Below, piece by piece: positions 1 through 64,000 of a stretch of DNA of 64,000 nt. Made by a program: the position numbers and the translations under genes. This stretch comes from Eutreptiella sp. 'Long Island Sound 2002' (lineage: Eukaryota > Euglenozoa > Euglenophyceae > Eutreptiales > Eutreptiaceae), in the NCBI GenBank assembly GCA_964036045.1, contig OZ038380.1, forward strand, positions 167,593,872 to 167,657,871. The letters run 5' to 3'. How positions within the stretch are numbered: the first letter of the stretch is position 1; every line of letters begins with the position of its first letter. Under the pieces are notes generated by a model. The model saw nothing but the letters and a program-made list of their open reading frames with translations. It made no database searches and was not told the origin of the DNA.

Positions 1-633
1 ATCTGTGGCCAGACTCCAGATTCTGCAATCCAAGTCCCCCAAATAGTGCGGGCCAGTTTGCCCGCATTATTCTTGCATTTCCCTGCCGTGTGTGTGTGGT
101 TGGTTAGTTGCTTTGTTTGTTTGTTTGTCTCCCCCCCCCCGCCCCTACAGCTTCACCCACGCTGGGATACGCTAAGACCATGACCTCACACAGAGTGCTG
201 GGGTAGGAAAGAGACAGTAGGGCCCAAACTCCATCACCGTGAGCGGTGTGAAGCAATGTTGTTACACGTGAACACGGCGTGGTGCATACAGGATCAGGTC
301 CGCAGGAGCCTCCTAACCCACTGCCAACCTGCTTGTTCCTGGACTGAACCCGTATGGGGCTGGTCTGCCTACTTGGCAGTGCAGTGCCTCATTCTGTCAT
401 CAGGCCTGAAGGACTACGGGCATCTGATTGCGCTTGTTTCCTACAGAAAGGCGCCTATTGGCGTTGGTCATGCCTTTTGTTTGACTCCAACTGATGAGGG
501 TTCACACTCAGCCACCCTTGTTGTGCTGTGTTTCGCAATCGTGTGCTTAGCAGTGCAGTTCAGCACGGCAATGTCAGAGGTATGGCCACAGTCCTAAATT
601 GTTATTCTTGTCACATTTTGGCTTATTCCCCCC
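1..633. repeat. R1 repeat fragment with a 440-bp copy-specific insert
   Basis: Positions 1-100 and 541-633 match 30,049-30,225 continuously. Positions 101-540 are absent there, so they are an insertion in this copy or a deletion in the other. The insert starts with TTTG repeats and a C run and has no gene I can support. The open frames in it are short and not conserved. Confidence 0.6.
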
Positions 634-1950
634 CCCCCCCCCGTGTCCAGGAACCACCTTGCGCAAGAACCAACCCCTGGTTCCGCGGTCAAATTCTCGC
701 ATCACTATTTTTACTAGGACAATGGGTTTTTCATGTTTCTGGTGGGTGTAGGACAGCTATTCAGGTCTGCAGGACATCATTTCATGTGTGTTGCTACGGG
801 TCCCCCCATCAGGGGGGACCCTATCAGTCACTCACAGGCGCACATCCCCCTTAAACCCCTCCCCCCTGCTCTCGACCCCTTCCCCGAAGCAACCAGCCCC
901 TGACAAGAAACAAACAAAAGTCAGTTAAACACAGGGGGCCACTGACAGCACCACTTTGCAAATTTTATTTTTTCATTTTTGGCGAACCATCCTTTCTTAG
1001 TTAAACAGGTGCTGTTTGATGGCTGGGTGCCTGGGCAGGCAGGTTTCACCTTCTTGCCCTACTGGGGGAGGAGAGGACGCCCAGGCACCCAAGGGGGGAA
1101 CGTTAGTGCGCCGGGCGCGCGCCGGGCATCTTTTTGGACCTGTGCCCCACCGGTGGCCTTTTAGGGGGTGCACTAAGGGGGCGCACTTAGCACAGTGCAG
1201 CTATTTGGGCGCCTTGCTGTACTAGAGACCCACACTTTGAGATACTAGGAGCATCATGATGACCCCTAGCGTAGGTTTTGACTTCTGATTTTGTCTCCTT
1301 TGTTGGGGACCCCCGAGAATGCAGGGGTGACGTAGCATTTCCGCCCTCTTTTGGGGCCCAACCTTCCGGTGCTATTGAGGAAACCGGGACAATCTTTGAA
1401 TCCACGCTTTGTTGCGTGGACCATCATGGTGACACTTGTGGGACCAATGTTGTTTGTTAATTACACTACAAATGACAGTTGGAGTGGTTGAAATCACAGA
1501 TCCTGCTTTATTTTGCAACGTCCTTTGTAGGGAAGGTGTGCAGTGCAATGTGGTCTACTTGGGGGGCTTCTCCATGGGAGGGTAAATCTGGGGCTGAAGT
1601 CGGGATAGTTAATCCAAAAGTAGCGCGCCGGGCAAACATTCCCCCAAGGGGTCCGAGAGAGCAGGGTGGGATTTAAAAACTACTGAACTACTGAAGGTCA
1701 TCTGAACTGAATGTCGCATTTTATACCCCCTGGTTTGTAGCATTTGGAAGCTCATATTTGCTTTTGTACCATGCATGTCCCGGCGCAACGCGCCGGAAAT
1801 TTTTTTTTCCGCGGTACGGGGTTGCCCACGGCCGTGCGCAAGAACCAACCCCTGGTTCCGCGGTCAAATTTTGGGGGAAAAGTGTGCGCAAGAACCGCCC
1901 GCTGGTTCCGCGGTCAAACATTGCCGGTTCTTAGGCACGGGGGGGGGAGG
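634..1950. mobile_element. C-run/G-run DNA transposon (family F4), long copy
   Basis: The left end is a C run followed by GTGTCCAGGAACCACC. The right end is GGTTCTTAGGCACG followed by a G run, which is the inverted counterpart. Subterminal copies of a unit containing GGTTCCGCGGTCAAA lie at about 690, 1855 and 1905. The same ends and subterminal units bound the short element at 13,241-13,727. The interior is expanded by nested DNA, including the element at 1094-1645. The left flank matches 30,20x and the right flank matches 30,72x, so a deletion accompanied or followed insertion and no target duplication is visible. Confidence 0.65.
1094..1645. mobile_element. G5-tipped DNA transposon (family F3), nested copy
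   Basis: The element is bounded by GGGGGAACGTTAG and its inverted counterpart ending CAAACATTCCCCC, and is flanked on both sides by AAG (1091-1093 and 1646-1648). Inside the left tip are two copies of the 11-mer GCGCGCCGGGC, and one copy lies inside the right tip. It is 552 bp long and has no intact ORF. The segment near 1430 containing GTGGGACCAATGTT is shared with the larger relative at 21,535-22,216. It sits inside the F4 element at 634-1950. Confidence 0.8.
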
Positions 1951-2301
1951 TACCACTCTCGTAGCAAGGGTGCCCCGCTTCTGGCAACTGTCATTGGTCC
2001 CTCGCCCTCTGGACCTGAGTTCCTATATATTCAATACCAGGGTACTAGGGAGAAGGTGCTGGATCATACAGCAGCTAATTTATCTCGGTTGGAGGAAGTA
2101 CAAGATGCATCTTCCGAATCGCCGGGATCTCCTGCTGCTGACAGCTCCGCGACAGCCCCCACAGCTACACCACACCTACCTATACCCAAACCTGCTCCCA
2201 AGCGTAGCAAGAAACAGGTCCTCCAACCTTCATGGACCAGTATTTTCAGCCCCCTGCCCCAACCAAAGATGACACCAACAATGATGCCATTGTGGTTTTG
2301 A
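1951..2301 (+). pseudogene. Small tudor-like domain protein, 5' end lost
   Basis: The frame opening YHSRSKGAPLLATVIG continues through IQYQGTREKVLDH and TAANLSRLEEV, then a proline- and lysine-rich tail, to a stop at 2301. The same domain occurs at 30,700 with an initiating ATG, at 16,650, 13,508, 5415 and 32,525, and split at 6.2/7.7 kb. Alternating hydrophobic strands with a conserved YxSxxxGxxLxATV core suggest a small beta-barrel (tudor, SH3 or chromo class), but this is pattern reading, not a family match. Here the N-terminus was replaced by the F4 element whose end abuts position 1951. The role may be chromatin or nucleic-acid binding within the transposon system; this is inference. Confidence 0.5.
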
Positions 2302-2873
2302 CAGGGTCTCTGGCACCCGAACCTGAACCCCACCGACGACCACCGTGCAGAAAACCCACAGGGGCATACCGGAGAAAAGATTGATGTATAGTTGCAGCTG
2401 TGCAGTGGTATGTTTTTGTGGTGCGCCCCCCCCCCCCCCTCCCCAGGCAGGGAACCGTCACTTTGTGACCATCCCTCCCCCCTAGGGGGGGAACCGGCCA
2501 GAAAAAAGGGGGGAGACTTCAAGTGGGGGGTATTACCCCCCCTCCCCCTTGTCCAAGCAACGCCGGCGCGGGAGAGGGCGCAAGAGCTCTGCAACATGGG
2601 GGTATGGGACACTGATTACAGTACGGATGTCAGTGACAGCCGGAAGCGTAAGGGCAGGAGGGTAATCAAGACTTCCTGATGCGTGGCCTAAAGGCACGTG
2701 CCTGACCATAAACTAACCGGAGGTGGCGCCAGAGGCGCCTTTCTGGAACGATGGGACAATGTGTGGCGGCGCCTGACGGCGCCTTGCTGGACAGCACGAA
2801 CAATGTCCCCACCGACAGACCTATGCCCTCATACGACAGGTATCACGCGGCGGAGCCGCGACACACATGGTCC

Positions 2874-3002
2874 GGCGTTGCTTGGCCATAGACCAGTGGA
2901 AAGTTCAGCAATAGGTCCCCACCGACAGACCTACGCCCTCAATCCTCACGTATCACGCGGCCTATTGCTGAACATTCCGCTGTTCTATGGCCAAGCAACG
3001 CC
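2874..3002. repeat. Long inverted repeat, about 42-bp arms
   Basis: Arms at 2874-2915 and 2961-3002 are inverted copies with a few mismatches, running from GGCGTTGCTTGG to CAATAGG. The 45-base loop contains GTCCCCACCGACAGACCTA, which also occurs just upstream at about 2807, each followed about 20 bases later by TATCACGCGG. The arms include the GCTTGG word used near the ends of family F5, so this may be a nested pair of element ends. Confidence 0.75.
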
Positions 3003-3135
3003 TATGTCCAAGCAACACCAGGCGTTGGTTCAGTCAAGCTTTGCACCGTTGATTTTGGTGTGTTTTTCAATTCGTTGTGTGCCATGTGTGCTTCCTGATG
3101 CCTTGGTTTTGAGATGCACGTTGTTCATGTTTTGT

Positions 3136-3405
3136 GTAAAGGCTGTTCTGTTGGCGAAGAGGGCTGCCACATGTGACAAGGTTGAGACAAGTGATAACTT
3201 CGACGGGTGGATGTCGCAACAATATTGTGAATGGATTACTGACAAAGTTGATGAGCGGAAACTGTCCGACAAGAGTCCCATCCCTTGCCCAGACCAGGAG
3301 GAGTGTTTTGTTGCACATGTCAACCCTTTGCTTGTGAACCACCATCTTCGCTTCAAACCCCCTGAGGACGGTCTACATGTGTATCATGCAAGTTGGGGCG
3401 CGTAA
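3136..3405 (+). pseudogene. Unrecognised protein fragment inside F5
   Basis: The frame from about 3136 to the stop at 3405 has a coding-like composition, with a charged stretch (ITDKVDERKLSDKSPIPCP) followed by EECFVAHVNPLL and a Pro-Gly-rich tail. I do not recognise the family. No second copy was seen in the window and no start can be supported, because the upstream part of the frame runs through the inverted repeat. It may be a captured gene piece or the C-terminus of an element protein. Confidence 0.35.
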
Positions 3406-3499
3406 GCAACACCCCTGTCCAAGCAACACTAGGCGTTGATTCCGTCAATTTCTGGTCATTTACCGTTGCTTGGAAATGGGGGGGGGGGGGGGGCTATAT

Positions 3500-3800
3500 T
3501 TAACAACCTGGGCCATTTTCGTTGAACTGTGATTTGTGGGAAACTGCTCATGACAAGTGCAATGCAAAGGGGAGGCCCAACAGCCCAATGATCCATGCTG
3601 GCCGCCCAGCACGGGGGGTGTTTGGGAGTGGCAATATCCCTTTTTCTGGCTTGTTGGCTTTGTGGAGTGGATCTTTGCATATGTTCCGGAGACAGGGCCT
3701 CCAGCTCCCGTGGCTGTGGTCATTGACCGTCTCAGTGACCCCCCTTTTCAGGTTTCACGCAGACTTTGATTCTGTTTTTTTGTGTCGTGTTTGTGAGTAC
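3500..3800. repeat. Dispersed repeat R2, copy 1
   Basis: R2 runs from AACCTGGGCCATT through AAAGGGGAGGCCCAACAGCC and TGGCTTGTTGGCTTTGTGG to a segment containing TCAAGCAGAC. Other copies are at 8100-8440, 28,408-28,690, 29,699-29,930 (partial), 31,560-31,830 and 34,680-35,030. Short frames are open in it but differ between copies, so I treat it as non-coding. It usually precedes R1. Confidence 0.7.
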
Positions 3801-3804
3801 CAGT

Positions 3805-4040
3805 CTGGGGACGCACAATAATAGCCAAGGGGGTGTGCATCGTTGCATCGTGCGCACCACCCCAAACTCCAGCCAAAGGCTGGTGGAGCCTCAATAAGAT
3901 CTGCAGCCAGACCGCACCTTCTGCGACCCAAGTCTCCAGAATTGCAAGTTTGCCTGCATTATTCTTGCGTTTCCCTGCCGTGGGTGTGTGGTTAGCAGTG
4001 CAGTTCAGCACAGCAATGTTGCAGGGGGACACGAGAACTC
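3805..4040. repeat. Dispersed repeat R1, copy with both ends
   Basis: R1 starts near CCAGTCTGGGGACGCAC, continues through GCCAAGGGGGTG, CAAACTCCAGCC, AATAAGATCTGC and CTGCGACCCAAGTCT, and ends near GGTTAGCAGTGCAGTTCAGC. At least eight copies or part copies exist in the window. It is often the target of family F2 insertions at its AAGGGG word. No coding frame is conserved across copies. Confidence 0.7.
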
Positions 4041-4499
4041 AAATTATGCGCACCACTTGAGATATCACATTGAGCTGGTGTGCTGGTTTGTAAGTAGTGG
4101 GGGAGGTAGAAGCTCCAAATACACCCTCGCAGCTTCGCATTGTCAACTGTTCTGGCGTTGGCATTGGATTGAGGTGCCGTCTTCGTCTTTTCGGCTGGTA
4201 CACTTCTCCACTCTTGTTGCATGCGGGGGTTTTGAGGTGGGTTTCGGTAACATATCCCGATAAGGGGCGGTGTGCAAATTCAAGTCCCTCCTCAGTAGCA
4301 TTGCTTTTTGCGTGGAGGTACATGCATCTTGGCATGTGTCCTGCACCATTGATGTGTTGTGTGCTGTGCTGAGACACTGGAGCTTTCCTCATTGACGGAC
4401 CTCAGATCTGCAGTATTGAGATTTCAAGCAGATGTAGCTTCCGCCATTTTGTGATTTGGTTGTGCGTACCAGTGTGGGGACGCAGAACAATTCATTAAG
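4041..4499. other. Copy-A-specific spacer
   Basis: This stretch holds part of an R2-like 3' segment and leads into an R1 start at about 4470. Most of it, together with the left part of the following element, is deleted in copy A' (junction at about 32,175). I see no gene. Confidence 0.5.
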
Positions 4500-5084
4500 G
4501 GGAATGCCGTGCATGCAGTGCCCACGCAATGCGCACGCAGTGCAAAGGTTTGTATGTCGGCAAATACTCGAACCCTAGTTTTGGCCCCTTGGGGGAGCAC
4601 CTGACGCGGCACGTGTGCGGCGTGGAGAATCAGCCTCCTGGCCCAACCAAGCACCCACAGTTCCCACCCCGGGGGTCCCTCGTCTAGGGATTTTGGGTAT
4701 GATCCGTGATACTCTTGAGTAAGAAATGTCGTTTGTTGCGATACTGTCGGACCCATCGCGCGTTTCAGTGGTGTACATCGCTGTTAAGATCCCATGGGTT
4801 CGACGGCTATCGCAATATTTTCAAGGGTAATGGGACTGCCCTTCACAAATCTGTTCGTATCTTGTTGTACCTCACCCAGTTTTGTATTCGGCGCCAGGTT
4901 CGCCACCCTTCGTATGGCCCTTGGCTCCATGTGCCCCCTCATGTGTTGGTTGTTCTCTTGTCGGCTTTGCTGCTTTGCTGTGCTAACAGACAGGTGGCAG
5001 GTGATCTTTGGTGAGTTTCCCGGCAGGTGCACGCAGTGCGCACGGAGTGCCCACGCAGTGCCCGCGCAGTGCAACAACTTGGCC
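4500..5084. mobile_element. F2 DNA transposon with transposase remnant
   Basis: The left end GGGAATGCCGTGCA and right end CAACTTGGCC are flanked by AAG at 4497-4499 and 5085-5087. The unoccupied R1 target with AAGGGGTC is present at about 26,680 and 29,968. Just inside each end are imperfect 11-bp tandem units of the CGCACGCAGTG type, three on the left and four on the right. The interior carries the C-terminal part of a DDE transposase. In copy A' only the right terminus survives (about 32,180-32,195). Confidence 0.8.
4788..5014 (+). pseudogene. DDE transposase C-terminal fragment
   Basis: The frame contains YRNIFKGNGTALHKSVRILL, then YLTQFCIRRQVRH and SYGPWLHVPPHV. The same order (a VRILLHLTQF core, then YGPWPHVP) appears at 31,210-31,520 after an RVQHLFARLW motif. 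That motif is the position of the VEHxFGxLK block in PIF/Harbinger-type (DDE_Tnp_4) transposases. The catalytic region is not in this copy, so it is inactive by itself. It lies inside an F2 element, which links that family to this transposase. The function is inferred from motif order. Confidence 0.5.
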
Positions 5085-5262
5085 AAGGGGTCCATGCACC
5101 GCACTTTTCCATCGTGCACACAACCCAAACTCCCGCAGACAGTTTGTGGAGCATTGATAAGCCCTGCGGCCATACTGCCCTCCTTGAGACCCAAGTCCGC
5201 AGAATTGCCGCACGCATGATTCTTGCGTTTCCGTGCCGCGGGTGTGTGGTTGGCAGTGTACC
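5085..5262. repeat. Dispersed repeat R1, part copy
   Basis: This is the R1 segment downstream of the F2 insertion, from AAGGGGTCCATG to GGTTGGCAGTG. It matches 32,195-32,380. Confidence 0.65.
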
Positions 5263-5412
5263 TTATACCCCCCTTGTGATCTCCCCCCCTGCAATCCCCC
5301 GCCCCCAAGGGGGGGGAACGTCACTTTGACATTTCTTTTTGCAAATGGTTGGTTGTATTGTGCTCTCCTGTTCTTTCTCTGCACATGCCCTCTGTCAAAG
5401 TTGATTTCCCGC

Positions 5413-5574
5413 ACTTGTGTTTGGCACCACTCTCGCAGCAAGGGTGGTCCGCTGTTGGCAACTGTCATTGGTTCCTCACCCGCTGGACCTGAGTTCTGCA
5501 CATTTGGAGGGCGTATTGCGCACCGTGCGTGCGAGTGCACAAAGTTTGTACAGGATCATACCCAAGCTGCATAG
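5413..5574 (+). pseudogene. Tudor-like domain fragment
   Basis: The frame CVWHHSRSKGGPLLATVIG with SSPAGPEF matches the first half of the domain seen intact at 30,700. After that the frame degenerates, ending in a weak match to the VLDHTAA segment (FVQDHTQAA). The copy at 32,525 has one extra base and reads out of frame after SSPAGPEF. Both are decayed. Confidence 0.45.
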
Positions 5575-5642
5575 TGGTGCCTCGTACCAGTAACAATGAG
5601 CCTTGTTATGCATTTATATGAGCCATTGCATGCTTTGCCCTC

Positions 5643-5975
5643 ATGTTTTGCATTCTTTGGTATAGTTTTGTGGTATCTACCAAGAAATTTGATTTGGACT
5701 CCGATTACGAACTATGGCTTGCGATGAGGAAGAAATGGAGAGGCTACGACAAAATAAGGCGTGGAAGAAGTGGAAGGAGGCTGAAAAGGTGGCATCACCA
5801 TCGGCAACAAAATCCCAAGCTCCTAGTGTCTTGGAATTATTCCGGCCACTGTGGTGAGGTTGTTGAGACACTTGTGAAAAAGGTTCGCGGATATCTCAAT
5901 ATGGTGGTGGACGAGTTTCGATGGTCTAACGGCTTGAACCAGTATAATCATAGCCCACGTGACCCACTTCATTGA
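5643..5975 (+). CDS. Hypothetical ORF, conserved in both A copies
   Basis: A 110-codon frame runs from the initiator at 5643 to a stop at 5975. It has a basic centre (MRKKWRGYDKIRRGRSGRR) and a helical C-terminal part. The copy at 32,760-33,059 is the same except for a 33-bp deletion, which keeps this frame open; an alternative frame starting at 5714 (MACDEEEMERLRQ) is cut short in copy A. That favours the longer frame weakly. No family is recognised. It may be an exon of an element protein. Confidence 0.35.
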   Translation: MFCILWYSFVVSTKKFDLDSDYELWLAMRKKWRGYDKIRRGRSGRRLKRWHHHRQQNPKLLVSWNYSGHCGEVVETLVKKVRGYLNMVVDEFRWSNGLNQYNHSPRDPLH

Positions 5976-6019
5976 CTCTATGCCCATTAGCTCGATGGGC
6001 GGTGGCCTTGGGTGGCTTG

Positions 6020-6198
6020 GGGGGTGGGGGTGGGGTGAAACATGAGGCTATCCAACGTTGTGGGGTGTAGTATGGTTTGTACGGGCAAGCATACTGCCAA
6101 TGGTAGCAAAACCCCCCAATTTCTTCTGGTCATGTGCGTGCTGTGCCCACGCTTTGCGCGCTGTGCTTGCGCTGTGCGCGCGGTGCACACACGCCCCC
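6020..6198. mobile_element. F1 DNA transposon, short deleted copy
   Basis: A G5 tip at 6020 and an ACGCCCCC tip ending at 6198 are flanked by TTG (6017-6019 and 6199-6201). Subterminal 11-mer-like units of the GCGCTGTGCGC type occur on the right side only. The equivalent element in copy A' is 411 bp (33,104-33,514) with the same flanks, so an internal segment was lost here. No empty site is available for this one. Confidence 0.6.
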
Positions 6199-6717
6199 TT
6201 GGTACTAGGGTACCGGGGACAAGGTTGTGGACCATGGGAATGCCGTGCACGCAGGGCGCACGCAGTGCAAACTTTTTGTTTGTCGGCAACTACTTGAACC
6301 CTACTTTTGGCCTTTTTTTACCGGTTGGTTGTTCAATAACAGATTGTTTTACACTTCTTGTGCATTGAGGATGTGGCACCTTTGAATTGCCACCCGGTTT
6401 CACCCATTTTCAGCCATTTTAGCCCACTTCCCCCGGGGTTGTTTGCACGTTCTTTGTTATCGATGAGTGCTGGATTATGATGATGGGAAATCACCGGATG
6501 TCGTGTACATTCACAATGCAACAAATGGGCAGGTGGGTTGTTACACACTGGATTCTATCCTTCATGGTCATTGCCCTGCTATCTCTAGGAAACAATGTCT
6601 TTGTGGATTCTCTGGAAGAGCCAACACTTGAACCCTCCATCCGCACTCTCGGATCATTGCAAATCAGTAGCATGGCTTATTAGCAACGGCCCACATAGTG
6701 CTGCATATTGCTACAAG

Positions 6718-7447
6718 GGGAATGCCATGCACGCAGTGTGCACGCAGTGCACACGCAGCGCGCACGCAGTGCGAATTTTTGAATGTCGGCCAATACTCAG
6801 ACCCTACTTCCGGCCCCTTTTGACAAGTTTTTGGTTTCATACTGCGGTTTTTTTTAGCTTCCTATGCATTTGGGATTTAGCACATTTGAATTGTCACCCT
6901 TTGTGGCCCAATGTCAACCATTTTTACCCATTTTGCATCCCCCATATTGAACTCTCCCCACTGTGGGGACCCCGAGAAGGCAGGGGCGATGTAGCTATGC
7001 ATAGCCCGCGGACCTTGAGGAGTTTGTGGTACGGCCTTCATCCCCACCACATCACTTATCTCGCTCGCCATCAACAAGTGTGTGGCGTCCACGCTCAGAA
7101 TCACCACCGCCCTCCCCTTCACCCTATTCGCGGTCCCCATCACCCAAGAGACCACGGACAACGCATTCCCCGCGCTCGGAGTCAAGGGACACCTCATCGC
7201 CACCTCCAAGAGCGAAGCCACGGGCACCGAAACACTCGAAGCAAGCGGACTTTACAAGGCTGAGTGGTTTGTTCATAGGGACAGTGGAGTACCAAGTTGA
7301 CGGCAGTTTCGTCGTTCTCATGTGGGCTTTGCTGCTTCGCTGTGCAACCAGTCAGGTGAGTATCCAAGAATACCAGGTGACAGGTATTCTTGGGTGAGTA
7401 TCACGGCCTCTGCGTGCGCAGTATGCACGCGGTGCAACAATTTGGCC
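6718..7447. mobile_element. F2 DNA transposon with a matching empty site
   Basis: The left tip GGGAATGCCATGCACGCAG and right tip CAACAATTTGGCC are flanked by AAG (6715-6717 and 7448-7450). Copy A' has the unoccupied site with a single AAG (34,020-34,022) in otherwise matching sequence. Four 11-bp units of the CACGCAGTGCG type sit inside the left tip. The interior includes an RS-rich open frame at 7026-7397 and a segment near 6960 shared with the F3 element at 1094-1645. It is nested in the F2 element at 6236-7682 and is therefore younger. Confidence 0.9.
7026..7397 (+). pseudogene. RS-rich reading frame inside an F2 element
   Basis: The frame encodes repeated arginine-serine and serine-proline words such as RSESPPPSPSPYSRSPSPK, followed by a lysine-rich stretch. 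Arg/Ser-rich tails are typical of nuclear RNA-binding proteins, but no RNA-binding domain precedes this one. It could be a captured gene fragment or a low-complexity coincidence. No second copy was seen. Confidence 0.3.
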
Positions 7448-7685
7448 AAGTTGGGCCCCAATGGCAGAATGCCTATGTCCCCAGAAGGCTACCACCATCT
7501 TCCAACACACTCACGCAACAGCAGATTGGCGCTTGGCCACGGCCACCAATCACCAAGGATATGAAGACTCTTGTGACGTCTGCATAAATGCAAGGGGGTT
7601 TCCTCCCTTCCTCCTTGGCTAGGTTTCGTTGTCTCTGCACTGCACGCAGTCAGCAGTGCGCACACAGTGCACCAACTTGGCCCAT

Positions 7686-7826
7686 ACAGCAGCCAAGATC
7701 AGTCGGTTGGAGGTTGTACGGGATCCATCTCCCCAGTTGCCGGGATCTGATGACTGTCCACTTGAAGACATATCACCCAGATCCACTGACAACTGTCCTT
7801 CTCTGCCAGGTTGTTTGGATTCGTAA
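7686..7826 (+). pseudogene. Tudor-like protein, C-terminal part after the F2 insertion
   Basis: The frame continues TAAKISRLEVVRDPSPQLPG to a stop at 7826. It corresponds to the TAANLSRLEEV segment and acidic/proline tail at 2062-2301. Its N-terminal half lies upstream of 6233. The copy at 34,264-34,404 is near identical. Confidence 0.45.
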
Positions 7827-8099
7827 AAAGAAGTTTCACACAGTGCCTGTGCAGAGGGCACGCGCACAGAAGTAACATCATGTTTCAATGCGATTCACAC
7901 TACCGGTGTTGGGCATGGAAAGCTGCATTTTTGAAGTGTTACGGGTTGGTGGTACCATTCCGCCCCGCGAGGGGTTGTTGTGATGATTTGGATCAGGTTT
8001 GCCACATTGAAGAGCTCATCTGTCATTTTGAGATTGTACTGTCCTGAAGAGCCTTTGGATTGTCCTTCCTCAGCTCTTGCCTTGGGAGGCGGTGAGTGA
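7827..8099. other. Spacer with a short conserved frame
   Basis: A frame ending CDDLDQVCHIEELICHFEIVLS (about 7975-8047) is kept in three copies (here, at about 28,290-28,358 and at about 34,560-34,625). It may be a small exon, but no start or family is visible. The rest shows no feature. Confidence 0.3.
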
Positions 8100-8440
8100 G
8101 ACAACCTCTGGGCCATTCTCGTTGAACTCTGGTTTGTGGTAAAGGGCTCACGACTGCTGAGGAACCGTGCATGTTGTCAGCCACAATGCAAAGGGGAGGC
8201 CCAACAGCCCAATCATCCATGCCGGCTGCCCAGGAGGGGGGTTTCTCGGGAGTGGCAATATCCCCGTTTTTCTGGCTTGTTGGCTTTGTGGAGTGGATCT
8301 TGCATCTTTGCATGTGTTGTGGACCTTTGATGTGTTGTGCACTGTGCTGAGACACTGGGATTCCAGGTGTTGTGTCTACATGGAGCCTTCCTCACTGAAC
8401 GGCTCAGTGCTCCCTCATTGAGGCTTCAAGCAGACGGTAT
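8100..8440. repeat. Dispersed repeat R2, copy 2
   Basis: This is a longer R2 form including GGTTTGTGGTAAAGGGCTCA and ending near TCAAGCAGACGG. It is nearly identical to 34,680-35,030 and 28,408-28,690. Confidence 0.7.
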
Positions 8441-8667
8441 TTGTGTGTACAGTATTCTTGTGGGGGCACACAGAAATTGCCAGGGGGTGCGGGCTATGAC
8501 GTACAGTAGAATGGCCGGCTGACAGTACCAGAGGGAGGCAGCCGAGGCGCCTCTCGAGCTTTCTGCATGAGTCTGCCTCTGCGTTGCAGAGACCCCTTTC
8601 CATCCAGCAGGCAGCAGCAGTGGCCCATGGGGAGGACATGAAACACATCACCGAGGTAACCCGCAGC
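8441..8667. other. Unique leader before the satellite array
   Basis: This segment is present only in copy A. In A' the array begins directly after the same upstream word (TGTGTACAG at about 35,030). No gene or repeat is recognised. Confidence 0.5.
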
Positions 8668-11600
8668 TTTATGCCTCCTCTCTCTGCGGAAGGCGGGCAG
8701 GTAACAGGGAACGGTAATGTACTGTCTTGGACCATGTGTCTGAAGTCTCCCACTTGTCGATGGTTTCGGACATTTTCAAAACCAAAAAAACATGTGCCTC
8801 AGCACATTGAGGCTGTATTTCTTTCTGTTCATTTCTCGGTGCATCCACTCTGTGGTTGCTTACCTGCTGAATCCCAGTTCATTGTGTTATGCACATGCTT
8901 GCACCACTTGCGACTGGTGTGTGGACATGCATCGGTTCACCAATCTTAGCGAGCAACCATTGCCGGGTAAGCCGGTTGGGCCCAGCCCCAGCGGCGCCCC
9001 TGTGCACGGCTCAGGAAAGCAGTCCAGGTCGTTGGGTGGGCGTTGGGTATATGGACCAACAAGTTTCTTTGGTCGTGGCAGGAGACCACCCCTGTGAAAA
9101 TGTATCAGTCAGAACTCCTCTCTCCGAGGAAGGCGGGCAGGTAACAGGGAATGGTAATGTACTGTCTCAGACCATTGTCTGAAGCGCCGAATACCCTCGG
9201 ACAGTTGTCGATGGTTTCGGACATTTTCAAAACTAAAACAAGAAAGGTGCCTCAGCACATTGATGCTGTAATTTGTTCTGTTCATTTCTCGGTGCATCCA
9301 TTCTGTGCTTGCTTTCCTGCTGAATCCCAGTTCATTGTGTTGTGTCCTTGTGCACATGCTTGTGCCACTTGCAACTGGTGTGCACACATGCAGAGGGCTC
9401 ACCAATTTTAGCAAGCAACCATTGCCGGGTAAGCAGATTGGGCCCGGCACCAGCGGCAGCACTGTGCACGGCTCAGGAAAGCAGTCCAGGTCGTTGGGTG
9501 GGCGTTGGGTATATGGACCAACAAGTTTCTTTGGTCGTGGCAGGAGACCACCCCTGTGAAAATGTATCAGTCAGAACTCCTCTCTCCGAGGAAGGCGGGC
9601 AGGTAACAGGGAATGGTAATGTACTGTCTCAGACCATTGTCTGAAGCGCCGAATACCCTCGGACAGTTGTCGATGGTTTCGGACATTTTCAAAACTAAAA
9701 CAAGAAAGGTGCCTCAGCACATTGATGCTGTAATTCGTTCTGTTCATTTCTCGGTGCATCCATTCTGTGCTTGCTTTCCTGCTGAATCCCAGTTCATTGT
9801 GTTGTGTCCTTGTGCACATGCTTGTGCCACTTGCAACTGGTGTGCACACATGCAGAGGGCTCACCAATTTTAGCAAGCAACCATTGCCGGGTAAGCCAAT
9901 TGGGCCCGGCACCAGCGGCAGCACTGTGCACGGCTCAGGAAAGCAGTCCAGAACGTTTGGGGGGCGTTGGGTATATGGACCAACAAGTTTCTTTGGTCGT
10001 GGCAGGAGACCACCCCTGTGAAAATGTATCAGTCAGAACTCCTCTCTCCGAGGAAGGCGGGCAGGTAACAGGGAATGGTAATGTACTGTCTCAGACCATT
10101 GTCTGAAGCGCCGAATACCCTCGGACAGTTGTCGATGGTTTCGGACATTTTCAAAACTAAAACAAGAAAGGTGCCTCAGCACATTGATGCTGTAATTTGT
10201 TCTGTTCATTTCTCGGTGCATCCATTCTGTGCTTGCTTTCCTGCTGAATCCCAGTTCATTGTGTTGTGTCCTTGTGCACATGCTTGTGCCACTTGCAACT
10301 GGTGTGCACACATGCAGAGGGCTCACCAATTTTAGCAAGCAACCATTGCCGGGTAAGCAGATTGGGCCCGGCACCAGCGGCACCCCTGTGCACGGCTCAG
10401 GAAAGCAGTCCAGGTCGTTGGGTGGGCGTTGGGTATATGGACCAACAACTTTCTTTGGTCGTGGCAGGAGACCACCCCTGTGAAAATGTATCAGTCAGAA
10501 CTCCTCTCTCCGAGGAAGGCGGGCAGGTAACAGGGAATGGTAATGTACTGTCTCAGACCATTGTCTGAAGCGCCGAATACCCTCGGACAGTTGTCGATGG
10601 TTTCGGACATTTTCAAAACTAAAACAAGAAAGGTGCCTCAGCACATTGATGCTGTAATTTGTTCTGTTCATTTCTCGGTGCATCCATTCTGTGCTTGCTT
10701 TCCTGCTGAATCCCAGTTCATTGTGTTGTGTCCTTGTGCACATGCTTGTGCCACTTGCAACTGGTGTGCACACATGCAGAGGGCTCACCAATTTTAGCAA
10801 GCAACCATTGCCGGGTAAGCAGATTGGGCCCGGCACCAGCGGCAGCACTGTGCACGGCTCAGGAAAGCAGTCCAGGTCGTTGGGTGGGCGTTGGGTATAT
10901 GGACCAACAAGTTTCTTTGGTCGTGGCAGGAGACCACCCCTGTGAAAATGTATCAGTCAGAACTCCTCTCTCCGAGGAAGGCGGGCAGGTAACAGGGAAT
11001 GGTAATGTACTGTCTCAGACCATTGTCTGAAGCGCCGAATACCCTCGGACAGTTGTCGATGGTTTCGGACATTTTCAAAACTAAAACAAGAAAGGTGCCT
11101 CAGCACATTGATGCTGTAATTCGTTCTGTTCATTTCTCGGTGCATCCATTCTGTGCTTGCTTTCCTGCTGAATCCCAGTTCATTGTGTTGTGTCCTTGTG
11201 CACATGCTTGTGCCACTTGCAACTGGTGTGCACACATGCAGAGGGCTCACCAATTTTAGCAAGCAACCATTGCCGGGTAAGCCAATTGGGCCCGGCACCA
11301 GCGGCAGCACTGTGCACGGCTCAGGAAAGCAGTCCAGAACGTTTGGTGGGCGTTGGGTATATGGACCAACAAGTTTCTTTGGTCGTGGCAGGAGACCAAC
11401 CCCGTGAAAATGTATCAGTCAGAACTCCTCTCTCCGAGGAAGGCAGGCAACAGGGAATGGTAATGTACTGTCTCAGACCATTGTCTGAAGCACCGAATAC
11501 CCTCGGACATTCGTCGATGGTTTCGGACATTTTCAAAACTAAAAAAAGAAAGGTGCCTCAGTACAATGATGCTGTACTTCTTTCTGTTCATTTCTCCTCG

Positions 11601-13235
11601 CATCCATTCTGTGCTTGCTTTCCTGCTGAATCCCAGTTCATTGTGTTGTGTCCTTGTGCACATGCTTGTGCCACTTGCAACTGGTGTGCACACATGCAGA
11701 GGGCTCACCAATTTTAGCAAGCAACCATTGCCGGGTAAGCCAATTGGGCACGGCACCAGCGGCAGCACTGTGCACGGCTCAGGAAAGCAGTCCAGAACGT
11801 TTGGTGGGCGTTGGGTATATGGACCAACAAGTTTCTTTGGTCGTGGCAGGAGACCAACCCCGTGAAAATGTATCAGTCAGAACTCCTCTCTCCGAGGAAG
11901 GCAGGCAACAGGGAATGGTAATGTACTGTCTCAGACCATTGTCTGAAGCACCGAATACCCTCGGACATTCGTCGATGGTTTCGGACATTTTCAAAACTAA
12001 AAAAAGAAAGGTGCCTCAGTACAATGATGCTGTACTTCTTTCTGTTCATTTCTCCTCGCATCCATTCTGTGCTTGCTTTCCTGCTGAATCCCAGTTCATT
12101 GTGTTGTGTCCTTGTGCACATGCTTGCGCCACTTGTGGACATGCATCGGTTCACCAATTTTAGCAAGCAACCATTGCCGGGTAAGCAGATTGGGCCCAGC
12201 ACCAGCGGCACCACTGTGGACGGCTCAGGAAAGGAGTCCAGAACGTTTGGTGGGCGTTGGGTATATGGACCAACAACTTTCTTTGGTCGTGGCAGGAGAC
12301 CAACCCTGTGAAAATGTATCAGTCAGAACTCCTCTCTCCGAGGAAGGCGGGCAGGTAACAGGGAATGGTAATGTACTGTCTCAGACCATTGTCTGAAGCA
12401 CCGAATACCCTCGAACAGTTGTCGATGGTTTCGGACATTTTCAAAACTAAAACAAGAAAGGTGCCTCAGTACATTGATGCTGTACTTCTTTCTGTTCATT
12501 TCTCCTCGCATCCATTCTGTGCTTGCTTTCCTGCTGAATCCCAGTTCATTGTGTTGTGTCCTTGTGCACATGCTTGCGCCACTTGTGGACATGCATCGGT
12601 TCACCAATTTTAGCAAGCAACCATTGCCGGGTAAGCCAATTGGGCCCAGCACCAGCGGCAGCACTGTGGACGGCTCAGGAAAGCAGTCCAGAACGTTGGG
12701 TAGACGTTGGGTATATGGACCAACAACTTTCTTTGGTCGTGGCAGGAGACCACCCCTGTGAAAATGTATCAGTCAGAACTCCTCTCTCCGAGGAAGGCGG
12801 GCAGGTAACAGGGAATGGTAATGTACTGTCTCAGACCATTGTCTGAAGCGCCGAATACCCTCGAACAGTTGTCGATGGTTTCGGACATTTTCAAAACTAA
12901 AACAAGAAAGGTGCCTCAGCACATTGATGCTGTAATTCGTTCTGTTCATTTCTCGGTGCATCCACTCTGTGCTTGCTTTCCTGCTGAATCCCAGTTCATT
13001 GTGTTGTGTCCTTGTGCACATGCTTGTGCCACTTGCGACTGGTGTGTGGACATGCATCGGTTCACTAATGTTAGCAAGCAACCATTGCCGGGTAAGCAGA
13101 TTGGGCCCAGCACCAGCGGCACCACTGTGCACGGCTCAGGAAAGGAGTCCAGAACGTTTGGTGGGCGTTGGGTATATGGACCAACAAGTTTCTTTGGTCG
13201 TGGCAGGAGACCACCCCTGCGAGACTGTATCAGTA
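8668..13235. repeat. Satellite array, ten units of 450-462 bp
   Basis: The unit word GAAGGCGGGCAGGTAACAGGG marks starts at about 8668, 9109, 9571, 10,033, 10,495, 10,957, 11,415, 11,873, 12,323 and 12,773. Spacings are 462, then 458, then 450 bp. The first unit is the most diverged. Units at 9109 and 10,495 match each other, as do 9571 and 10,957, giving a three-unit higher-order period of 1386 bp. Each unit has a cysteine-rich open segment and a GTAAGC...CAG segment of about 115 bp, but frames are broken in many units, so I do not call genes here. Confidence 0.9.
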
Positions 13236-13240
13236 GGTAC

Positions 13241-13727
13241 CCCCCCCCCCCCCGTGCCCAAGAACCACCTTGCGCAAGAACCAACCCCTGGTTCCGCGGT
13301 CAAATTCTCACATCACTTTTTTTACCAGGGTAGTGGGTTTTTCATGTTTCTGGTGGATGTAGGACAGCTATTCAGGTGTGCAGGACATCATTTCATGTGT
13401 GTTACTATGGGTCCCCCCATCAGGGGGGACCCTATCAGTCACTCACAGGCTCATGTTTGCTTTTGCACCACCTCTTCCATTCCTTGTTCTGTACCACAGA
13501 CGTTCCCATGTACGCTGCCGGTGAGTCTGTCTTCTATCGGCGATCTGATGGCTCTCTTGTTCCAGCCACTGTGTTGTTTTTTTTCCGCGGTACGGGGTTG
13601 CCCACGGCTGTGCGCAAGAACCAACCCCTGGTTCCGCGGTCAAATTTAGGGGGAAAAGTGTGCGCAAGAACCAACCCCTGGTTCCGCGGTCAAACATTGC
13701 TGGTTCTTGGGCACGGGGGGGGGGGGG
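13241..13727. mobile_element. F4 DNA transposon with perfect C13/G13 tips
   Basis: The element begins with 13 C followed by GTGCCCAAGAACCA and ends with TGGTTCTTGGGCAC and 13 G, which are exact inverted counterparts. It is flanked by TAC (13238-13240 and 13728-13730). The empty site in A' is at 37,176-37,178 (TGC, one substitution). Subterminal units containing GGTTCCGCGGTCAAA occur once on the left and twice on the right. The interior encodes the start of the tudor-like protein. Confidence 0.9.
13508..13573 (+). pseudogene. Tudor-like protein, first 20 or so codons
   Basis: ATG at 13,508 opens MYAAGESVFYRRSDGSLVPA followed by TVL. This aligns with the starts at 30,700 (MYPIGAHVWYHS) and 16,650. 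The frame then runs into the right subterminal repeats of the F4 element, so the protein is truncated. Confidence 0.45.
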
Positions 13728-13730
13728 TAC

Positions 13731-14254
13731 TGACTTGACCTACCCCACCAGCATCCGTAGCCTTTCAGGGACATGTGTTCGACCCCCCCCCCCCCTGTCC
13801 ATCGTCCATCTCCATGCTGAGTTGTGTAGTGGTAGTTGATGTCGAAGTAAGCTGCTGACCGAGGGCGATGAGATGACTGAAGCCAGACTATGCAACATTA
13901 GATAGCCCAATGGGCAAACTCACTCCAACATTCAGCACTGGTTTGAGCGTGACCACATAGCCTGTGTCAGGGGGGTATTGGTCGCTGAGTATCTCCTGCT
14001 TCACGACCCATGTCCATCTCCATCACTGGGGAGTTCCCAAGGAAAACAGTTCCATGTTTTGTGTGGTGGTTTTGCTGCACCGTTTTGGCTCTTTGCCTGT
14101 TTTGATGCAATAGGGGTCCCACTCTTATTGTGGGGACCCAATCTTCGTACAGTGTGGGTGCCCCTTAATCCCCTCTCCTGCTCTCGACTCCTTTCGCAGC
14201 TTCCATTAATCTCACTGCAGAGACTAGACGGCCGTTGCCGCACTGTGGACACTG
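13731..14254. other. Duplicated spacer shared with A'
   Basis: This matches 37,179-37,240 and 37,517-37,980. It includes a C run at about 13,786 where A' carries a 276-bp insertion. I see no gene. Confidence 0.5.
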
Positions 14255-15012
14255 TTGTGGTAACACCAAGGACATAGTCTCGCGTTCATTTACGATCACG
14301 GCCCGAGCAAATTTGTTCCCCAAGGGATGAACCGTAGTTTATGGATATAAACGATAGTTTATGATGCGGACTGTGTTTTGCAGTTGATTGTCTGACATAA
14401 TGGAGTATTGGGAAGGAGCATGGACCCTGATCCCCGAAGAATGAAAGAGAAGAACCCCCTTTAGTGCTGTGCTTGCTATGTGTTGAAGGGACAACCCAAA
14501 ACGGGCAAGTTCACAAAGAGGGACCGCAACTGTATTGCAGCAGGTGATCTGAAGAGACACAGCTCCATGACAGAGTGTCAGCATGGGGGATTGGTCTTTA
14601 ATGACAGCCTGGGTGGGTGTAGCCCATTTGGCCATGGCACAAAGGTGGGCACACCAGTGGAGTCTTTCAACTTGTACATCTGCGATGGTGTTGCCCCAGG
14701 TCGCTCTGCAGGTATACTCACGGTAACAATATAAGTAGCTCCTTCTTTATCAACCTCGAAACCCTGTCATTGAGAGGGGAAGAAGTTATGGTATGTTCAA
14801 GAGTGTACTTAGATCCTGAGATTGACTCGCACTGTTGTAAAACTATTGCAGCTTCGACAAAAAAAAACATGCACGATGGTGTTGCCATGGGCTACAACTG
14901 CTGGATATACTGGGGCCATATACCTGGGAGAGGGTGATTGGCCAGAGGATAGGAATCAAGACTTCTTCTTTGCTTGAGCTAATCTGAATTGGCAAGCTGT
15001 AGGTTTGATTCC
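14255..15012. other. Copy-A-specific insert of about 750 bp
   Basis: In A' the flanks are joined (at about 37,980). The insert starts near TTGTGGTAACACC and ends at GGTTTGATTCCCCC. It has no supported coding frame and no clear target duplication. The repeated words CGATGGTGTTGCC and GGATATAAACGATAG are present. Confidence 0.45.
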
Positions 15013-15049
15013 CCCGTGCCTTTTCATTTCTTGGTTGGATATTGAATGG

Positions 15050-15375
15050 GGGGGCGTACCGTGCGCTGTGCGCGCGCTGTGCGCGCGCTGTGCGAAAAGT
15101 TGGCCCTTCTCCACCACCGGGAGTTCGGTAAGTTCAGAAGATTGGAAGGATGTCATTGAATGGCTGCTGCAGTGGACGGGGCTATAGGGGGCAGAATTCA
15201 GGTCCCTGGGACCCATGGCAAGCATCAGATGTTTGAAATTTTGAGATTTGAATTGGTTGTGCATGATTCCGCAGGTGGGTGGTTTTCAGGGTTGTTACCC
15301 GGATAATCACCGTAATAATTGGCGCTGTGCGCGCGCTGTGCCCGCGCTGTGCGCGCGCTGTGCGAAAACGCCCCC
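15050..15375. mobile_element. F1 DNA transposon with matching empty site
   Basis: The tips GGGGGCGTACC and AAAACGCCCCC are inverted counterparts, flanked by TGG (15047-15049 and 15376-15378). The empty site with a single TGG is at 38,012-38,014 in A'. Inside each tip are three or four 11-bp units GCGCGCTGTGC. The 326-bp element has no coding capacity and is a miniature element. Confidence 0.92.
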
Positions 15376-15378
15376 TGG

Positions 15379-16559
15379 GTAACATGGATTTGGCTGTTCA
15401 GATGAGTTGTGTTTGCTGCATTTGGCGCTCGTGGGAGGTCATGGTTTTCAGTGGTGCCGGTATGGGTTCTCCCAGCCAAGGTGCATGTGCAAAGTCATCC
15501 CCTTGTGTGGTGATACTACCGCGGGCCTTGCCCTTGATGCACCGCGAGTATCGCTTGCGCTGCCCTTCTGCTCCTACACCCGGGAGCATCCACCTACTCC
15601 CCAACCATGCTCCCTTGGAGCAGGTCCCCGCCCCCGGACCAACCCTCCCTCACCCAGTTGGAGACCCATCAGGCTCCTTCCTTGCTGCCCCTGCAGCCCA
15701 TGCACGCCTCCCGCACCAGCTTCAAATCCTTCGTTTATGGATATAAACTATAGTTTAGGTTGACCGTATTTTTCAGCTGATTGTTTGTGACACATAACGG
15801 AGTTTGGGTAGGAGCATGGGCCTTGAACCCCGGAGAATGAAAGAGATGAACCCACTTGACTGCTGTGCATGTAATGTGTTGAAGGGACATACCTAAACCC
15901 TAGGGTAGGGCAACAACTCTCTGACCGCCCACAGGGTACCCCGCCCTCACGCAAATGGACGCCCGCACCCAGCCATTTTGAGAAGGGGTTCCCAATCAGA
16001 AAGTGCCTCTGGGAACCCCCTGGGGAGGTCCGAGAAGGCAAATACAAAAACGGCCCATTTGGGCCGTTTGGACCAGGACCGAAAATTTTCCGCATGTAGG
16101 CACCCAAGAGGCTATGAAAACACCCTTCGTCCAATTGGACCACCTACATGTGTTTGGTTTGGAGTCGGGGCCAACCCTATTGGAGAAGGGGGGGGGGTTC
16201 CCGCTACCCCCTTCTCGGTTTCACCGCACAACAAGCATGACCCTACCCCACTACGAAGAGGACTACGACGAGGATACGACGGTGGTGCGAATATGGATGG
16301 AAGTAGGGGTCGCCTCCGTGGTGGACCTCTACAAGACGATCAACTGGTCACCGACCAGAGCACGTCCCGGGCCATCAAAGACTCCAAACTACCTTGGAGC
16401 GGGGGACGCCACGTCGCCACTCTGTCTAGCGTTGTCTCCCATGAGGGCTACATTTTCGAATACCAATGCCCCACCGCAATGTACGACTACCTGTAGAAGC
16501 AGCTCACGGCCTTGAGCATTCCATACGTGGCCTTCCAAGGCACGGATCGCACTATATGA
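15379..16559. other. Duplicated region with decayed coding traces
   Basis: This matches 38,015-38,388, 38,610-38,855 and 40,576-40,900. The two copies have different middles (15,975-16,230 here; about 1.7 kb in A'). The right part has coding-like text (GYIFEYQCPTAMYDYL, then LTALSIPYVAFQGTD) broken by stops. It is probably the end of a dead gene of unknown family. The F1 element at 16,560 inserted immediately after it. Confidence 0.45.
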
Positions 16560-17378
16560 GGGGGTGTTGCCTGAACCGTGCGCGCACCGTGCGCGCACCG
16601 TGCGCGCACCGTGCGTCCTTTTGCGTATTCTGTGTCCACCAGAGCGACAATGCCTGAATCTGAGCTGCCCTGGCTTGTCGCCGGACTGCCTGTGTACTAC
16701 CACCGCTCCAACGGGGATAGGGTGTCGGCCACTGTCGTTGACCTTTCTCCAAGAGGTGGGCGTCGCGTCTCTATTCGGTACGAATTGGGTGGTGAAGAGG
16801 TCTTGTACGAGCATGCACCCGAGGAGCGGTTGGAGTTTGCAATTGTGACTGCTGAGAGCCCCGATTCCCCCCAACCTGTGCACCATGAGGCGCCGATGGA
16901 CGCTTTGCTGGAGCCCCAATTACCTGAAGTGGAAGCTGAAGCCCCTAGAATTGATGATCATGAGCCAGAATGCTGTGGCGGATGAAATTGAAATTCCCGT
17001 AACCCAACCAGTGTTGTCGCTTGTGTTGTCGCCTGTGCATGGTTTGTTACGGAGGTGCGTGCAAGGTGCAGAAATTGGGAGCCTGGAACCTGTGACAAGC
17101 ATCAGATTCAAAAAAAAAAAATTCCCGGTACGCCAATAGGGGCTGCAGGGTGCAGAAAATAGGACCCTGGAACCTGTGACAAGCATCAGACTAAAAATGG
17201 AAGAATCCTGGTATGCCAGTATGGACTGCAAGGTGCAGAAATCAGGACCCTGGGTGTGTTTCTATGGGGGCCATTCAACGGGGTACAAGTTGGGCAACCA
17301 TCCCAAAAACATTGAACCGTGCGCGCACCGTGCACGCACCGTGCGCGCACCGTGCGCGCACCGTGCGACAACGCCCCC
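16560..17378. mobile_element. F1 DNA transposon carrying the tudor-like gene
   Basis: The left tip GGGGGTGTTGCC and right tip GACAACGCCCCC are inverted counterparts, flanked by TGA (16557-16559 and 17379-17381). The empty site with a single TGA is at 40,902-40,904. Tandem 11-mers GTGCGCGCACC lie inside both tips (about 16,577-16,615 and 17,318-17,367) in the same direct orientation. At 819 bp it is the largest F1 copy and contains an intact small ORF. The segment at about 17,075-17,245 has imperfect repeats around the word CCTGTGACAAGCATCAGA. Confidence 0.92.
16650..16985 (+). CDS. Small tudor-like domain protein carried by an F1 transposon
   Basis: The 111-residue frame starts at the ATG at 16,650. 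Residues 12-60 form the repeated domain, with LPVYYHRSNGDRVSATVVDL, then RRVSIRYELGGEEVLY and APEERLE. The rest is acidic and proline-rich, ending ECCGG. The spacing of aromatic and hydrophobic residues fits a small beta-barrel of the tudor, SH3 or chromo kind, but no family is assigned. It is the only copy with both domain halves inside verified transposon ends. That position suggests an accessory protein of the element, perhaps guiding it to chromatin; this is inference. A start further upstream in the same frame would read through the 11-bp repeats and is unlikely. Confidence 0.5.
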   Translation: MPESELPWLVAGLPVYYHRSNGDRVSATVVDLSPRGGRRVSIRYELGGEEVLYEHAPEERLEFAIVTAESPDSPQPVHHEAPMDALLEPQLPEVEAEAPRIDDHEPECCGG

Positions 17379-17547
17379 TGAACGTCCTAAAGGGCCGGCC
17401 ACGGGATGAGCACGGCGATGCGCAGCCCATACAAGAGGTGGTGGACCTGGAGGTGGAAATCAAGGTGTCTCTGGAGCTGCTGGATTGAGATCAGACCCAA
17501 TCTCATCCCTATTTTCTGTAACACATCCCGCTGAACAAATACCAATT

Positions 17548-17866
17548 CATGGTGAGATTGCGTACCGACGCCGATGTCGCCATAGGATGATCACGAGTGC
17601 CGCCGATAGGTAGTGGGGATTCAACAATCATTGTCGGATGAGAACGAGTTCCACTTAGGGGCACTGGCAATTTGACAACCAATGCCGAATGGGATCACGT
17701 GCCACTTAGGGGCACCCGGGAATCGGCAACCTACGACGCGTACATCTTTGTTCCACTCTCGGGAACAGGCCAGCAGGCAACAAATGAGGGATTCTCCTTA
17801 ATGCCACTCATAGCCCCAAGAGATTCTTGGATTAGAGTGAGGGCTTCACACGTAGGTCCTAGATGA
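17548..17866 (+). repeat. Degenerate 51-bp (17-codon) tandem repeats
   Basis: About five units of 51 bp share the word TGCCACTTAGGGGCAC or its variants. In one frame they read as 17-residue units such as TTNAEWDHVPLRGTRES and ATYDAYIFVPLSGTGQQ. The open part is 17,672-17,866 (64 codons). In the two preceding units the Trp codon position is TGA. The copy at 41,065-41,389 has the same layout. No protein family is recognised. Confidence 0.55.
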
Positions 17867-17905
17867 TGATGAGGATCGGGCGTAGACAGACCAATTTGGT
17901 GGGAT

Positions 17906-19480
17906 CCAAAACCGGCGTGTTCAACGATCGGGCTTATGGCTCCTGCCGAAAATAGGTTGCGCCTGATCTGGGGTCCAATGACCACCCTAGAGAGGGCGGC
18001 TCACTGGATTCGACCACGATGGGTTCGATTGGAGACGCCATCGACCCCTGTCCGGCAAGATCTAGGGACGCAGCATGTAGCATGTAGTGCCCTCGGTGTC
18101 ACTTTCTACTACTGGCCATACACTGGCTCTAGTAGCGGTTCCCTCGTCGTCTGTCGACAAAGATGGTCCTCTGTGACCCTCCTCAGGACGAAGATCTATC
18201 CCCCCCCCCCGACCGATCTAGATTTGCCAACTAGTTTTTCCGGTTGACGGGCCGCGAGGGGAACTCTCGCGGATCCCGGATACCCTGGATGAGTGTTCAC
18301 CTAGGATTTAGCCCGGTTTTGCAGTCCTTGTCCGGTCAATGGAGTCAGGGCCGAAGAAGTCGTGAGGGTGCAGAGATGTCTGACAGGGAGCAACATACAT
18401 TTGCGACCTTGGACAACCCCCTCAATAGCACCTGAGATTTCAAGGCACACAGTCAGAAGTCGCTATGGGCCAAGGTGCTTATTCACGCCAAACAGCCGAA
18501 TCGCAGGGTAGCACATGCGCTGCGCCGTATGCTCACCCAGGCTTCGCATTAAGGGACGCCAATTGCCACCACCAATATGCTGATGTTAGTGTTGCCGGGA
18601 GTAAGTGTGCCGTATGCTACTTTTGTGGCACCTACACCTGGAATGCCCTAAGTTCACTAGCCTGCAAAAATGGCTTCCCCCTTCTTTTCATGCCGGTCAT
18701 TCTGAGCACGCATAGGCACTTTCCGACATGTAGGCCAACCCCTCTCCCATGAAATGGGCCTCGGTAATCCTGTAGTGCTCCCCCAAGACCTTTTTGTTCA
18801 TCGTTCAGCATTACGCAAACTCCCCTAGGCAGATCAGCAGGTGCCGTTGCTGCTACAGACATTGCAATAGCAGGGGAGAGAAGCAACTTGGATAGGCGGT
18901 TCCTCAAACAGACCACAGGTGGATGGCTCGTGGGTGGGGGGCTTTGGAGTATACTTTCCATCATGACCAAAGATGAATGTTTCAGAGTGTATACGAACTG
19001 GGAAAATTGGGAAAATTGCAGACCATGAGGTGAGAGGAGCTGAGGGCAGTGTCGAGGGCATTGAATGAAGTAACAATATTGAAGCCAGCCTCTACACTAT
19101 GTGGCTCCAAATATATTGTAGATGGGTGCAACTGCCAAGCCGCATAGTGGCGGCGCATTGACCAGAGGACCACGTTGGGCCGTGTTATTCACATAGATGT
19201 GTGGAAACAAATTCTTATTTTGCTGGAGGTTTACGGGTCCCATGTCACGATCCACCATGTCCCCTCACATTCAGGGTTAGCAGAAAATGATATTGTCAAT
19301 GGGTTGGCAGGGCAGGGCCGCATGAGAAGTCCATTGTGGACAGTGAACTCACAACTGTCGGAATCAGTAGCTAGGGAGCCAGAGGGAAACATAGACATAC
19401 AAATTTTGGGTATACGAGCACGCACACCACCTTCTGGGACACCGGAGCATACCACCCCCCCACCCCATGCCAATGCCCAG
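17906..19480. repeat. Block B, inverted copy at 48,590-49,925
   Basis: This segment, from the CCGG next to GGATCC to the C-rich tract at about 19,460, is found in reverse orientation at 48,590-49,925. The inverted copy lacks about 230 bp of the RNase H region and has about 130 bp extra in its G-rich part. The block holds a LINE 3' fragment. Confidence 0.8.
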
Positions 19481-19490
19481 ACCTGCAGGG
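18440..19490 (+). pseudogene. LINE fragment: thumb/zinc region and RNase H
   Basis: Coding text is spread over frames with shifts and stops. It includes SLWAKVLIHAKQPNRRVAHA, a split RNase H start (DGSW then GGFG), EELRAVSRALNEV, SKYIVDG, and VPSHSGLAENDIVNGLAG. These are the order and spacing of the Asp, Glu, Asp and final motif of the RNase H domain found in LINEs. The text resembles the RNase H of the LINE at 42.8-46.6 kb (both have NGLA then SPLW). Frameshifts make it dead. Confidence 0.65.
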
Positions 19491-19689
19491 CAAGGGTTAG
19501 AGACTAACCGGCACTGTGGTGGGTGCGAGCTGACCTCGATGTCCAGAGGAACAGTGCCAATGCACAGCCAGCAGCCACCTGGTGTGGTACAGAACTGGTC
19601 TACGCTGCAGTGCAGCAAGCAAAACACTGAACAATGTGGTTATGACCATGCGCCTGTGACACGGGGGCGTATGCGAGCCCAGTTTCCGT

Positions 19690-20637
19690 TGCCTCATGGC
19701 CCATGCCAATGGACCCCCCATGCCAATGCCCCCCCCCCCCCTCTCGATAGAAGAAACATGGCCCCCGTTGCTAATGGACCCCCCCTCTCGAAAGAAGAAA
19801 CATGCCCCCCCCCCTCGAGATTTTTTCACCAAATTGCACACGAATTGCCTTTTTTTTGCCTCGTTTCTTTAGTGTGCAATGGCATGTGATGGGCGCACGA
19901 CATTTTTGTGTTGCTGCACAAGTGGAGGCACGTTGTGTTTGTGTGGGATGACCGCGAGCAGGTTCGACGGGACTTTATGGTAGGTCGTATGCTGCCTTGA
20001 CAGCATGTGCCGTTGGCTGATCATGTTGCCTAAAAGTACATTCGTTGGTTGACTTTTTTGTCCTTTGATCCGGGCCACATTTGGCCCCCTTGGTATATTG
20101 CGAGCACGCCGTTATTTTGTAGCATTCAGCCACGCTCGTCAGCTTCAATGCTAGATTCGCTGACTGCCACATGAAGTGTATGGTGCTGAAACTTTGTTGA
20201 GGCAGGCCTGCGGTCATCAGTTTCAACCATCATCGTTTCAAAAGTTGCAGTTGCACATTTTTTTCGTGTTTGCCATTGTGTCCTTGTATGTGTGAAGAAG
20301 GAAAGGCATGGGAAACAAATGGTGAGCACCACACAAAAAAGTGTAAAGGCATGCAAAAATTGCAAAAGGTGGCCAACGTGAGCTCCACAGCCACCACAAA
20401 GAGGTACAAAGCATTGGTCCCCACCACGTTTGCACCGATGCCACAAGCTAAAAAATGCGTACGCAAAGAGTTTTTACTTTGGATTTTTGACGAGACTTCG
20501 AGTCAATGGATCTCCCATGCGCGTGTCAATGGACCCCCCCCCCCCTTCGAAAGAAGACACATGGCCCCCCTTGCTAATGGACCCCCCTCTCGAAAGAAGA
20601 AACACAGCCCGGGCCATTGACACGGGGGGGGGGGGGG
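19690..20637. mobile_element. Candidate F6 element with subterminal repeats
   Basis: Both ends carry direct copies of a 43-bp unit containing CTCTCGAAAGAAGAAACATG and ATGGACCCCCC. Two are at about 19,690-19,810 and two at about 20,517-20,610. The right end finishes in a G run. The architecture matches the other GC-tipped families, but the tips are not exact inverted partners and no target duplication is evident. Part of the interior (19,800-19,980) recurs inverted at 46,995-47,234. No gene is seen. Confidence 0.4.
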
Positions 20638-21492
20638 TAACGACTTTGTGACCAGAGTTGGTGATTGCACTTTCGGAGGGGGGGGGGCGCCAATGGGCAC
20701 ACCAGGTGCGCCGTGCACAACACCAAAACGTCAGGTTATTGCTCCTGTTTACCAGCTAGACACACCCTCTCCACGTGTCTTAGTGTATTTCACTGAATTT
20801 GATATTTAAGCTTGTATGTTAGGGTATATCAGCCCCAGAGCCCAGAGCCCACTCAGCCAATGAATGACCACCAGGCATTGCGGCACATTGCAAAGTACGG
20901 CAACACAGGACAGCACAGATGCTTTGGACTGAGAGGAACGGAGGACCACACTGGTGGGTGTGGTACCTGATTTGTAGAAAACCACCGGATGCCAAAAATG
21001 GCCCCTAAGGAGAGCAAATCCATTGGCCACAAGACTTGTGTGCAGGCCCCTCCTTCCCACAAACATCGCACAATCAAGAGAGCAAGAAAATCAAGTATTC
21101 TACCACTTGTGCATGATGTGACGCGGGCGTGTTCATGAGATGTGCCTACCAATTGGCATGACCATGGGCAACGGCTTGGCTGCACCAGCATCGCATTTAG
21201 ATGGTTTTAGATGATCACCAAATTTAATGTGAGGAGACTTAGCCATGTGGTTTGACCAAGCACCCATAGTCTAGCCGGCAGCTGAGCAGGAAAGGTTGTA
21301 GGGACCGGATCCCTGATTTCATGGCCCGCTTGGGCGTCCTTGTCTATATGGCGCCCAAGTAAAGGCCGTTTGGCCTGGCGTTGCAATCTGCTTGTGCCAG
21401 TGTGTCCAAAGGCGAGGGCAGGGAGTGGGGCCACTAGTACAAGCAAAACTAGCAGGACAAGGTGAACACAAGAAGGAAAACATATGTTTGCG
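19982..21492. repeat. Block C, direct copy at 57,040-57,792
   Basis: Positions 19,982-20,077 and 20,890-21,492 match 57,040-57,792 continuously, so 20,078-20,889 is extra here or deleted there. The shared part shows no conserved reading frame. Its right end is where the LINE at 57.8 kb begins in the other copy. Confidence 0.75.
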
Positions 21493-21591
21493 CGCCTCAT
21501 CAAGTGCTCCCCCTTGGACATGGGGCGAATCACAGGGGGAACGTTAGCGCGCCGGGCATCTTTTGTGACCCGTGCCCTACCGGTGGACTGT

Positions 21592-21832
21592 TGCCGTTGA
21601 TATGTTGGGCAACATTATATGGATTTGCCCCTTGGCCCCCGGGACATCAGCAGATGTTTTGATTTGGGATGGGTATGGACCTTCGCGTACCCGAGGTGAT
21701 TTCTTTGATTTCGAAGTTGGAGGCCATGATGGTGCTTATAAAGGCCGGATTCATGTCATTGTGCCTCTCATTGGAAGAAAGAATGGCACTTTGACAGCCC
21801 GCCAACAATGTTACAATGACGTGCATGGGTGG
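21592..21832 (+). pseudogene. PIF/Harbinger-like DDE transposase core fragment
   Basis: The frame reads VAVDMLGNIIWICPLAPGTS, then IWDGYGPSRTRGDFF, GGHDGAYKG, HVIVPLIGRK and LTARQQCYNDVHGW. In DDE_Tnp_4 (HARBI1-like) transposases this order is the strand after the first Asp, the GDGGY box with the second catalytic Asp (here the Asp codon at 21,728-21,730), and the LTxxQxxYNxxHSxxR segment. The match stops just before the VExxFG block, which appears instead in the fragments at 4788 and 31,210. The 3-bp duplications of the elements agree with this superfamily. The copy is truncated and inactive. Confidence 0.6.
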
Positions 21833-22130
21833 TGTTGTGTTGCCAGAACGCTCCACCGTCGCAGTTTGTGATGAGTGTAAGGAGCACTATTGTACTGAAT
21901 GTATTGACACCCACACTTGTGGGACCAATGTTATGATGCAGCTCTACTGTTTGCGATACCTCAATAACACCTATCGCTTCTACTGGAGATCGATGCGGTT
22001 GTGCTATCCTAACCCCCCATTCTCCCAACTTGCTAAGGTGTTGACCAAGATAGCCCATAAAGGAGCGAGAGTGGTACTGTGTACCCCAGTTTGCAATTTT
22101 CTTGAGCTGGGGCAGTTTTGGGTCACCTAA
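21816..22130 (+). pseudogene. Cysteine-rich frame of an F3 element
   Basis: The 104-codon frame has CDECKEHYCTECIDTHTCG, spacing that fits a zinc-binding B-box- or RING-like site, and then an aromatic-rich tail. The words TCGTNV are shared with the F3 copy at 1094-1645. It may be the accessory or DNA-binding part of the element. It overlaps the transposase fragment in another frame, so at least one of the two is displaced by a deletion. Confidence 0.35.
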
Positions 22131-22256
22131 TTCTAAGGGCGTTTCCAAGGGGTGTGCTTGGGGGCTCTTCGGGGGGAACATAGTCTAAAAGTAGCGCGCC
22201 GGGCAAACATTCCCCCACAGCTCAATGATATGGTCGGCTCAAGGATTATGGGTACA

Positions 22257-22460
22257 CACCTCATGCAGCTACTTACTAGGTTTGCCTTACGGCGTGGCAG
22301 TCACCTACCGCAGTAGAGAGCTCTCTGGTTTAGTCATGTGAACTCTGGGTCTTTGCCACGTGGCCCTGCATTCCGGGGATCCACTGTATCACGTGCTGCC
22401 GTCGCCCACATTTCCAAGAACTGTCTTCAGTACTCTAATGAACTTCTGGAGTCAGCCACC
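22257..22460 (+). mobile_element. 3'-end-only LINE copy
   Basis: The sequence from TCATGCAGCTAC through GGCGTGGCAG, CATGTGAACTCTGGGTCTTT and AACTTCTGGAGTCA matches 38,389-38,609 and starts like the region after the LINE stop codon at 63,926. It is a 5'-truncated copy of that LINE type. A C run follows at about 22,460-22,492 and no A tail remains. Confidence 0.6.
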
Positions 22461-22803
22461 CCCCCCCCCCCCTCCCCCCGCCCCCCACCAAGAAGAATGA
22501 TATGGCCGGCTCAAGGATTCATGGTAGGGAATCCCCAGGTTTCAACCCCATATGCAACACATCTCCGTCTTAGAATCTTTATGATTTTTGGGTGAGGGGT
22601 TGCCCCGGTCCCGCATGCGGCATGTGATGCCGCGCGTGCGTCTTGTGGATTGAGTTGTGGTTTGTCCTGAGGGCAATCCAAGCTACAATTGCTGGGATTG
22701 TATGGCAAAGGGATTTGGGTGATGTAGTAAAACGTGAATACCGGTACGGTCAGATGCACAGGTGTGCAGACTGCATTTTGTATTTTTGTGTGCAGCCCTC
22801 ACA
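22461..22803. other. Region upstream of the LRR gene
   Basis: It contains a C-rich tract and then a sequence sharing TATGGCCGGCTCAAGGATT with the flank at 22,231. Just before the LRR start a pyrimidine-rich run ends in TTTTTGTGTGCAG, which looks like a 3' splice site. An upstream non-coding exon is possible. No promoter element can be supported. Confidence 0.4.
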
Positions 22804-24045
22804 ATGCTCTCACGCCTGTCCGCTGTGCAATGGAAGCTGATATCCGACTTCCTACAGTCCCCTTCCCTGAGTCAGGTATGCCACATGGCGTGGGTGCATT
22901 TGCAGAGCCGACACCTGGTCTGGCATGCCAACTTGAGCAATGTCCACGAGCTGGTTGCCTACGTCAACAGCAATGCTGCAGTCTGCACCCTCAGCATCAG
23001 ATGCAAAGATCTTCAGGATGAGGGTACGTATGCCCTTGGGTTGTTGAAGAACGCCCTATCGCTGACAGTCCTGGATCTGGATCTGGGGGACAATCAAACC
23101 TGTGACGCTGGTGCAGCAGGCCTTGCCCTGCTCCACAGAGCGCCCTCTCTGACCACCCTCTCTCTGAATCTGCAGCGTAACCTAATCAGAGACAATGGTG
23201 CACGTGCGCTGTCTGTGCTGAGCTCTTCCCCCTCCCTCAAAACCCTTGCCATCAATTTTGCCCACAATGAAATTGGGGACGGCGGTGCCGAAGCACTCGC
23301 CATGCTCAAGAACGCCCCGTCTCTTACCTCCCTAATTTTGCACCTGGCAGGCAATTGCATCAGCAGCAGAGGTGCACATGCCCTGGCTGCCCTGAAAGAT
23401 GCTGTCCAGTTGACAGCCATCTCCCTACATTTGGCCCCGAATCAAATTGCAAACGACGGTGCACAATCACTTGCGACACTGAAACATTTGCCCCGATTAA
23501 AGGCCCTCACTCTGAATCTGGGCAGCAACCAACTGAATTACGTTGGGGCGCAGGCACTTGCTACGCTAAGGCACGCACCCTTTTTGACGTCTCTGACTCT
23601 GAAACTGGAAGGGAACAAACTGAGGGATAGCGGTGTAGAAGTGCTTGCTGCGCTGAAGGATGCACCCTGTCTGCAGGCTATTACACTGAACCTGCGACAA
23701 AACCAAGTCAGAAACAAGGGCGCACAAGCACTCGCGCTGCTAAGAGGTGCACCCTCACTGACGTCCCTCACTCTAGACCTTGCAGGGAATCAAATCAAGG
23801 ACAATGGTGCACTTGCGCTGTCTACCCTCATAGCCGCACCCTCCTTGACAGCCCTCACGCTGCAGCTCCGAGGCAATTACATCGGCAACCCTGGCGCAGA
23901 TGCGCTTGCTGCACTGAAGACTGCCCCAACGCTGAGCACCCTCACGCTGCTGCTGGCAGGCAACAAGATTGGAGGGGAAGGGGCACAGACACTCACCGCA
24001 ATGCCGGCATCAGCCTCACTGAAAGCCTTCATGCTAGACCTCTGA
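22804..24045 (+). CDS. Leucine-rich-repeat protein
   Basis: The first ATG of the frame is at 22,804, giving 413 residues; the frame is open a little further upstream. Residues 1-60 begin like a short helical cap with LSAVQWKLISDFL. From about residue 87 there are eleven full 29-residue repeats with the pattern LxxLxLxLxxNxIxxxGAxALAxLKxAPS, then a final half repeat ending in DL. This is the ribonuclease-inhibitor/NLRC3-like class of LRR, which forms a curved protein-binding scaffold. There is no signal peptide, membrane segment, NACHT or kinase domain, so it is likely a cytosolic or nuclear adaptor. It has no frameshift and uniform codon use, unlike its surroundings, and is the best candidate for a working host gene. 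The partner is unknown. Confidence 0.85.
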   Translation: MLSRLSAVQWKLISDFLQSPSLSQVCHMAWVHLQSRHLVWHANLSNVHELVAYVNSNAAVCTLSIRCKDLQDEGTYALGLLKNALSLTVLDLDLGDNQTCDAGAAGLALLHRAPSLTTLSLNLQRNLIRDNGARALSVLSSSPSLKTLAINFAHNEIGDGGAEALAMLKNAPSLTSLILHLAGNCISSRGAHALAALKDAVQLTAISLHLAPNQIANDGAQSLATLKHLPRLKALTLNLGSNQLNYVGAQALATLRHAPFLTSLTLKLEGNKLRDSGVEVLAALKDAPCLQAITLNLRQNQVRNKGAQALALLRGAPSLTSLTLDLAGNQIKDNGALALSTLIAAPSLTALTLQLRGNYIGNPGADALAALKTAPTLSTLTLLLAGNKIGGEGAQTLTAMPASASLKAFMLDL

Positions 24046-24437
24046 TGTGGGGAAGCAGCCCAGCCCGGTCTTTGCATGCGACATCCCCCCCTTCCTCCAA
24101 CAGTTAAGGAAGTCTACGAAAGGGTCCACCGACATTTTCGGTTTGCTCACTTGTATTAGACCTTTTCCCCTGCCACCCACAATTTTTTTTTGGCCAACAG
24201 ACCCTTCAGACCCCAACCCCCCCTTCCCTTTTCCCCCTTGAAGTACATCCCTGGGTGACCCCTTGCGCCCAGGCCATGCCCTTCAATCATCTGCACCACG
24301 TTGTAGAAGCAAACCCCTCCCCCACTGAAGCAGCCCCCTCCTCTCCTTGACCGAAATGTCAGGCCCAAATGACGCCTTGCGTCCAGGCCATTGCTTAGTG
24401 CCACCTCCCCACCCCCTCTCCAGTGGGGGGTGAGGGT
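24046..24437. other. Intergenic, G/C-rich
   Basis: This is the downstream region of the LRR gene. It holds imperfect copies of a segment containing CTTGCGYCCAGGCCAT (about 24,263 and 24,376). No gene is seen. Confidence 0.45.
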
Positions 24438-24634
24438 ATTGGGGCCTCTACATGGCAGTGCGGTATGCCTGATTTCTCCCCACTTTAGGGACCCTTGTTT
24501 TGCCGATGCTGGTTTGCTGACCAGCGAATCTCATACTGTTGGTGCAGGAAAAAGTATTTCATGTGTTCTGTGGCGGGGCCGGACACTGTCCCAATGGATA
24601 CTCGAGGCATGCCCTGCATCATCGGCATCGAGGA
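24438..24634. repeat. 196-bp direct repeat, left copy
   Basis: The sequence from ATTGGGGCCTCTACATGG to ATCGGCATCGAGGA recurs at 25,037-25,233 with one or two differences. The first 40 bases belong to the LINE reverse-transcriptase sequence; the remainder is of unknown origin. Confidence 0.8.
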
Positions 24635-24959
24635 CCGCTCAGGACCCCCATTTCTGCAATGGCGCATGGCATTCCTCTGATGTACACCTGCCGGTTTGCC
24701 TTCCACTGCGAAGGTGTTGCAGCTTCCTTTGTAGTATCATCTCAATAAGACAGTCCCCTCTCTTTGCGAGGGGTAGGCCTGTCTTAAAGGTACTATATGA
24801 CTCTGGTCGTGTACCATAATGTAACAAAGTACCTCCCGTGCCTTGCTGGTGGCCCACTGTGAGATGCGCATGCTGCGCAAGGCATCATGCAGGATGTCAT
24901 CAGGCCACAACCGACTGTCGGTTGTGACATACACACGTGGCAGGAATTCACGCGCGCTG

Positions 24960-25233
24960 CGCAACGACCCGACAATAAGGCACCCGGTGTGGATCGTGTG
25001 TTCCCTCATCTATACCAGTGGCTACCCAGGAGCTGTATTGGGGCCTCTACATGGCAGTGCGGTATGCCTGATTTCTCCCCACTTTAGGGACCCTTGTTTT
25101 GCCAATGCTGGTTTGCTGACCAGCGAATCTCATACTGTTGGTGCAGGAAAAAGTATTTCATGTGTTCTGTGGCGGGGCCGGACACTGTCCCAATGGATAC
25201 TCGAGGCATGCCCTGCATCATCGGCATCGAGGA
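24960..25233 (+). pseudogene. LINE reverse-transcriptase fragment plus right copy of the 196-bp repeat
   Basis: The frame NKAPGVDRVFPHLYQWLPR corresponds to NKAAGMDHVAPHLYQWLPR in the LINE at 60,665-60,720. The next bases (GGGCCTCTACATGGCAGTGCG) also match in nucleotides; that word is 21 bases, its core being CTCTACATGGCAGTGCG. The match ends abruptly where the 196-bp repeat diverges. The piece is too short to be active. Confidence 0.6.
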
Positions 25234-25565
25234 ACGACCGACCTGGCACGTCAAAGTGGTGAGGGACGGGGCACGATCACAGGGCTCTTGAGCCCGCCCG
25301 GATTTCCAAACGGCCTCAAAATTAGATAGTTGTGGTGGTAGACACAGTTGCGCGCATGTTGTTTGTCAATCAAAATGCAATAGGCCATGAACGACTTGAT
25401 ATCTTCTTTCATGCTAAGGTCGGTCTCAGACGTCGCGTACAGGATTTCTAGAGCTATTAGGCTTTCACCAAAATGTTGGCGCCTTTTCAAGGTCTGTTTC
25501 AGGGTGTGCCTGAGGCTCTTCCGATGGGGGTATTAGTCTAAAAGTGGTGGACAGTGCAAGGATTC
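25234..25565. mobile_element. Solo right end of an F3-like element
   Basis: The stretch from GTGTGCCTGAGGCTCTTC through GTCTAAAAGT to GGATTCCCCC at 25,565 parallels the right terminus of the F3 element at about 22,155-22,216. The 11-mer is degenerate here and no left end was found, so this is a relic. The rest of the interval shows nothing. Confidence 0.4.
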
Positions 25566-25639
25566 CCCCATGCCACGCAGCACGCCTCTGCATCCCTCAG
25601 TCATTCTGTTTGCGACTAGCGTGACATGGTGCCCAGCTA

Positions 25640-25775
25640 CAGGGCCGTGTGGCCTGGCACTAGTACCACGTGCTGCTGGGGCTTTGTAGGCTTGGGGGTC
25701 AATTGACCGTGCCGCCACGTGACTCAGTGGCACCCATCATTGCCTCCACCGGCATTTCGGCATGGTCTTCTGGTG
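25640..25775 (+). pseudogene. LINE C-terminal fragment
   Basis: TGTGGCCTGGCAC, GTACCACG, CAATTGACCGTGCC and GGCATTTCGGCATGG correspond in order to 63,170-63,290, the C-terminal part of the 59.7-63.9 kb LINE ORF. It is a short relic. Confidence 0.55.
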
Positions 25776-26640
25776 GCGTGTGTCGTGTCGATGGATGTAA
25801 CGTGCCAGAGAGTGTGTGTATATGGGCAGTGCCTCTAGTTCCACCCGCCAAATGCAGCCGCAGCTGTATTACGACATTGTTTTGGGTGCCATTGACAGAC
25901 GATGCCATTCAAATGTGCAGTAAAAGGTGCCTCAGCTCTGTTGCTGGTCAGTCCCGTTGGATGGACTGAAAGTGCTGTGCTCACTCCGCTGCTGGAATCT
26001 GTTGGGCCAAGCAAGCAGCCACAAAATCAATGCACCTGGATCGCCTCAGTGCCCCCCCTGTTGAGGTTTCAGGCAGACTTTGATTCTGCCTTTTTGTGTT
26101 CTTGTTGTATGTACCCCCACCCCTTCCCGCGGCAATCACCCCTTCCTTGCAACCCCCCCCCCCCCCCAACCGGTAGACCGTCACTTAGCCCCAAAAGCAT
26201 AGGAAATGCTAGGCGCTGAAGGCGTTGAAGATAATTTTTCATAGGTTATACTAGACTCCGCGCGCTAGGGGGGAAGATTGCAACGGGGGGGCGTACCAGT
26301 GTGGGGGCGCACTAAAATCGCCAAAGGGTCAACTGTGCGCACCTTCGCATGTGTGCAGCAGCTCAAACTCCAGCAGCAGGCTGGTGGAGCCTCATCCAAC
26401 TACACCCTCCCAGCGGCACCCCGTCAACTGTTCTGGCGTTGGCATTGAATTGAGGTGCTGATAAGGGGTGCTGTGCAAATTCAAATCCTCCTTCAGTAGC
26501 ATTGCTTTTAGCGTTGGCACGTGTCCTGGACCGCTGAGCTGTTCTACACTGTGCTGAGACACTGGACCGTTCCTCGTTGACCGAATTCAGGTTTGCAGTA
26601 TTGAGATGTCAAGCAGATTTCGCTTCTGCCATTTTGTGAT
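25776..26640. other. Patchwork of R1 and R2 fragments
   Basis: It holds a short R2-end piece (TTTCAGGCAGACTTTGATTC at about 26,067), a C run, and an R1 start at about 26,290 with G7CGTACCAGTGTGG. No intact element or gene is seen. Confidence 0.45.
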
Positions 26641-26644
26641 GTGG

Positions 26645-26760
26645 TTGTGAGGACCAGTGTGGGGACGCACAAAATTAGCCAAGGGGTCAATGTTGCGCAC
26701 TTTTCCGTCGTGCGCACCACCCCAGACTCCCGCAGAAAGTCACCTCGAAGAGAGGTTGTT
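26645..26760. repeat. Dispersed repeat R1, copy with unoccupied F2 target
   Basis: This copy reads GACGCACAAAATTAGCCAAG followed by GGGTCAATG without interruption. It shows the state of the R1 site that the F2 element at 4500-5084 entered. Confidence 0.65.
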
Positions 26761-26942
26761 AGATCAAGCGCAGGCGCGAGCGGCGTATACCCCCCTTTTT
26801 TGGGGTCATTCGCGCAGCATACCCCAAGGCATGATATTGGATGTCCAACCCCTTGTAAAATCATTATTTTGCCCAATAAGACCATCCCCCAATGGATTTT
26901 TTGATTCTGAGGCCTCTACCCCCTAAAACTGGATATCAGTTT

Positions 26943-26993
26943 TGGGGGGGGGGTGGGGGGGGGTGGGGGGGGGTGGGGGTGGGGGGGGGGGGT
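26943..26993 (+). repeat. Poly-G tract with T spacers
   Basis: Runs of 8 to 12 G separated by single T extend for about 50 bases. The strand could form stacked G-quadruplexes. It is also a place where assembly or polymerase errors are likely. Confidence 0.85.
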
Positions 26994-27050
26994 CAAAAGT
27001 TTTTGCTTAACAGGCTTCAAGCAGTGGGGAAGATGTATGCTGTAGCATCG

Positions 27051-27118
27051 CCGCTGGTCCAATGGTAACGCAGCCGACGCATGCTTTACAGTCGGTGGGT
27101 CAAATCCCGGCCTGCTGA
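27051..27118 (+). pseudogene. tRNA-like module, plus strand
   Basis: An A-box-like GGTCCAATGGTAACGC and a B-box-like GGGTCAAATCCC are spaced as in a tRNA, with GCTTTACA in the anticodon-loop position. The acceptor and T stems do not pair well, so it is not an intact tRNA gene. It is probably the head of a tRNA-derived short element and is paired with the inverted module at 27,151-27,222. Confidence 0.5.
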
Positions 27119-27121
27119 CTT

Positions 27122-27144
27122 TTGCAGCGGCGGCGCCGCTGCAA
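27122..27144. repeat. Perfect 11-bp-arm palindrome between two tRNA-like modules
   Basis: TTGCAGCGGCG and CGCCGCTGCAA flank a single G at 27,133. The two tRNA-like modules face each other across it. Confidence 0.85.
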
Positions 27145-27150
27145 ATAATC

Positions 27151-27222
27151 AGCGCACCAGGGTTCGAACAGCCGACCTAAAAGCTGGCGGTGGCATGCAT
27201 TACCACTCGGCCACCACCGATA
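27151..27222 (-). pseudogene. tRNA-like module, minus strand
   Basis: On the minus strand TGGCCGAGTGGTAATGC (A box) is followed by CAGCTTTTAGG and TGTTCGAACCC (B box). Stem pairing is incomplete. Like the plus-strand module it ends with GCTGA and TTTGCAGCGGCG, so the two are homologous and arranged tail to tail. Confidence 0.5.
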
Positions 27223-28407
27223 CTTGAGGTGAAAATGGTCCCGACTGCTACATAAAGTGTCTGCTACTAACAAAAAACCCAAAGTGTGTGTTTCTGTCTG
27301 CCTGACTGCTGGCCTGTCTAACTGACTGATTGGCTGACTGTCAACCTCTCTTCGAGGTGCACTGCCGAAGGCAATAGAATTTGTGGAGCATCAATGAGCC
27401 CTGCGGCCAGACTGCACCTTCTGCAACCCAAGTCTGCAGAATTGCAAGTTTGCCCGCATGATTCTCGCGTTTCCCTTCCGTAGGTGTGAGGTTGGCAGTG
27501 TAGTCATCACAGCAATGAGGTGCGCGTTGGCAATAATTCTGACAGCAAACAAGACACGCAACTCCTTGTCACTGTATTTGCTTTTTTTTGCACACTCCAC
27601 CCCTCTACATTGTGCAATATGTCCCCTAAGCACCTTTTTTCCCCCCTTCAAGGACCCACCCCTTTTCCCCATGTGTGTTGGGGTGTTCCCTAGGCGATAT
27701 GGATAGGCCCCTTTGTGGTTGGGGATATGTCCTGGTCCTAGGTCCTAACTCAACAATATATCGGAGATATTCAAGATTTGTGGCGGATTTGGGCACCTGG
27801 GGATCTGCTGAACTCAGCTAAACGAAACCCATGGCAGCGTGTAACAGTGCCTTGAGCGCCAGATTGAGCAAGACGAGGCGCTATACAAATGTCGTTTGTT
27901 GCTAATTGAAGATCCTGCCCTCAAGCTCAGCCCTGTGGCGGTCCCCCAGGGGCGAACGCCCCCCTCCCCCCCCCATCGCAACCCCCACCCACTCAGTGGG
28001 TTTTGTACAGGCCAGTACTCCAAAAGGACATGGAATGGTGCTTTTTTTGTTTTTGTTGCAAGTTTCACTGTTTCTGCAGTTTGAGAGGATTCTGCTTGCC
28101 CTGCGGCGCCTGCAGCGTGCAGAGCAGCCCCTCAATGGCAGAGGGAGGCCTGAGACGTCAAGTTATGCGCACCCCCCGAGATATCACATTGATGGAGGCA
28201 GCTGGGCAGTGTACCCCAACACAGTACTGTATGGCCACAGTCCTATGCTGTTCTTACATCCATCTGTCGCAGTTGTAGTTATCAGTTGTTGTGATGATTT
28301 GGATCAGATTTGCCACATTGAAGAGCTCATCTGTCATTTTGAGATTGTACTGTCCTGAAGAGCCTTTGGATTGTCCTTCCTCAGCCCTTGCCTTAGGAGG
28401 CGGTGAG
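27223..28407. other. Mixed spacer with R1 piece
   Basis: CTGACTG-type simple repeats occur at about 27,300-27,345 and an R1 part copy at 27,382-27,510. A segment at 28,270-28,400 matches 7960-8095 and includes the frame ending HIEELICHFEIVLS. No gene is supported. Confidence 0.45.
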
Positions 28408-28690
28408 TGAGACAACCTGTGGGCCATTCTCGTTGAACTCTGGTTTGTGGTAAAGGGCTCACGACTGCTGAGGAACCGTGCATGTTGTCAGCCACAATGC
28501 AAAGGGGAGGCCCAACAGCCCAATCATCCATGCCGGCTGCCCAGGAGGGGGGTTTCTCGGGAGTGGCAATATCCCCATTTTTCTGGCTTGTTGGCTTTGT
28601 GGAGTGGATCTTGCATCTTTGCATGTGTTGTGGACCTTTGATGTGTTGTGCACTGTGCTGAGACACTGGGATTCTAGGTGTTGTGTCTAT
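28408..28690. repeat. Dispersed repeat R2, copy 3
   Basis: This is nearly identical to 8100-8375. It is cut at ATATGGAGCC by the Penelope-like sequence, and a second partial R2 follows on the other side. Confidence 0.7.
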
Positions 28691-29235
28691 ATGGAGCCCA
28701 CACGCCCAAGCACATCAAGCCCACACACACGTGTTGTTATATACGGTGGACATCAAACCATCCTAGATCCATCAAACTAGGATGGATCAAAGGCGAACTG
28801 ATCCGTTTTCTCAGAATATGCTCACATGTACAATATTTTCACATTTGTGTGAATTATCTCGTTGGGGCGCTGAAGAGGTTGGGATATCCTGCTTCGGCAT
28901 ACACCCCATTACCAGTTGCATGGCATGACCGAGATCGATATATGAAACGATGTGAAAGACCAGAAACAAAGGACATCATACACATCATTCGTGCACCACA
29001 TCACTCTGCATTCCCGATATCGTTTTCATCTATTATACGCACCGTTCAATCTCGGATGCGGTCGATTCTTCCCAATTTGCGATTGTATGTGACTTTACGC
29101 CCGGCACTGTCTCTACGCCAAGTTTTCCTTTCATGGAAAAACAAGACACTGAGACGACCAGAATTACAAGCACGGGAAGAAGCCGATTTTGAACACATGG
29201 TGAATTTGCTGTGTGACTTGGCTGCTGGCACATAG
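28691..29235 (+). pseudogene. Penelope-like reverse transcriptase, C-terminal fragment
   Basis: The frame running from about 28,700 to a stop at 29,235 contains IKGELIRFLRICSHVQYF, LKRLGYP, a linker, IIRTVQSRMRSILPNLRLYV and TLRPALSLRQVF. The GELxRxxRxCS word and the later PxxSLR-type linker are features of Penelope-like element reverse transcriptases after the catalytic palm. The palm itself (YxDD) is missing, so this is 5' truncated. The frame ends without a GIY-YIG endonuclease, as in endonuclease-lacking or N-terminal-endonuclease lineages. The local base composition is A/T-richer than its surroundings, which suits a separate origin. Confidence 0.6.
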
Positions 29236-29698
29236 CAACCAGCGTATATGATCGGGGGAACAGAGCAGGATATTGTCCAAGCTCCGTGTACCCAGCCATG
29301 AATTTCTGATTTGAACCTGCACACCGGAAGGGTTGCAGTAGGGGATTGACAGAGTCAACCCTAACCCTATACCCTAAATAGTGTCAAGCAGGGTATGCAG
29401 ACACATTTTTGCGTCCCGCCTGTTCATACTGACTTTCATGGCTACAGGTTGATAAGGCCCCCCGTCGGGGCGAAACGCGTACTTTTATTCATATGTCAAA
29501 TTGACTCTCAAAACTCAATTCACTGACACGGCAGTCTGTATTTGCACGTGATCGTCTTGATTTGTGCTGCCGCTGTTGCCATCAGTGTTTGAGTCCGAGC
29601 AGTTGGAGTTAGAGGAGTTTTCGAACACCACGCCCCTCCTGATCGAGCGACCGACGACCCCACCACAGGATTTTCCTGATCAAAAATATTTTATAAGC
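29236..29698. other. 3' region of the Penelope-like insertion
   Basis: After the stop codon there is a short tract with CCCTAACCCTA and CCCTAAA (about 29,360-29,380), the ribozyme-like motif, and about 220 bases to the second partial R2 at 29,699. No further gene is seen. Confidence 0.45.
29411..29479 (+). ncRNA. Hammerhead-ribozyme-like motif in the Penelope-like 3' region
   Basis: Stem III can form from GCGT (29,411-29,414) and ACGC (29,475-29,478), with C at 29,415 at the cleavage position. Stem I pairs CC and TGT (29,416-29,423) with ACA and GG (29,444-29,448), with a bulge. The core reads TTGATAA (29,449-29,455) where the consensus is CTGATGA. Stem II is GCCCC with GGGGC, followed by GAAA. 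The two core changes are at positions 3 and 8, which pair with each other, so U-A replaces C-G. Hammerhead motifs are known in Penelope-like elements. Activity is untested. Confidence 0.6.
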
Positions 29699-29930
29699 AT
29701 CCATGCCGGCTGCCCAGGAGGGGGGTTTCTCGGGAGTGGCAATATCCCCATTTTTCTGGCTTGTTGGCTTTGTGGAGTGGATCTTGCATCTTTGCATGTG
29801 TTGTGGACCTTTGATGTGTTGTGCACTGTGCTGAGACACTGGGATTCCAGGTGCCCTGCCTATATGGAGCCTTCCTCACTGAACGGCTCAGTGCTCCCTT
29901 ATTGAGGCGTCAAGCAGACGGTGGTTCTGC
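29699..29930. repeat. Partial R2 on the far side of the Penelope-like sequence
   Basis: About 170 bases from CATGCCGGCTGCCCAGG to ATATGGAGCC repeat 28,527-28,690 with several substitutions, then R2 continues. The Penelope-like sequence therefore lies between direct repeats of R2. Confidence 0.7.
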
Positions 29931-29943
29931 CTTTGTGTTGTGC

Positions 29944-30180
29944 CTTGTGTGGGGGCGCACAGAAATAGCCAAGGGGGTCAACGGTGCACACCTTTCCATC
30001 GTGTGCGCCAGCCCAAACTCCACCAGAGTCTTGGTGGAGGTTCAATAAGATCTGCGGCCAGACTCCAGACTCTGCAATCCAAGTCCCCCAAATAATGCTG
30101 GTCAGTTTGCCCGCATTATTCTTGCATTTCCCTGCCGTGTGTGTGTGGTTAGCAGTGCAGTTCAGCACAGCAATGTCAGA
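29944..30180. repeat. Dispersed repeat R1, full copy
   Basis: R1 here runs from GTGTGGGGGCGCACAG to GGTTAGCAGTGCAGTTCAGC without interruption. It matches 1-100 and 541-580. Confidence 0.65.
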
Positions 30181-30225
30181 GGTATGGCTAGTCTTAAATT
30201 GTTATTCTTGTCATATTTGGCTTAT

Positions 30226-30699
30226 ACCATCCCTCCAGTCATTGTGCCTCATGCACACTGGGAAGCCCACAGGCGTGGCAGTCTCCCACTGCGTGAACTG
30301 GTTTCAGACTCAGCTGATCCCCACCACCTGTCAGATCCACTACCACAGTCCGCTACTGCTTGAGATTTGAACTGCCATTTTGCGATGTGGTTGCGAGGAC
30401 CAGTGTGGGGATGCTGAAAGGGGTCAACGTTGCGAACTTTTCCATTGTGCGCACCACCCCAGACTCCTGCAGAAAGTTTGTGGAGCATCAATAAGCCCTG
30501 CGGCCAGACTGCACTTTCTGCGACCCAAGTCTGCAGAATTGCGACCGTGCCCGCCTGCATGATTCCTGCGTTTCCCTGCCGCAGGTGTGCGGTTGGCAGT
30601 GTAGACACCTTGACAAAGTTTTTTTCTGATGTGCTCCCTTGTTCTTCCTTTGCTTGTGCCCCCCTGCTATTGTTGACTCCTCTTTGCATTCACCCACAA
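30226..30699. other. Spacer with R1 piece before the tudor-like gene
   Basis: An R1 copy is present at about 30,395-30,606. The last 90 bases are pyrimidine-rich and lead to the ATG at 30,700. In copy A this interval has been replaced by the F4 element. Confidence 0.5.
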
Positions 30700-30900
30700 A
30701 TGTATCCTATAGGCGCGCATGTTTGGTACCACTCTCATAGGAAGGGTGCCGCGCTTCTGCCAACTGTCATAGGTCCCTCGCCCTCTGGACCTGAGTTCCT
30801 ATATATTCAATACCAGGGTACTGGGGAGAAGGTGCTGGATCATACAGCAGCTAATTTATCTCGGTTGGAGGCAGTACACGCCGGGATCTCCTGCTGCTGA
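30700..30900 (+). CDS. Tudor-like domain protein, frameshifted after the domain
   Basis: ATG at 30,700 opens MYPIGAHVWYHSHRKG, then TVIGPSPSGPEF, YIQYQGTGEKVLDH and TAANLSRLEAV. This is the best complete version of the domain, about 58 residues. A 17-base deletion relative to copy A (2101-2117) shifts the frame just after it, so the protein ends at 30,900 as 66 residues. The pattern fits a small beta-barrel; a nucleic-acid- or chromatin-binding role is a guess. It may be functional as a single-domain protein or may be a pseudogene. Confidence 0.45.
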   Translation: MYPIGAHVWYHSHRKGAALLPTVIGPSPSGPEFLYIQYQGTGEKVLDHTAANLSRLEAVHAGISCC

Positions 30901-31182
30901 CAGCTCCGCGACAGCCCTCACTGCTACACCACACCTACGTATACCCAAACCCGCTCCCAAGCGTAGCAAGAAACGGGTCCTCCAACCTTCATGGACCAGT
31001 ATTTTTAGCCTGCTGCCCCAGCCAAAGATGACACCAACAATGATGCCATTGTGGTTTTGACAGGGTCTCTGGCACCCGAACCTGAACCCCACCGACGACC
31101 ACCGTGCAGAAAACCCACAGGGGCATACTGGCGAAAAACTTGATGTATAGTTGTAGCTGTGAAGTGGTATGTTTTTGTGGTG

Positions 31183-31554
31183 CCCCCCCTCCCCCCCCCA
31201 GGTGCCATGGCTTCTATCGTGCAAGGGTGCAGCACCTCTTTGCACGGTTGTGGCAACGGAGGATTGTCCGCAATGTTTGGACAGGCTCTGCAACGGAGTG
31301 CATGGCCATGTGCGTATTTTGCTCCACCTTACTCAGTTTCCATTCGCAGACGCACAGTAGGTATCAACCCTATGGACCTTGGCCTCATGTGCCAGAGTCT
31401 GTATGGGCACAGGAGGAGGCAACCATTGCAGAGGAGGAAAATGATGACGGTGTTTGTTGCCAATTGTGTGGCCACCAGGACGGTATATCTGAGTTTGTTG
31501 ATTCCGTCAATTTCTGGTCATTTACCATTGCTTGGACGGCGGGGGGGGGGGGGG
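31183..31554. mobile_element. C-run/G-run element, copy A' interior
   Basis: A C run at 31,183 and a G run ending at 31,554 bound this segment, between the same flanks as 2426-3493 in copy A. Its interior is a DDE transposase fragment, unlike copy A. It is either a different element at the same spot or two deletion products of one longer element. Confidence 0.5.
31210..31520 (+). pseudogene. DDE transposase C-terminal fragment
   Basis: Reading across two frame changes, the text is RARVQHLFARLWQRRIVRNV, WTGSATEC, VRILLHLTQF, RYQPYGPWPHVPESV and an acidic segment with CQLCGHQDG. The RVQHLFARLW word sits where PIF/Harbinger-type transposases have the VExxFGxLK motif with the third catalytic residue region. 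The middle matches the fragment at 4788-5014. The frameshifts mean it is inactive. Confidence 0.55.
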
Positions 31555-31559
31555 TATAT

Positions 31560-31830
31560 TTAACAACCTGGGCCATTTTCGTTGAACTGTGATTTGTGGG
31601 AAACTGCTCATGACAAGCGCAATGCAAAGGGGAGGCCCAACAGCCCAATCATCCATGCTGGCCGCCCAGCAGGGGGGTGTTTGGGAGTGGCAATATCCCT
31701 TTTTCTGGCTTGTTGGCTTTGTGGAGTGGATCTTTGCATATGTTCTTGAGACAGGGCTGTGGTCATTGACCGTCTCAGTGCCCCCCCTCTCACGCAGACT
31801 TTGATTCTGTCTTTTTGTGTCGTGGTTGTG
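31560..31830. repeat. Dispersed repeat R2, copy 4
   Basis: This matches 3500-3790, with a short deletion near 31,765. Confidence 0.7.
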
Positions 31831-32060
31831 AGTACCAGTCTGGGGACGCACAATAATAGCCAAGGGGGTGTGCATCGTTGCATCGTGCACACCACGCCAA
31901 ACTCCAGCCAAAGGCTGGTGGAGCCTCAATAAGATCTGCAGCCAGACCGCACCTTCTGCGAGCCAAGTCTCCAGAATTGCAAGTTTGCCTGCATTATTCT
32001 CGCGTTTCCCTGCCGTGGGTGTGTGGTTAGCAGTGCAGTTCAGCACAGCAATGTTGGAGG
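31831..32060. repeat. Dispersed repeat R1
   Basis: This matches 3810-4040 closely. Confidence 0.65.
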
Positions 32061-32524
32061 GGGACACGAGATATCAAATTATGCGCACCACTTGAGATAT
32101 CACATTGAGCTGCCAAGTTGTCAACTGTTCTTGCGTTGGCATTGGATTGAGGTGTCGTCTTCGTCTTTTCGGCAGTGCCCACGCAGTGGAACACTTTGGC
32201 CAAGGGGTCCACGGTGCGCACTTTTCCATCGTGCGCACAACCCAAACTCCCGCAGACAGTTTGTGGAGCATCGATAAGCCCTGCGGCCATACTGCCCTCC
32301 TTGAGACCCAAGTCCGCAGAATTGCCGCACGCATGATTCTTGCGTTTCCGTGCCGCGGGTGTGTGGTTGGCAGTGTACCTTATACCCCCCTTGTGATCTC
32401 CCCCCCTGCAATCCCCCACCCCCAAGGGGGGGAACGTCACTTTGACATTTCTTTTTGCAAATGGTTGGTTGTATTGTGCTCTCTTGTTCTTTCTCTGCAC
32501 ATGCCCTCTGTCAAAGTTGATTTC
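32061..32524. other. Spacer with right terminus of a deleted F2 element
   Basis: CCCACGCAGTGGAACACTTTGGCC at 32,177-32,196 is an F2 right end (the key words are CACGCAGTG and TTTGGCC). The left end was removed by a deletion relative to 4196-5066. An R1 piece follows to 32,380. Confidence 0.55.
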
Positions 32525-32738
32525 CCGCACTTGTGTTTGGCACCACTCTCGCAGCAAGGGTGGTCCGCTGTTGGCAACTGTCATTGGTTCCTCACCCGCT
32601 GGACCTGAGTTCTTGCACATTTGGAGGGCGTATTGCGCACCGTGCGTGCGAGTGCACAAAGTTTGTACAGGATCATACCCAAGCTGCATAGTGGTGCCTC
32701 GTACCAGTAACAATGAGCCTTGTTATGCATTTATATGA
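32525..32738 (+). pseudogene. Tudor-like domain fragment
   Basis: VWHHSRSKGGPLLATVIG and SSPAGPEF are intact. The frame then diverges from the domain. This is the duplicate of 5413-5574 with a 1-base difference. Confidence 0.45.
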
Positions 32739-32759
32739 GCCATTGCATGCTTTGCCCTC

Positions 32760-33059
32760 ATGTTTTGCATCCTTTGGTATAGTTTTGTGGTATCTACCAA
32801 GAAATTTGATTTGGACTCCGATTACGAACTATGGCTTGCGATGAGGAAGAAATGGAGAGGCTACGACAAAATAAGGCGTGGAAGAAGTGGAAGGAGGCTG
32901 AAAAGGTGGCATCACCATCGGCAACAAAATCCCAAGCTCCTAGTGTCTTGGAATTATTCCGGCCACTGTGGCGGATATCTCAATATGGTGGTGGACGAGG
33001 TTCGATGGTCTAACGGCTTGAACCAGTATAATCATAGCCCACGTGACCCACTTCATTGA
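32760..33059 (+). CDS. Hypothetical ORF, copy of 5643-5975
   Basis: This 99-codon frame is identical in style to its copy in A but lacks 33 bp (11 codons) in the C-terminal part. The frame stays open through the indel. No family is recognised. Confidence 0.35.
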   Translation: MFCILWYSFVVSTKKFDLDSDYELWLAMRKKWRGYDKIRRGRSGRRLKRWHHHRQQNPKLLVSWNYSGHCGGYLNMVVDEVRWSNGLNQYNHSPRDPLH

Positions 33060-33103
33060 CTCTATGCCCATTAGCTCGATGGGCGGTTGCCTTGGGTGGC
33101 TTG

Positions 33104-33514
33104 GGGGGTGAAACCCAGGTTTAGACACATTTAAACCACAGTTTAAACCATAGTTTACACCACATGCTGCTCGTTCCTCTCTTAGTCAATCTTTAGTTTA
33201 GACGACGGTTGGTATGGCACGCAGCCCAGCCACCAAGCCTACCCGACAGTTTCCGTTGATGATGTGAGATCTTCAGTGCAGATTTACGTGCAGGGCAGGT
33301 TAGGGACATTGCAAGGTGTGGATTGAGCAGGAGGGCAGCAGGATCCCACTTTACACATGAGGCTATCCAACATTGTGGGGTGCACTATGGTCTGTACAGG
33401 CAAGAATATTGCCAATGGTAGCAAAACCCCCCAATTTCTTCTGGTCATGTGCGTGCTGTGCCCACGCTTTGCGGCGCTGTGCTTGCGCTGTGCGCGCGGT
33501 GCACACACGCCCCC
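33104..33514. mobile_element. F1 DNA transposon, longer copy
   Basis: The G5 tip GGGGGTGAAACC and the tip ending CACACGCCCCC are flanked by TTG (33,101-33,103 and 33,515-33,517). GCGCTGTGC-type units are found inside the right tip. The 411-bp element matches the deleted version at 6020-6198. Confidence 0.65.
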
Positions 33515-33551
33515 TTGGTACTAGGATACCGGGGACAAGGTTGTGGACCAT

Positions 33552-34260
33552 GGGAATGCCGTGCACGCAGTGCAATCTTTTTGTTTGCCGGCAACTTCTT
33601 GAACCCTACTTTTGGCCTTTTTTTACCGGTTGGTTGTTCAATAACAAATTGTTTTACACTTCTTGTGCATTGAGGATGTGGCACCTTTGAATTGCCACCC
33701 GGTTTCACCCATTTTCAGCCATTTTAGCTCATTTCCCCGCGGTTTTGTTGCACGTTCTTTGTTATCGATGAGTACTGGATTATGATGATGGGAAATCACC
33801 GGATGTCGTGTACATTCACAATGCAACAAATGGGCAGGTGGGTTGTTACACACTGGATTCCATCCTTCATGGTCATTGCCCTGCTATCTCTAGGAAACAA
33901 TGTCTTTGTGGATTCTCTGGAAGAGCTAACACTTGAACCCTCCATCCGCACTCTCGGATCATTGCAAATCAGTAGCATGGCTTATCAGCAACGGCCCACA
34001 TAGTGCTGCATATTGCTACAAGTTGGGCCCCAATAGCAGAATGCCTGTGTCCCCAGAAGGCTACCACCATCTTCCAACACACTCACGCAACGCAACAGCA
34101 GATTGGGGCTTGGCCACGGCCACCAATCACCAAGGATATGAAGACTCTTGTGACCCTCTGCATACATGCAAGGGGGTTTCCTCCCTTCCTCCTTGGCTAG
34201 GTTTCATTGTCTCTGCACTGCACGCAGTCAGCAGTGTGCACGCAGTGCACCCTTTTGGCC
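33552..34260. mobile_element. F2 DNA transposon, un-nested copy
   Basis: The ends GGGAATGCCGTGCACGCAG and TTTTGGCC are flanked by CAT (33,549-33,551 and 34,261-34,263), interrupting the tudor-like coding sequence as at 6236-7682. This copy has one 11-bp unit fewer inside the left tip and keeps the empty AAG site (34,020-34,022) for the nested element. A conserved stretch at about 33,770-33,910 reads VYIHNATNGQVGCYTLD in one frame and may be an element protein piece. Confidence 0.8.
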
Positions 34261-34263
34261 CAT

Positions 34264-34404
34264 ACAGCAGCCAAGATCAGTCGGTTGGAGGTTGTACGGG
34301 ATCCATCTCCCCAGTTGCCGGGATCTGATGACTGTCCACTTGAAGACATATCACCCAGATCCACTGACAACTGTCCTTCTCTGCCAGGTTGTTTGGATTC
34401 GTAA
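34264..34404 (+). pseudogene. Tudor-like protein, C-terminal part
   Basis: The frame TAAKISRLEVVRDPSPQLPG runs to a stop at 34,404. It is the duplicate of 7686-7826. Confidence 0.45.
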
Positions 34405-35029
34405 AAAGAAGTTTCACACAGTGCCTGTGCAGAGGGCACGCGCACAGAAGTAACGCCATGTTTAAATGCGATTCACACTACCGGTGTTGGGCATGGAAAG
34501 CTGCATTTTTGAAGTGTTACGGGTTGGTGGTACCATTCCGCCCCGCGAGGGGTTGTTGTGATGATTTGGATCAGGTTTGCCACATTGAAGAGCTCATCTG
34601 TCATTTTGAGATTGCACTGTCCTGAAGAGCCTTTGGATTGTCCTTCCTCAGCCCTTGCCCCAGGAGGCGGTGAGTGAGACAACCTCTGGGCCATTCTCGT
34701 TGAACTCTGGTTTGTGGTAAAGGGCTCACGACTGCTGAGGAACCGTGCATGTTGTCAGCCACAATGCAAAGGGGAGGCCCAACAGCCCAATCATCCATGC
34801 CGGCTGCCCAGGAGGGGGGTTTCTCGGGAGTGGCAATATCCCCATTTTTCTGGCTTGTTGGCTTTGTGGAGTGGATCTTGCATCTTTGCATGTGTTGTGG
34901 ACCTTTGATGTGTTGTGCACTGTGCTGAGACACTGGGATTCTAGGTGTTGTGTCTGTCTGGAGCTCTCCTCACTGAACGGCTCAGTGCTCCCTCATTGAG
35001 GCTTCAAGCAGACGGTATTTGTGTGTACA
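34405..35029. repeat. Duplicate spacer and R2 copy 5
   Basis: 34,405-34,679 matches 7827-8099, and 34,680-35,029 is an R2 copy matching 8100-8440. Confidence 0.65.
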
Positions 35030-37172
35030 GCACATTGAGGCTGTAATTCTTTCTGTTCATTTCTCGGTGCATCCACTCTGTGGTCGCTTTCCTGCTGAAT
35101 CCCAGTTCATTGTGTTATGCACATGCTTACGCCACTTTTTACTGGTGTGTGGACATGCATCGGTTCACCAATTTTAGCAACCAACCATTGCCGGGTAAGC
35201 ATATTGGGCCCAGCACCAGCGGCTGCACTGTGCACGGCTCAGGAAAGCAGTCCAGAACGTTGGGTGGGCGTTGGGTATATGGACCAACAAGTTTCTTTGG
35301 TCGTGGCAGGAGACCACCCCTGTGAAAATGTATCAGTCAGAACTCCTCTCTCTGAGGAAGGCGGGCAGGTAACAGGGAATGGTAATGTACTGTCTCAGAC
35401 CATTGTCTGAAGCGCCGAATACCCTCGAACAATTGTCGATGGTTTCGGACATTTTCAAAACTAAAAAAAGAAAGGTGCCGCAGCACATTGATGCTGTAAT
35501 TCTTCCTGTTCATTTCTCCTCGCATCCATTCTGTGGTTGCTTTCCTGCTGAAACCCAGTTCATTGTGTCCTTGTGCACATGCTTGTGCCACTTGCGACTG
35601 GTGTGTGGATATGCATCGGTTCACCAATTTTAGCAACCATTGCCGGGTAAGCCAATTGGGCCCAGCACCAGCGGCACCCCTGTGCACGGCTCAGGAAAGC
35701 AGTCCAGAACGTTGGGTGGGCGTTGGGTATATGGACCAACAACTTTCTTTGGTCGTGGCAGGAGACCACCCCTGTGAAAATGTATCAGTCAGAACTCCTC
35801 TCTCCGAGGAAGGTGGGCAGGTAACAGGGAATGGTAATGTACTGTCTCAGACCATTGTCTGAAGCGCCGAATACCCTCGAACAGTTGTCGATGGTTTCGG
35901 ACATTTTCAAAACTAAAACAAGAAAGGTGCCTCAGCACATTGATGCTGTAATTTGTTCTGTTCATTTCTCGGTGCATCCACTCTGTGGTTGCTTTCCTTC
36001 TGAATCCCAGTTCATTGTGTTGTGTCCTTGTGCACATGCTTGTGCCACCTGCGACTGGTGTGTGGACATGCATCGGTTCACCAATTTTAGCAAGCAACCA
36101 TTGCCGGGTAAGCCAATTGGGCCCAGTACCAGCGGCTGCACTGTGCACGGCTCAGGAAAGCAGTCCAGAACGTTTGGTGGGCGTTGGGTATATGGACCAA
36201 CAAGTTTCTTTGGTCGTGGCAGGAGACCAACCCTGTGAAAATGTATCAGTCAGAACTCCTCTCTCCGAGGAAGGCGGGCAGGTAACAGGGAATGGTAATG
36301 TACTGTCTCAGACCATTGTCTGAAGCGCCGAATACCCTCGAACAGTTGTCGATGGTTTCGGACATTTTCAAAACTAAAACAAGAAAGGTGCCTCAGCACA
36401 TTGATGCTGTAATTTGTTCTGTCCATTTCTCGGTGCATCCACTCTGTGGTTGCTTTCCTGCTGAATCCCAGTTCATTGTGTTGTGTCCTTGTGCACATGC
36501 TTGTGCCACCTGCGACTGGTGTGTGGACATGCATCGGTTCACCAATCTTAGCAAGCAACCATTGCCGGGTAAGCCAATTGGGCCCAGTACCAGCGGCTGC
36601 ACTGTGCACGGCTCAGGAAAGCAGTCCAGAACGTTGGGTGGGCGTTGGGTATATGGACCAACAAGTTTCTTTGGTCGTGGCAGGAGACCACCCCTGTGAA
36701 AACCTATCAGTCAGAACTCCTCTCTCCAAGGAAGGCGGGCAGGTAACAGGGAATGGTAATGTACTGTCTCAGACCATTGTCTGAAGCGCCGAATACCATC
36801 GAACAGTTGTCGATGGTTTCGGACATTTTCAAAACTAAAACAAGAAAGGTGCCTCAGCACATTGATGCTGTAATTTGTTCTGTTCATTTCTCGGTGTATC
36901 CATTCTGTGGTTGCTTTCCTGCTGAATCCCAGTTCATTGTGTTGTGTCATTGTGCACATGCTTGTGCCACTTAAGACTGGTGTGTGGACATGCATCGGTT
37001 CACCAATTTTAGCAAGCAACCATTGCCGGGTAAGCAGATTGGGCTCAGCACCAGCGGCACCCCTGTGCACGGCTCAGGAAAGCAGTCCAGAACGTTGGGT
37101 CGGCGTTGGGTATATGGACCAACAACTTTCTTTGGTCGTGGCAGGAGACCACCCCTGTGAGACTGTATCAGT
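35030..37172. repeat. Satellite array, about 4.7 units
   Basis: Unit starts are at about 35,337, 35,789, 36,250 and 36,711 after a partial unit. Spacings are 452, 461 and 461 bp. The right end has the same junction as the array at 8668-13,235 (GAGACTGTATCAGTAGG). Units here mostly keep a 135-codon open frame on the plus strand, with GTAAGC read through. One unit has an in-frame TAA near 36,971. Confidence 0.88.
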
Positions 37173-37239
37173 AGGTGCTGACTTGACCTACCCCACCAGC
37201 ATCCGTGGCCTTTCAGGGACATGTGTTCGACCCCCCCCC

Positions 37240-37516
37240 CCCCCTGGCCAGCGCAAGCGAGCATGCCAGTGCGACGGTGGGAGCTAAAGTGGGACACAAC
37301 AAACGCTACGCCCCAAACTCAGTCCGAAGGCGACAATGCCCTGAACCCTGTAGAAGCAGCCCGACTCTTACCCCATCCAGGGACGAGGGACGGGACGAAC
37401 TGCAAAGCACTGTCTGCGTGACACGGACAATCATGGAACTGAGATGGCGATGAAGGTCGTGAGGCAGGCGCGGCTGGAGCTAAGTGGCGGGTCCACACCT
37501 GACCAATTGAGGCCCC
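37240..37516. mobile_element. Copy-A'-specific insertion in a C run
   Basis: This 276-bp segment from CTGGCCAGCGCAAGCG to CAATTGAGGCC is absent from copy A at 13,798. It is flanked by C runs that hide any target duplication. No coding frame is supported. Confidence 0.5.
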
Positions 37517-38375
37517 CCCTGTCCATCGTCCATCTCCATGCTGAGTTGTGTAGTGGTAGTTGATGTCGAAGTAAGCTGCTGACCGAGGGCGATGAGATGA
37601 CTGAAGCCAGACTATGCAACATTAGATAGCCCAATGGGCAAACTCACTCCAACATTCAGCACTGGTTTGAGCGTGACCACATAGCCTGTGTCAGGGGGGT
37701 ATTGGTCGCTGAGTATCTCCTGCTTCACGACCCATGTCCATCTCCATCACTGGGGAGTTCCCAAGGAAAACAGTTCCATGTTTTGTGTGGTGGTTTTGCT
37801 GCACCGTTTTGGCTCTTTGCCTGTTTTGATGCAATAGGGGTCCCACCTTTATTGTGGGGACCCAATCTTCGTACAGTGTGGGTGCCCCTTAATCCCCTCT
37901 CCTGCTCTCGACTCGTTTCGCAGCTTCCATTAATCTCACTGCAGAGACTAGACAGCCGTTGCCGCACTGTGGGCACTGTCGTGCCTTTTCGTTTCTTGGT
38001 TGGACATTGAATGGGTAACATGGAGTTGGCTGTTCAAATCAGTCGTGTTTGCTGCATTTGGTGCTCGTGGGAGGTCCAGGTTTTCAGTGGTGACGGTACG
38101 GGTTCTCCCAGCCAAGGTGCATGTGCAAAGTCATACCCTTGTGTGGTGATACTACCGCCGGGCTTGCCCTTGATGCACTGCGAGTATCGCTTGCGCTGCC
38201 CTTCTGCTCCTACACCCGGGATCCGCGTACTGCCCCACCCATGCTCCCTCGGAGCAGGTCCCCCGCCCCCAGACCAACCCTCCCTCACCCAGTTGGAGAC
38301 CCATCAGGCTCCTTCCTTGCTGCCCCTGCTGCCCATGCATGTGCCAGCGCCTCCCGCACTAGCTTCACACCCTTA
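37517..38375. other. Duplicated spacer
   Basis: This matches 13,798-14,254 and 15,013-15,732, with the F1 empty site at 38,012-38,014. No gene is seen. Confidence 0.5.
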
Positions 38376-38388
38376 GTTTATGGATATA

Positions 38389-38609
38389 TAGTTCCTCCCC
38401 CCTTAAGTGTTACGCATTATAGGCTTGCCATATGGCGTGTCGGTTTTGCCTACCGCATCAGAGAGCCCTCTGGTATACACATGTGAACTCTGGGTCTTTG
38501 CCATGTGCCTTGCGTTGCGGGGATTCGCTCTATCATATGCTGGAGCCGCCCACTTTCCCAAGCACAGTCTTGAGGACTCTTTGAACTTCTGGAGTCACTT
38601 AAAAAAAAC
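38389..38609 (+). mobile_element. 3'-end-only LINE insertion with 13-bp target duplication
   Basis: This 221-bp insertion ends in CTTAAAAAAAAC and is flanked by GTTTATGGATATA on both sides (38,376-38,388 and 38,610-38,622). The empty site with one copy is at 15,733-15,745. Its first 80 bases match the sequence after the LINE stop codon at 63,926, with the shared word TTACGCATTATAGGCTTGCC. It is therefore a severely 5'-truncated LINE copy, and it shows the LINE's 3' UTR is about 225 bp plus an A tail. Confidence 0.85.
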
Positions 38610-38622
38610 GTTTATGGATATA

Positions 38623-38855
38623 AACTATAGTTTAGGTTGACCGTATTTTTCAGCTGATTGTTTGTGACACATAACGGAGTTTGGGTAGGAGCATGGGCCT
38701 TGAACCCCGGAGAATGAAAGAGATGAACCCACTTGACTGCTGTGCATGTAATGTGTTGAAGGGACACTACCTAAACCCTAGGGTAGGGCAACAACTCTCT
38801 GACCGCCCACAGGGTACCCCACCCTCACGCAAATGGCCACCCGCACCAAGCCCGA
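38623..38855. other. Duplicated spacer
   Basis: This matches 15,746-15,975. It includes AAACCCTAGGGTAGGG. No gene is seen. Confidence 0.5.
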
Positions 38856-39299
38856 AGAACGTCCTGGGGCTCGGAGGCGCATTACTTATTTTTAGAAATC
38901 AACGTTCGCACGTCTGCAGGAGGTGTTGGAGTTGTGGGCATGCACACCAATTTTGGAGTAGGGCAGTAGTCACCATCCCTAACAAGCGGGTAGATGAGAG
39001 CACACCGGTCCCGCAATAGGGATCGTTGCTAGGCGGTCACTGCCCACGCAAAAATCAAATCCCCCATCCACACGATGAGGGCAAGTCGGCTCCCACATGC
39101 TGGCCGGCTGTGGTAACATAGAGGCGGCACACCGCCATCCACACCAAAACCTTCCTCGACTCGCAGGGGTGCAAGTATGTGTGAAGGACACAGCGGGGAC
39201 CGTTGTTATCCATGAATGAAGCAACCACGGTACAAGCCCCGAAATTCATGATTTCCCAGCGGCGGGGGGTACCAGCCGGAACTGTATTACATTACGACA

Positions 39300-39611
39300 C
39301 AGGGCAGTGTCCTACAAAACCTCGACAATTTCAGCCGTTACCCCATTGGCGACGACGCCGAGCTGGACATCCATGTACCGCATAGGGGTCTAGGAGGCAT
39401 GCAATACCCGTTACCCCCTCCACCGCCTATGGGTGTTGATTATTGGACCGAAGACGTGATGGAAGATGATAAGCTCCATGAATACACCGTCCAATATGCC
39501 ATGGCGTGGCCTTCTGGGACACAGCAATACTGGCGCGACTTGGAGCACACACACTTGGAGTATAGCCCGCACCACCAGTCCCTCGAATCTGTGTCCGCAA
39601 CCCTCAGATAG
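39300..39611 (+). pseudogene. Unrecognised protein fragment
   Basis: The frame ends at 39,611. It includes LDNFSRYPIGDDAELDIHV, a proline run (PLPPPPPMGVDYW) and an acidic helix-like part with WRDLEHTHLEYS. There is no family match and no certain start. It may belong with the ORF at 39,919-40,434. Confidence 0.3.
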
Positions 39612-39918
39612 GTCATTGCGCGGATGCGACGTCCTACGGACCAGATCTGTCCTCCAACCACTCGCCGCAGCCCATGGACACAGGTGACGCCCCGCAAGAA
39701 GTAGCACCGGAAACTGCGGGAGGGACCGGGACTGCACACCGGCGCACACCACGCGACGCCGTCAAGTTGTACCAGCCCGTCAACCAGACCAAGTCAGACG
39801 CACACCCACGTGCACGGGCCCCTTTATACCCTACCTGCAGCCAGCGGAACCACGGCGCATGCAGGCGCCGAAGGATTGAAAGCAAACGAAAGATGACACC
39901 GAGAAAAACACCATTAAA

Positions 39919-40434
39919 GTGGGGCGCGCCACAGCTTATAGGATGGAGCCACTGGGTGGCCCAGGCCCACAAGGGTTCTCAGGGCTCTATGTGGATAACA
40001 AATGGCACCACGACACGCTGCCATACCGGGCGAGCACAAGAGTCCCCAAACAAATGCGGCACCTCCAGCCCTGGGACAAAGAAATAGGCAATGGACATGG
40101 CATGACGTCCGCGTTGCCCACATGGGAGGCGGCGGAGCAAATCGAGTCTATCCCACCGGGGGTCACCAATATTCCCCACACGGGCACCACACCACACAAC
40201 CGGCATGAATATGTTGAAAGGGCAGTGCACCTCATTGAAAAGCATGAAGAAATCAGCAAGACCAAGAAAATGCGGCCTCTTAAGTATTGGATTATCATCG
40301 ATACCAAGCAGGGAATACTTCTGCAATGGGGACTCCGGGCCGTAATACCGTTACATGGAAGAAGAGTCATGAAGCTCATGATAAAGAAAGCGGATGCCAT
40401 CCTGTATGATTCATATGGGCATCTCCACGTGTGA
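39919..40434 (+). CDS. Hypothetical protein, 171 residues
   Basis: The frame is open from 39,919 to a stop at 40,434. Residues 75-171 look coding, with HEYVERAVHLIEKHEEIS, KKMRPLKYWIIIDT, ILLQWGLRAVIPL and ILYDSYGHLHV. It is a soluble mixed alpha/beta-type sequence without signal peptide or membrane segment. I do not recognise it. Its position in a copy-specific insert suggests an element protein. The start is uncertain because the N-terminal 70 residues are less convincing. Confidence 0.4.
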   Translation: MGRATAYRMEPLGGPGPQGFSGLYVDNKWHHDTLPYRASTRVPKQMRHLQPWDKEIGNGHGMTSALPTWEAAEQIESIPPGVTNIPHTGTTPHNRHEYVERAVHLIEKHEEISKTKKMRPLKYWIIIDTKQGILLQWGLRAVIPLHGRRVMKLMIKKADAILYDSYGHLHV

Positions 40435-40575
40435 CGCAAACCTGACCAATCCCCGACGGCATCGAGGTCCACAAAGAGGTCCACAAACGTGGGGAGCCCG
40501 TACCACGCAGCCTTCGTGGTATCTTCCGGCACGACCTAGCGTGATGTACAAGAAATGCATCTGCACATCATACCA

Positions 40576-41011
40576 GCAAGCATGACCCTACCCCACTATG
40601 ACGAGGACTACGAAGAGGACATGGCAGTGGGGCGAACATGGATGGAAGTAGGGGTCGCCTATGTGGTGGACCTCTACAAGACGATCAACCGGTCACCGAC
40701 CAGAGCACGTCCCGGGCCATCAAGGACTCCAAACTACCTTGGAGCGGGGGACGCCACGTCGCCACTCCGTCGGGCCTTTTCCCCCATGAGGGCTACATTT
40801 TCGAATACCAATGCCCCACCGCACTATACGACTACCTGTAGAAGCAGCTCACGGCCTTGAGCATTCCATACGTGGCCTTCCAAGGCACGGATCGCACTAT
40901 ATGAACGTCCTAAAGGGCCGGCCACGGGGTGAGCACGGCGATGCGCAGCCCATACAAGAGGTGGTGGACCCGGAGGTGGAAATCAAGGTGTCTGTGGAGC
41001 TGCTGGATTGA
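40576..41011 (+). pseudogene. Decayed gene shared with 16,232-17,485
   Basis: Coding-like text FEYQCPTALYDYL, LTALSIPYVAFQGTDRT and an acidic tail (QEVVDPEVEIKVSVELLD) lies in different frames, so there are at least two frameshifts. The empty F1 site TGA at 40,902-40,904 falls inside it. The family is unknown. Confidence 0.4.
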
Positions 41012-41064
41012 GATTAGACCCAATCTCATCCCTATTTTCTGTAACACATCCCGCTGAACAAATA

Positions 41065-41389
41065 CCAATTCATGGTGAGATTGCGTACCGACGCCGATGT
41101 CGCCATAGGATGATCACGAGTGCCGCTGATAGGCAGTGGGGATTCAACAATCATTGTCGGATGAGAACGAGTTCCACTTAGGGGCACTGGCAATTTGACA
41201 ACCAATGCCGAATGGGATCACGTGCCACTTAGGGGCACCCGGGAATCGGCAACCTACGACGGGTACATCTTCGTTCCACTGTCAGGAACGGGCGAGGAAT
41301 CCACAAATGAGGGATTCTCCTTAATGCCACTCATAGCCCTAACAGATTCTTGGATTAGAGTGAGGGCTTCACACGTAGGTCCTAGATGA
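41065..41389 (+). repeat. Degenerate 51-bp tandem repeats, copy in A'
   Basis: The layout is the same as 17,548-17,866, with a final open frame at 41,195-41,389. Confidence 0.55.
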
Positions 41390-41435
41390 TGATGAGGATC
41401 GGGCGTAGACGAGCCGACTTGGTGGGATCCGAAAC

Positions 41436-42766
41436 TTCTGTTTGCCGCAGGTGAACAGAGGTTTCACAATTTTGTTGTTGTTCTCAGCTTTTTGTTATTA
41501 TTTGTGAGTCGGCTTGTGCTTACGAACATTTTTCTGGATGGCCGACTTCATCGAATTCAGTGATTACCTTCTGGCTGATGTGCGTAAGTCTGTGAGGAAG
41601 AGACTGCAGCGAAGGATTGGGCGCTGGCCCGGGCAAAGGTCTTAAAACAGCTTCGAAGCTTGGGTGACCGTCGGGGTGCCTGGATCAAGCAGTTTGCCTC
41701 CTCAGTCCAATTTTCGGGGGATTCGGACACTCTCATCGAATTCATAATCGGGTATGTCCTTACGGCTGATGTTCGACCTGGAGTCTGGACTTTTTGAGCC
41801 CGCCGCATCTGGAACCTCTGGGCCGTCTTTTGGATCCATCTGTCAAGCGGTTGTTGGAGGAACAGTCAAAATTGATCTCTAAATTGACGGAGCAAGTGAA
41901 TTCTTTCGCGTCAGCGCCTGCGAAGCCGGACATGGCTATTACTCATTTGTCCCTGAAGTCGCTTTTCAAAATAAGCTCGGCTTATAACAACCCCCAGTGG
42001 ATTACTCGGCTGCTTTGGCTCCTCAGGGCCTTTGTCTTGAAACAACCCCTTTCGCCTGCAGACATGCGGATGTCTGATAAATGGTCTGAAGAAGAACAAC
42101 GAGGCCTGCTGCTTAACTTGAAGGACGACCAAAAGGCTGACGATACGTTGTGGACGGCCAGGAAGTCGGACGATGCGGTTGTTCCCATGGACAACGGACA
42201 GAACTCCCCCGATGCAAGTACTGCAGCTGCCATCCCCACTGCCGAGGTTTCGCCGGTCATGGTGCAAGTCGTGGAGGCGCCGTGGGCACTGACGTACACG
42301 GCGGTAAAAAAGTATAAAGAAAAATACGAGTCGGATTCCTCCCAGTCCAAACAGGCCGCAGGAGCACCGGAGTTCACCGAGGGCCTGACGGCAGCAGGTG
42401 CACGGCTGAAGAAAGTGATGGCGAAGAGGTTCAAGGTGGTCGATGGAGAGGAGTATTTTGAGGTTCATCGCGGGGAATGGGTGAAGTCCAGTTCCCAACC
42501 AGTCGGGCCGTGTAAAACCTCCAGGGGAAAAGGGAAAATTGTCCGCCACTAGGTGTGGCAGTGCCCGGAATGAAAAGAGGCCAGTGAGGGGAGGTGGAAG
42601 GAGGTGCATGGGGTTTGGTGGGGCGAAGCAGCAAGTGCCAAGCCCATGGGGGGAAAAACAATTTAAACTAAAGTTTATGCAGTAAACTTGAGTTCAAATT
42701 GGGCAAGGGGATGGGAGGAGGGCACCTTGTGAACACTCGCCTAGTGTTTGTTTGTTTTGTGGTGTG
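41436..42766 (+). mobile_element. Left part of a tyrosine-recombinase-type retroelement
   Basis: The insertion starts at TTCTGTTTGCCGCAGG directly after GGATCCGAAAC. It contains a gag-like frame and a 184-bp segment (42,583-42,766) that recurs inverted at 51,512-51,696 in the recombinase element. A truncated LINE interrupts it at about 42,767. Confidence 0.6.
41536..42552 (+). pseudogene. Gag-like protein of the retroelement
   Basis: ATG at 41,536 opens MADFIEFSDYLLADVRKSVR. The text continues in a second frame (ALARAKVLKQLRSLGDRRGA, then LIEFIIGYVLTADVRPG) and in a third from 41,794 (LLEEQSKLISKLTEQV through SRGKGKIVRH). Two frameshifts therefore break one reading. The last part (about 250 codons) has a coiled-coil-like start, an SDKWSEEEQRGLL helix and a basic tail. 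No zinc knuckle is present. It is called gag-like only from its position upstream of the shared element segment and its composition. Confidence 0.45.
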
Positions 42767-42773
42767 TGTGTGT

Positions 42774-45700
42774 GGTTTCTACTGCCCAGAGACCATCCTT
42801 CACGACCCGGAGGCAATGGAAGATCTGGAGACATCTCTCAAGTCTATCACGTCAACAGGGGATCAATGGTGGGAAGAGGCGCTGAGCTGCATCCAAAAGA
42901 AGGCGATCAGCCATCAAAGGGAGCATAAAAACAAAAAGCAGTCGGTAGAACTACAGGCCCTGCGGTTCCTGCGTGGATCCACGAGAGACTCTGTCGCACC
43001 AGCGGTCTACCAATTTCTATCATCACTGGGGATTGCAGCAACAGATGCAGCAACAGCCTACACCCTCCTGGTGGGGGTGTATGAAAAGGCTCAGCGTGAC
43101 ACAACGGGCATGGAAACACTGTCCAAGCTCAATGGGGTGATCACGACCGGGGAAACCTCAGGAGATCCGAGAGCGCAAAGGAACGAATTGTATCGGTTAA
43201 TGCGGGAGTTGCAGGAGCGAAAGAAACTTCAACAGCTGGTATCCAGGACAGGCTCGGCGATACGGGGGGCAAAGGCGGTGGCAAAAGAGTTGGTGGTTCA
43301 TTGGGACAAAGTGTCCACACCGACGGGATCCACCGAAGAAGATTGTGTGGCCTATCCGAAGTCGTTAGGAGTGGAACAGCGGCTGCGCAAGGCAGGTCGA
43401 CTTCTTTTCAGGCAACTATCCCAGGACATTGTTCATGAAGGCCTTAAGAGGCTGAACAGCAACAGCTCCCCTGGTTTGGATGGTTTCTCGGCAAAATTCT
43501 TCAAGAGGTTCTCGGACATCTTCGAACCGCAGATGTATGACTCAATGAAACGTTTCCTCGAAGTGGGCAAAATGCCGGAGACATGGACCTCGGGAGTGGT
43601 GACAATGATCCCCAAGACGAAGGCGATGCAAACACCAGATTCGCTCCGACCAATTGCACTGCAAACTACAAGGCAGAAGTGGCTCACCAACATCCTCCTG
43701 ATCCAGTTAGAGGATGTACTTCTCCACTGTATCCCATCACAGCAAACAGGTTTCCTTCGACACAGAAGCATACTTCAGCATGTCTATGGGTCACGGGCAC
43801 TCTGGGATGGCCTAAGTGAAGGAGCGGCGTTATCAGTGGACTTCAGAAATGCCTTCCCCACGATGTCTCACGAGATGGTGTCAGCAGCTCTGGGTCTAAT
43901 GTGCATACCATTCTTGTATATCCGTCTGATTCTACACCTTTTGCGAGCTCCGTATCTATACTCCGTCGGAAAAGGATACGTCCCAGGCGTATACCACCAC
44001 CCGAGGGCAGGCACACGCCAGGGGGATCCACTCTCCCCGGCGCTGTTCTCCCTGGTGGCATCCTTCGTGATTTTCCCACTACAAGACCTGGGTCCAGTAC
44101 TGACTGTCATGATGTATGCAGATGACCTCATCATTTTCTTTGATGGAAGAGCCAACCCACAGCTGTTGAAAAGGGTATGGGAAGTGGTTTCACGTTTCGG
44201 ACAGTTTTCGGGGTTGAAGGTCAACCTCAACAAAACGGCAGCGATAGTTCGCAACTGTGGGGGAATGGAGTGGGCGAGGTGCTTTCGGGACATTGGAGTG
44301 GAAGTCAAAAACTTCGTCAAGTATCTGGGTGTACGCTTGGGGAATATTCGGCACCAACAAGACGATCAAGGATGGGGGCTGACGATGGAGCAGGCCTTCG
44401 CACCAGCGCTGCAAGAGGCCTTCCGTCGCGCAAGGGTGGTATCCACGTTGCAACTGTCCATGAACGAACGAGCATTCATGCTGACATCATGGATTCTGCC
44501 GGTCGTGGCATGGGTATCCAAGGCATATTACGCCCCAGTCTCGGTGATCAGACAAGTGAAGTTGGTGTATCACGTGACTATGGGTACCAACAGCTGGGGA
44601 ATCACCTTACCAATCCTCTCACGACCAAGAACGCAAGGGGGACTGGCACTACCAGAACCAGGACTGTTTCTTATGCACCAGGCGGCGGCTCCGTTCGTTA
44701 GCCTGTTGGGAGACCCTCACAAATTCCCTGACAAGGCAGTGGAGACCTTCTATGCATGGGCAACAGCCATAGGGTTCACACCATCCAAGGACAACCTTCC
44801 ATATATTCAACTGGGCTTGGTCAGAACGGCAGATCTCACATTTCTGGGATGGTCGGGGAAGGCACACTCCAACATTCAGCGAGTGGCCCCGCAGGTGGCC
44901 CCCTCGGCAAACCGGGACCGCCTGCCGTTGTGGCACTCTGTGTATTTCCGAAATGAGTTCCGCTGCTCCTACTACAACACGAAATTGATCCGGCAGGGGG
45001 TGCTGACGTGGGGTCAATTCCAAAGCTTGGAGGACGCAAGATTGTTCAATGCACTGCCTCGGACATGGAAAGGGGTCTACAATCATGGCGGGCGACTCCT
45101 CAACAAAGTCATGCCACAAGGGGGGTTTGATACCCCCGCAGTCCATACCCAAAACTGGACCAGGGCATGGCTGCTCCAGTTCTACGCCTCTCAGCCAGGG
45201 GTCCGCGACCCGCAAACACCGGAGGTATGGGAACAGCTGGCACAGGCACAGCTACCACCGAGGACTCAAGACTTTGCGCGAAAGGCGCTCTGGCACAAAC
45301 TGACCGTACATGCAAGAGTCTACAAGAGGTCAGGCACTGACAAGTGCCCGGTTTGCTCACAAAAGGAGACGATCAAACACGCGATGGTCGAATGCCCCAT
45401 GTTCAAAGCGGCAGCGGCGGTTATACAGCACTACTATGGCCAGGTGACAACTGATAACGGGACATCCACAGTTCGAGATATGATGGAGTCTGACGACCAA
45501 GAATGGTTGCTGAAAACGAACCAAGGCTGGGCGATGTGGTCAGCAAGAAGTGCCCACTGGCGATATCGATGCGAAGTCAAGGCAGGAGCGTCGCCGGTGT
45601 TCGCGTCATACCTTACAACATGGCTAAGGGAGCTATGTGAGTGGGTGGGATTTTACACAGGGGAGCACAGGGAACATTGGAAAGGATTTCAAAAATCACT

Positions 45701-46616
45701 GGAGCAATTTCGAGACACCGGAGTGCAGCTACGACAAGGGGAAGTGCAAGTACATGGGGGACTGAATGCGTGGTGGCAAACACACACGGAATGCTTCACC
45801 CAAGAAAAATCAGCCGACAATCAAAGTTGGCAAAGGGCAACGAAGTCACGCCCGAAGCGCCCGAGGCAGGCAGGCCCGGGAGTGCTACAAGGAGTGCAAG
45901 AACTGATTGCAGAATTGGTGGAGAAGGGCTACAGGATAGTGTACACTCATGGATCGTCGAAGCGACTGGGCCACAAGGACATGCGCAGGGCCGGGGGATT
46001 TGGCGTGTTCGCGGCGGAAGACGACCAAGGACCAGAAGTGCGTTTCTGTGGCTACGTACCAACACATTACAGGCAAACAAACAACGGAGCAGAGCTTTGG
46101 GCAGCCGTGGAAGCCTTACAGGGTTTCTGGGTGCCAAAACTGGCAATCCTCACCGACTCACAATACCTGCAGCTGGGAGCGACTGGCAGGGCCCAGCACT
46201 GGAGGTCAAAGGGATGGACAACCACATCTGGAAAACTGCAAGTCCACGTCCCAGTCTGGGAAATGCTGCTCCAGGAAATGGCGACGCCGGGAAGAGAAGT
46301 CAGGTGGGAACATGTCCCAGCACATGTCAACGTGCAGGGAAATGAGATGGCGAATGGATTGGCCATGGAAGGCATGTGTTCAAGCCCACTGTGGTCACAA
46401 CATGTTGCACCAAAATCATCATCTGGGTCAGAGTCCACGGTAGGTTTGAGGGGAGGGTCGGGGTCAGAGTCAGAGGGCACAAGGGCACTCTGGTCATCCC
46501 TGGGTATGGTACCCATGGATAGTGATGAACTGACAGGGGAAGCATCCGGGGAGCCAGCGCCACGTGGGATGGGACCGTACTCCTCAAGCAATACAGAAAC
46601 CCAGGGGGTGCCGTAA
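42774..46616 (+). CDS. 5'-truncated LINE ORF2: reverse transcriptase, zinc motif, RNase H
   Basis: The frame is open for about 1280 codons from the truncation point to the stop at 46,616. There is no endonuclease domain, which would have been upstream. Motifs in order: SSPGLDGFSAKFF, LRPIALQ, ALSVDFRNAFPTM, RQGDPLSPALFSL, YADD (codons 44,115-44,126), the LKVNLNKT block, CPVC with H and C (about 45,347), and RNase H from 45,942. The RNase H first Asp is His (YTHGSS); the Glu (NNGAELWAA) and second Asp (LTDSQY) are kept. The product would copy its own RNA at a nicked target, but the 5' loss makes this copy dead on arrival. The long intact frame shows the insertion is young. Confidence 0.85.
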   Translation, partial: GFYCPETILHDPEAMEDLETSLKSITSTGDQWWEEALSCIQKKAISHQREHKNKKQSVELQALRFLRGSTRDSVAPAVYQFLSSLGIAATDAATAYTLLVGVYEKAQRDTTGMETLSKLNGVITTGETSGDPRAQRNELYRLMRELQERKKLQQLVSRTGSAIRGAKAVAKELVVHWDKVSTPTGSTEEDCVAYPKSLGVEQRLRKAGRLLFRQLSQDIVHEGLKRLNSNSSPGLDGFSAKFFKRFSDIFEPQMYDSMKRFLEVGKMPETWTSGVVTMIPKTKAMQTPDSLRPIALQTTRQKWLTNILLIQLEDVLLHCIPSQQTGFLRHRSILQHVYGSRALWDGLSEGAALSVDFRNAFPTMSHEMVSAALGLMCIPFLYIRLILHLLRAPYLYSVGKGYVPGVYHHPRAGTRQGDPLSPALFSLVASFVIFPLQDLGPVLTVMMYADDLIIFFDGRANPQLLKRVWEVVSRFGQFSGLKVNLNKTAAIVRNCGGMEWARCFRDIGVEVKNFVKYLGVRLGNIRHQQDDQGWGLTMEQAFAPALQEAFRRARVVSTLQLSMNERAFMLTSWILPVVAWVSKAYYAPVSVIRQVKLVYHVTMGTNSWGITLPILSRPRTQGGLALPEPGLFLMHQAAAPFVSLLGDPHKFPDKAVETFYAWATAIGFTPSKDNLPYIQLGLVRTADLTFLGWSGKAHSNIQRVAPQVAPSANRDRLPLWHSVYFRNEFRCSYYNTKLIRQGVLTWGQFQSLEDARLFNALPRTWKGVYNHGGRLLNKVMPQGGFDTPAVHTQNWTRAWLLQFYASQPGVRDPQTPEVWEQLAQAQLPPRTQDFARKALWHKLTVHARVYKRSGTDKCPVCSQKETIKHAMVECPMFKAAAAVIQHYYGQVTTDNGTSTVRDMMESDDQEWLLKTNQGWAMWSARSAHWRYRCEVKAGASPVFASYLTTWLRELCEWVGFYTGEHREHWKGFQKSLEQFRDTGVQLRQGEVQVHGGLNAWWQTHTECFTQEKSADNQSWQRATKSRPKRPRQAGPGVLQGVQELIAELVEKGYRIVYTHGSSKRLGHKDMRRAGGFGVFAAEDDQGPEVRFCGYVPTHYRQTNNGAELWAAVEALQGFWVPKLAILTDSQYLQLGATGRAQHWRSKGWTTTSGKLQVHVPVWEMLLQEMATPGREVRWEHVPAHVNVQGNEMANGLAMEGMCSSPLWSQHVAPKSSSGSESTVGLRGGSGSESEGTRALWSSLGMVPMDSDELTGEASGEPAPRGMGPYSSSNTETQGVP

Positions 46617-46618
46617 TG

Positions 46619-46629
46619 AAAAAAAAAAA
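46619..46629 (+). other. Poly(A) tail of the truncated LINE
   Basis: Eleven A follow the stop codon and the two bases after it, so the 3' UTR is almost absent. A matching target duplication was not identified. Confidence 0.7.
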
Positions 46630-46653
46630 CTCGGAGTGTCCAATACGCCCTAC

Positions 46654-46716
46654 GATGGCGGTTGGTGGGTAACCGATGGCGGTTGGTGGGTAACCGATGG
46701 CAGTTGAAGGGTAACC
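46654..46716. repeat. Three 21-bp tandem repeats
   Basis: The unit GATGGCGGTTGGTGGGTAAC plus one C occurs three times; the third has two substitutions. An imperfect direct repeat containing CATGCAGACATAAAA follows at about 46,727 and 46,779. Confidence 0.85.
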
Positions 46717-46823
46717 GCTTGGGGAAACATGCAGACATAAAACAGACAAAAAAAGAAGCCAAAAACAGTCCTAGGGTAACATGCAGACATAAAAAAAGAC
46801 CAAAAAAGCGAAGCCAAAAAGAT

Positions 46824-46892
46824 TGCACACACTGGGAATTGAACCTAGGACCCTTGGTTATCGAGTTTACTACAACTACCGACTAAGGTACA
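46824..46892 (-). pseudogene. tRNA-like sequence (Val AAC-like)
   Basis: On the minus strand CCTTAGTCGGTAGTTGTAG (A box) and GGTTCAATTCC (B box) are correctly spaced. A 7-base loop ATAACCA would give anticodon AAC, and a T run follows. The acceptor stem does not pair, so it is probably a tRNA-derived repeat head, not a working tRNA gene. Confidence 0.45.
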
Positions 46893-46994
46893 TCAAGAAC
46901 TAGTGTCTCCCCACCATCAGAGAGTGCATGTCATAGTCGAAAAAAAAAAAGGGGTGAGCGTTCTTATGGCACCCCCTGGACCTACCATAAACTC

Positions 46995-47234
46995 CCGTCG
47001 AACCTACTCGTGGTCATCCCACACAAACACAACATTTTAAGACAGCCGTAACAAAATTATGAATCAGTTTGAGAGACCCGTGGACTGTTACTGTGCATGC
47101 CTCCACTTGTGCAGCAACACAAAAATGTTGTGCGCCCATCACATGCCATCGCACACTAAAGAAACTAGTCAAAAAAAAGGCAATTCGTGTGCAATTTGGT
47201 GAAAAAATCTCGAGGGGGTGGGGGGCATGTTTCT
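46995..47234 (-). repeat. Inverted copy of part of the F6 region
   Basis: This matches 19,800-19,980 in reverse orientation. The CATGTTTCT at its right end is the left target duplication of the next insertion. Confidence 0.75.
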
Positions 47235-48527
47235 TTTTCTTTTTTTTTTCCTCGGGCTCAACAAGTTCAAAGAGTGTAATGTGAGCTCTCAGGCAACCGC
47301 CTGGTTCAAGAAGTAGGGCATATAGTACAAACGAGGGCTCCACATTTGGCACGTGTTCTAGCTTTACCTGGGGAGCTGTCTCTGTTCACTACCTGCTTGG
47401 TCTACCCCTTGCATATGCACTACGCAGTGCCACGCCTAACGGCCTTATGTTGATGGTGAAGCTCACGTTGTCTGACAGTACATTCGAAAGCTGTTAGCAG
47501 GACACGAGTGGGCTGTCGCCATACTGCATGCAGAGGCAATCAACGCCAGCCGCAAAGGGCGCCCTAGGGATGGCAATGAATCTGGTCTTGACGGCAGCAG
47601 CATACACAAACGGCGTAGGACAGAGGAGGACAATATGTCGCGAGAGAGAGGAGGAAAAAGCACACAGTGAACGAAAACAGGAGTTTGCAGGGAGGAAGTA
47701 CCGTGGAAGGCAAGATAAATCTCGAACCTCGTCCTTCACCCTCCGGTAAGTGCATTCCATTATCTTTTTGGTAGACTGACTCCAGAGTTGCCTTGCCTGC
47801 TCCTCCCACTCATCCCATGCCGGTTGCGGTGACATCACATTTTGAGTATTGTAGTGTCGCATGTGCACCTGCCCTTGTCTATACCATTTGCGAAACACTT
47901 GTTGCACCATCCCTTTGGAGTCTTGATGGTACATCTTCTTTTTCCGCTGCTGGTAGTAATCTCTCCACTTCATGGCGTACTGCAACCACCTGGCCATGTT
48001 GTGCATGGCGACCCCTACCTTGTAACGCATGGCTAAGACCGTTATGGCATCCGCCTCTACCCCTTCTATGGTGGCTTTGGTGATCTTATATCCTCCTATT
48101 GGCATGTGGTTTCCTGGTCCATACAGTATGGACCACCGCGGCTGTAGTATTTGACATATCTGTTCGCGCAGATCGTCTACTCCTGTGGTCCGCATTATGG
48201 GGGACCCCAGTATGTCCAGCAACTGTCGTTTCCTTTTTCTTGTTACGTCTCCTGCCGCATACACCTTTACTTTGTTGTACACCTTACGCAATGGGGCTGT
48301 GGCGCCCTTACAATGTTGGCCTGCTTTTACTACCCGGGTTGTGCGCGTTTTCGGTCGATACTGCACTTGTTCTCTAAGGTTCTTTTCCGTGACATTCGGG
48401 CTCACCTTTCGTGCCCGAAGCGCCCCATACCATGCCGATCCTGCGTTTCCTTCCACCCACGCCGGGTCCTTTGGCATCATGGGAAGTGTGCCCCTGAGTT
48501 GTGTCATTCCTATCATTGTCAGGGGGA
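47235..48527 (-). mobile_element. Retroposed poly(A) sequence with 9-bp target duplication
   Basis: On the minus strand the insert starts TCCCCCTGACAATG and ends GGAAAAAAAAAAGAAAA. It is flanked by CATGTTTCT (plus-strand 47,226-47,234 and 48,528-48,536). The empty site with a single copy is the F6 sequence at 19,796-19,804. This is a 1293-bp reverse-transcribed insertion, most likely 5' truncated because the reading frame is open to the very junction. No LINE motif is present, so it may be a processed mRNA. Confidence 0.8.
47494..48516 (-). CDS. Unrecognised protein in a retroposed sequence
   Basis: The frame of 340 codons begins at an ATG 9 bases inside the insertion and is also open upstream to the junction, so the natural protein was probably longer. 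It is basic and rich in Lys, Arg and Gln. Words include RKRKRQLLDILGSPIMR, LREQICQILQPRWSILYG and ARWLQYAMKWRDYYQQRKKK. A helical WDEWEEQARQLWSQS segment follows. The last 90 codons have a different composition and may be 3' UTR read by chance. There are no catalytic motifs, signal peptide or membrane helices. I cannot name it. Confidence 0.4.
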   Translation of the reverse strand: MIGMTQLRGTLPMMPKDPAWVEGNAGSAWYGALRARKVSPNVTEKNLREQVQYRPKTRTTRVVKAGQHCKGATAPLRKVYNKVKVYAAGDVTRKRKRQLLDILGSPIMRTTGVDDLREQICQILQPRWSILYGPGNHMPIGGYKITKATIEGVEADAITVLAMRYKVGVAMHNMARWLQYAMKWRDYYQQRKKKMYHQDSKGMVQQVFRKWYRQGQVHMRHYNTQNVMSPQPAWDEWEEQARQLWSQSTKKIMECTYRRVKDEVRDLSCLPRYFLPANSCFRSLCAFSSSLSRHIVLLCPTPFVYAAAVKTRFIAIPRAPFAAGVDCLCMQYGDSPLVSC

Positions 48528-48589
48528 CATGTTTCTTCTTTCGAGAGGGTGGGGGTCCATTGGCATGGGGGCTGCATTGGCATGGGGTG

Positions 48590-49925
48590 GGGGGGGGTGG
48601 TATGCTCCGGTGTCCTAGGAGGTGGTGTGCGTGCTCGTATACCCAAAATTTGTATGTCTATGTTTCCCTCTGGCTCCCTAGCTACTGATTCCGACAGTTG
48701 TGAGTTCACTGTCCACGATGGACTTCTCATGCGACCCTGCCCTGCCAACCCATTGACAATATCATTTTCTGCTAACCCAGAATGTGAGGGGACATGGTGG
48801 ATCGTGACATGGGACCCGTAAACCTCTAGCAAAATAAGCATTGAAACATTCATCTCTGGTCGTGATGGAAAGTATATTCCAAAACCCCCAACCCATGAGC
48901 CATCCACTTGTGGTCTGTTTGAGGAACTGTCTATCCAAGTTGCTTCTCTCCCCTGCTATTATAATGTTTAGCAGCGACGGCACCTGATCTGCCGTGGAGT
49001 TTGCGTAATGCTCGAGGATGAACTTTTTGATGTTGCGGTGTTGGGGGGTCATAAATTTAGGGCATTCCAGGTGTAGGTGCCACAAAGTAGCGCACGGCAC
49101 ACTACTCCCCGCAACACTAACATGAGCATATTGGGGGTTCCTCCTGTAGTGGTGGCAATTGGCGTCCCTGAACGCGAAGCCTGGGCGAGCATACGGCGCA
49201 GCGCATGTGCTACCCTGCGATTCGGCTGTTTGGCGTGAATAAGCACCTTGGCCCATAGCGACTTGTGATTGGGTGCCATGAAATCTCAGGTGCTATTGAG
49301 GGGGTTGTCCAAGGTCGCAAATGTATATTGCTCCCTGTCAGACATCTCTGCACCCTCAGGACCTCTTCGGCCTTGACTCCATTGACCGGACAGGGACTGC
49401 AAAACCGGGCTAAATCCTAGGTGAACACTCATCCAGGGTATCCGGGATCCGCGAGAGTTCCCCTCGCGGCCCGTCGACCGAAAAAACTAGTTGGCAAATC
49501 TAGATCGGTCGGGGCCATGAGGCAACGGATACTGGGCTCGCATAAACCCCGTGTCACAGGCGCATGGTCATCACCACATAGTTCAGTGTGTTTTCCTTGC
49601 TGCACTCGGGTCGGTTGGGGGGGGGGTGGGGGGGATAGGTCTTCGTCCTGAGGAGGGTCACAGAGGACCATCTTTGTCGATAGACGACGAGGGAACCGCT
49701 AATAGAGCCAGTGTATGGCTAGTAGTAGAAAGTGACACCAAGGGCACTACATGCTACATGCTGCGTCCCTAGATCTTGCCGGATAGGGGTCGATGGTGTC
49801 TCCAATTGGACCCATCGTGGTCGAATCCAGTGAGCCGCCCTCTCTAGGGTGGTCATTAGATCCCCAGATCAGGCGCAACCTATTTTCGGCAGGAGCCATA
49901 AGCCCAATCATCGAACACACCGGTT
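48590..49925 (-). repeat. Block B', inverted copy of 17,906-19,480
   Basis: The order and sequence match block B on the opposite strand, with a 230-bp deletion in the RNase H region and a 130-bp difference in the G-rich tract at about 49,490-49,640. Confidence 0.8.
48600..49290 (-). pseudogene. LINE zinc/RNase H fragment, inverted copy
   Basis: On the minus strand: SLWAKVLIHAKQPNRRVAHA, LHLECPKF (end of a zinc motif), DGSW followed by GGFGIYFPS, then directly LILLEVYGSHVTIHHVPSHS and NDIVNGLAG. The central RNase H part with the Glu and second Asp is deleted. It is dead. Confidence 0.65.
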
Positions 49926-50044
49926 TCACGAACAAAACAATGCAACAAGACAATGGCATATTGCTCCGTACCATGAGAAGTAAACGGATGCGGCCACGCA
50001 AAAGCGGGCGTAAGGCACTGGGAAGCCTGAGCCCCCGAGCAGCA

Positions 50045-51274
50045 TTATCTATCCACGACAAGCCCCTTGGGGAGTCTAGCAGGGGCTCCACCGCCTGTAA
50101 CCGCGGGCATGAGAAGTCCAGCGGAGCTTGCCGCTGCCCGTCGGACCTTACTTGCCATGTCCTTCGGGCTGACCCTGACTGGTCTATGAGTCCTGTGGCT
50201 TCCCGTTGTACTGGGACGCCGACGACCGGCGAATTTGGTTGAGATTCCTCCGCTCCGACTGGTTTCGGCTTCGGACTCATCAAGATCGATGTACTGCACT
50301 CCTGAACCCCCTTCGTCGGTGGTACCGGAAGCACCGCCCGCGGGAGAAGGCCACTGACCTGCATCTGGCAGGGCTGGTCGATTTGCTGCGACGGAGTGCG
50401 GCTCGGAGGAGGTCTCGGGGGGCGCCGGAGGAACTGTGCTCGCTTGTGCGGAGCGCGGGCCCCCAGAATGTCCTTTTGGCGGAGGATGGTTCCCTTTTCG
50501 GAGCACCCTTCGGCGTTTCCAAATTGCGGTGATCGGGGTTCCAACAATGGTTGGCACAACCCTGGGCTTTGCCGATCCAGGGGGTTCCTCAACGTCTCCT
50601 GCCGTGTCGGCGCTGACAGTCCTCGTGGGCTTGCTGTCCCCTGGACGCTTGGAGGCTGAAGCTGGCGGAGGGATTTTGGGGGCGTCTTCGCAGAGGTCTC
50701 GAAGAGATTTTGGCCAGAGCAATGCCAGATATGTTTGTTTCCACCGCCAACCTCCATCACTTGGCCAAGGCAGTCGCGTGGAATCCAGGTACGCCCAGTC
50801 GTCCGGCGGAGTTGCGCAATAGTGGGCAGTTTTGAGACTTTCCCACCTTCCCCACCAGCATAGGAAGCGCCACGGCAGACCCATCGTGCGAAGGTAGCAC
50901 GCCCCCGCGCGTCTCCAGGCGTGCCAACGAACTTCCGGTCGCGCTATCCCTCTGAGGAGTCGCTCCATGCCTTCCTCCAAGTCCGATGCGGAGCCGAGCA
51001 GAAGGCCGTGTCCCGGTCGAACTCGCCGTAGCCAGCGCGCCCATACCGCCGCGTACGGTCCCAGCTGCCTGGAGACCCATCTCTCTCCCCGCTTGAGGCC
51101 CCAGAACGAGAAGTGGGACTTCCCAACCCCCGACCGTCTGGTCGATGAAACGCGTGACCATTTTGCTGCTTTGTCGGCAACATCCGTCACCACCACCACC
51201 AAGGAACGGGGGGTGGTGCGGGTGGTGCATGGTAGGGGACATCCACGGTCCCGATAGACGTTTATATAACACAC
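50045..51274 (-). CDS. Tyrosine recombinase with long disordered tail
   Basis: This 409-codon frame has a recombinase core at residues 60-170. WHAWRRAGACYLRT supplies the HxxR pair, and WWGRWESLKTAHY supplies the third basic-region residue and the likely nucleophile Tyr. These match WHAWRRAGARAMWT and WGRWARDSTARWY in the paralogue at 54.1-54.6 kb. The first Arg box (LRxGE) is not visible, and the upstream region is instead the terminal repeat (SLVVVVTD), so the gene is probably truncated at its 5' end. The tail of about 220 residues is Pro/Ser/Arg-rich with VQYIDLDESEAE, which resembles a SUMO-interacting motif. Tyrosine recombinases integrate circular copies of DIRS/Ngaro-like elements. Confidence 0.6.
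   Translation of the reverse strand: MCYINVYRDRGCPLPCTTRTTPRSLVVVVTDVADKAAKWSRVSSTRRSGVGKSHFSFWGLKRGERWVSRQLGPYAAVWARWLRRVRPGHGLLLGSASDLEEGMERLLRGIARPEVRWHAWRRAGACYLRTMGLPWRFLCWWGRWESLKTAHYCATPPDDWAYLDSTRLPWPSDGGWRWKQTYLALLWPKSLRDLCEDAPKIPPPASASKRPGDSKPTRTVSADTAGDVEEPPGSAKPRVVPTIVGTPITAIWKRRRVLRKGNHPPPKGHSGGPRSAQASTVPPAPPETSSEPHSVAANRPALPDAGQWPSPAGGASGTTDEGGSGVQYIDLDESEAETSRSGGISTKFAGRRRPSTTGSHRTHRPVRVSPKDMASKVRRAAASSAGLLMPAVTGGGAPARLPKGLVVDR
51152..51207. repeat. Direct terminal-type rep, first copy
   Basis: The sequence from GCGTGACCATTTTGCTGC to CACCACCACCAAGGAAC recurs at 51,765-51,823 with a few changes. Split direct repeats of this kind are expected in Ngaro/PAT-type tyrosine-recombinase retroelements. 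Confidence 0.6.
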
Positions 51275-51511
51275 ATATACGTTGGTCCATCGCCTGTGCG
51301 ACGGTCGCTCCTGTACCGGTGCCTACGGTGGGCGGTGGTTCTCCCGTGAAGCGTGTCACGGCCCTATCGGGGCCGCTCGCTGGCGAGTTGCTCTGTGCCC
51401 CTGCGCCACACTTCGCCCCGCGGCCCTTGCGTCCCTTGGCCACGCCTTGCGCGCTCACCCACGCACTTCCAGCACGCGCCCGGTGGTTTAGGGAGGGGGG
51501 GAGGGCGACGG

Positions 51512-51696
51512 CACACCACAAAACAAACAAACACTAGGCGAGTGTTCACAAGGTGCCCTCCTCCCACCCCCTTGCCCAATTTAAACTCAAGTTTACTGCA
51601 TAAAATTTAGTTGAAATTGTTTTTCCCCCCATGGGCTTGGCACTTGCTGCTTCGCCCCACCAAACCCCATGCACCTCCTTCCACCTCCCCTCACTG
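51512..51696. repeat. 184-bp element segment, inverted relative to 42,583-42,766
   Basis: It lies between the two direct repeats. It contains the palindrome-like pair TTTAAACTCAAGTTTACTGC and a C-run. Its inverted copy at 42.6-42.8 kb ends where the truncated LINE begins. Confidence 0.75.
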
Positions 51697-51764
51697 CCAT
51701 CCATGCAGCAGACGAGACAACAGTGCACAGTCGTGGACATTGCTGAACCCAAAAACGTAGTGTC

Positions 51765-51823
51765 GCGTGACCATTTTGCTGCCGTGTCGGCGACACCATC
51801 CGTCACCACCACCACCAAGGAAC
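51765..51823. repeat. Direct terminal-type repeat, second copy
   Basis: This is the second copy of the 51,152 repeat, 608 bp downstream on the plus strand. Confidence 0.6.
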
Positions 51824-51850
51824 ACAAAAAAATACTCAAAATCACCCTTC

Positions 51851-52507
51851 TTACCGAGGTTGGCCCACATCTCCATTTGCGCTTGCCGCCTCTCCGGGCC
51901 CATCCCCCTCTTGCTGCACTTCCCGCATCACCGCGGCCACCGCCCGCACCATAGCCGGCGAACCGGCGGCCCAAAGCCTTTGCGTCCCCGGCGGCAGTCG
52001 TGGCCCGTGTTTCAGCTTTTCCACCGTTACGGAGACTCGTACGCCGTGTGTCGCCCCGGTCCACTCTAGGATGAAGACAGCTCGTTCCATGGAGTGCGTT
52101 CCCTGTGGCTTTCCTTCGACCTTGCGTTGCGACTCGCGCTGCCATGTTGCCTCGACACGTCTGCATAATCGCATCACGACCGGAAAGCGCTTGCTTTTCG
52201 CCAGCTCTGGTGTGACCGTCCACGTTCGATATGACACGCTCGCCACCTCGCATATTTCTTCAAACCTGTGAGCCGCCACCAGTCTATCGTCTCTTCGCCC
52301 CCGCTTTGCCTCCACCTGCGCCGCATCGCGCTGTGCGCCGCCGGCTCGTGGCATGTGTAGTGCACGTGGTGCCGCAAAACAAATTCTGCCACGAGCAGTG
52401 CACAACACTCCCCTCAACAGCCCAAGCACTTGCTGCCGGGCCCACGCACGACGCTCACGCACACCCACCGCAGGCTCACAACAGGTGCGCAGACTCACGG
52501 CCCGCAA
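51851..52507 (-). CDS. Hypothetical ORF downstream of the RT-RNase H gene
   Basis: The frame of 218 codons lies in the same direction as, and immediately after, the reverse-transcriptase gene (stop and start are adjacent at 52,507/52,508). The middle part (RFEEICEVASVSYRTWTVTP, RRVEATWQRESQRKVEGK, RAVFILEWTGA) looks coding; the first 70 residues are less convincing. It is not a recombinase or methyltransferase by motif. It could be the gag-like or accessory ORF of an adjoining element copy. Confidence 0.35.
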   Translation of the reverse strand: MRAVSLRTCCEPAVGVRERRAWARQQVLGLLRGVLCTARGRICFAAPRALHMPRAGGAQRDAAQVEAKRGRRDDRLVAAHRFEEICEVASVSYRTWTVTPELAKSKRFPVVMRLCRRVEATWQRESQRKVEGKPQGTHSMERAVFILEWTGATHGVRVSVTVEKLKHGPRLPPGTQRLWAAGSPAMVRAVAAVMREVQQEGDGPGEAASANGDVGQPR

Positions 52508-53880
52508 TCAGAACCGCAAGACGCCCCAACATTCTGTCTGAGCGCAAACAGGCAACAAATCTGCCATTTGGTCGAAGGCAGACCCCAGTGCCATGCTCTT
52601 GTCACCAAAAAAATTGCCGCGGACCCGAGACAGGTAGTCCGCCGGCATGATTGCCCCGGGTACATACGAAAGGTGTACCGAAGTCCCCCCCTTTGCCAGA
52701 GCATACATTCCTTTTCGGACACACCGACGCTGCTCCCGCAACCCAATTCCCACTTTCCCCGTTCTCAGTCCCCAGAGCACCCCTTGGTTGTCCAGATGCA
52801 GCGTAGCCCACGGGAGTTTTCGTCCCACCACCGATTTTACGGCCGCCGCCGCCCCTTGAAATTCCAGCACTTGCTGGTTCTGCAGCGGCACACGCAGGGA
52901 GTGGTGTGCTCCCGCCGATGAGCACATACCCAGCCTTCCACTATTTCCGTCCCGCGCCGCGTCTGAGTACACCTGCGGGCACAGCCCCTTTGGGGGCGGG
53001 GGGGGTGACGTAGGCGGCCACCAGCCCCTTCCCGCAAACCACAACGCACCCGACAGCGACCGCAGAAGGTTTGTGGGCGGGCGCGGCATCCATTTTGCGC
53101 CCCACTGCACGTGCGCAATGGGCCCCGCCAGAAATAGGTTCGACCAATGCGACGGTCTGCAGGCCCAGATCAACTTCCCCACCACCCGTTGTACGGACTT
53201 TCGCGTAACCGGCCTGGATGCCATCAGCACGTACCTACTCAGGGCATCTTCCAACGTGTGCCTGGTGTTCAGAATGACCCCCCGCCCAAAGTCGACATGC
53301 TTGCCCAAAAAGACTAGCTCCCTCTCCGGCCGACTGGACGACTTGTCACTGATGAGGAAGCCAGCGTTTGCCAGAACTTCCTTGAACGCTGCCAGCTTTG
53401 TGGCTACGGCAGCCTCGGAGTCGCCGAACACCAGAAAATCATCCAGGTAGTGCATGAGCCGCAGCACCGCCCCTGCCACCTCCAGCCCCACCTTCCCCGT
53501 CAACCGTGCCAGCAGTCGCTGACACAGTAGTGGACTGTAACTCGAACCAAACGGCAGCGTCTTAAAAGCCCACATGCACTCCTCCCCCCCCACACGAAAC
53601 AGGTGGCTCTTCCCCTCAGGCAGCAGTATGGACCAGTAACAATTTGTGACGTCAATGTTGGCCCCCCGGCCACGCAGCCCTTGCGAAAAAGCCTCCGCTA
53701 AAGACTCCACTTGAGGCAGGCTGACACGCGGCACCTTGTACCCGCCCTCCCACTGCCTCTGGTTGGCGCGCACCCCGTGCAGGATAAGCCGCGCCTTGGT
53801 CTCATTCTTGGGGATGGTGAAGGCAGCCGCCGTAGGCGACCACGGAATGCCCAGGCTGGCGGCGGTCGAGCGGCGGTTCC
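52508..53880 (-). CDS. DIRS/Ngaro-type reverse transcriptase and RNase H
   Basis: Read on the minus strand from about 53,880. RT motifs are FTIPKNETKARLI, GANIDVTNCYWSI, AFKTLPFGSSYSP and HYLDDFLVFG (LDD codons at about 53,437-53,450). RNase H follows, with YSDAARDGN, EFQGAAAAVKS, LHLDNQGVLWGL and YVPGAIMPADYLSR, the four acidic residues in order. YLDD plus this RNase H type is characteristic of tyrosine-recombinase retroelements. The frame is open upstream to 54,028, but that part is antisense to the recombinase on the other strand, so the true N-terminus was lost at the 53,880 junction. No internal stop is present. Confidence 0.8.
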
Positions 53881-53883
53881 CAC

Positions 53884-54602
53884 GTGATGACAAGGAGCGG
53901 GTCCTGGAGCAGACCATATTGGAGTGCGCCCGATTGGGGAAGTCGGAGAGCACAATCAAGGGGATCATCAGCGCGGCCATTATGGCAACAGAAGTGCGGC
54001 TGGTTGACGCGTGCATCCCAGCCACCATCTAGAGATCCGTCAAGGCGGCGAAGAAGACAAGGAACACGGCAAAAGAGCGTATCTGGGGATCCCCGATCAT
54101 GCTGCTACACATGGCGGCAAGGACCAGCAGCCTGGAGGACTGGGCAGTGGTCGGGCTGGCCATCGTCTCGTTCCAGCTGTTCCTGCGCGTCGGAGAGGCA
54201 GTCACCCTACAACCTTGGGCGGTCGTGGATGACGCGGTGCGGTTCTTCGACTCTAAGACGAGGCAAGACTGGCAACAGAGGTCCCTCACAGCGCCCACAA
54301 GGGAGTGGCTGCAGTGGCTCCAGCGACACTTCCCAGAGCCGGCGGCGGAAGGAAGACGACCGTGGACGACACAGCAGCTGGAAAAGGGCATGCAACGCCT
54401 CCTCGTCGGATCCCCGTTGGAGGGTGCCCGCTGGCACGCGTGGCGCAGAGCCGGGGCTCGGGCTATGTGGACGGCTGGGGCCACAATTCGGCAGATCGCC
54501 GTGTGGGGCCGCTGGGCGCGTGACTCCACCGCGCGGTGGTACGCGCATCCGACCGAAACGCAGCCCATGCAAGCGGAGGATTTCTGGCCGCGGCCCCCCT
54601 GA
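53884..54602 (+). pseudogene. Second tyrosine recombinase, plus strand
   Basis: The text starts RDDKERVLEQTILECARLGK (core-binding region) and has an in-frame TAG at 54,030. It continues from 54,099 with LLHMAARTSSLEDWAVVGLA, FLRVGEAV (first Arg), WHAWRRAGARAMWT (HxxR), VWGRW and RWYAHP (Tyr). All catalytic landmarks are present after the stop codon. It is oriented away from the RT gene, and the two meet head to head at about 53,880. That is not a natural element order and points to a rearrangement. Confidence 0.65.
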
Positions 54603-55491
54603 GAGGGAGCTGGAGGCAGGTGGCGCAGCCACACGACGTCCCTACGACTCGAGCAGCTCTGGCCGTCTGGGATACGACAGCAGTGGAAGCGCAGAAAGGA
54701 GCATGTGGCCTTTGGGCCCTCAAGGACCATGCCCGGGGCCGACAGGCACGCTGGGAATTCGACGGCGGCCCAGGGCGGGGCGGGGAGCAAGCTGCGACCG
54801 AAGGGACAGCTCGCCAAGCACAGGCAGGCACCCGGCAACGGGGGCGGCAGTTCGACAGGGGCGCGACAAGTTCGGGACGGTGGGCAGCAAGTGCCGGCCT
54901 CCTCGACCGAGTCGGCTTCGTCCAACTGCCGACCCACAGAGGAAGCCCCCACCCCCTTGCGCCTGGTCCCTAAGTTCAAAAGAGTGCGCGCTGAGGAGGC
55001 CCGAGCACAGGGGGAGTTCAAGCGAGTACGGAGAGCCACCGGCAGCGTGTCCTACTCGTCTTACTCCTCCACCACTTAGTGGAGAGCTGTGGCTGTGCAT
55101 GGGCGGGTTTGGCGCTTTGTTGGCGGTGCTGGTGCGACTGGTTTCACGGGTGTGGTGGGTTGTGGTGGTATGCGCGTCGTGCGTGGCCTGCGTGTGTCGT
55201 GTCGGGGCGAGGGTAACGTCTGATGCTACCTTTGGGGCGGAGCGGCCCTCCAAGGCCAGGTTCCGAGAGACCATGTATCAGCTTTCGCCGTGTTTTGCTC
55301 AAAAGTGGGGTGTGGAACAGGGACGCGCGTACAAGGCGTTGGATGTGTTCAGGAGAGAGGTGTTCCAGTTGAGTGAGGATTTGAGGGACGACAAGCCACT
55401 GCTAACATGGATGCACCTGTGCGAGGCCATGGTCATGGAAGGGCTTAGGGAATTGCATGGACGGCATTTACCCCGCCGTACCGGAGGGTGA
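54603..55491 (+). CDS. Low-complexity region and gag-like ORF following the recombinase
   Basis: From 54,603 to 55,080 the plus strand is Gly/Ser/Arg/Pro-rich in all frames. One of them (54,705-55,079) ends in KRVRRATGSVSYSSYSS. A frame ending at 55,491 then reads FRETMYQLSPCFAQKWG, EQGRAYKALDVFRREVF and LTWMHLCEAMVMEGLREL, which is helical and coding-like. A start within 55,100-55,270 is likely. It may be the gag-like protein of the next element copy. The family is unknown. Confidence 0.35.
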
Positions 55492-55574
55492 GGTGACTCC
55501 TGAGATGGCACAAAAAGGGATAGGATCCGTGGGTGCGGTTCCGCTGCCGGAGTGGCTATGGCAGATATATGTCA

Positions 55575-55850
55575 GTCCGTCAGCTCGAACCCACCCTCAT
55601 CAGCTCGAACCCTGGTCAGCTCGAACCCACCACCTCCCTTTGCGCCGGTTAGCCCCGGTCTCTCGCTCTGTGGGTCTCTCTCCTACTCTCTCCCTTCCAT
55701 TCTCTCTTGCTCTCCCCTTCTCTTTCTCTCCTGTTGCACCTCTCTGTTCCTTTCCCACTGTGCTCTACCCTCTCTCTCTCTCTCTCTCGCCCTCTATTTC
55801 TCTCTCCCTCTCTCTCGCGCCCTCTCTCTCGCGCCCAAAAAAGGGGGGTT
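55575..55850. repeat. Simple repeats
   Basis: Three copies of CAGCTCGAACCC lie at about 55,577-55,630, followed by CT-rich microsatellite DNA to about 55,835. No gene is seen. Confidence 0.85.
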
Positions 55851-55877
55851 CGGGTTGCTCGGTGCATCTCTATCCCC

Positions 55878-55942
55878 CCCGGGGTTCGAACCATCCTCCA
55901 CGGGACAGAAGAGGTGTGGTGTATCCACTGGGCCACGACGAT
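55878..55942 (-). pseudogene. tRNA-like sequence
   Basis: On the minus strand GTGGCCCAGTGGATACACC (A box) and GGTTCGAACCCC (B box) have tRNA spacing. Stems are imperfect, and a C/G run replaces the acceptor. It is a likely tRNA-derived repeat head. Confidence 0.4.
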
Positions 55943-56003
55943 GGGTTATCTGCACCATGGCACCATGCGCTCCACTCTTCTTCTCCTTTTTTGTCACCCC
56001 CTG

Positions 56004-56645
56004 TCATGCGTATCTTCTTTCGCATGGGGGTGTGTTCAGCAGTGTGTAGAGGAACCGCACAGCGTCCCCGGGTACCAGGTCCGCCTGCCTGAAGAGCGTT
56101 CTTTGGAACAATCGCAAGAGGTCCGCTCGGCCTGCCAGCCACACATGCATGCAATCGCCAGTTCTGCTTACCGAGGAGGGCACTGCTCTGTGTCCTTCTG
56201 CCGTCGGACAGTGGAGGATCGCCTCCCACTGGAACGGGTGCCACTTGTCTGCACTTTTGGGTCGCCACTGGACCTGCATGTTCGCCAAAGCCTGGGTCTT
56301 CAGGGTCCAGTTGATCTGGACCATCACCGAGTAGAGCTCCTGATTGCTCATCTGCAGTGGTTCCCCATGGTTGTCCACAATCTCACAACGCATCCTGGTG
56401 CCATGTGGTTGGTCCAGTCGGAGCCAGATCTGCTGGTTGCGGGCCCAGGCCATTGTGGTCAGTTCTGCTTCAACTGCTTGCAGTCCTTCGTTCGCAATGG
56501 CGTCCAGCTGACTCAGTGCTTGCACCTTGAAACGCCGGCGTTCTTGTTGAGGCTTGACCTTCTTTGGGGTTCGCTGGATGTGTGTGTATGGGCCATACCG
56601 CTGCTGGCGAGATCCCTTCTCCTGCTGTGTCCTCCCAGACGGCAT
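56004..56645 (-). CDS. Hypothetical protein, 213 residues
   Basis: The frame starts at the ATG at 56,645 and has a basic N-terminus (TPKKVKPQQERRRFKVQ). A mixed domain follows, with WARNQQIWLRLDQPHGTRMR, EIVDNHGEPLQMSNQELY, VMVQINWTLKTQALANMQVQ, DKWHPFQWEAILHCPT and ADLLRLFQRTLFRQ. Codon-level quality is even across the frame and it has no repeat content, so it may be real. The family is unrecognised. The basic N-terminus suggests nucleic-acid binding. It may be an ORF1-type protein of an adjacent mobile element. Confidence 0.45.
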   Translation of the reverse strand: MPSGRTQQEKGSRQQRYGPYTHIQRTPKKVKPQQERRRFKVQALSQLDAIANEGLQAVEAELTTMAWARNQQIWLRLDQPHGTRMRCEIVDNHGEPLQMSNQELYSVMVQINWTLKTQALANMQVQWRPKSADKWHPFQWEAILHCPTAEGHRAVPSSVSRTGDCMHVWLAGRADLLRLFQRTLFRQADLVPGDAVRFLYTLLNTPPCERRYA

Positions 56646-57039
56646 AACGCCTGGGTGCCTTTCCGCGACAGGACGCGGCGTTCAGCTGCTTGGTGTTCTC
56701 CTTTGCGTGCTGCTGCTCACTGCGGCAGAACGCAGCCCATGTGTTGCAAGCTCTACTGCGACAAAACGCAGCTCATGTGTTGCAGACTCTGCGTCAGAAC
56801 ACAGGTGTTTCAGACATGCATTGCTGTGTTTGGTGCCTGTGGGATGTCTGTTCCATTGTGCAAGGGCTTCTGGCTCTGGCATTATTGACCCTGTCCTGGG
56901 TTCCTGCGTTTCCTGAGCCTTCGCTTCTTGCGCTGTCGCCTGGTGTCACTCACATCAGTGCTGAAGGACAGTGTGTCTGCTGCTGACAGTGCACTCGACA
57001 GCACTCCCTGGTGTGTGTGTCCTGGTCTCATTTCCTCAC
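56646..57039. other. Spacer with short imperfect repeats
   Basis: The words CAGCCCATGTGTTGCA and CAGCTCATGTGTTGCA repeat at about 56,727-56,800. No supported gene. Confidence 0.45.
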
Positions 57040-57792
57040 TTGGCCGTATGCTGCCTTGACAACATGTGCTGTTGGCTGATCATGTTGCCTAAAAGTACAT
57101 TCGTTGGTTGACTTTTGTGTCCTTTGATCAGGGCCACAAAGTACGGCAACACATGACAACACAGATGCTTTGGACTGAGAGGAACGGAGGACCACATTGG
57201 TGGGTGTGGTACCTGATTTGTAGAAAACCACCGGATGCCAGAAATGGCCCCTAAGGAGAGCAAATCCATTGGCCACAAGACTTGTGTGCAGGCCCCTCCT
57301 TCCCACAAACATCGCACAATCAAGAGGGCAAGAAAATCAACTATTCTACCGCTTGTGCATGATGTGACACAGGCTTGTTCATGTGATGTGCCTACCAATT
57401 GGCATGACCATGGGCAACGGCTTGGCTGCACCAGCATCGCGTTTAGATGGTTTTAGATGATCTCCAAATTTAATGTGAGGAGACTTAGCCATGTGGTTTG
57501 ACCAAGCACCCATAGTCTAGCCGGCAGCCAAGCAGGAAAGGTTGTAGGGACCGGATCCCTGATTTCATGGCCCGCTTGGGCGTCCTTGTCTATATGGCAG
57601 CCAAGTAAAGGCCGTTTGGCGCCGCAGTTGTCATAATGTTCTTCACAAAACCTAGACAGCCCCCAGAGTATTTGATTTGCAGGTGTTCTGCTTGTGCCAG
57701 TGTGTCCCAAGGCGAGGGCAGGGAACGGGGCCACTAGTACCAGCAAAACTAGTAGGACCAGGTGAACACAAGAAGAAGAACATATGTTTGTG
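57040..57792. repeat. Block C', direct copy of block C
   Basis: This matches 19,982-20,077 and 20,890-21,492. It ends at about 57,792 where the LINE begins; block C continues differently at 21,493. Confidence 0.75.
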
Positions 57793-57839
57793 CGCCATAT
57801 GTCTGTGCGAACCCCAGTGCCATCAGGACGATCCCGGAG

Positions 57840-58907
57840 ATGCCTCCGACAGTCTGGCGAGTGGTGATGCCTGCATTCATCGATTCCCACAACTCTTTCC
57901 TACGGGAGCTGAATGATAGTGGCGAAGTCGGCACAGCAACAGCTAAGCGACACTCCAAGATTCCGTGGGCCGGCGTGCGGCAACTGCCGCAACCGGACGA
58001 GTTCCTCCAGTTGTTCGAGTACACTTGCCCGGCCCCATATACGTCTGCCTTTCTTGAGCTCCTACGACGTGAAGAGCCGCCACCCCAATTTGTCGAGCCG
58101 ACCAACGTCGCACATCTCCACGTGATCCAGCAAGCAAAACCACGGAAAGGAAACACCGCGTCGGTCTCTTCGGTGCAATGCGCGGCGGACCTGGAGGCGG
58201 AAATTTACGGAGCCCTTGAAGTCGACGAGCCTGCCGATCGGGACCGCACGCGTATGTTTCTGACGCAGTTCTTTCCCCAGGGTGTACCGCATATGCGCTT
58301 CCAACGCCTCATCCACATTTCGCCGGATGTCCCCATCACAGAACTAGCCATGCGTCTCTGGACAGGCGGTCGCCTGTTTTTGAAGCATGTACACTCTGAT
58401 GAACGCGTATGGTTCGGTCAGTTGGGGTCTGGAGCACCAGGTCGTGACACACCAATTCTGCCAGAACACCCCAATGAAATTGTACTCCAGGCACCCACAG
58501 CCGCCCCGCTGGAGACCATCCGGTTATGTGCAGCGCAATTTGGGGCGTTTGAGAGTGTCGAAGATGCCGACAAGAACGGACGACAGCATCTCCGGGGCAA
58601 AGTGTCTTATAGGATTCACTACCAACACGCATCCAGTGCAGTTCTGGCTCATGGTGTGGTATTCGATTTGGCAGCCGGGGAAGCCACTGTGACGGGCCGT
58701 GATGCATCCGACGAAGCCGAAGCCCTGTTCCGACAACTGCCTGAAACCAATGACACCAACGTGGACCCAAACTGGTGGAGATTCGAGGTCGGCCGATCTT
58801 TGGGCGCTGAGGAGGCAGTGCAGGCCGAGGACCACAGGCTGACGGCTACCGCACTGGCTTTTCACGATGCCCTGCCACCGGAGGAAACGGCCTCAATGCA
58901 ATTATAA
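57840..58907 (+). CDS. LINE ORF1 protein
   Basis: The first ATG in frame is 57,840, giving 355 residues; the frame is open slightly upstream in block C sequence. There is no zinc knuckle or obvious RNA-recognition motif. The sequence is acidic to neutral with FLQLFEYTCPAPYTSAFLEL, RFQRLIHISPDVPITELAMR and NWWRFEVGRSLGAEEA. ORF1 proteins of LINEs bind the element RNA, and this role is assumed from position. It overlaps ORF2 by 41 bases in another frame. Confidence 0.6.
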   Translation: MPPTVWRVVMPAFIDSHNSFLRELNDSGEVGTATAKRHSKIPWAGVRQLPQPDEFLQLFEYTCPAPYTSAFLELLRREEPPPQFVEPTNVAHLHVIQQAKPRKGNTASVSSVQCAADLEAEIYGALEVDEPADRDRTRMFLTQFFPQGVPHMRFQRLIHISPDVPITELAMRLWTGGRLFLKHVHSDERVWFGQLGSGAPGRDTPILPEHPNEIVLQAPTAAPLETIRLCAAQFGAFESVEDADKNGRQHLRGKVSYRIHYQHASSAVLAHGVVFDLAAGEATVTGRDASDEAEALFRQLPETNDTNVDPNWWRFEVGRSLGAEEAVQAEDHRLTATALAFHDALPPEETASMQL

Positions 58908-59739
58908 GTCAGCCAATACACTGGGCGTGGCACGGCTCCATCGCCAGACATGGGACTTCTGGAGACCACGATGGATCAAGTCCCTCCCTTACCTCATCCT
59001 CTTGTATGCGCTGCTATGGAGCAGCCGGGTCACTTCCATGTGTTCACCGATGCCTGTGGTTCAACTACCATCATGGTGCTACCTTGGGCGTCGTAGCGGC
59101 ACGCCACGACGCTTGCGGCCCAAGCTACAACGTCGGCACAGGTGGCACTACTCTAACCTGCCGGGCTGGTACGTCCTGTTACTGACACTCACCCATGTGG
59201 GACTGCCCATGTGGACACCGCCACACGTGCAAGACACCTACACACAGCTACACACTTCACCCTTACACCAAACACTCGCGCGCACCCGATTGCCGGGCCT
59301 GATCCTATGGGATCTAGCACAACGGCTAATACGTCTGTCCAACGACGTCCACCCCAATCCAGGGCCCAGCCCCCCACCCCGGCCAGGCCTATCCTTCCTG
59401 ACACTCAATGTCGGAGGACCCTTCCTTTCACGGCGCCGCTGGGGGCACCTCCTGGCGGAGATTATCGCCGAACAGCCCGCAGTTATTGCCCTACAGGAGT
59501 TTCGATTCCGTAGTGGATCTCACCATGCAGCTTGGACGGCTGCTATGGATGATGACTACCTCCCCATCACCTATGGGGACGAGAACCCGGACACGCAATT
59601 CCTCGTCCACAATTCCATATCCAGATATGTCTCCAAGCTGCCCTCCATGGGGAGCCAGGCCCGTGCCATCAAGCTCGCTCTCCCTGGCCACACACCGTAC
59701 GTCATCGCCAACATCCACGGACCATTTTCGCGGACCAAC
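58867..59739 (+). CDS. LINE ORF2, N-terminal and endonuclease part (before frameshift)
   Basis: The frame starts at ATG 58,867. After a 155-residue leader it contains SNDVHPNPGP (59,338-59,367), a 2A-like word. The AP-type endonuclease follows, with LSFLTLNVGG (Asn), VIALQEFRF (catalytic Glu) and HTPYVIANIHGPFSRTN. At about 59,739 the homologous text moves to the -1 frame, so one base appears lost. The endonuclease nicks the target to prime reverse transcription. Confidence 0.75.
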
Positions 59740-62700
59740 GTGAAAAGTTGGACGCATGGCTTGCACAATTGCCAGACCTGGGCATCCTTATGGGCGACTT
59801 CAACGACCATGTGTGGGGACGTCCTTCCCAACCAACTAGGTACTGGCACCCGCTCCTCCAATCCGGAGCCTTGCTGGACCCGATTTTGGCACATGCGCCA
59901 AACACCGGCCCTCAAAATCTCTCCACACATTGCCGGGGCCGCCGCTTGGACGCAGTCCTGTTTTCTCCCACGGCATGGGACATTCACCCCCCCATCTCTG
60001 CGGACACCATCGACTTTCCCCATGCGGGTGACCACAAAGCAGTCAGGGTCACAGTAATGAACCCATTGGGACCGCGGCCAGCGCCGCCACCGGTCATGGG
60101 CAATGTGTCGCACTGGCCCTCCTCGTTATTCCGCAAGTTTTCGCGCCACATGTCCCAATGGTCCAAAGCGCACTCCACACACCAAGATCACATCATGCAC
60201 CCACTAGACAGGGCGGACGCCATCATTGCCGCAGCGTCCAGCTTTGTACACGCACACCCCCGCCCACAGCCAGTTCAAGACGTGGTCGAACAACAGCTGG
60301 CTGACGAGTTGCACCGCGACCCTACCTCCAAGAGGGCCCAGCAAGCTTGGGCGCACCACAGGGCGACCAATAATATGAAACGGGCCCAACGACACCTGCG
60401 GCGCTTCCGAAAATGCGCGGTACGCGGCCGCTCTACTTTCTTCAATGCCCTAAAGTGGTGGCTGATCACCCCCTTCCGCACGACTACCCCACAACCTGAC
60501 ACGACCTCGGCCGCCGAACACCTTCCGCACTTCGCGGGGGACCCACCATGGAGACCGGAAGAGGCCAAGGCTCTTCTTTCACAAGTCTTAAAGCCAGGAC
60601 GACCAGTGAGCCCCGATCCTCCCTCCTGGCAATCTTTCACAAAAGCGCTACGCCAACCCAAGAACAAGGCGGCAGGCATGGACCACGTGGCACCCCACCT
60701 GTACCAGTGGTTACCTAGGGAACTACAGTGGGACCTATACATAGCAGTGCGCCATGTGTGGGAAAGCGGCGATGTGCCGCACCACTGGCTGCAGGCCAGA
60801 ATAGCCATGATCTACAAGTCTGGCCCCCCTGAGGCGGCCCGCAGTTACCGGCCCATTAGCGTAGCCACGGGGATGTACTCCATTCTAGCCCGGCTCATAT
60901 TGGACACCCTGCGAGGGCCCATCGACGCGGCGCTCTCCGACCCCCAAGCAGGATGTAGACGAGGCTATACCACATCACAACAAGCCCTCCGCATGTCGAT
61001 GCTTTTACACCAATACGGGGACGGTGCGCTGGTATGCCTCCTGGACATCGCAAAAGCTTACCCCAGCATGCCCCATGAGTGCCTCACCTACGGACTCCAG
61101 TTGATTGGAACCCCGGCCCGCATCTACAACATGGTGGCTAGCATCTACGCGCACAGCACGGGGGTGTACGGAGACGTCCGTTTTCCGTTGCGTCGTGGCA
61201 TCAAGGAGGGGTGCCCCCTGTCCCCAGCCCTTTTTGTTCTAGTGTATGAGGCCTTCCACCAGACTCTCACTAGAGAATTTCCCAACAGCACCATACTGGC
61301 CTATGTCGACGACATCGCCATCATCTCCCCGAGCCAACGGGAGATGCAGCACGTCCTGGAGCGCGTCAGTCAATTGTCTGCCATACTGGGCCTCAAGACG
61401 AACCCTTCAAAGACACAGGTGTACCGTTGGGCCCCACCCTCCCGCCGTCAGGGTGTGGCACGACGAGAGTCCCCGACCAGGGACACCATCACGTGGGGCG
61501 ATGCGCGATTGCCGCTGCAACACCCTATCTTCCACTACCTCGGTCACCTCCTGGCACATCCAACCTGGGAACAAAAGGCACGTGATGACTTCGTGGGGAC
61601 GGCCGCAGCTGATCTGACGCGATACCAATACCTGCCACTGAACGCTTTCGAGCGGGTGCAGCTGCTGAACACCATCTTGATCCCACGGTGGACGTACCGC
61701 ACCTTGTTTCTCCCCAACGACTCAATGTTCAAAGCCATGGACTCCATGTGCTTGCGGTTTGTGCTTATGGCGGAGGGCATGGAACTCAATAAGGTCGACG
61801 TTCACAAATCATACAACGTCCTCCATGTCACTTCTCCTCGCCGACTGGGCGGAATGGGGTTGCACCAACTGTTCTGGGCCCACAGGGCACGCTTCACCAC
61901 AATGGTACAGAACACGTTACGTTCACGTCCGGGATCCATTGGCTGCAACCTTAGCAAAGAATTGCCCTCCCGAGCGGTGCCTATTCGCAACTACTTGGCT
62001 ATACTCACCCAACTAGGTGCTCGCACTGCACTCCACATAGCACTGCCGCCGCGGCCGGCCGGGGGACCCAACCTCATCGACAGTGAAAGCTCCGATGACG
62101 GCGTCCTCTTGTCTGCCCGCAAGGAGCAGGTGGGGGATGCCCTCCACACGCGCCACTACATTGCCCCACACCGGTACCACGAAGACCCCTCGGCAGGCAC
62201 GGTACCTGCGGGATACCACCCTGTCAACATCGCGGGCATAGCGTGCTACTCAAACAAGCAACCGCCAACCGGAACGTCCCTATACTCCGATGGCAGCCTT
62301 CAAACAGTTCAGATTGCGGGCTCGGAATACCAAGCGGCGGGCGCAGCAGTAACAAAAGGGCCTCTTCGCATCCTCGCCCGGGTGGCGGGCCCACAGCAGT
62401 CCTACAGGGCTGAAATGTACGGAGCAGCCATCGGCGCGGCCATTGCATCTGACGGTGACACTCAATACATCGACAACATGGCCGTCACAAAATGCGCACA
62501 CCGCCGACCCACGCACGAATGTTCTGACGCTGACATCCGCCACAAAGTGTGTGACCAAGTGCAGCACAAACGCGTCGCCACGGAGTGGATCCCCAGCCAC
62601 CGCCTTGAGACGGAGGCCCGTAACGCGCAGGAACGCGAACAAATTCGACGCAATGGGGAAGTAGACCTGCTCGCCAAGATGGCCACGCGCCTACCCGTGC

Positions 62701-63926
62701 CGGATTACGACCCCCAGCGCCCCGAAGATATTGCAATGTGCGGCGGGCCCGCCCCCACTCCGGCGCGGAAATGGATCCTCCAACGGAGGCGCGTTGTCAC
62801 TTTCGGCGGTGCACACTGGGTATCCTGGCTGCCGATGCGCGGGGACCGACGTATGCTCTGGGTTAAATGGCTTTGGGGTCAGGTACGATGGGATGGGACG
62901 GGCGCGCCGTGGGACCATACCAACCCCAAATGCCCCATATGTCCCCTCCACCACGGTACCACTGTCCACAAACGACTCATCCACTGCATGCGTTGGAAAG
63001 TCGCATTTCGCAACATGTGGCTTAGCACCTGGGGACCATGGCAAGATACGGTGACGGAATGGTGGAACAGGGCGTCAGCGGCAGACCTACACCATGTTGC
63101 CTGCCTTCGCATACCACAGTCCCTATGGGACCACATCCCCCGAACAATGCGGGTAGACCTCAGGGAGCGTGTGGCCTGGCACCAGTACCACGCCCTACAT
63201 GGCGTATGCCAACTGCGCGGCCAACTCACCATGCCCCCCCGTGACCCACAGGTGCCGCCCACGCCCTCCACGGCGGTGCCGGCATGGTACACAAAGCTGC
63301 GCTCACGAGCTGTACGACCGAACCCCACGGACTCTATCCTCCGCAATCAAGTAGGGTATACAGGGCCCCGGGAGAGAACACAGCGGCGGGATGGCCGCGC
63401 CTCTCAAGAGACGTCCCACCGTAGGGCTGCGCGCACATGGGACCGGCCGCAATCGTACTACACCCGGTCATGGGCGGTCAAATATCTCGACCAGTGCCTC
63501 TGTCCCACTGCCGCGGACCCAGGGGCGCAACACGTAGCTTCGGCAATGCAGTATCTGGCCCAGCCTTGGTTTCTGCATCAACGTGCCGTTCTCGGGGCCT
63601 CACTGATGGTTTCATACCGCGACATGCTAGAGGACCTGGTGCGGCAATCACGGCACTGGCACACCCTCCTGCGGCGTGCTAGAGTGTGGACCACCTCCGC
63701 AGACCAGCACTACCAGCGGCATGACCGAAGGGTCCAACTCTTTTCGGTGATGAGCCAGTTGTGGGCATCCGAGCGCGCGGCCCACTGGGTGGAGCCCCCT
63801 CTACCTAAACGCCACTGCCGCACAAGACCCGGCATCCTGGGCCAACGCCCGCCACCAGACATGGCCCCTACAAAGCGACGAAAGCTTGTCACTCTTGAAG
63901 ACCTGTGGGGAATGGCACACACGTGA
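59740..63926 (+). CDS. LINE ORF2, endonuclease end, reverse transcriptase, RNase H, zinc motif
   Basis: It continues the endonuclease with GILMGDFNDHVWG and HAGDHKAVRV. RT motifs are NKAAGMDHVAPHLYQ, YRPISVATG, VCLLDIAKAYPSM, KEGCPLSPALFVL and YVDD (61,302-61,313). RNase H has LYSDGS, SYRAEMYGAA, QYIDNMAV and GEVDLLAKMA, so all acidic positions are kept. After RNase H comes CPICPLHHGT with later His and Cys (about 62,931-62,990). The C-terminal 300 residues have no named domain. Stop at 63,926. Apart from the upstream frameshift it looks intact and recent. Confidence 0.85.
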
Positions 63927-64000
63927 TGCAGCATGTTTAACCCCTTTAAATCTTACGCATTATAGGCTTGCCATATGGCGTGGCGGTTTTGCCTACCGCA
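63927..64000 (+). other. Start of the LINE 3' UTR
   Basis: TTACGCATTATAGGCTTGCC and the bases around it match the 221-bp insertion at 38,389-38,609, which shows what the remainder looks like. Confidence 0.8.

Follow-up and report, generated by a model that had tools for sequence, protein, structure and literature searches.

Two short insertions in a 64,000-bp stretch of DNA from Eutreptiella sp. 'Long Island Sound 2002' (the whole stretch analysed, hereafter the window) are very probably non-autonomous class II transposons that belong to one family group and are moved in trans by a putative DDE-type transposase. The two elements, F1a and F1b, and a sister family, F2, display the features that define this class: fixed ends, inverted tips, a duplication of constant length (6/6 events), empty sites for F1a, F1b and the F2 element F2a, and, for F1b-type sequences, many copies in unrelated flanks (24 flanks; 60 clusters).

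Ends, flanking triplets and empty sites

By direct reading and by script, the left tips are GGGGGCGT in F1a and GGGGGTGT in F1b, together GGGGG[C/T]GT, and both elements end in ACGCCCCC. This bears out the inverted tips starting G5YGT that had been described in the first-pass annotation. Each element in the first block of the duplicated region is bordered by two copies of a triplet, and the second block carries a single copy, with nothing between the flanks at either empty site. The features are as follows.

15050..15375, no strand assigned: element F1a, 326 bp, GGGGGCGT...ACGCCCCC, without a transposase open reading frame (ORF)
15047..15049, no strand assigned: target-site duplication TGG, left of F1a
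15376..15378, no strand assigned: target-site duplication TGG, right of F1a
38012..38014, no strand assigned: F1a empty site with a single TGG, second block
16560..17378, no strand assigned: element F1b, 819 bp, GGGGGTGTTG...CAACGCCCCC
16557..16559, no strand assigned: target-site duplication TGA, left of F1b
17379..17381, no strand assigned: target-site duplication TGA, right of F1b
40902..40904, no strand assigned: F1b empty site with a single TGA, second block
17060..17253, no strand assigned: internal tandem repeat of F1b, 83-bp unit, 2.3 copies

A 52-bp part of the internal tandem repeat of F1b is 79% identical to F1a. The TGG and TGA flanks and the single-triplet sites at 38,012 and 40,902, all claimed earlier, were confirmed, and the alignment to the second block proposed along with them gave the expected junctions. 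After removal of the element and one triplet, the joined flanks of F1b aligned over 200/200 bp at 97.5% identity and those of F1a over 135/200 bp at 91.9%, the left flank of F1a failing to align because an insertion found only in the first block (14,260-15,015) sits there. The difference between the blocks probably reflects a gain in the first and not a clean loss from the second; an empty site could alternatively result from precise excision in the other block.

Comparison of the two blocks also returned F2a as a 730-bp insertion that starts with GGGAATGCC and ends with TTGGCC. F2 is a sister family of F1, with the same duplication length (3 bp) and an 11-bp unit related to that of F1 (GCACGCAGTGC in F2, GCGCTGTGCGC in F1). 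The same ends, GGGAATGCC...TTGGCC, occur at three events with duplications AAG, AAG and CAT and one empty site.

4500..5084, no strand assigned: element F2b, GGGAATGCC...TTGGCC, AAG flanks, 11-mer arrays at both ends
6718..7447, no strand assigned: element F2a, 730 bp, AAG flanks, nested in the first-block copy of F2c, with a clear 11-mer array confined to the left end
34020..34022: F2a empty site, AAG, second block
6236..7682, no strand assigned: element F2c, first block, CAT flanks, containing F2a
33552..34260, no strand assigned: element F2c, second block, CAT flanks, without F2a

F2b lacks an empty site because the second block is partly deleted at that place. Compared by eye, the right end of F2b (GTGCAACAACTTGGCC) and that of F1b (GTGCGACAACGCCCCC) are equal at 11/16 positions. 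The right end of F2a does not form a clean 11-bp array (period-11 self-match 0.43).

A third F1 element, F1c, had been listed among those proven by empty sites. Its TTG flanks stand, and the proof does not, since F1c occupies both blocks and is therefore without an empty site. The left end of F1c has no 11-mer array.

6020..6198, no strand assigned: element F1c, first block, 179 bp, TTG on both sides
33104..33514, no strand assigned: element F1c, second block, 411 bp, TTG on both sides

Across six distinct events (three F1 and three F2, with duplications TGG, TGA, TTG, AAG, AAG and CAT), the flanks match over 3 bp in 6/6 cases and over 4 bp in 0/6, the F2 ends having been placed with the triplets in view. 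Extending the comparison to lengths of 4 to 8 bp likewise gave 0/6. No event matched when one end alone was moved by one base (0/6), and 3/6 matched when both ends were moved together; random triplet pairs in the window match at a rate of 1.7%. Tip pairs with equal triplets within 2 kb occur twice in the window, versus none in 50 Markov shuffles. We also ran a scan that left the G5 tips unspecified. Its terms were GG[G/C] ends, two or more 11-bp steps in phase close to either end, equal flanking triplets and complementarity of the first three bases. From 13 left and 15 right candidate ends it returned F1a and F1b alone; F1c and F2, which do not conform to these terms, were not recovered. A 19-base array pattern gave 16 matches versus 0 expected, counting both strands and overlaps, with some places counted twice. 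The tips, triplets and empty sites thus support the original reading of these elements as DNA transposons with a 3-bp duplication.

The insertion beside F1a is 756 bp long (14,260-15,015), is present in the first block only and has GTG on both sides, with a second-block counterpart at 37,981-37,983. No inverted tips were seen in it, and its right end reads GGTTTGATTCCCCC, which we take to be like a tRNA B box. Conversely, a second-block-only insertion lies at about 37,245-37,515 between poly-C and CTG, with ambiguous ends. The duplicated block also carries a tandem satellite, with 10 copies of a 462-bp unit at 8,675-13,234 and 4.7 copies of a 461-bp unit at 35,028-37,172.

Subterminal arrays and the open reading frame of F1b

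Just inside their tips, both elements carry arrays of an 11-bp unit.

15063..15094, + strand: F1a left array, unit GCGCTGTGCGC, 2.9 copies
15322..15364, + strand: F1a right array, unit GCGCTGTGCGC, same orientation as the left array, 3.9 copies
16575..16615, + strand: F1b left array, unit ACCGTGCGCGC, 3.7 copies
17316..17367, + strand: F1b right array, unit ACCGTGCGCGC, same orientation as the left array, 4.7 copies

At these four ends the period-11 self-match is 0.88-1.00, versus 0.00-0.10 for period 10 and 0.46-0.68 for periods 9 and 13. The internal 11-mers of the first-pass annotation are therefore present, with one correction: in F1a and in F1b their direction is the same at the two ends, so they form no part of the inverted repeats. 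A unit of 11 bp is close to one helix turn, so the same face of the DNA would repeat along each array. The F1b array contains the palindrome GTGCGCGCAC, and its orientation may therefore matter little to a dimeric protein. When folded as single-stranded DNA, the right end of F1b gave z = -4.15 and the other three ends -1.0 to -2.5. In CACTA elements, subterminal repeats are binding sites for the transposase or a partner protein, and by analogy the in-phase 11-bp arrays are most likely candidate binding sites of the same kind.

F1b further encloses a short ORF.

16650..16985, + strand: F1b ORF starting MPESELPW, in a frame open from 16,578, with the first 69 residues predicted to form a Tudor/SH3-like barrel

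A 69-residue stretch beginning at MPESELPW, modelled from an alignment with seven relatives, gave a fold prediction with a pLDDT of 79, and the longer F1b ORF (135 aa) was poorly predicted, with a pLDDT of 44. On this model, the short ORF is predicted to be Tudor/SH3-like. Pfam gave just two matches on F1b-type proteins, both under the cut-off. Two of these proteins were used as queries in sequence searches of PDB, where P0067 had no match and P0065 had three weak ones. In P0065, a related Tudor-like stretch precedes QSTLHAFF, a sequence that presumably fits the PCNA-binding PIP-box pattern. The Tudor-like ORF may have a role in transposition.

No transposase linked to these ends was found, and F1a and F1b encode none. 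Among proteins of about 359-1,143 residues, the F1b domain was found in 0/162 candidates at E <=1. Four scans of a viral contig collection with tip, array and internal patterns gave 0 matches each, in a collection from which records very near the genome of the window were possibly excluded. In a genome contig collection, the F1b protein gave 105 pattern matches, none of them confirmed, and the tip pattern gave 8 matches, all titled bacterial, at a chance estimate of about 4. Rfam and tRNA scans of the window returned nothing. Overall, the family was found in none of the sources searched and is of a well-known kind.

Independent copies and target choice

Having defined the ends within the window, we read further copies through their predicted proteins, an indirect form of the genome-wide tip check proposed in the first-pass annotation. 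The F1b ORF has 60 relatives (clusters, with 274 member sequences summed) among the proteins of about 74-236 residues covered by the search, all with the source 'ena' and from contigs of up to 2.5 Mb. An array-and-tip search, which scored the 7,995 candidates sharing most words, added six proteins with weak matches (E 0.06-4.5), accepted because F1b sequence can be recognised in them directly, and brought the set to 66 F1b-type proteins. Several of the predicted proteins start in flanking sequence and continue into the element, and their residues thereby mark where it begins. Ends were readable at 30 left and 8 right junctions; all 38 fit five G's or C's, with a consistent tip position, in a count that identified junctions by the translated tip and so passes over copies with other tips. 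In the rest of the 66 proteins, a translated left tip behind a flank was not visible.

The residues next to the tips agree with the nucleotide ends. All 19 left junctions reading GVLPE are preceded by a residue with a codon ending in G (background product 0.007), and all 11 reading GCCLNR, where the prior codon is xGG, have W, R or G just before the tip (background 0.156; product 1.3e-9). Right junctions of the forms ATTP? (5/5) and RQRP? (3/3) fit CCCCC. We examined 28 flanks, and among the 24 with at least 10 residues none resembles another at E 0.01. The fit of the junctions and the unrelated flanks imply that, at junctions recognised by their tips, independent insertions keep five G's at the start and five C's at the end. 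Both ends could be read in two proteins. In P0064 they are compatible with a duplicated CAT. P0029, which is missing much of its interior and may be a recombinant, is inconsistent with a 3-bp duplication and counts as a result against the 3-bp rule. One apparent left junction, in P0036, was dropped as its motif is a chance match.

The duplicated triplets have no motif among the junctions visible to the protein method, which is blind to any that would put a stop in frame, such as, in one of the frames, a duplication with TA as its last two bases. At the GVLPE junctions (n = 19), the duplication ends in AA (4), AT (4), GG (3), CG/AG (2), CT/TT (2), and GA, TG, AC and GT (1 each). At the GCCLNR junctions (n = 11), the last base is A or C in 5, G in 4 and T in 2. 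Compatibility with defined targets is low: TWA is possible at 4/19 GVLPE and 5/11 GCCLNR left junctions, CWG at 3/19 and 4/11, ANT at 7/19 and 2/11, and TNA at 5/19 and 5/11, respectively.

Placement among DNA transposons

Several classes can be set aside on the flanks and tips. Elements of the hAT, MULE, Merlin, P and KDZ groups need a duplication longer than 4 bp, a length at which none of the six events matches. Helitrons, which to our knowledge make no target duplication, are ruled out by the matching triplets, and a retroposed sequence is ruled out by the exact inverted G/C tips and the lack of a tail. In a window made up of a diverged, repeat-rich duplication, with many further insertions and deletions, the gaps might be assembly errors or plain segmental deletions, but the ends are exact to the triplet, the structure is common to independent loci and copies lie in unrelated flanks, which makes such an origin extremely improbable.

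A tentative home, less likely than not, is the CACTA/EnSpm group (CMC clade), with tips that would have drifted from CAC to GGGGG. CACTA elements are defined by CACTA tips, 3-bp duplications and subterminal units of 10-20 bp in direct and inverted orientation (PMC8978399, in part), and CMCT termini with duplications of 2-5 bp have been described (PMC12730594, in part). F1 appears to be built like a non-autonomous CACTA copy, with a motif-free 3-bp duplication, short inverted tips and subterminal units of a suitable length (10-20 bp). Set against the CACTA definition, the duplication agrees, the units agree in part and the tip sequence does not. In contrast to CACTA elements, the tips are GGGGG[C/T]GT in F1 and GGGAATGCC/TTGGCC in F2, and a CAC or CA..TG tip is absent from all six events and also from the 38 junctions read in proteins, though those were found by their G5 tip. 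The arrays, moreover, are direct only, and neither Transposase_21 nor any other transposase was seen in F1a or F1b. A likeness to En/Spm and CACTA elements has been described for Jordan, an element of Volvox (PMC5093975, in part).

The other candidates are tied to F1 chiefly by the length of the duplication. The ends of ISAzo13, the bacterial relative of Zator elements, begin with G. Membership of Zator seems unlikely: a 3-bp duplication, as in F1, is reported for both Zator and ISAzo13 (PMC10045372, in part). No transposase was found, and neither a Zator tip sequence nor arrays are mentioned in the excerpts of the literature compared. AcademX elements, with duplications of 3 or 4 bp (PMC10045372, in part), are compatible in length, but F1 has no coding part for comparison and no Academ coding was seen, and we consider this assignment improbable. 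NuwaI tips usually start with GGG and have 3-bp duplications (PMC4482050, in part), as would suit the often G-rich tips and 3-bp duplication of the PIF/Harbinger group (PHIS). Unlike PIF/Harbinger, Nuwa and Pangu, F1 and F2 lack a TWA, CWG, ANT or TNA target: the duplications read TGG, TGA, TTG, AAG, AAG and CAT, and the junctions show low compatibility with all four. We therefore rejected PHIS as a firm home, and membership of any sort is very unlikely.

The earlier remark that these features match no obvious named family stands for the portions of the literature compared, where G5 tips, a free 3-bp target and direct 11-bp arrays coincide in no family; within the open-licence sources, in the parts consulted, we found no description of a G5 tip combined with an 11-bp array. 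A still undescribed DNA transposon superfamily would account for this, and 51 DNA/Unknown families in the alga Ectocarpus (PMC12477816, in part) indicate that such gaps are common, unclassified DNA transposons being frequent in at least one little-studied eukaryote. However, the comparison was made without Repbase and tips alone rarely define a superfamily, so we regard this explanation as unlikely. Its more specific form, an undescribed cut-and-paste superfamily with a Tudor-like chromatin reader at the start of the protein, is less probable still; if true, insertion sites may be chosen by histone mark and not by DNA sequence.

We favor non-autonomous class II elements mobilized in trans. An autonomous copy elsewhere would supply a DDE-type transposase, which would cleave the GGGGG[C/T]GT tips at their outermost G; by cut and paste, the element would then enter a staggered cut of 3 bp, made in nearly any sequence, and repair would turn the stagger into the 3-bp duplication. 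Because its ends, its duplication length and three empty sites are known to the base, the family can serve as a clean query in the search for the autonomous copy; it is families with precisely defined ends that lend themselves to assignment. Should that copy fuse the Tudor-like domain to a transposase, it would provide a test of chromatin reading at landing.

Coding sequence of other kinds is also present in the window, namely two long LINE-type reverse transcriptase ORFs, at 42,672-46,616 (also with RNase H and zf-RVT) and 59,556-63,926, and a leucine-rich-repeat ORF.
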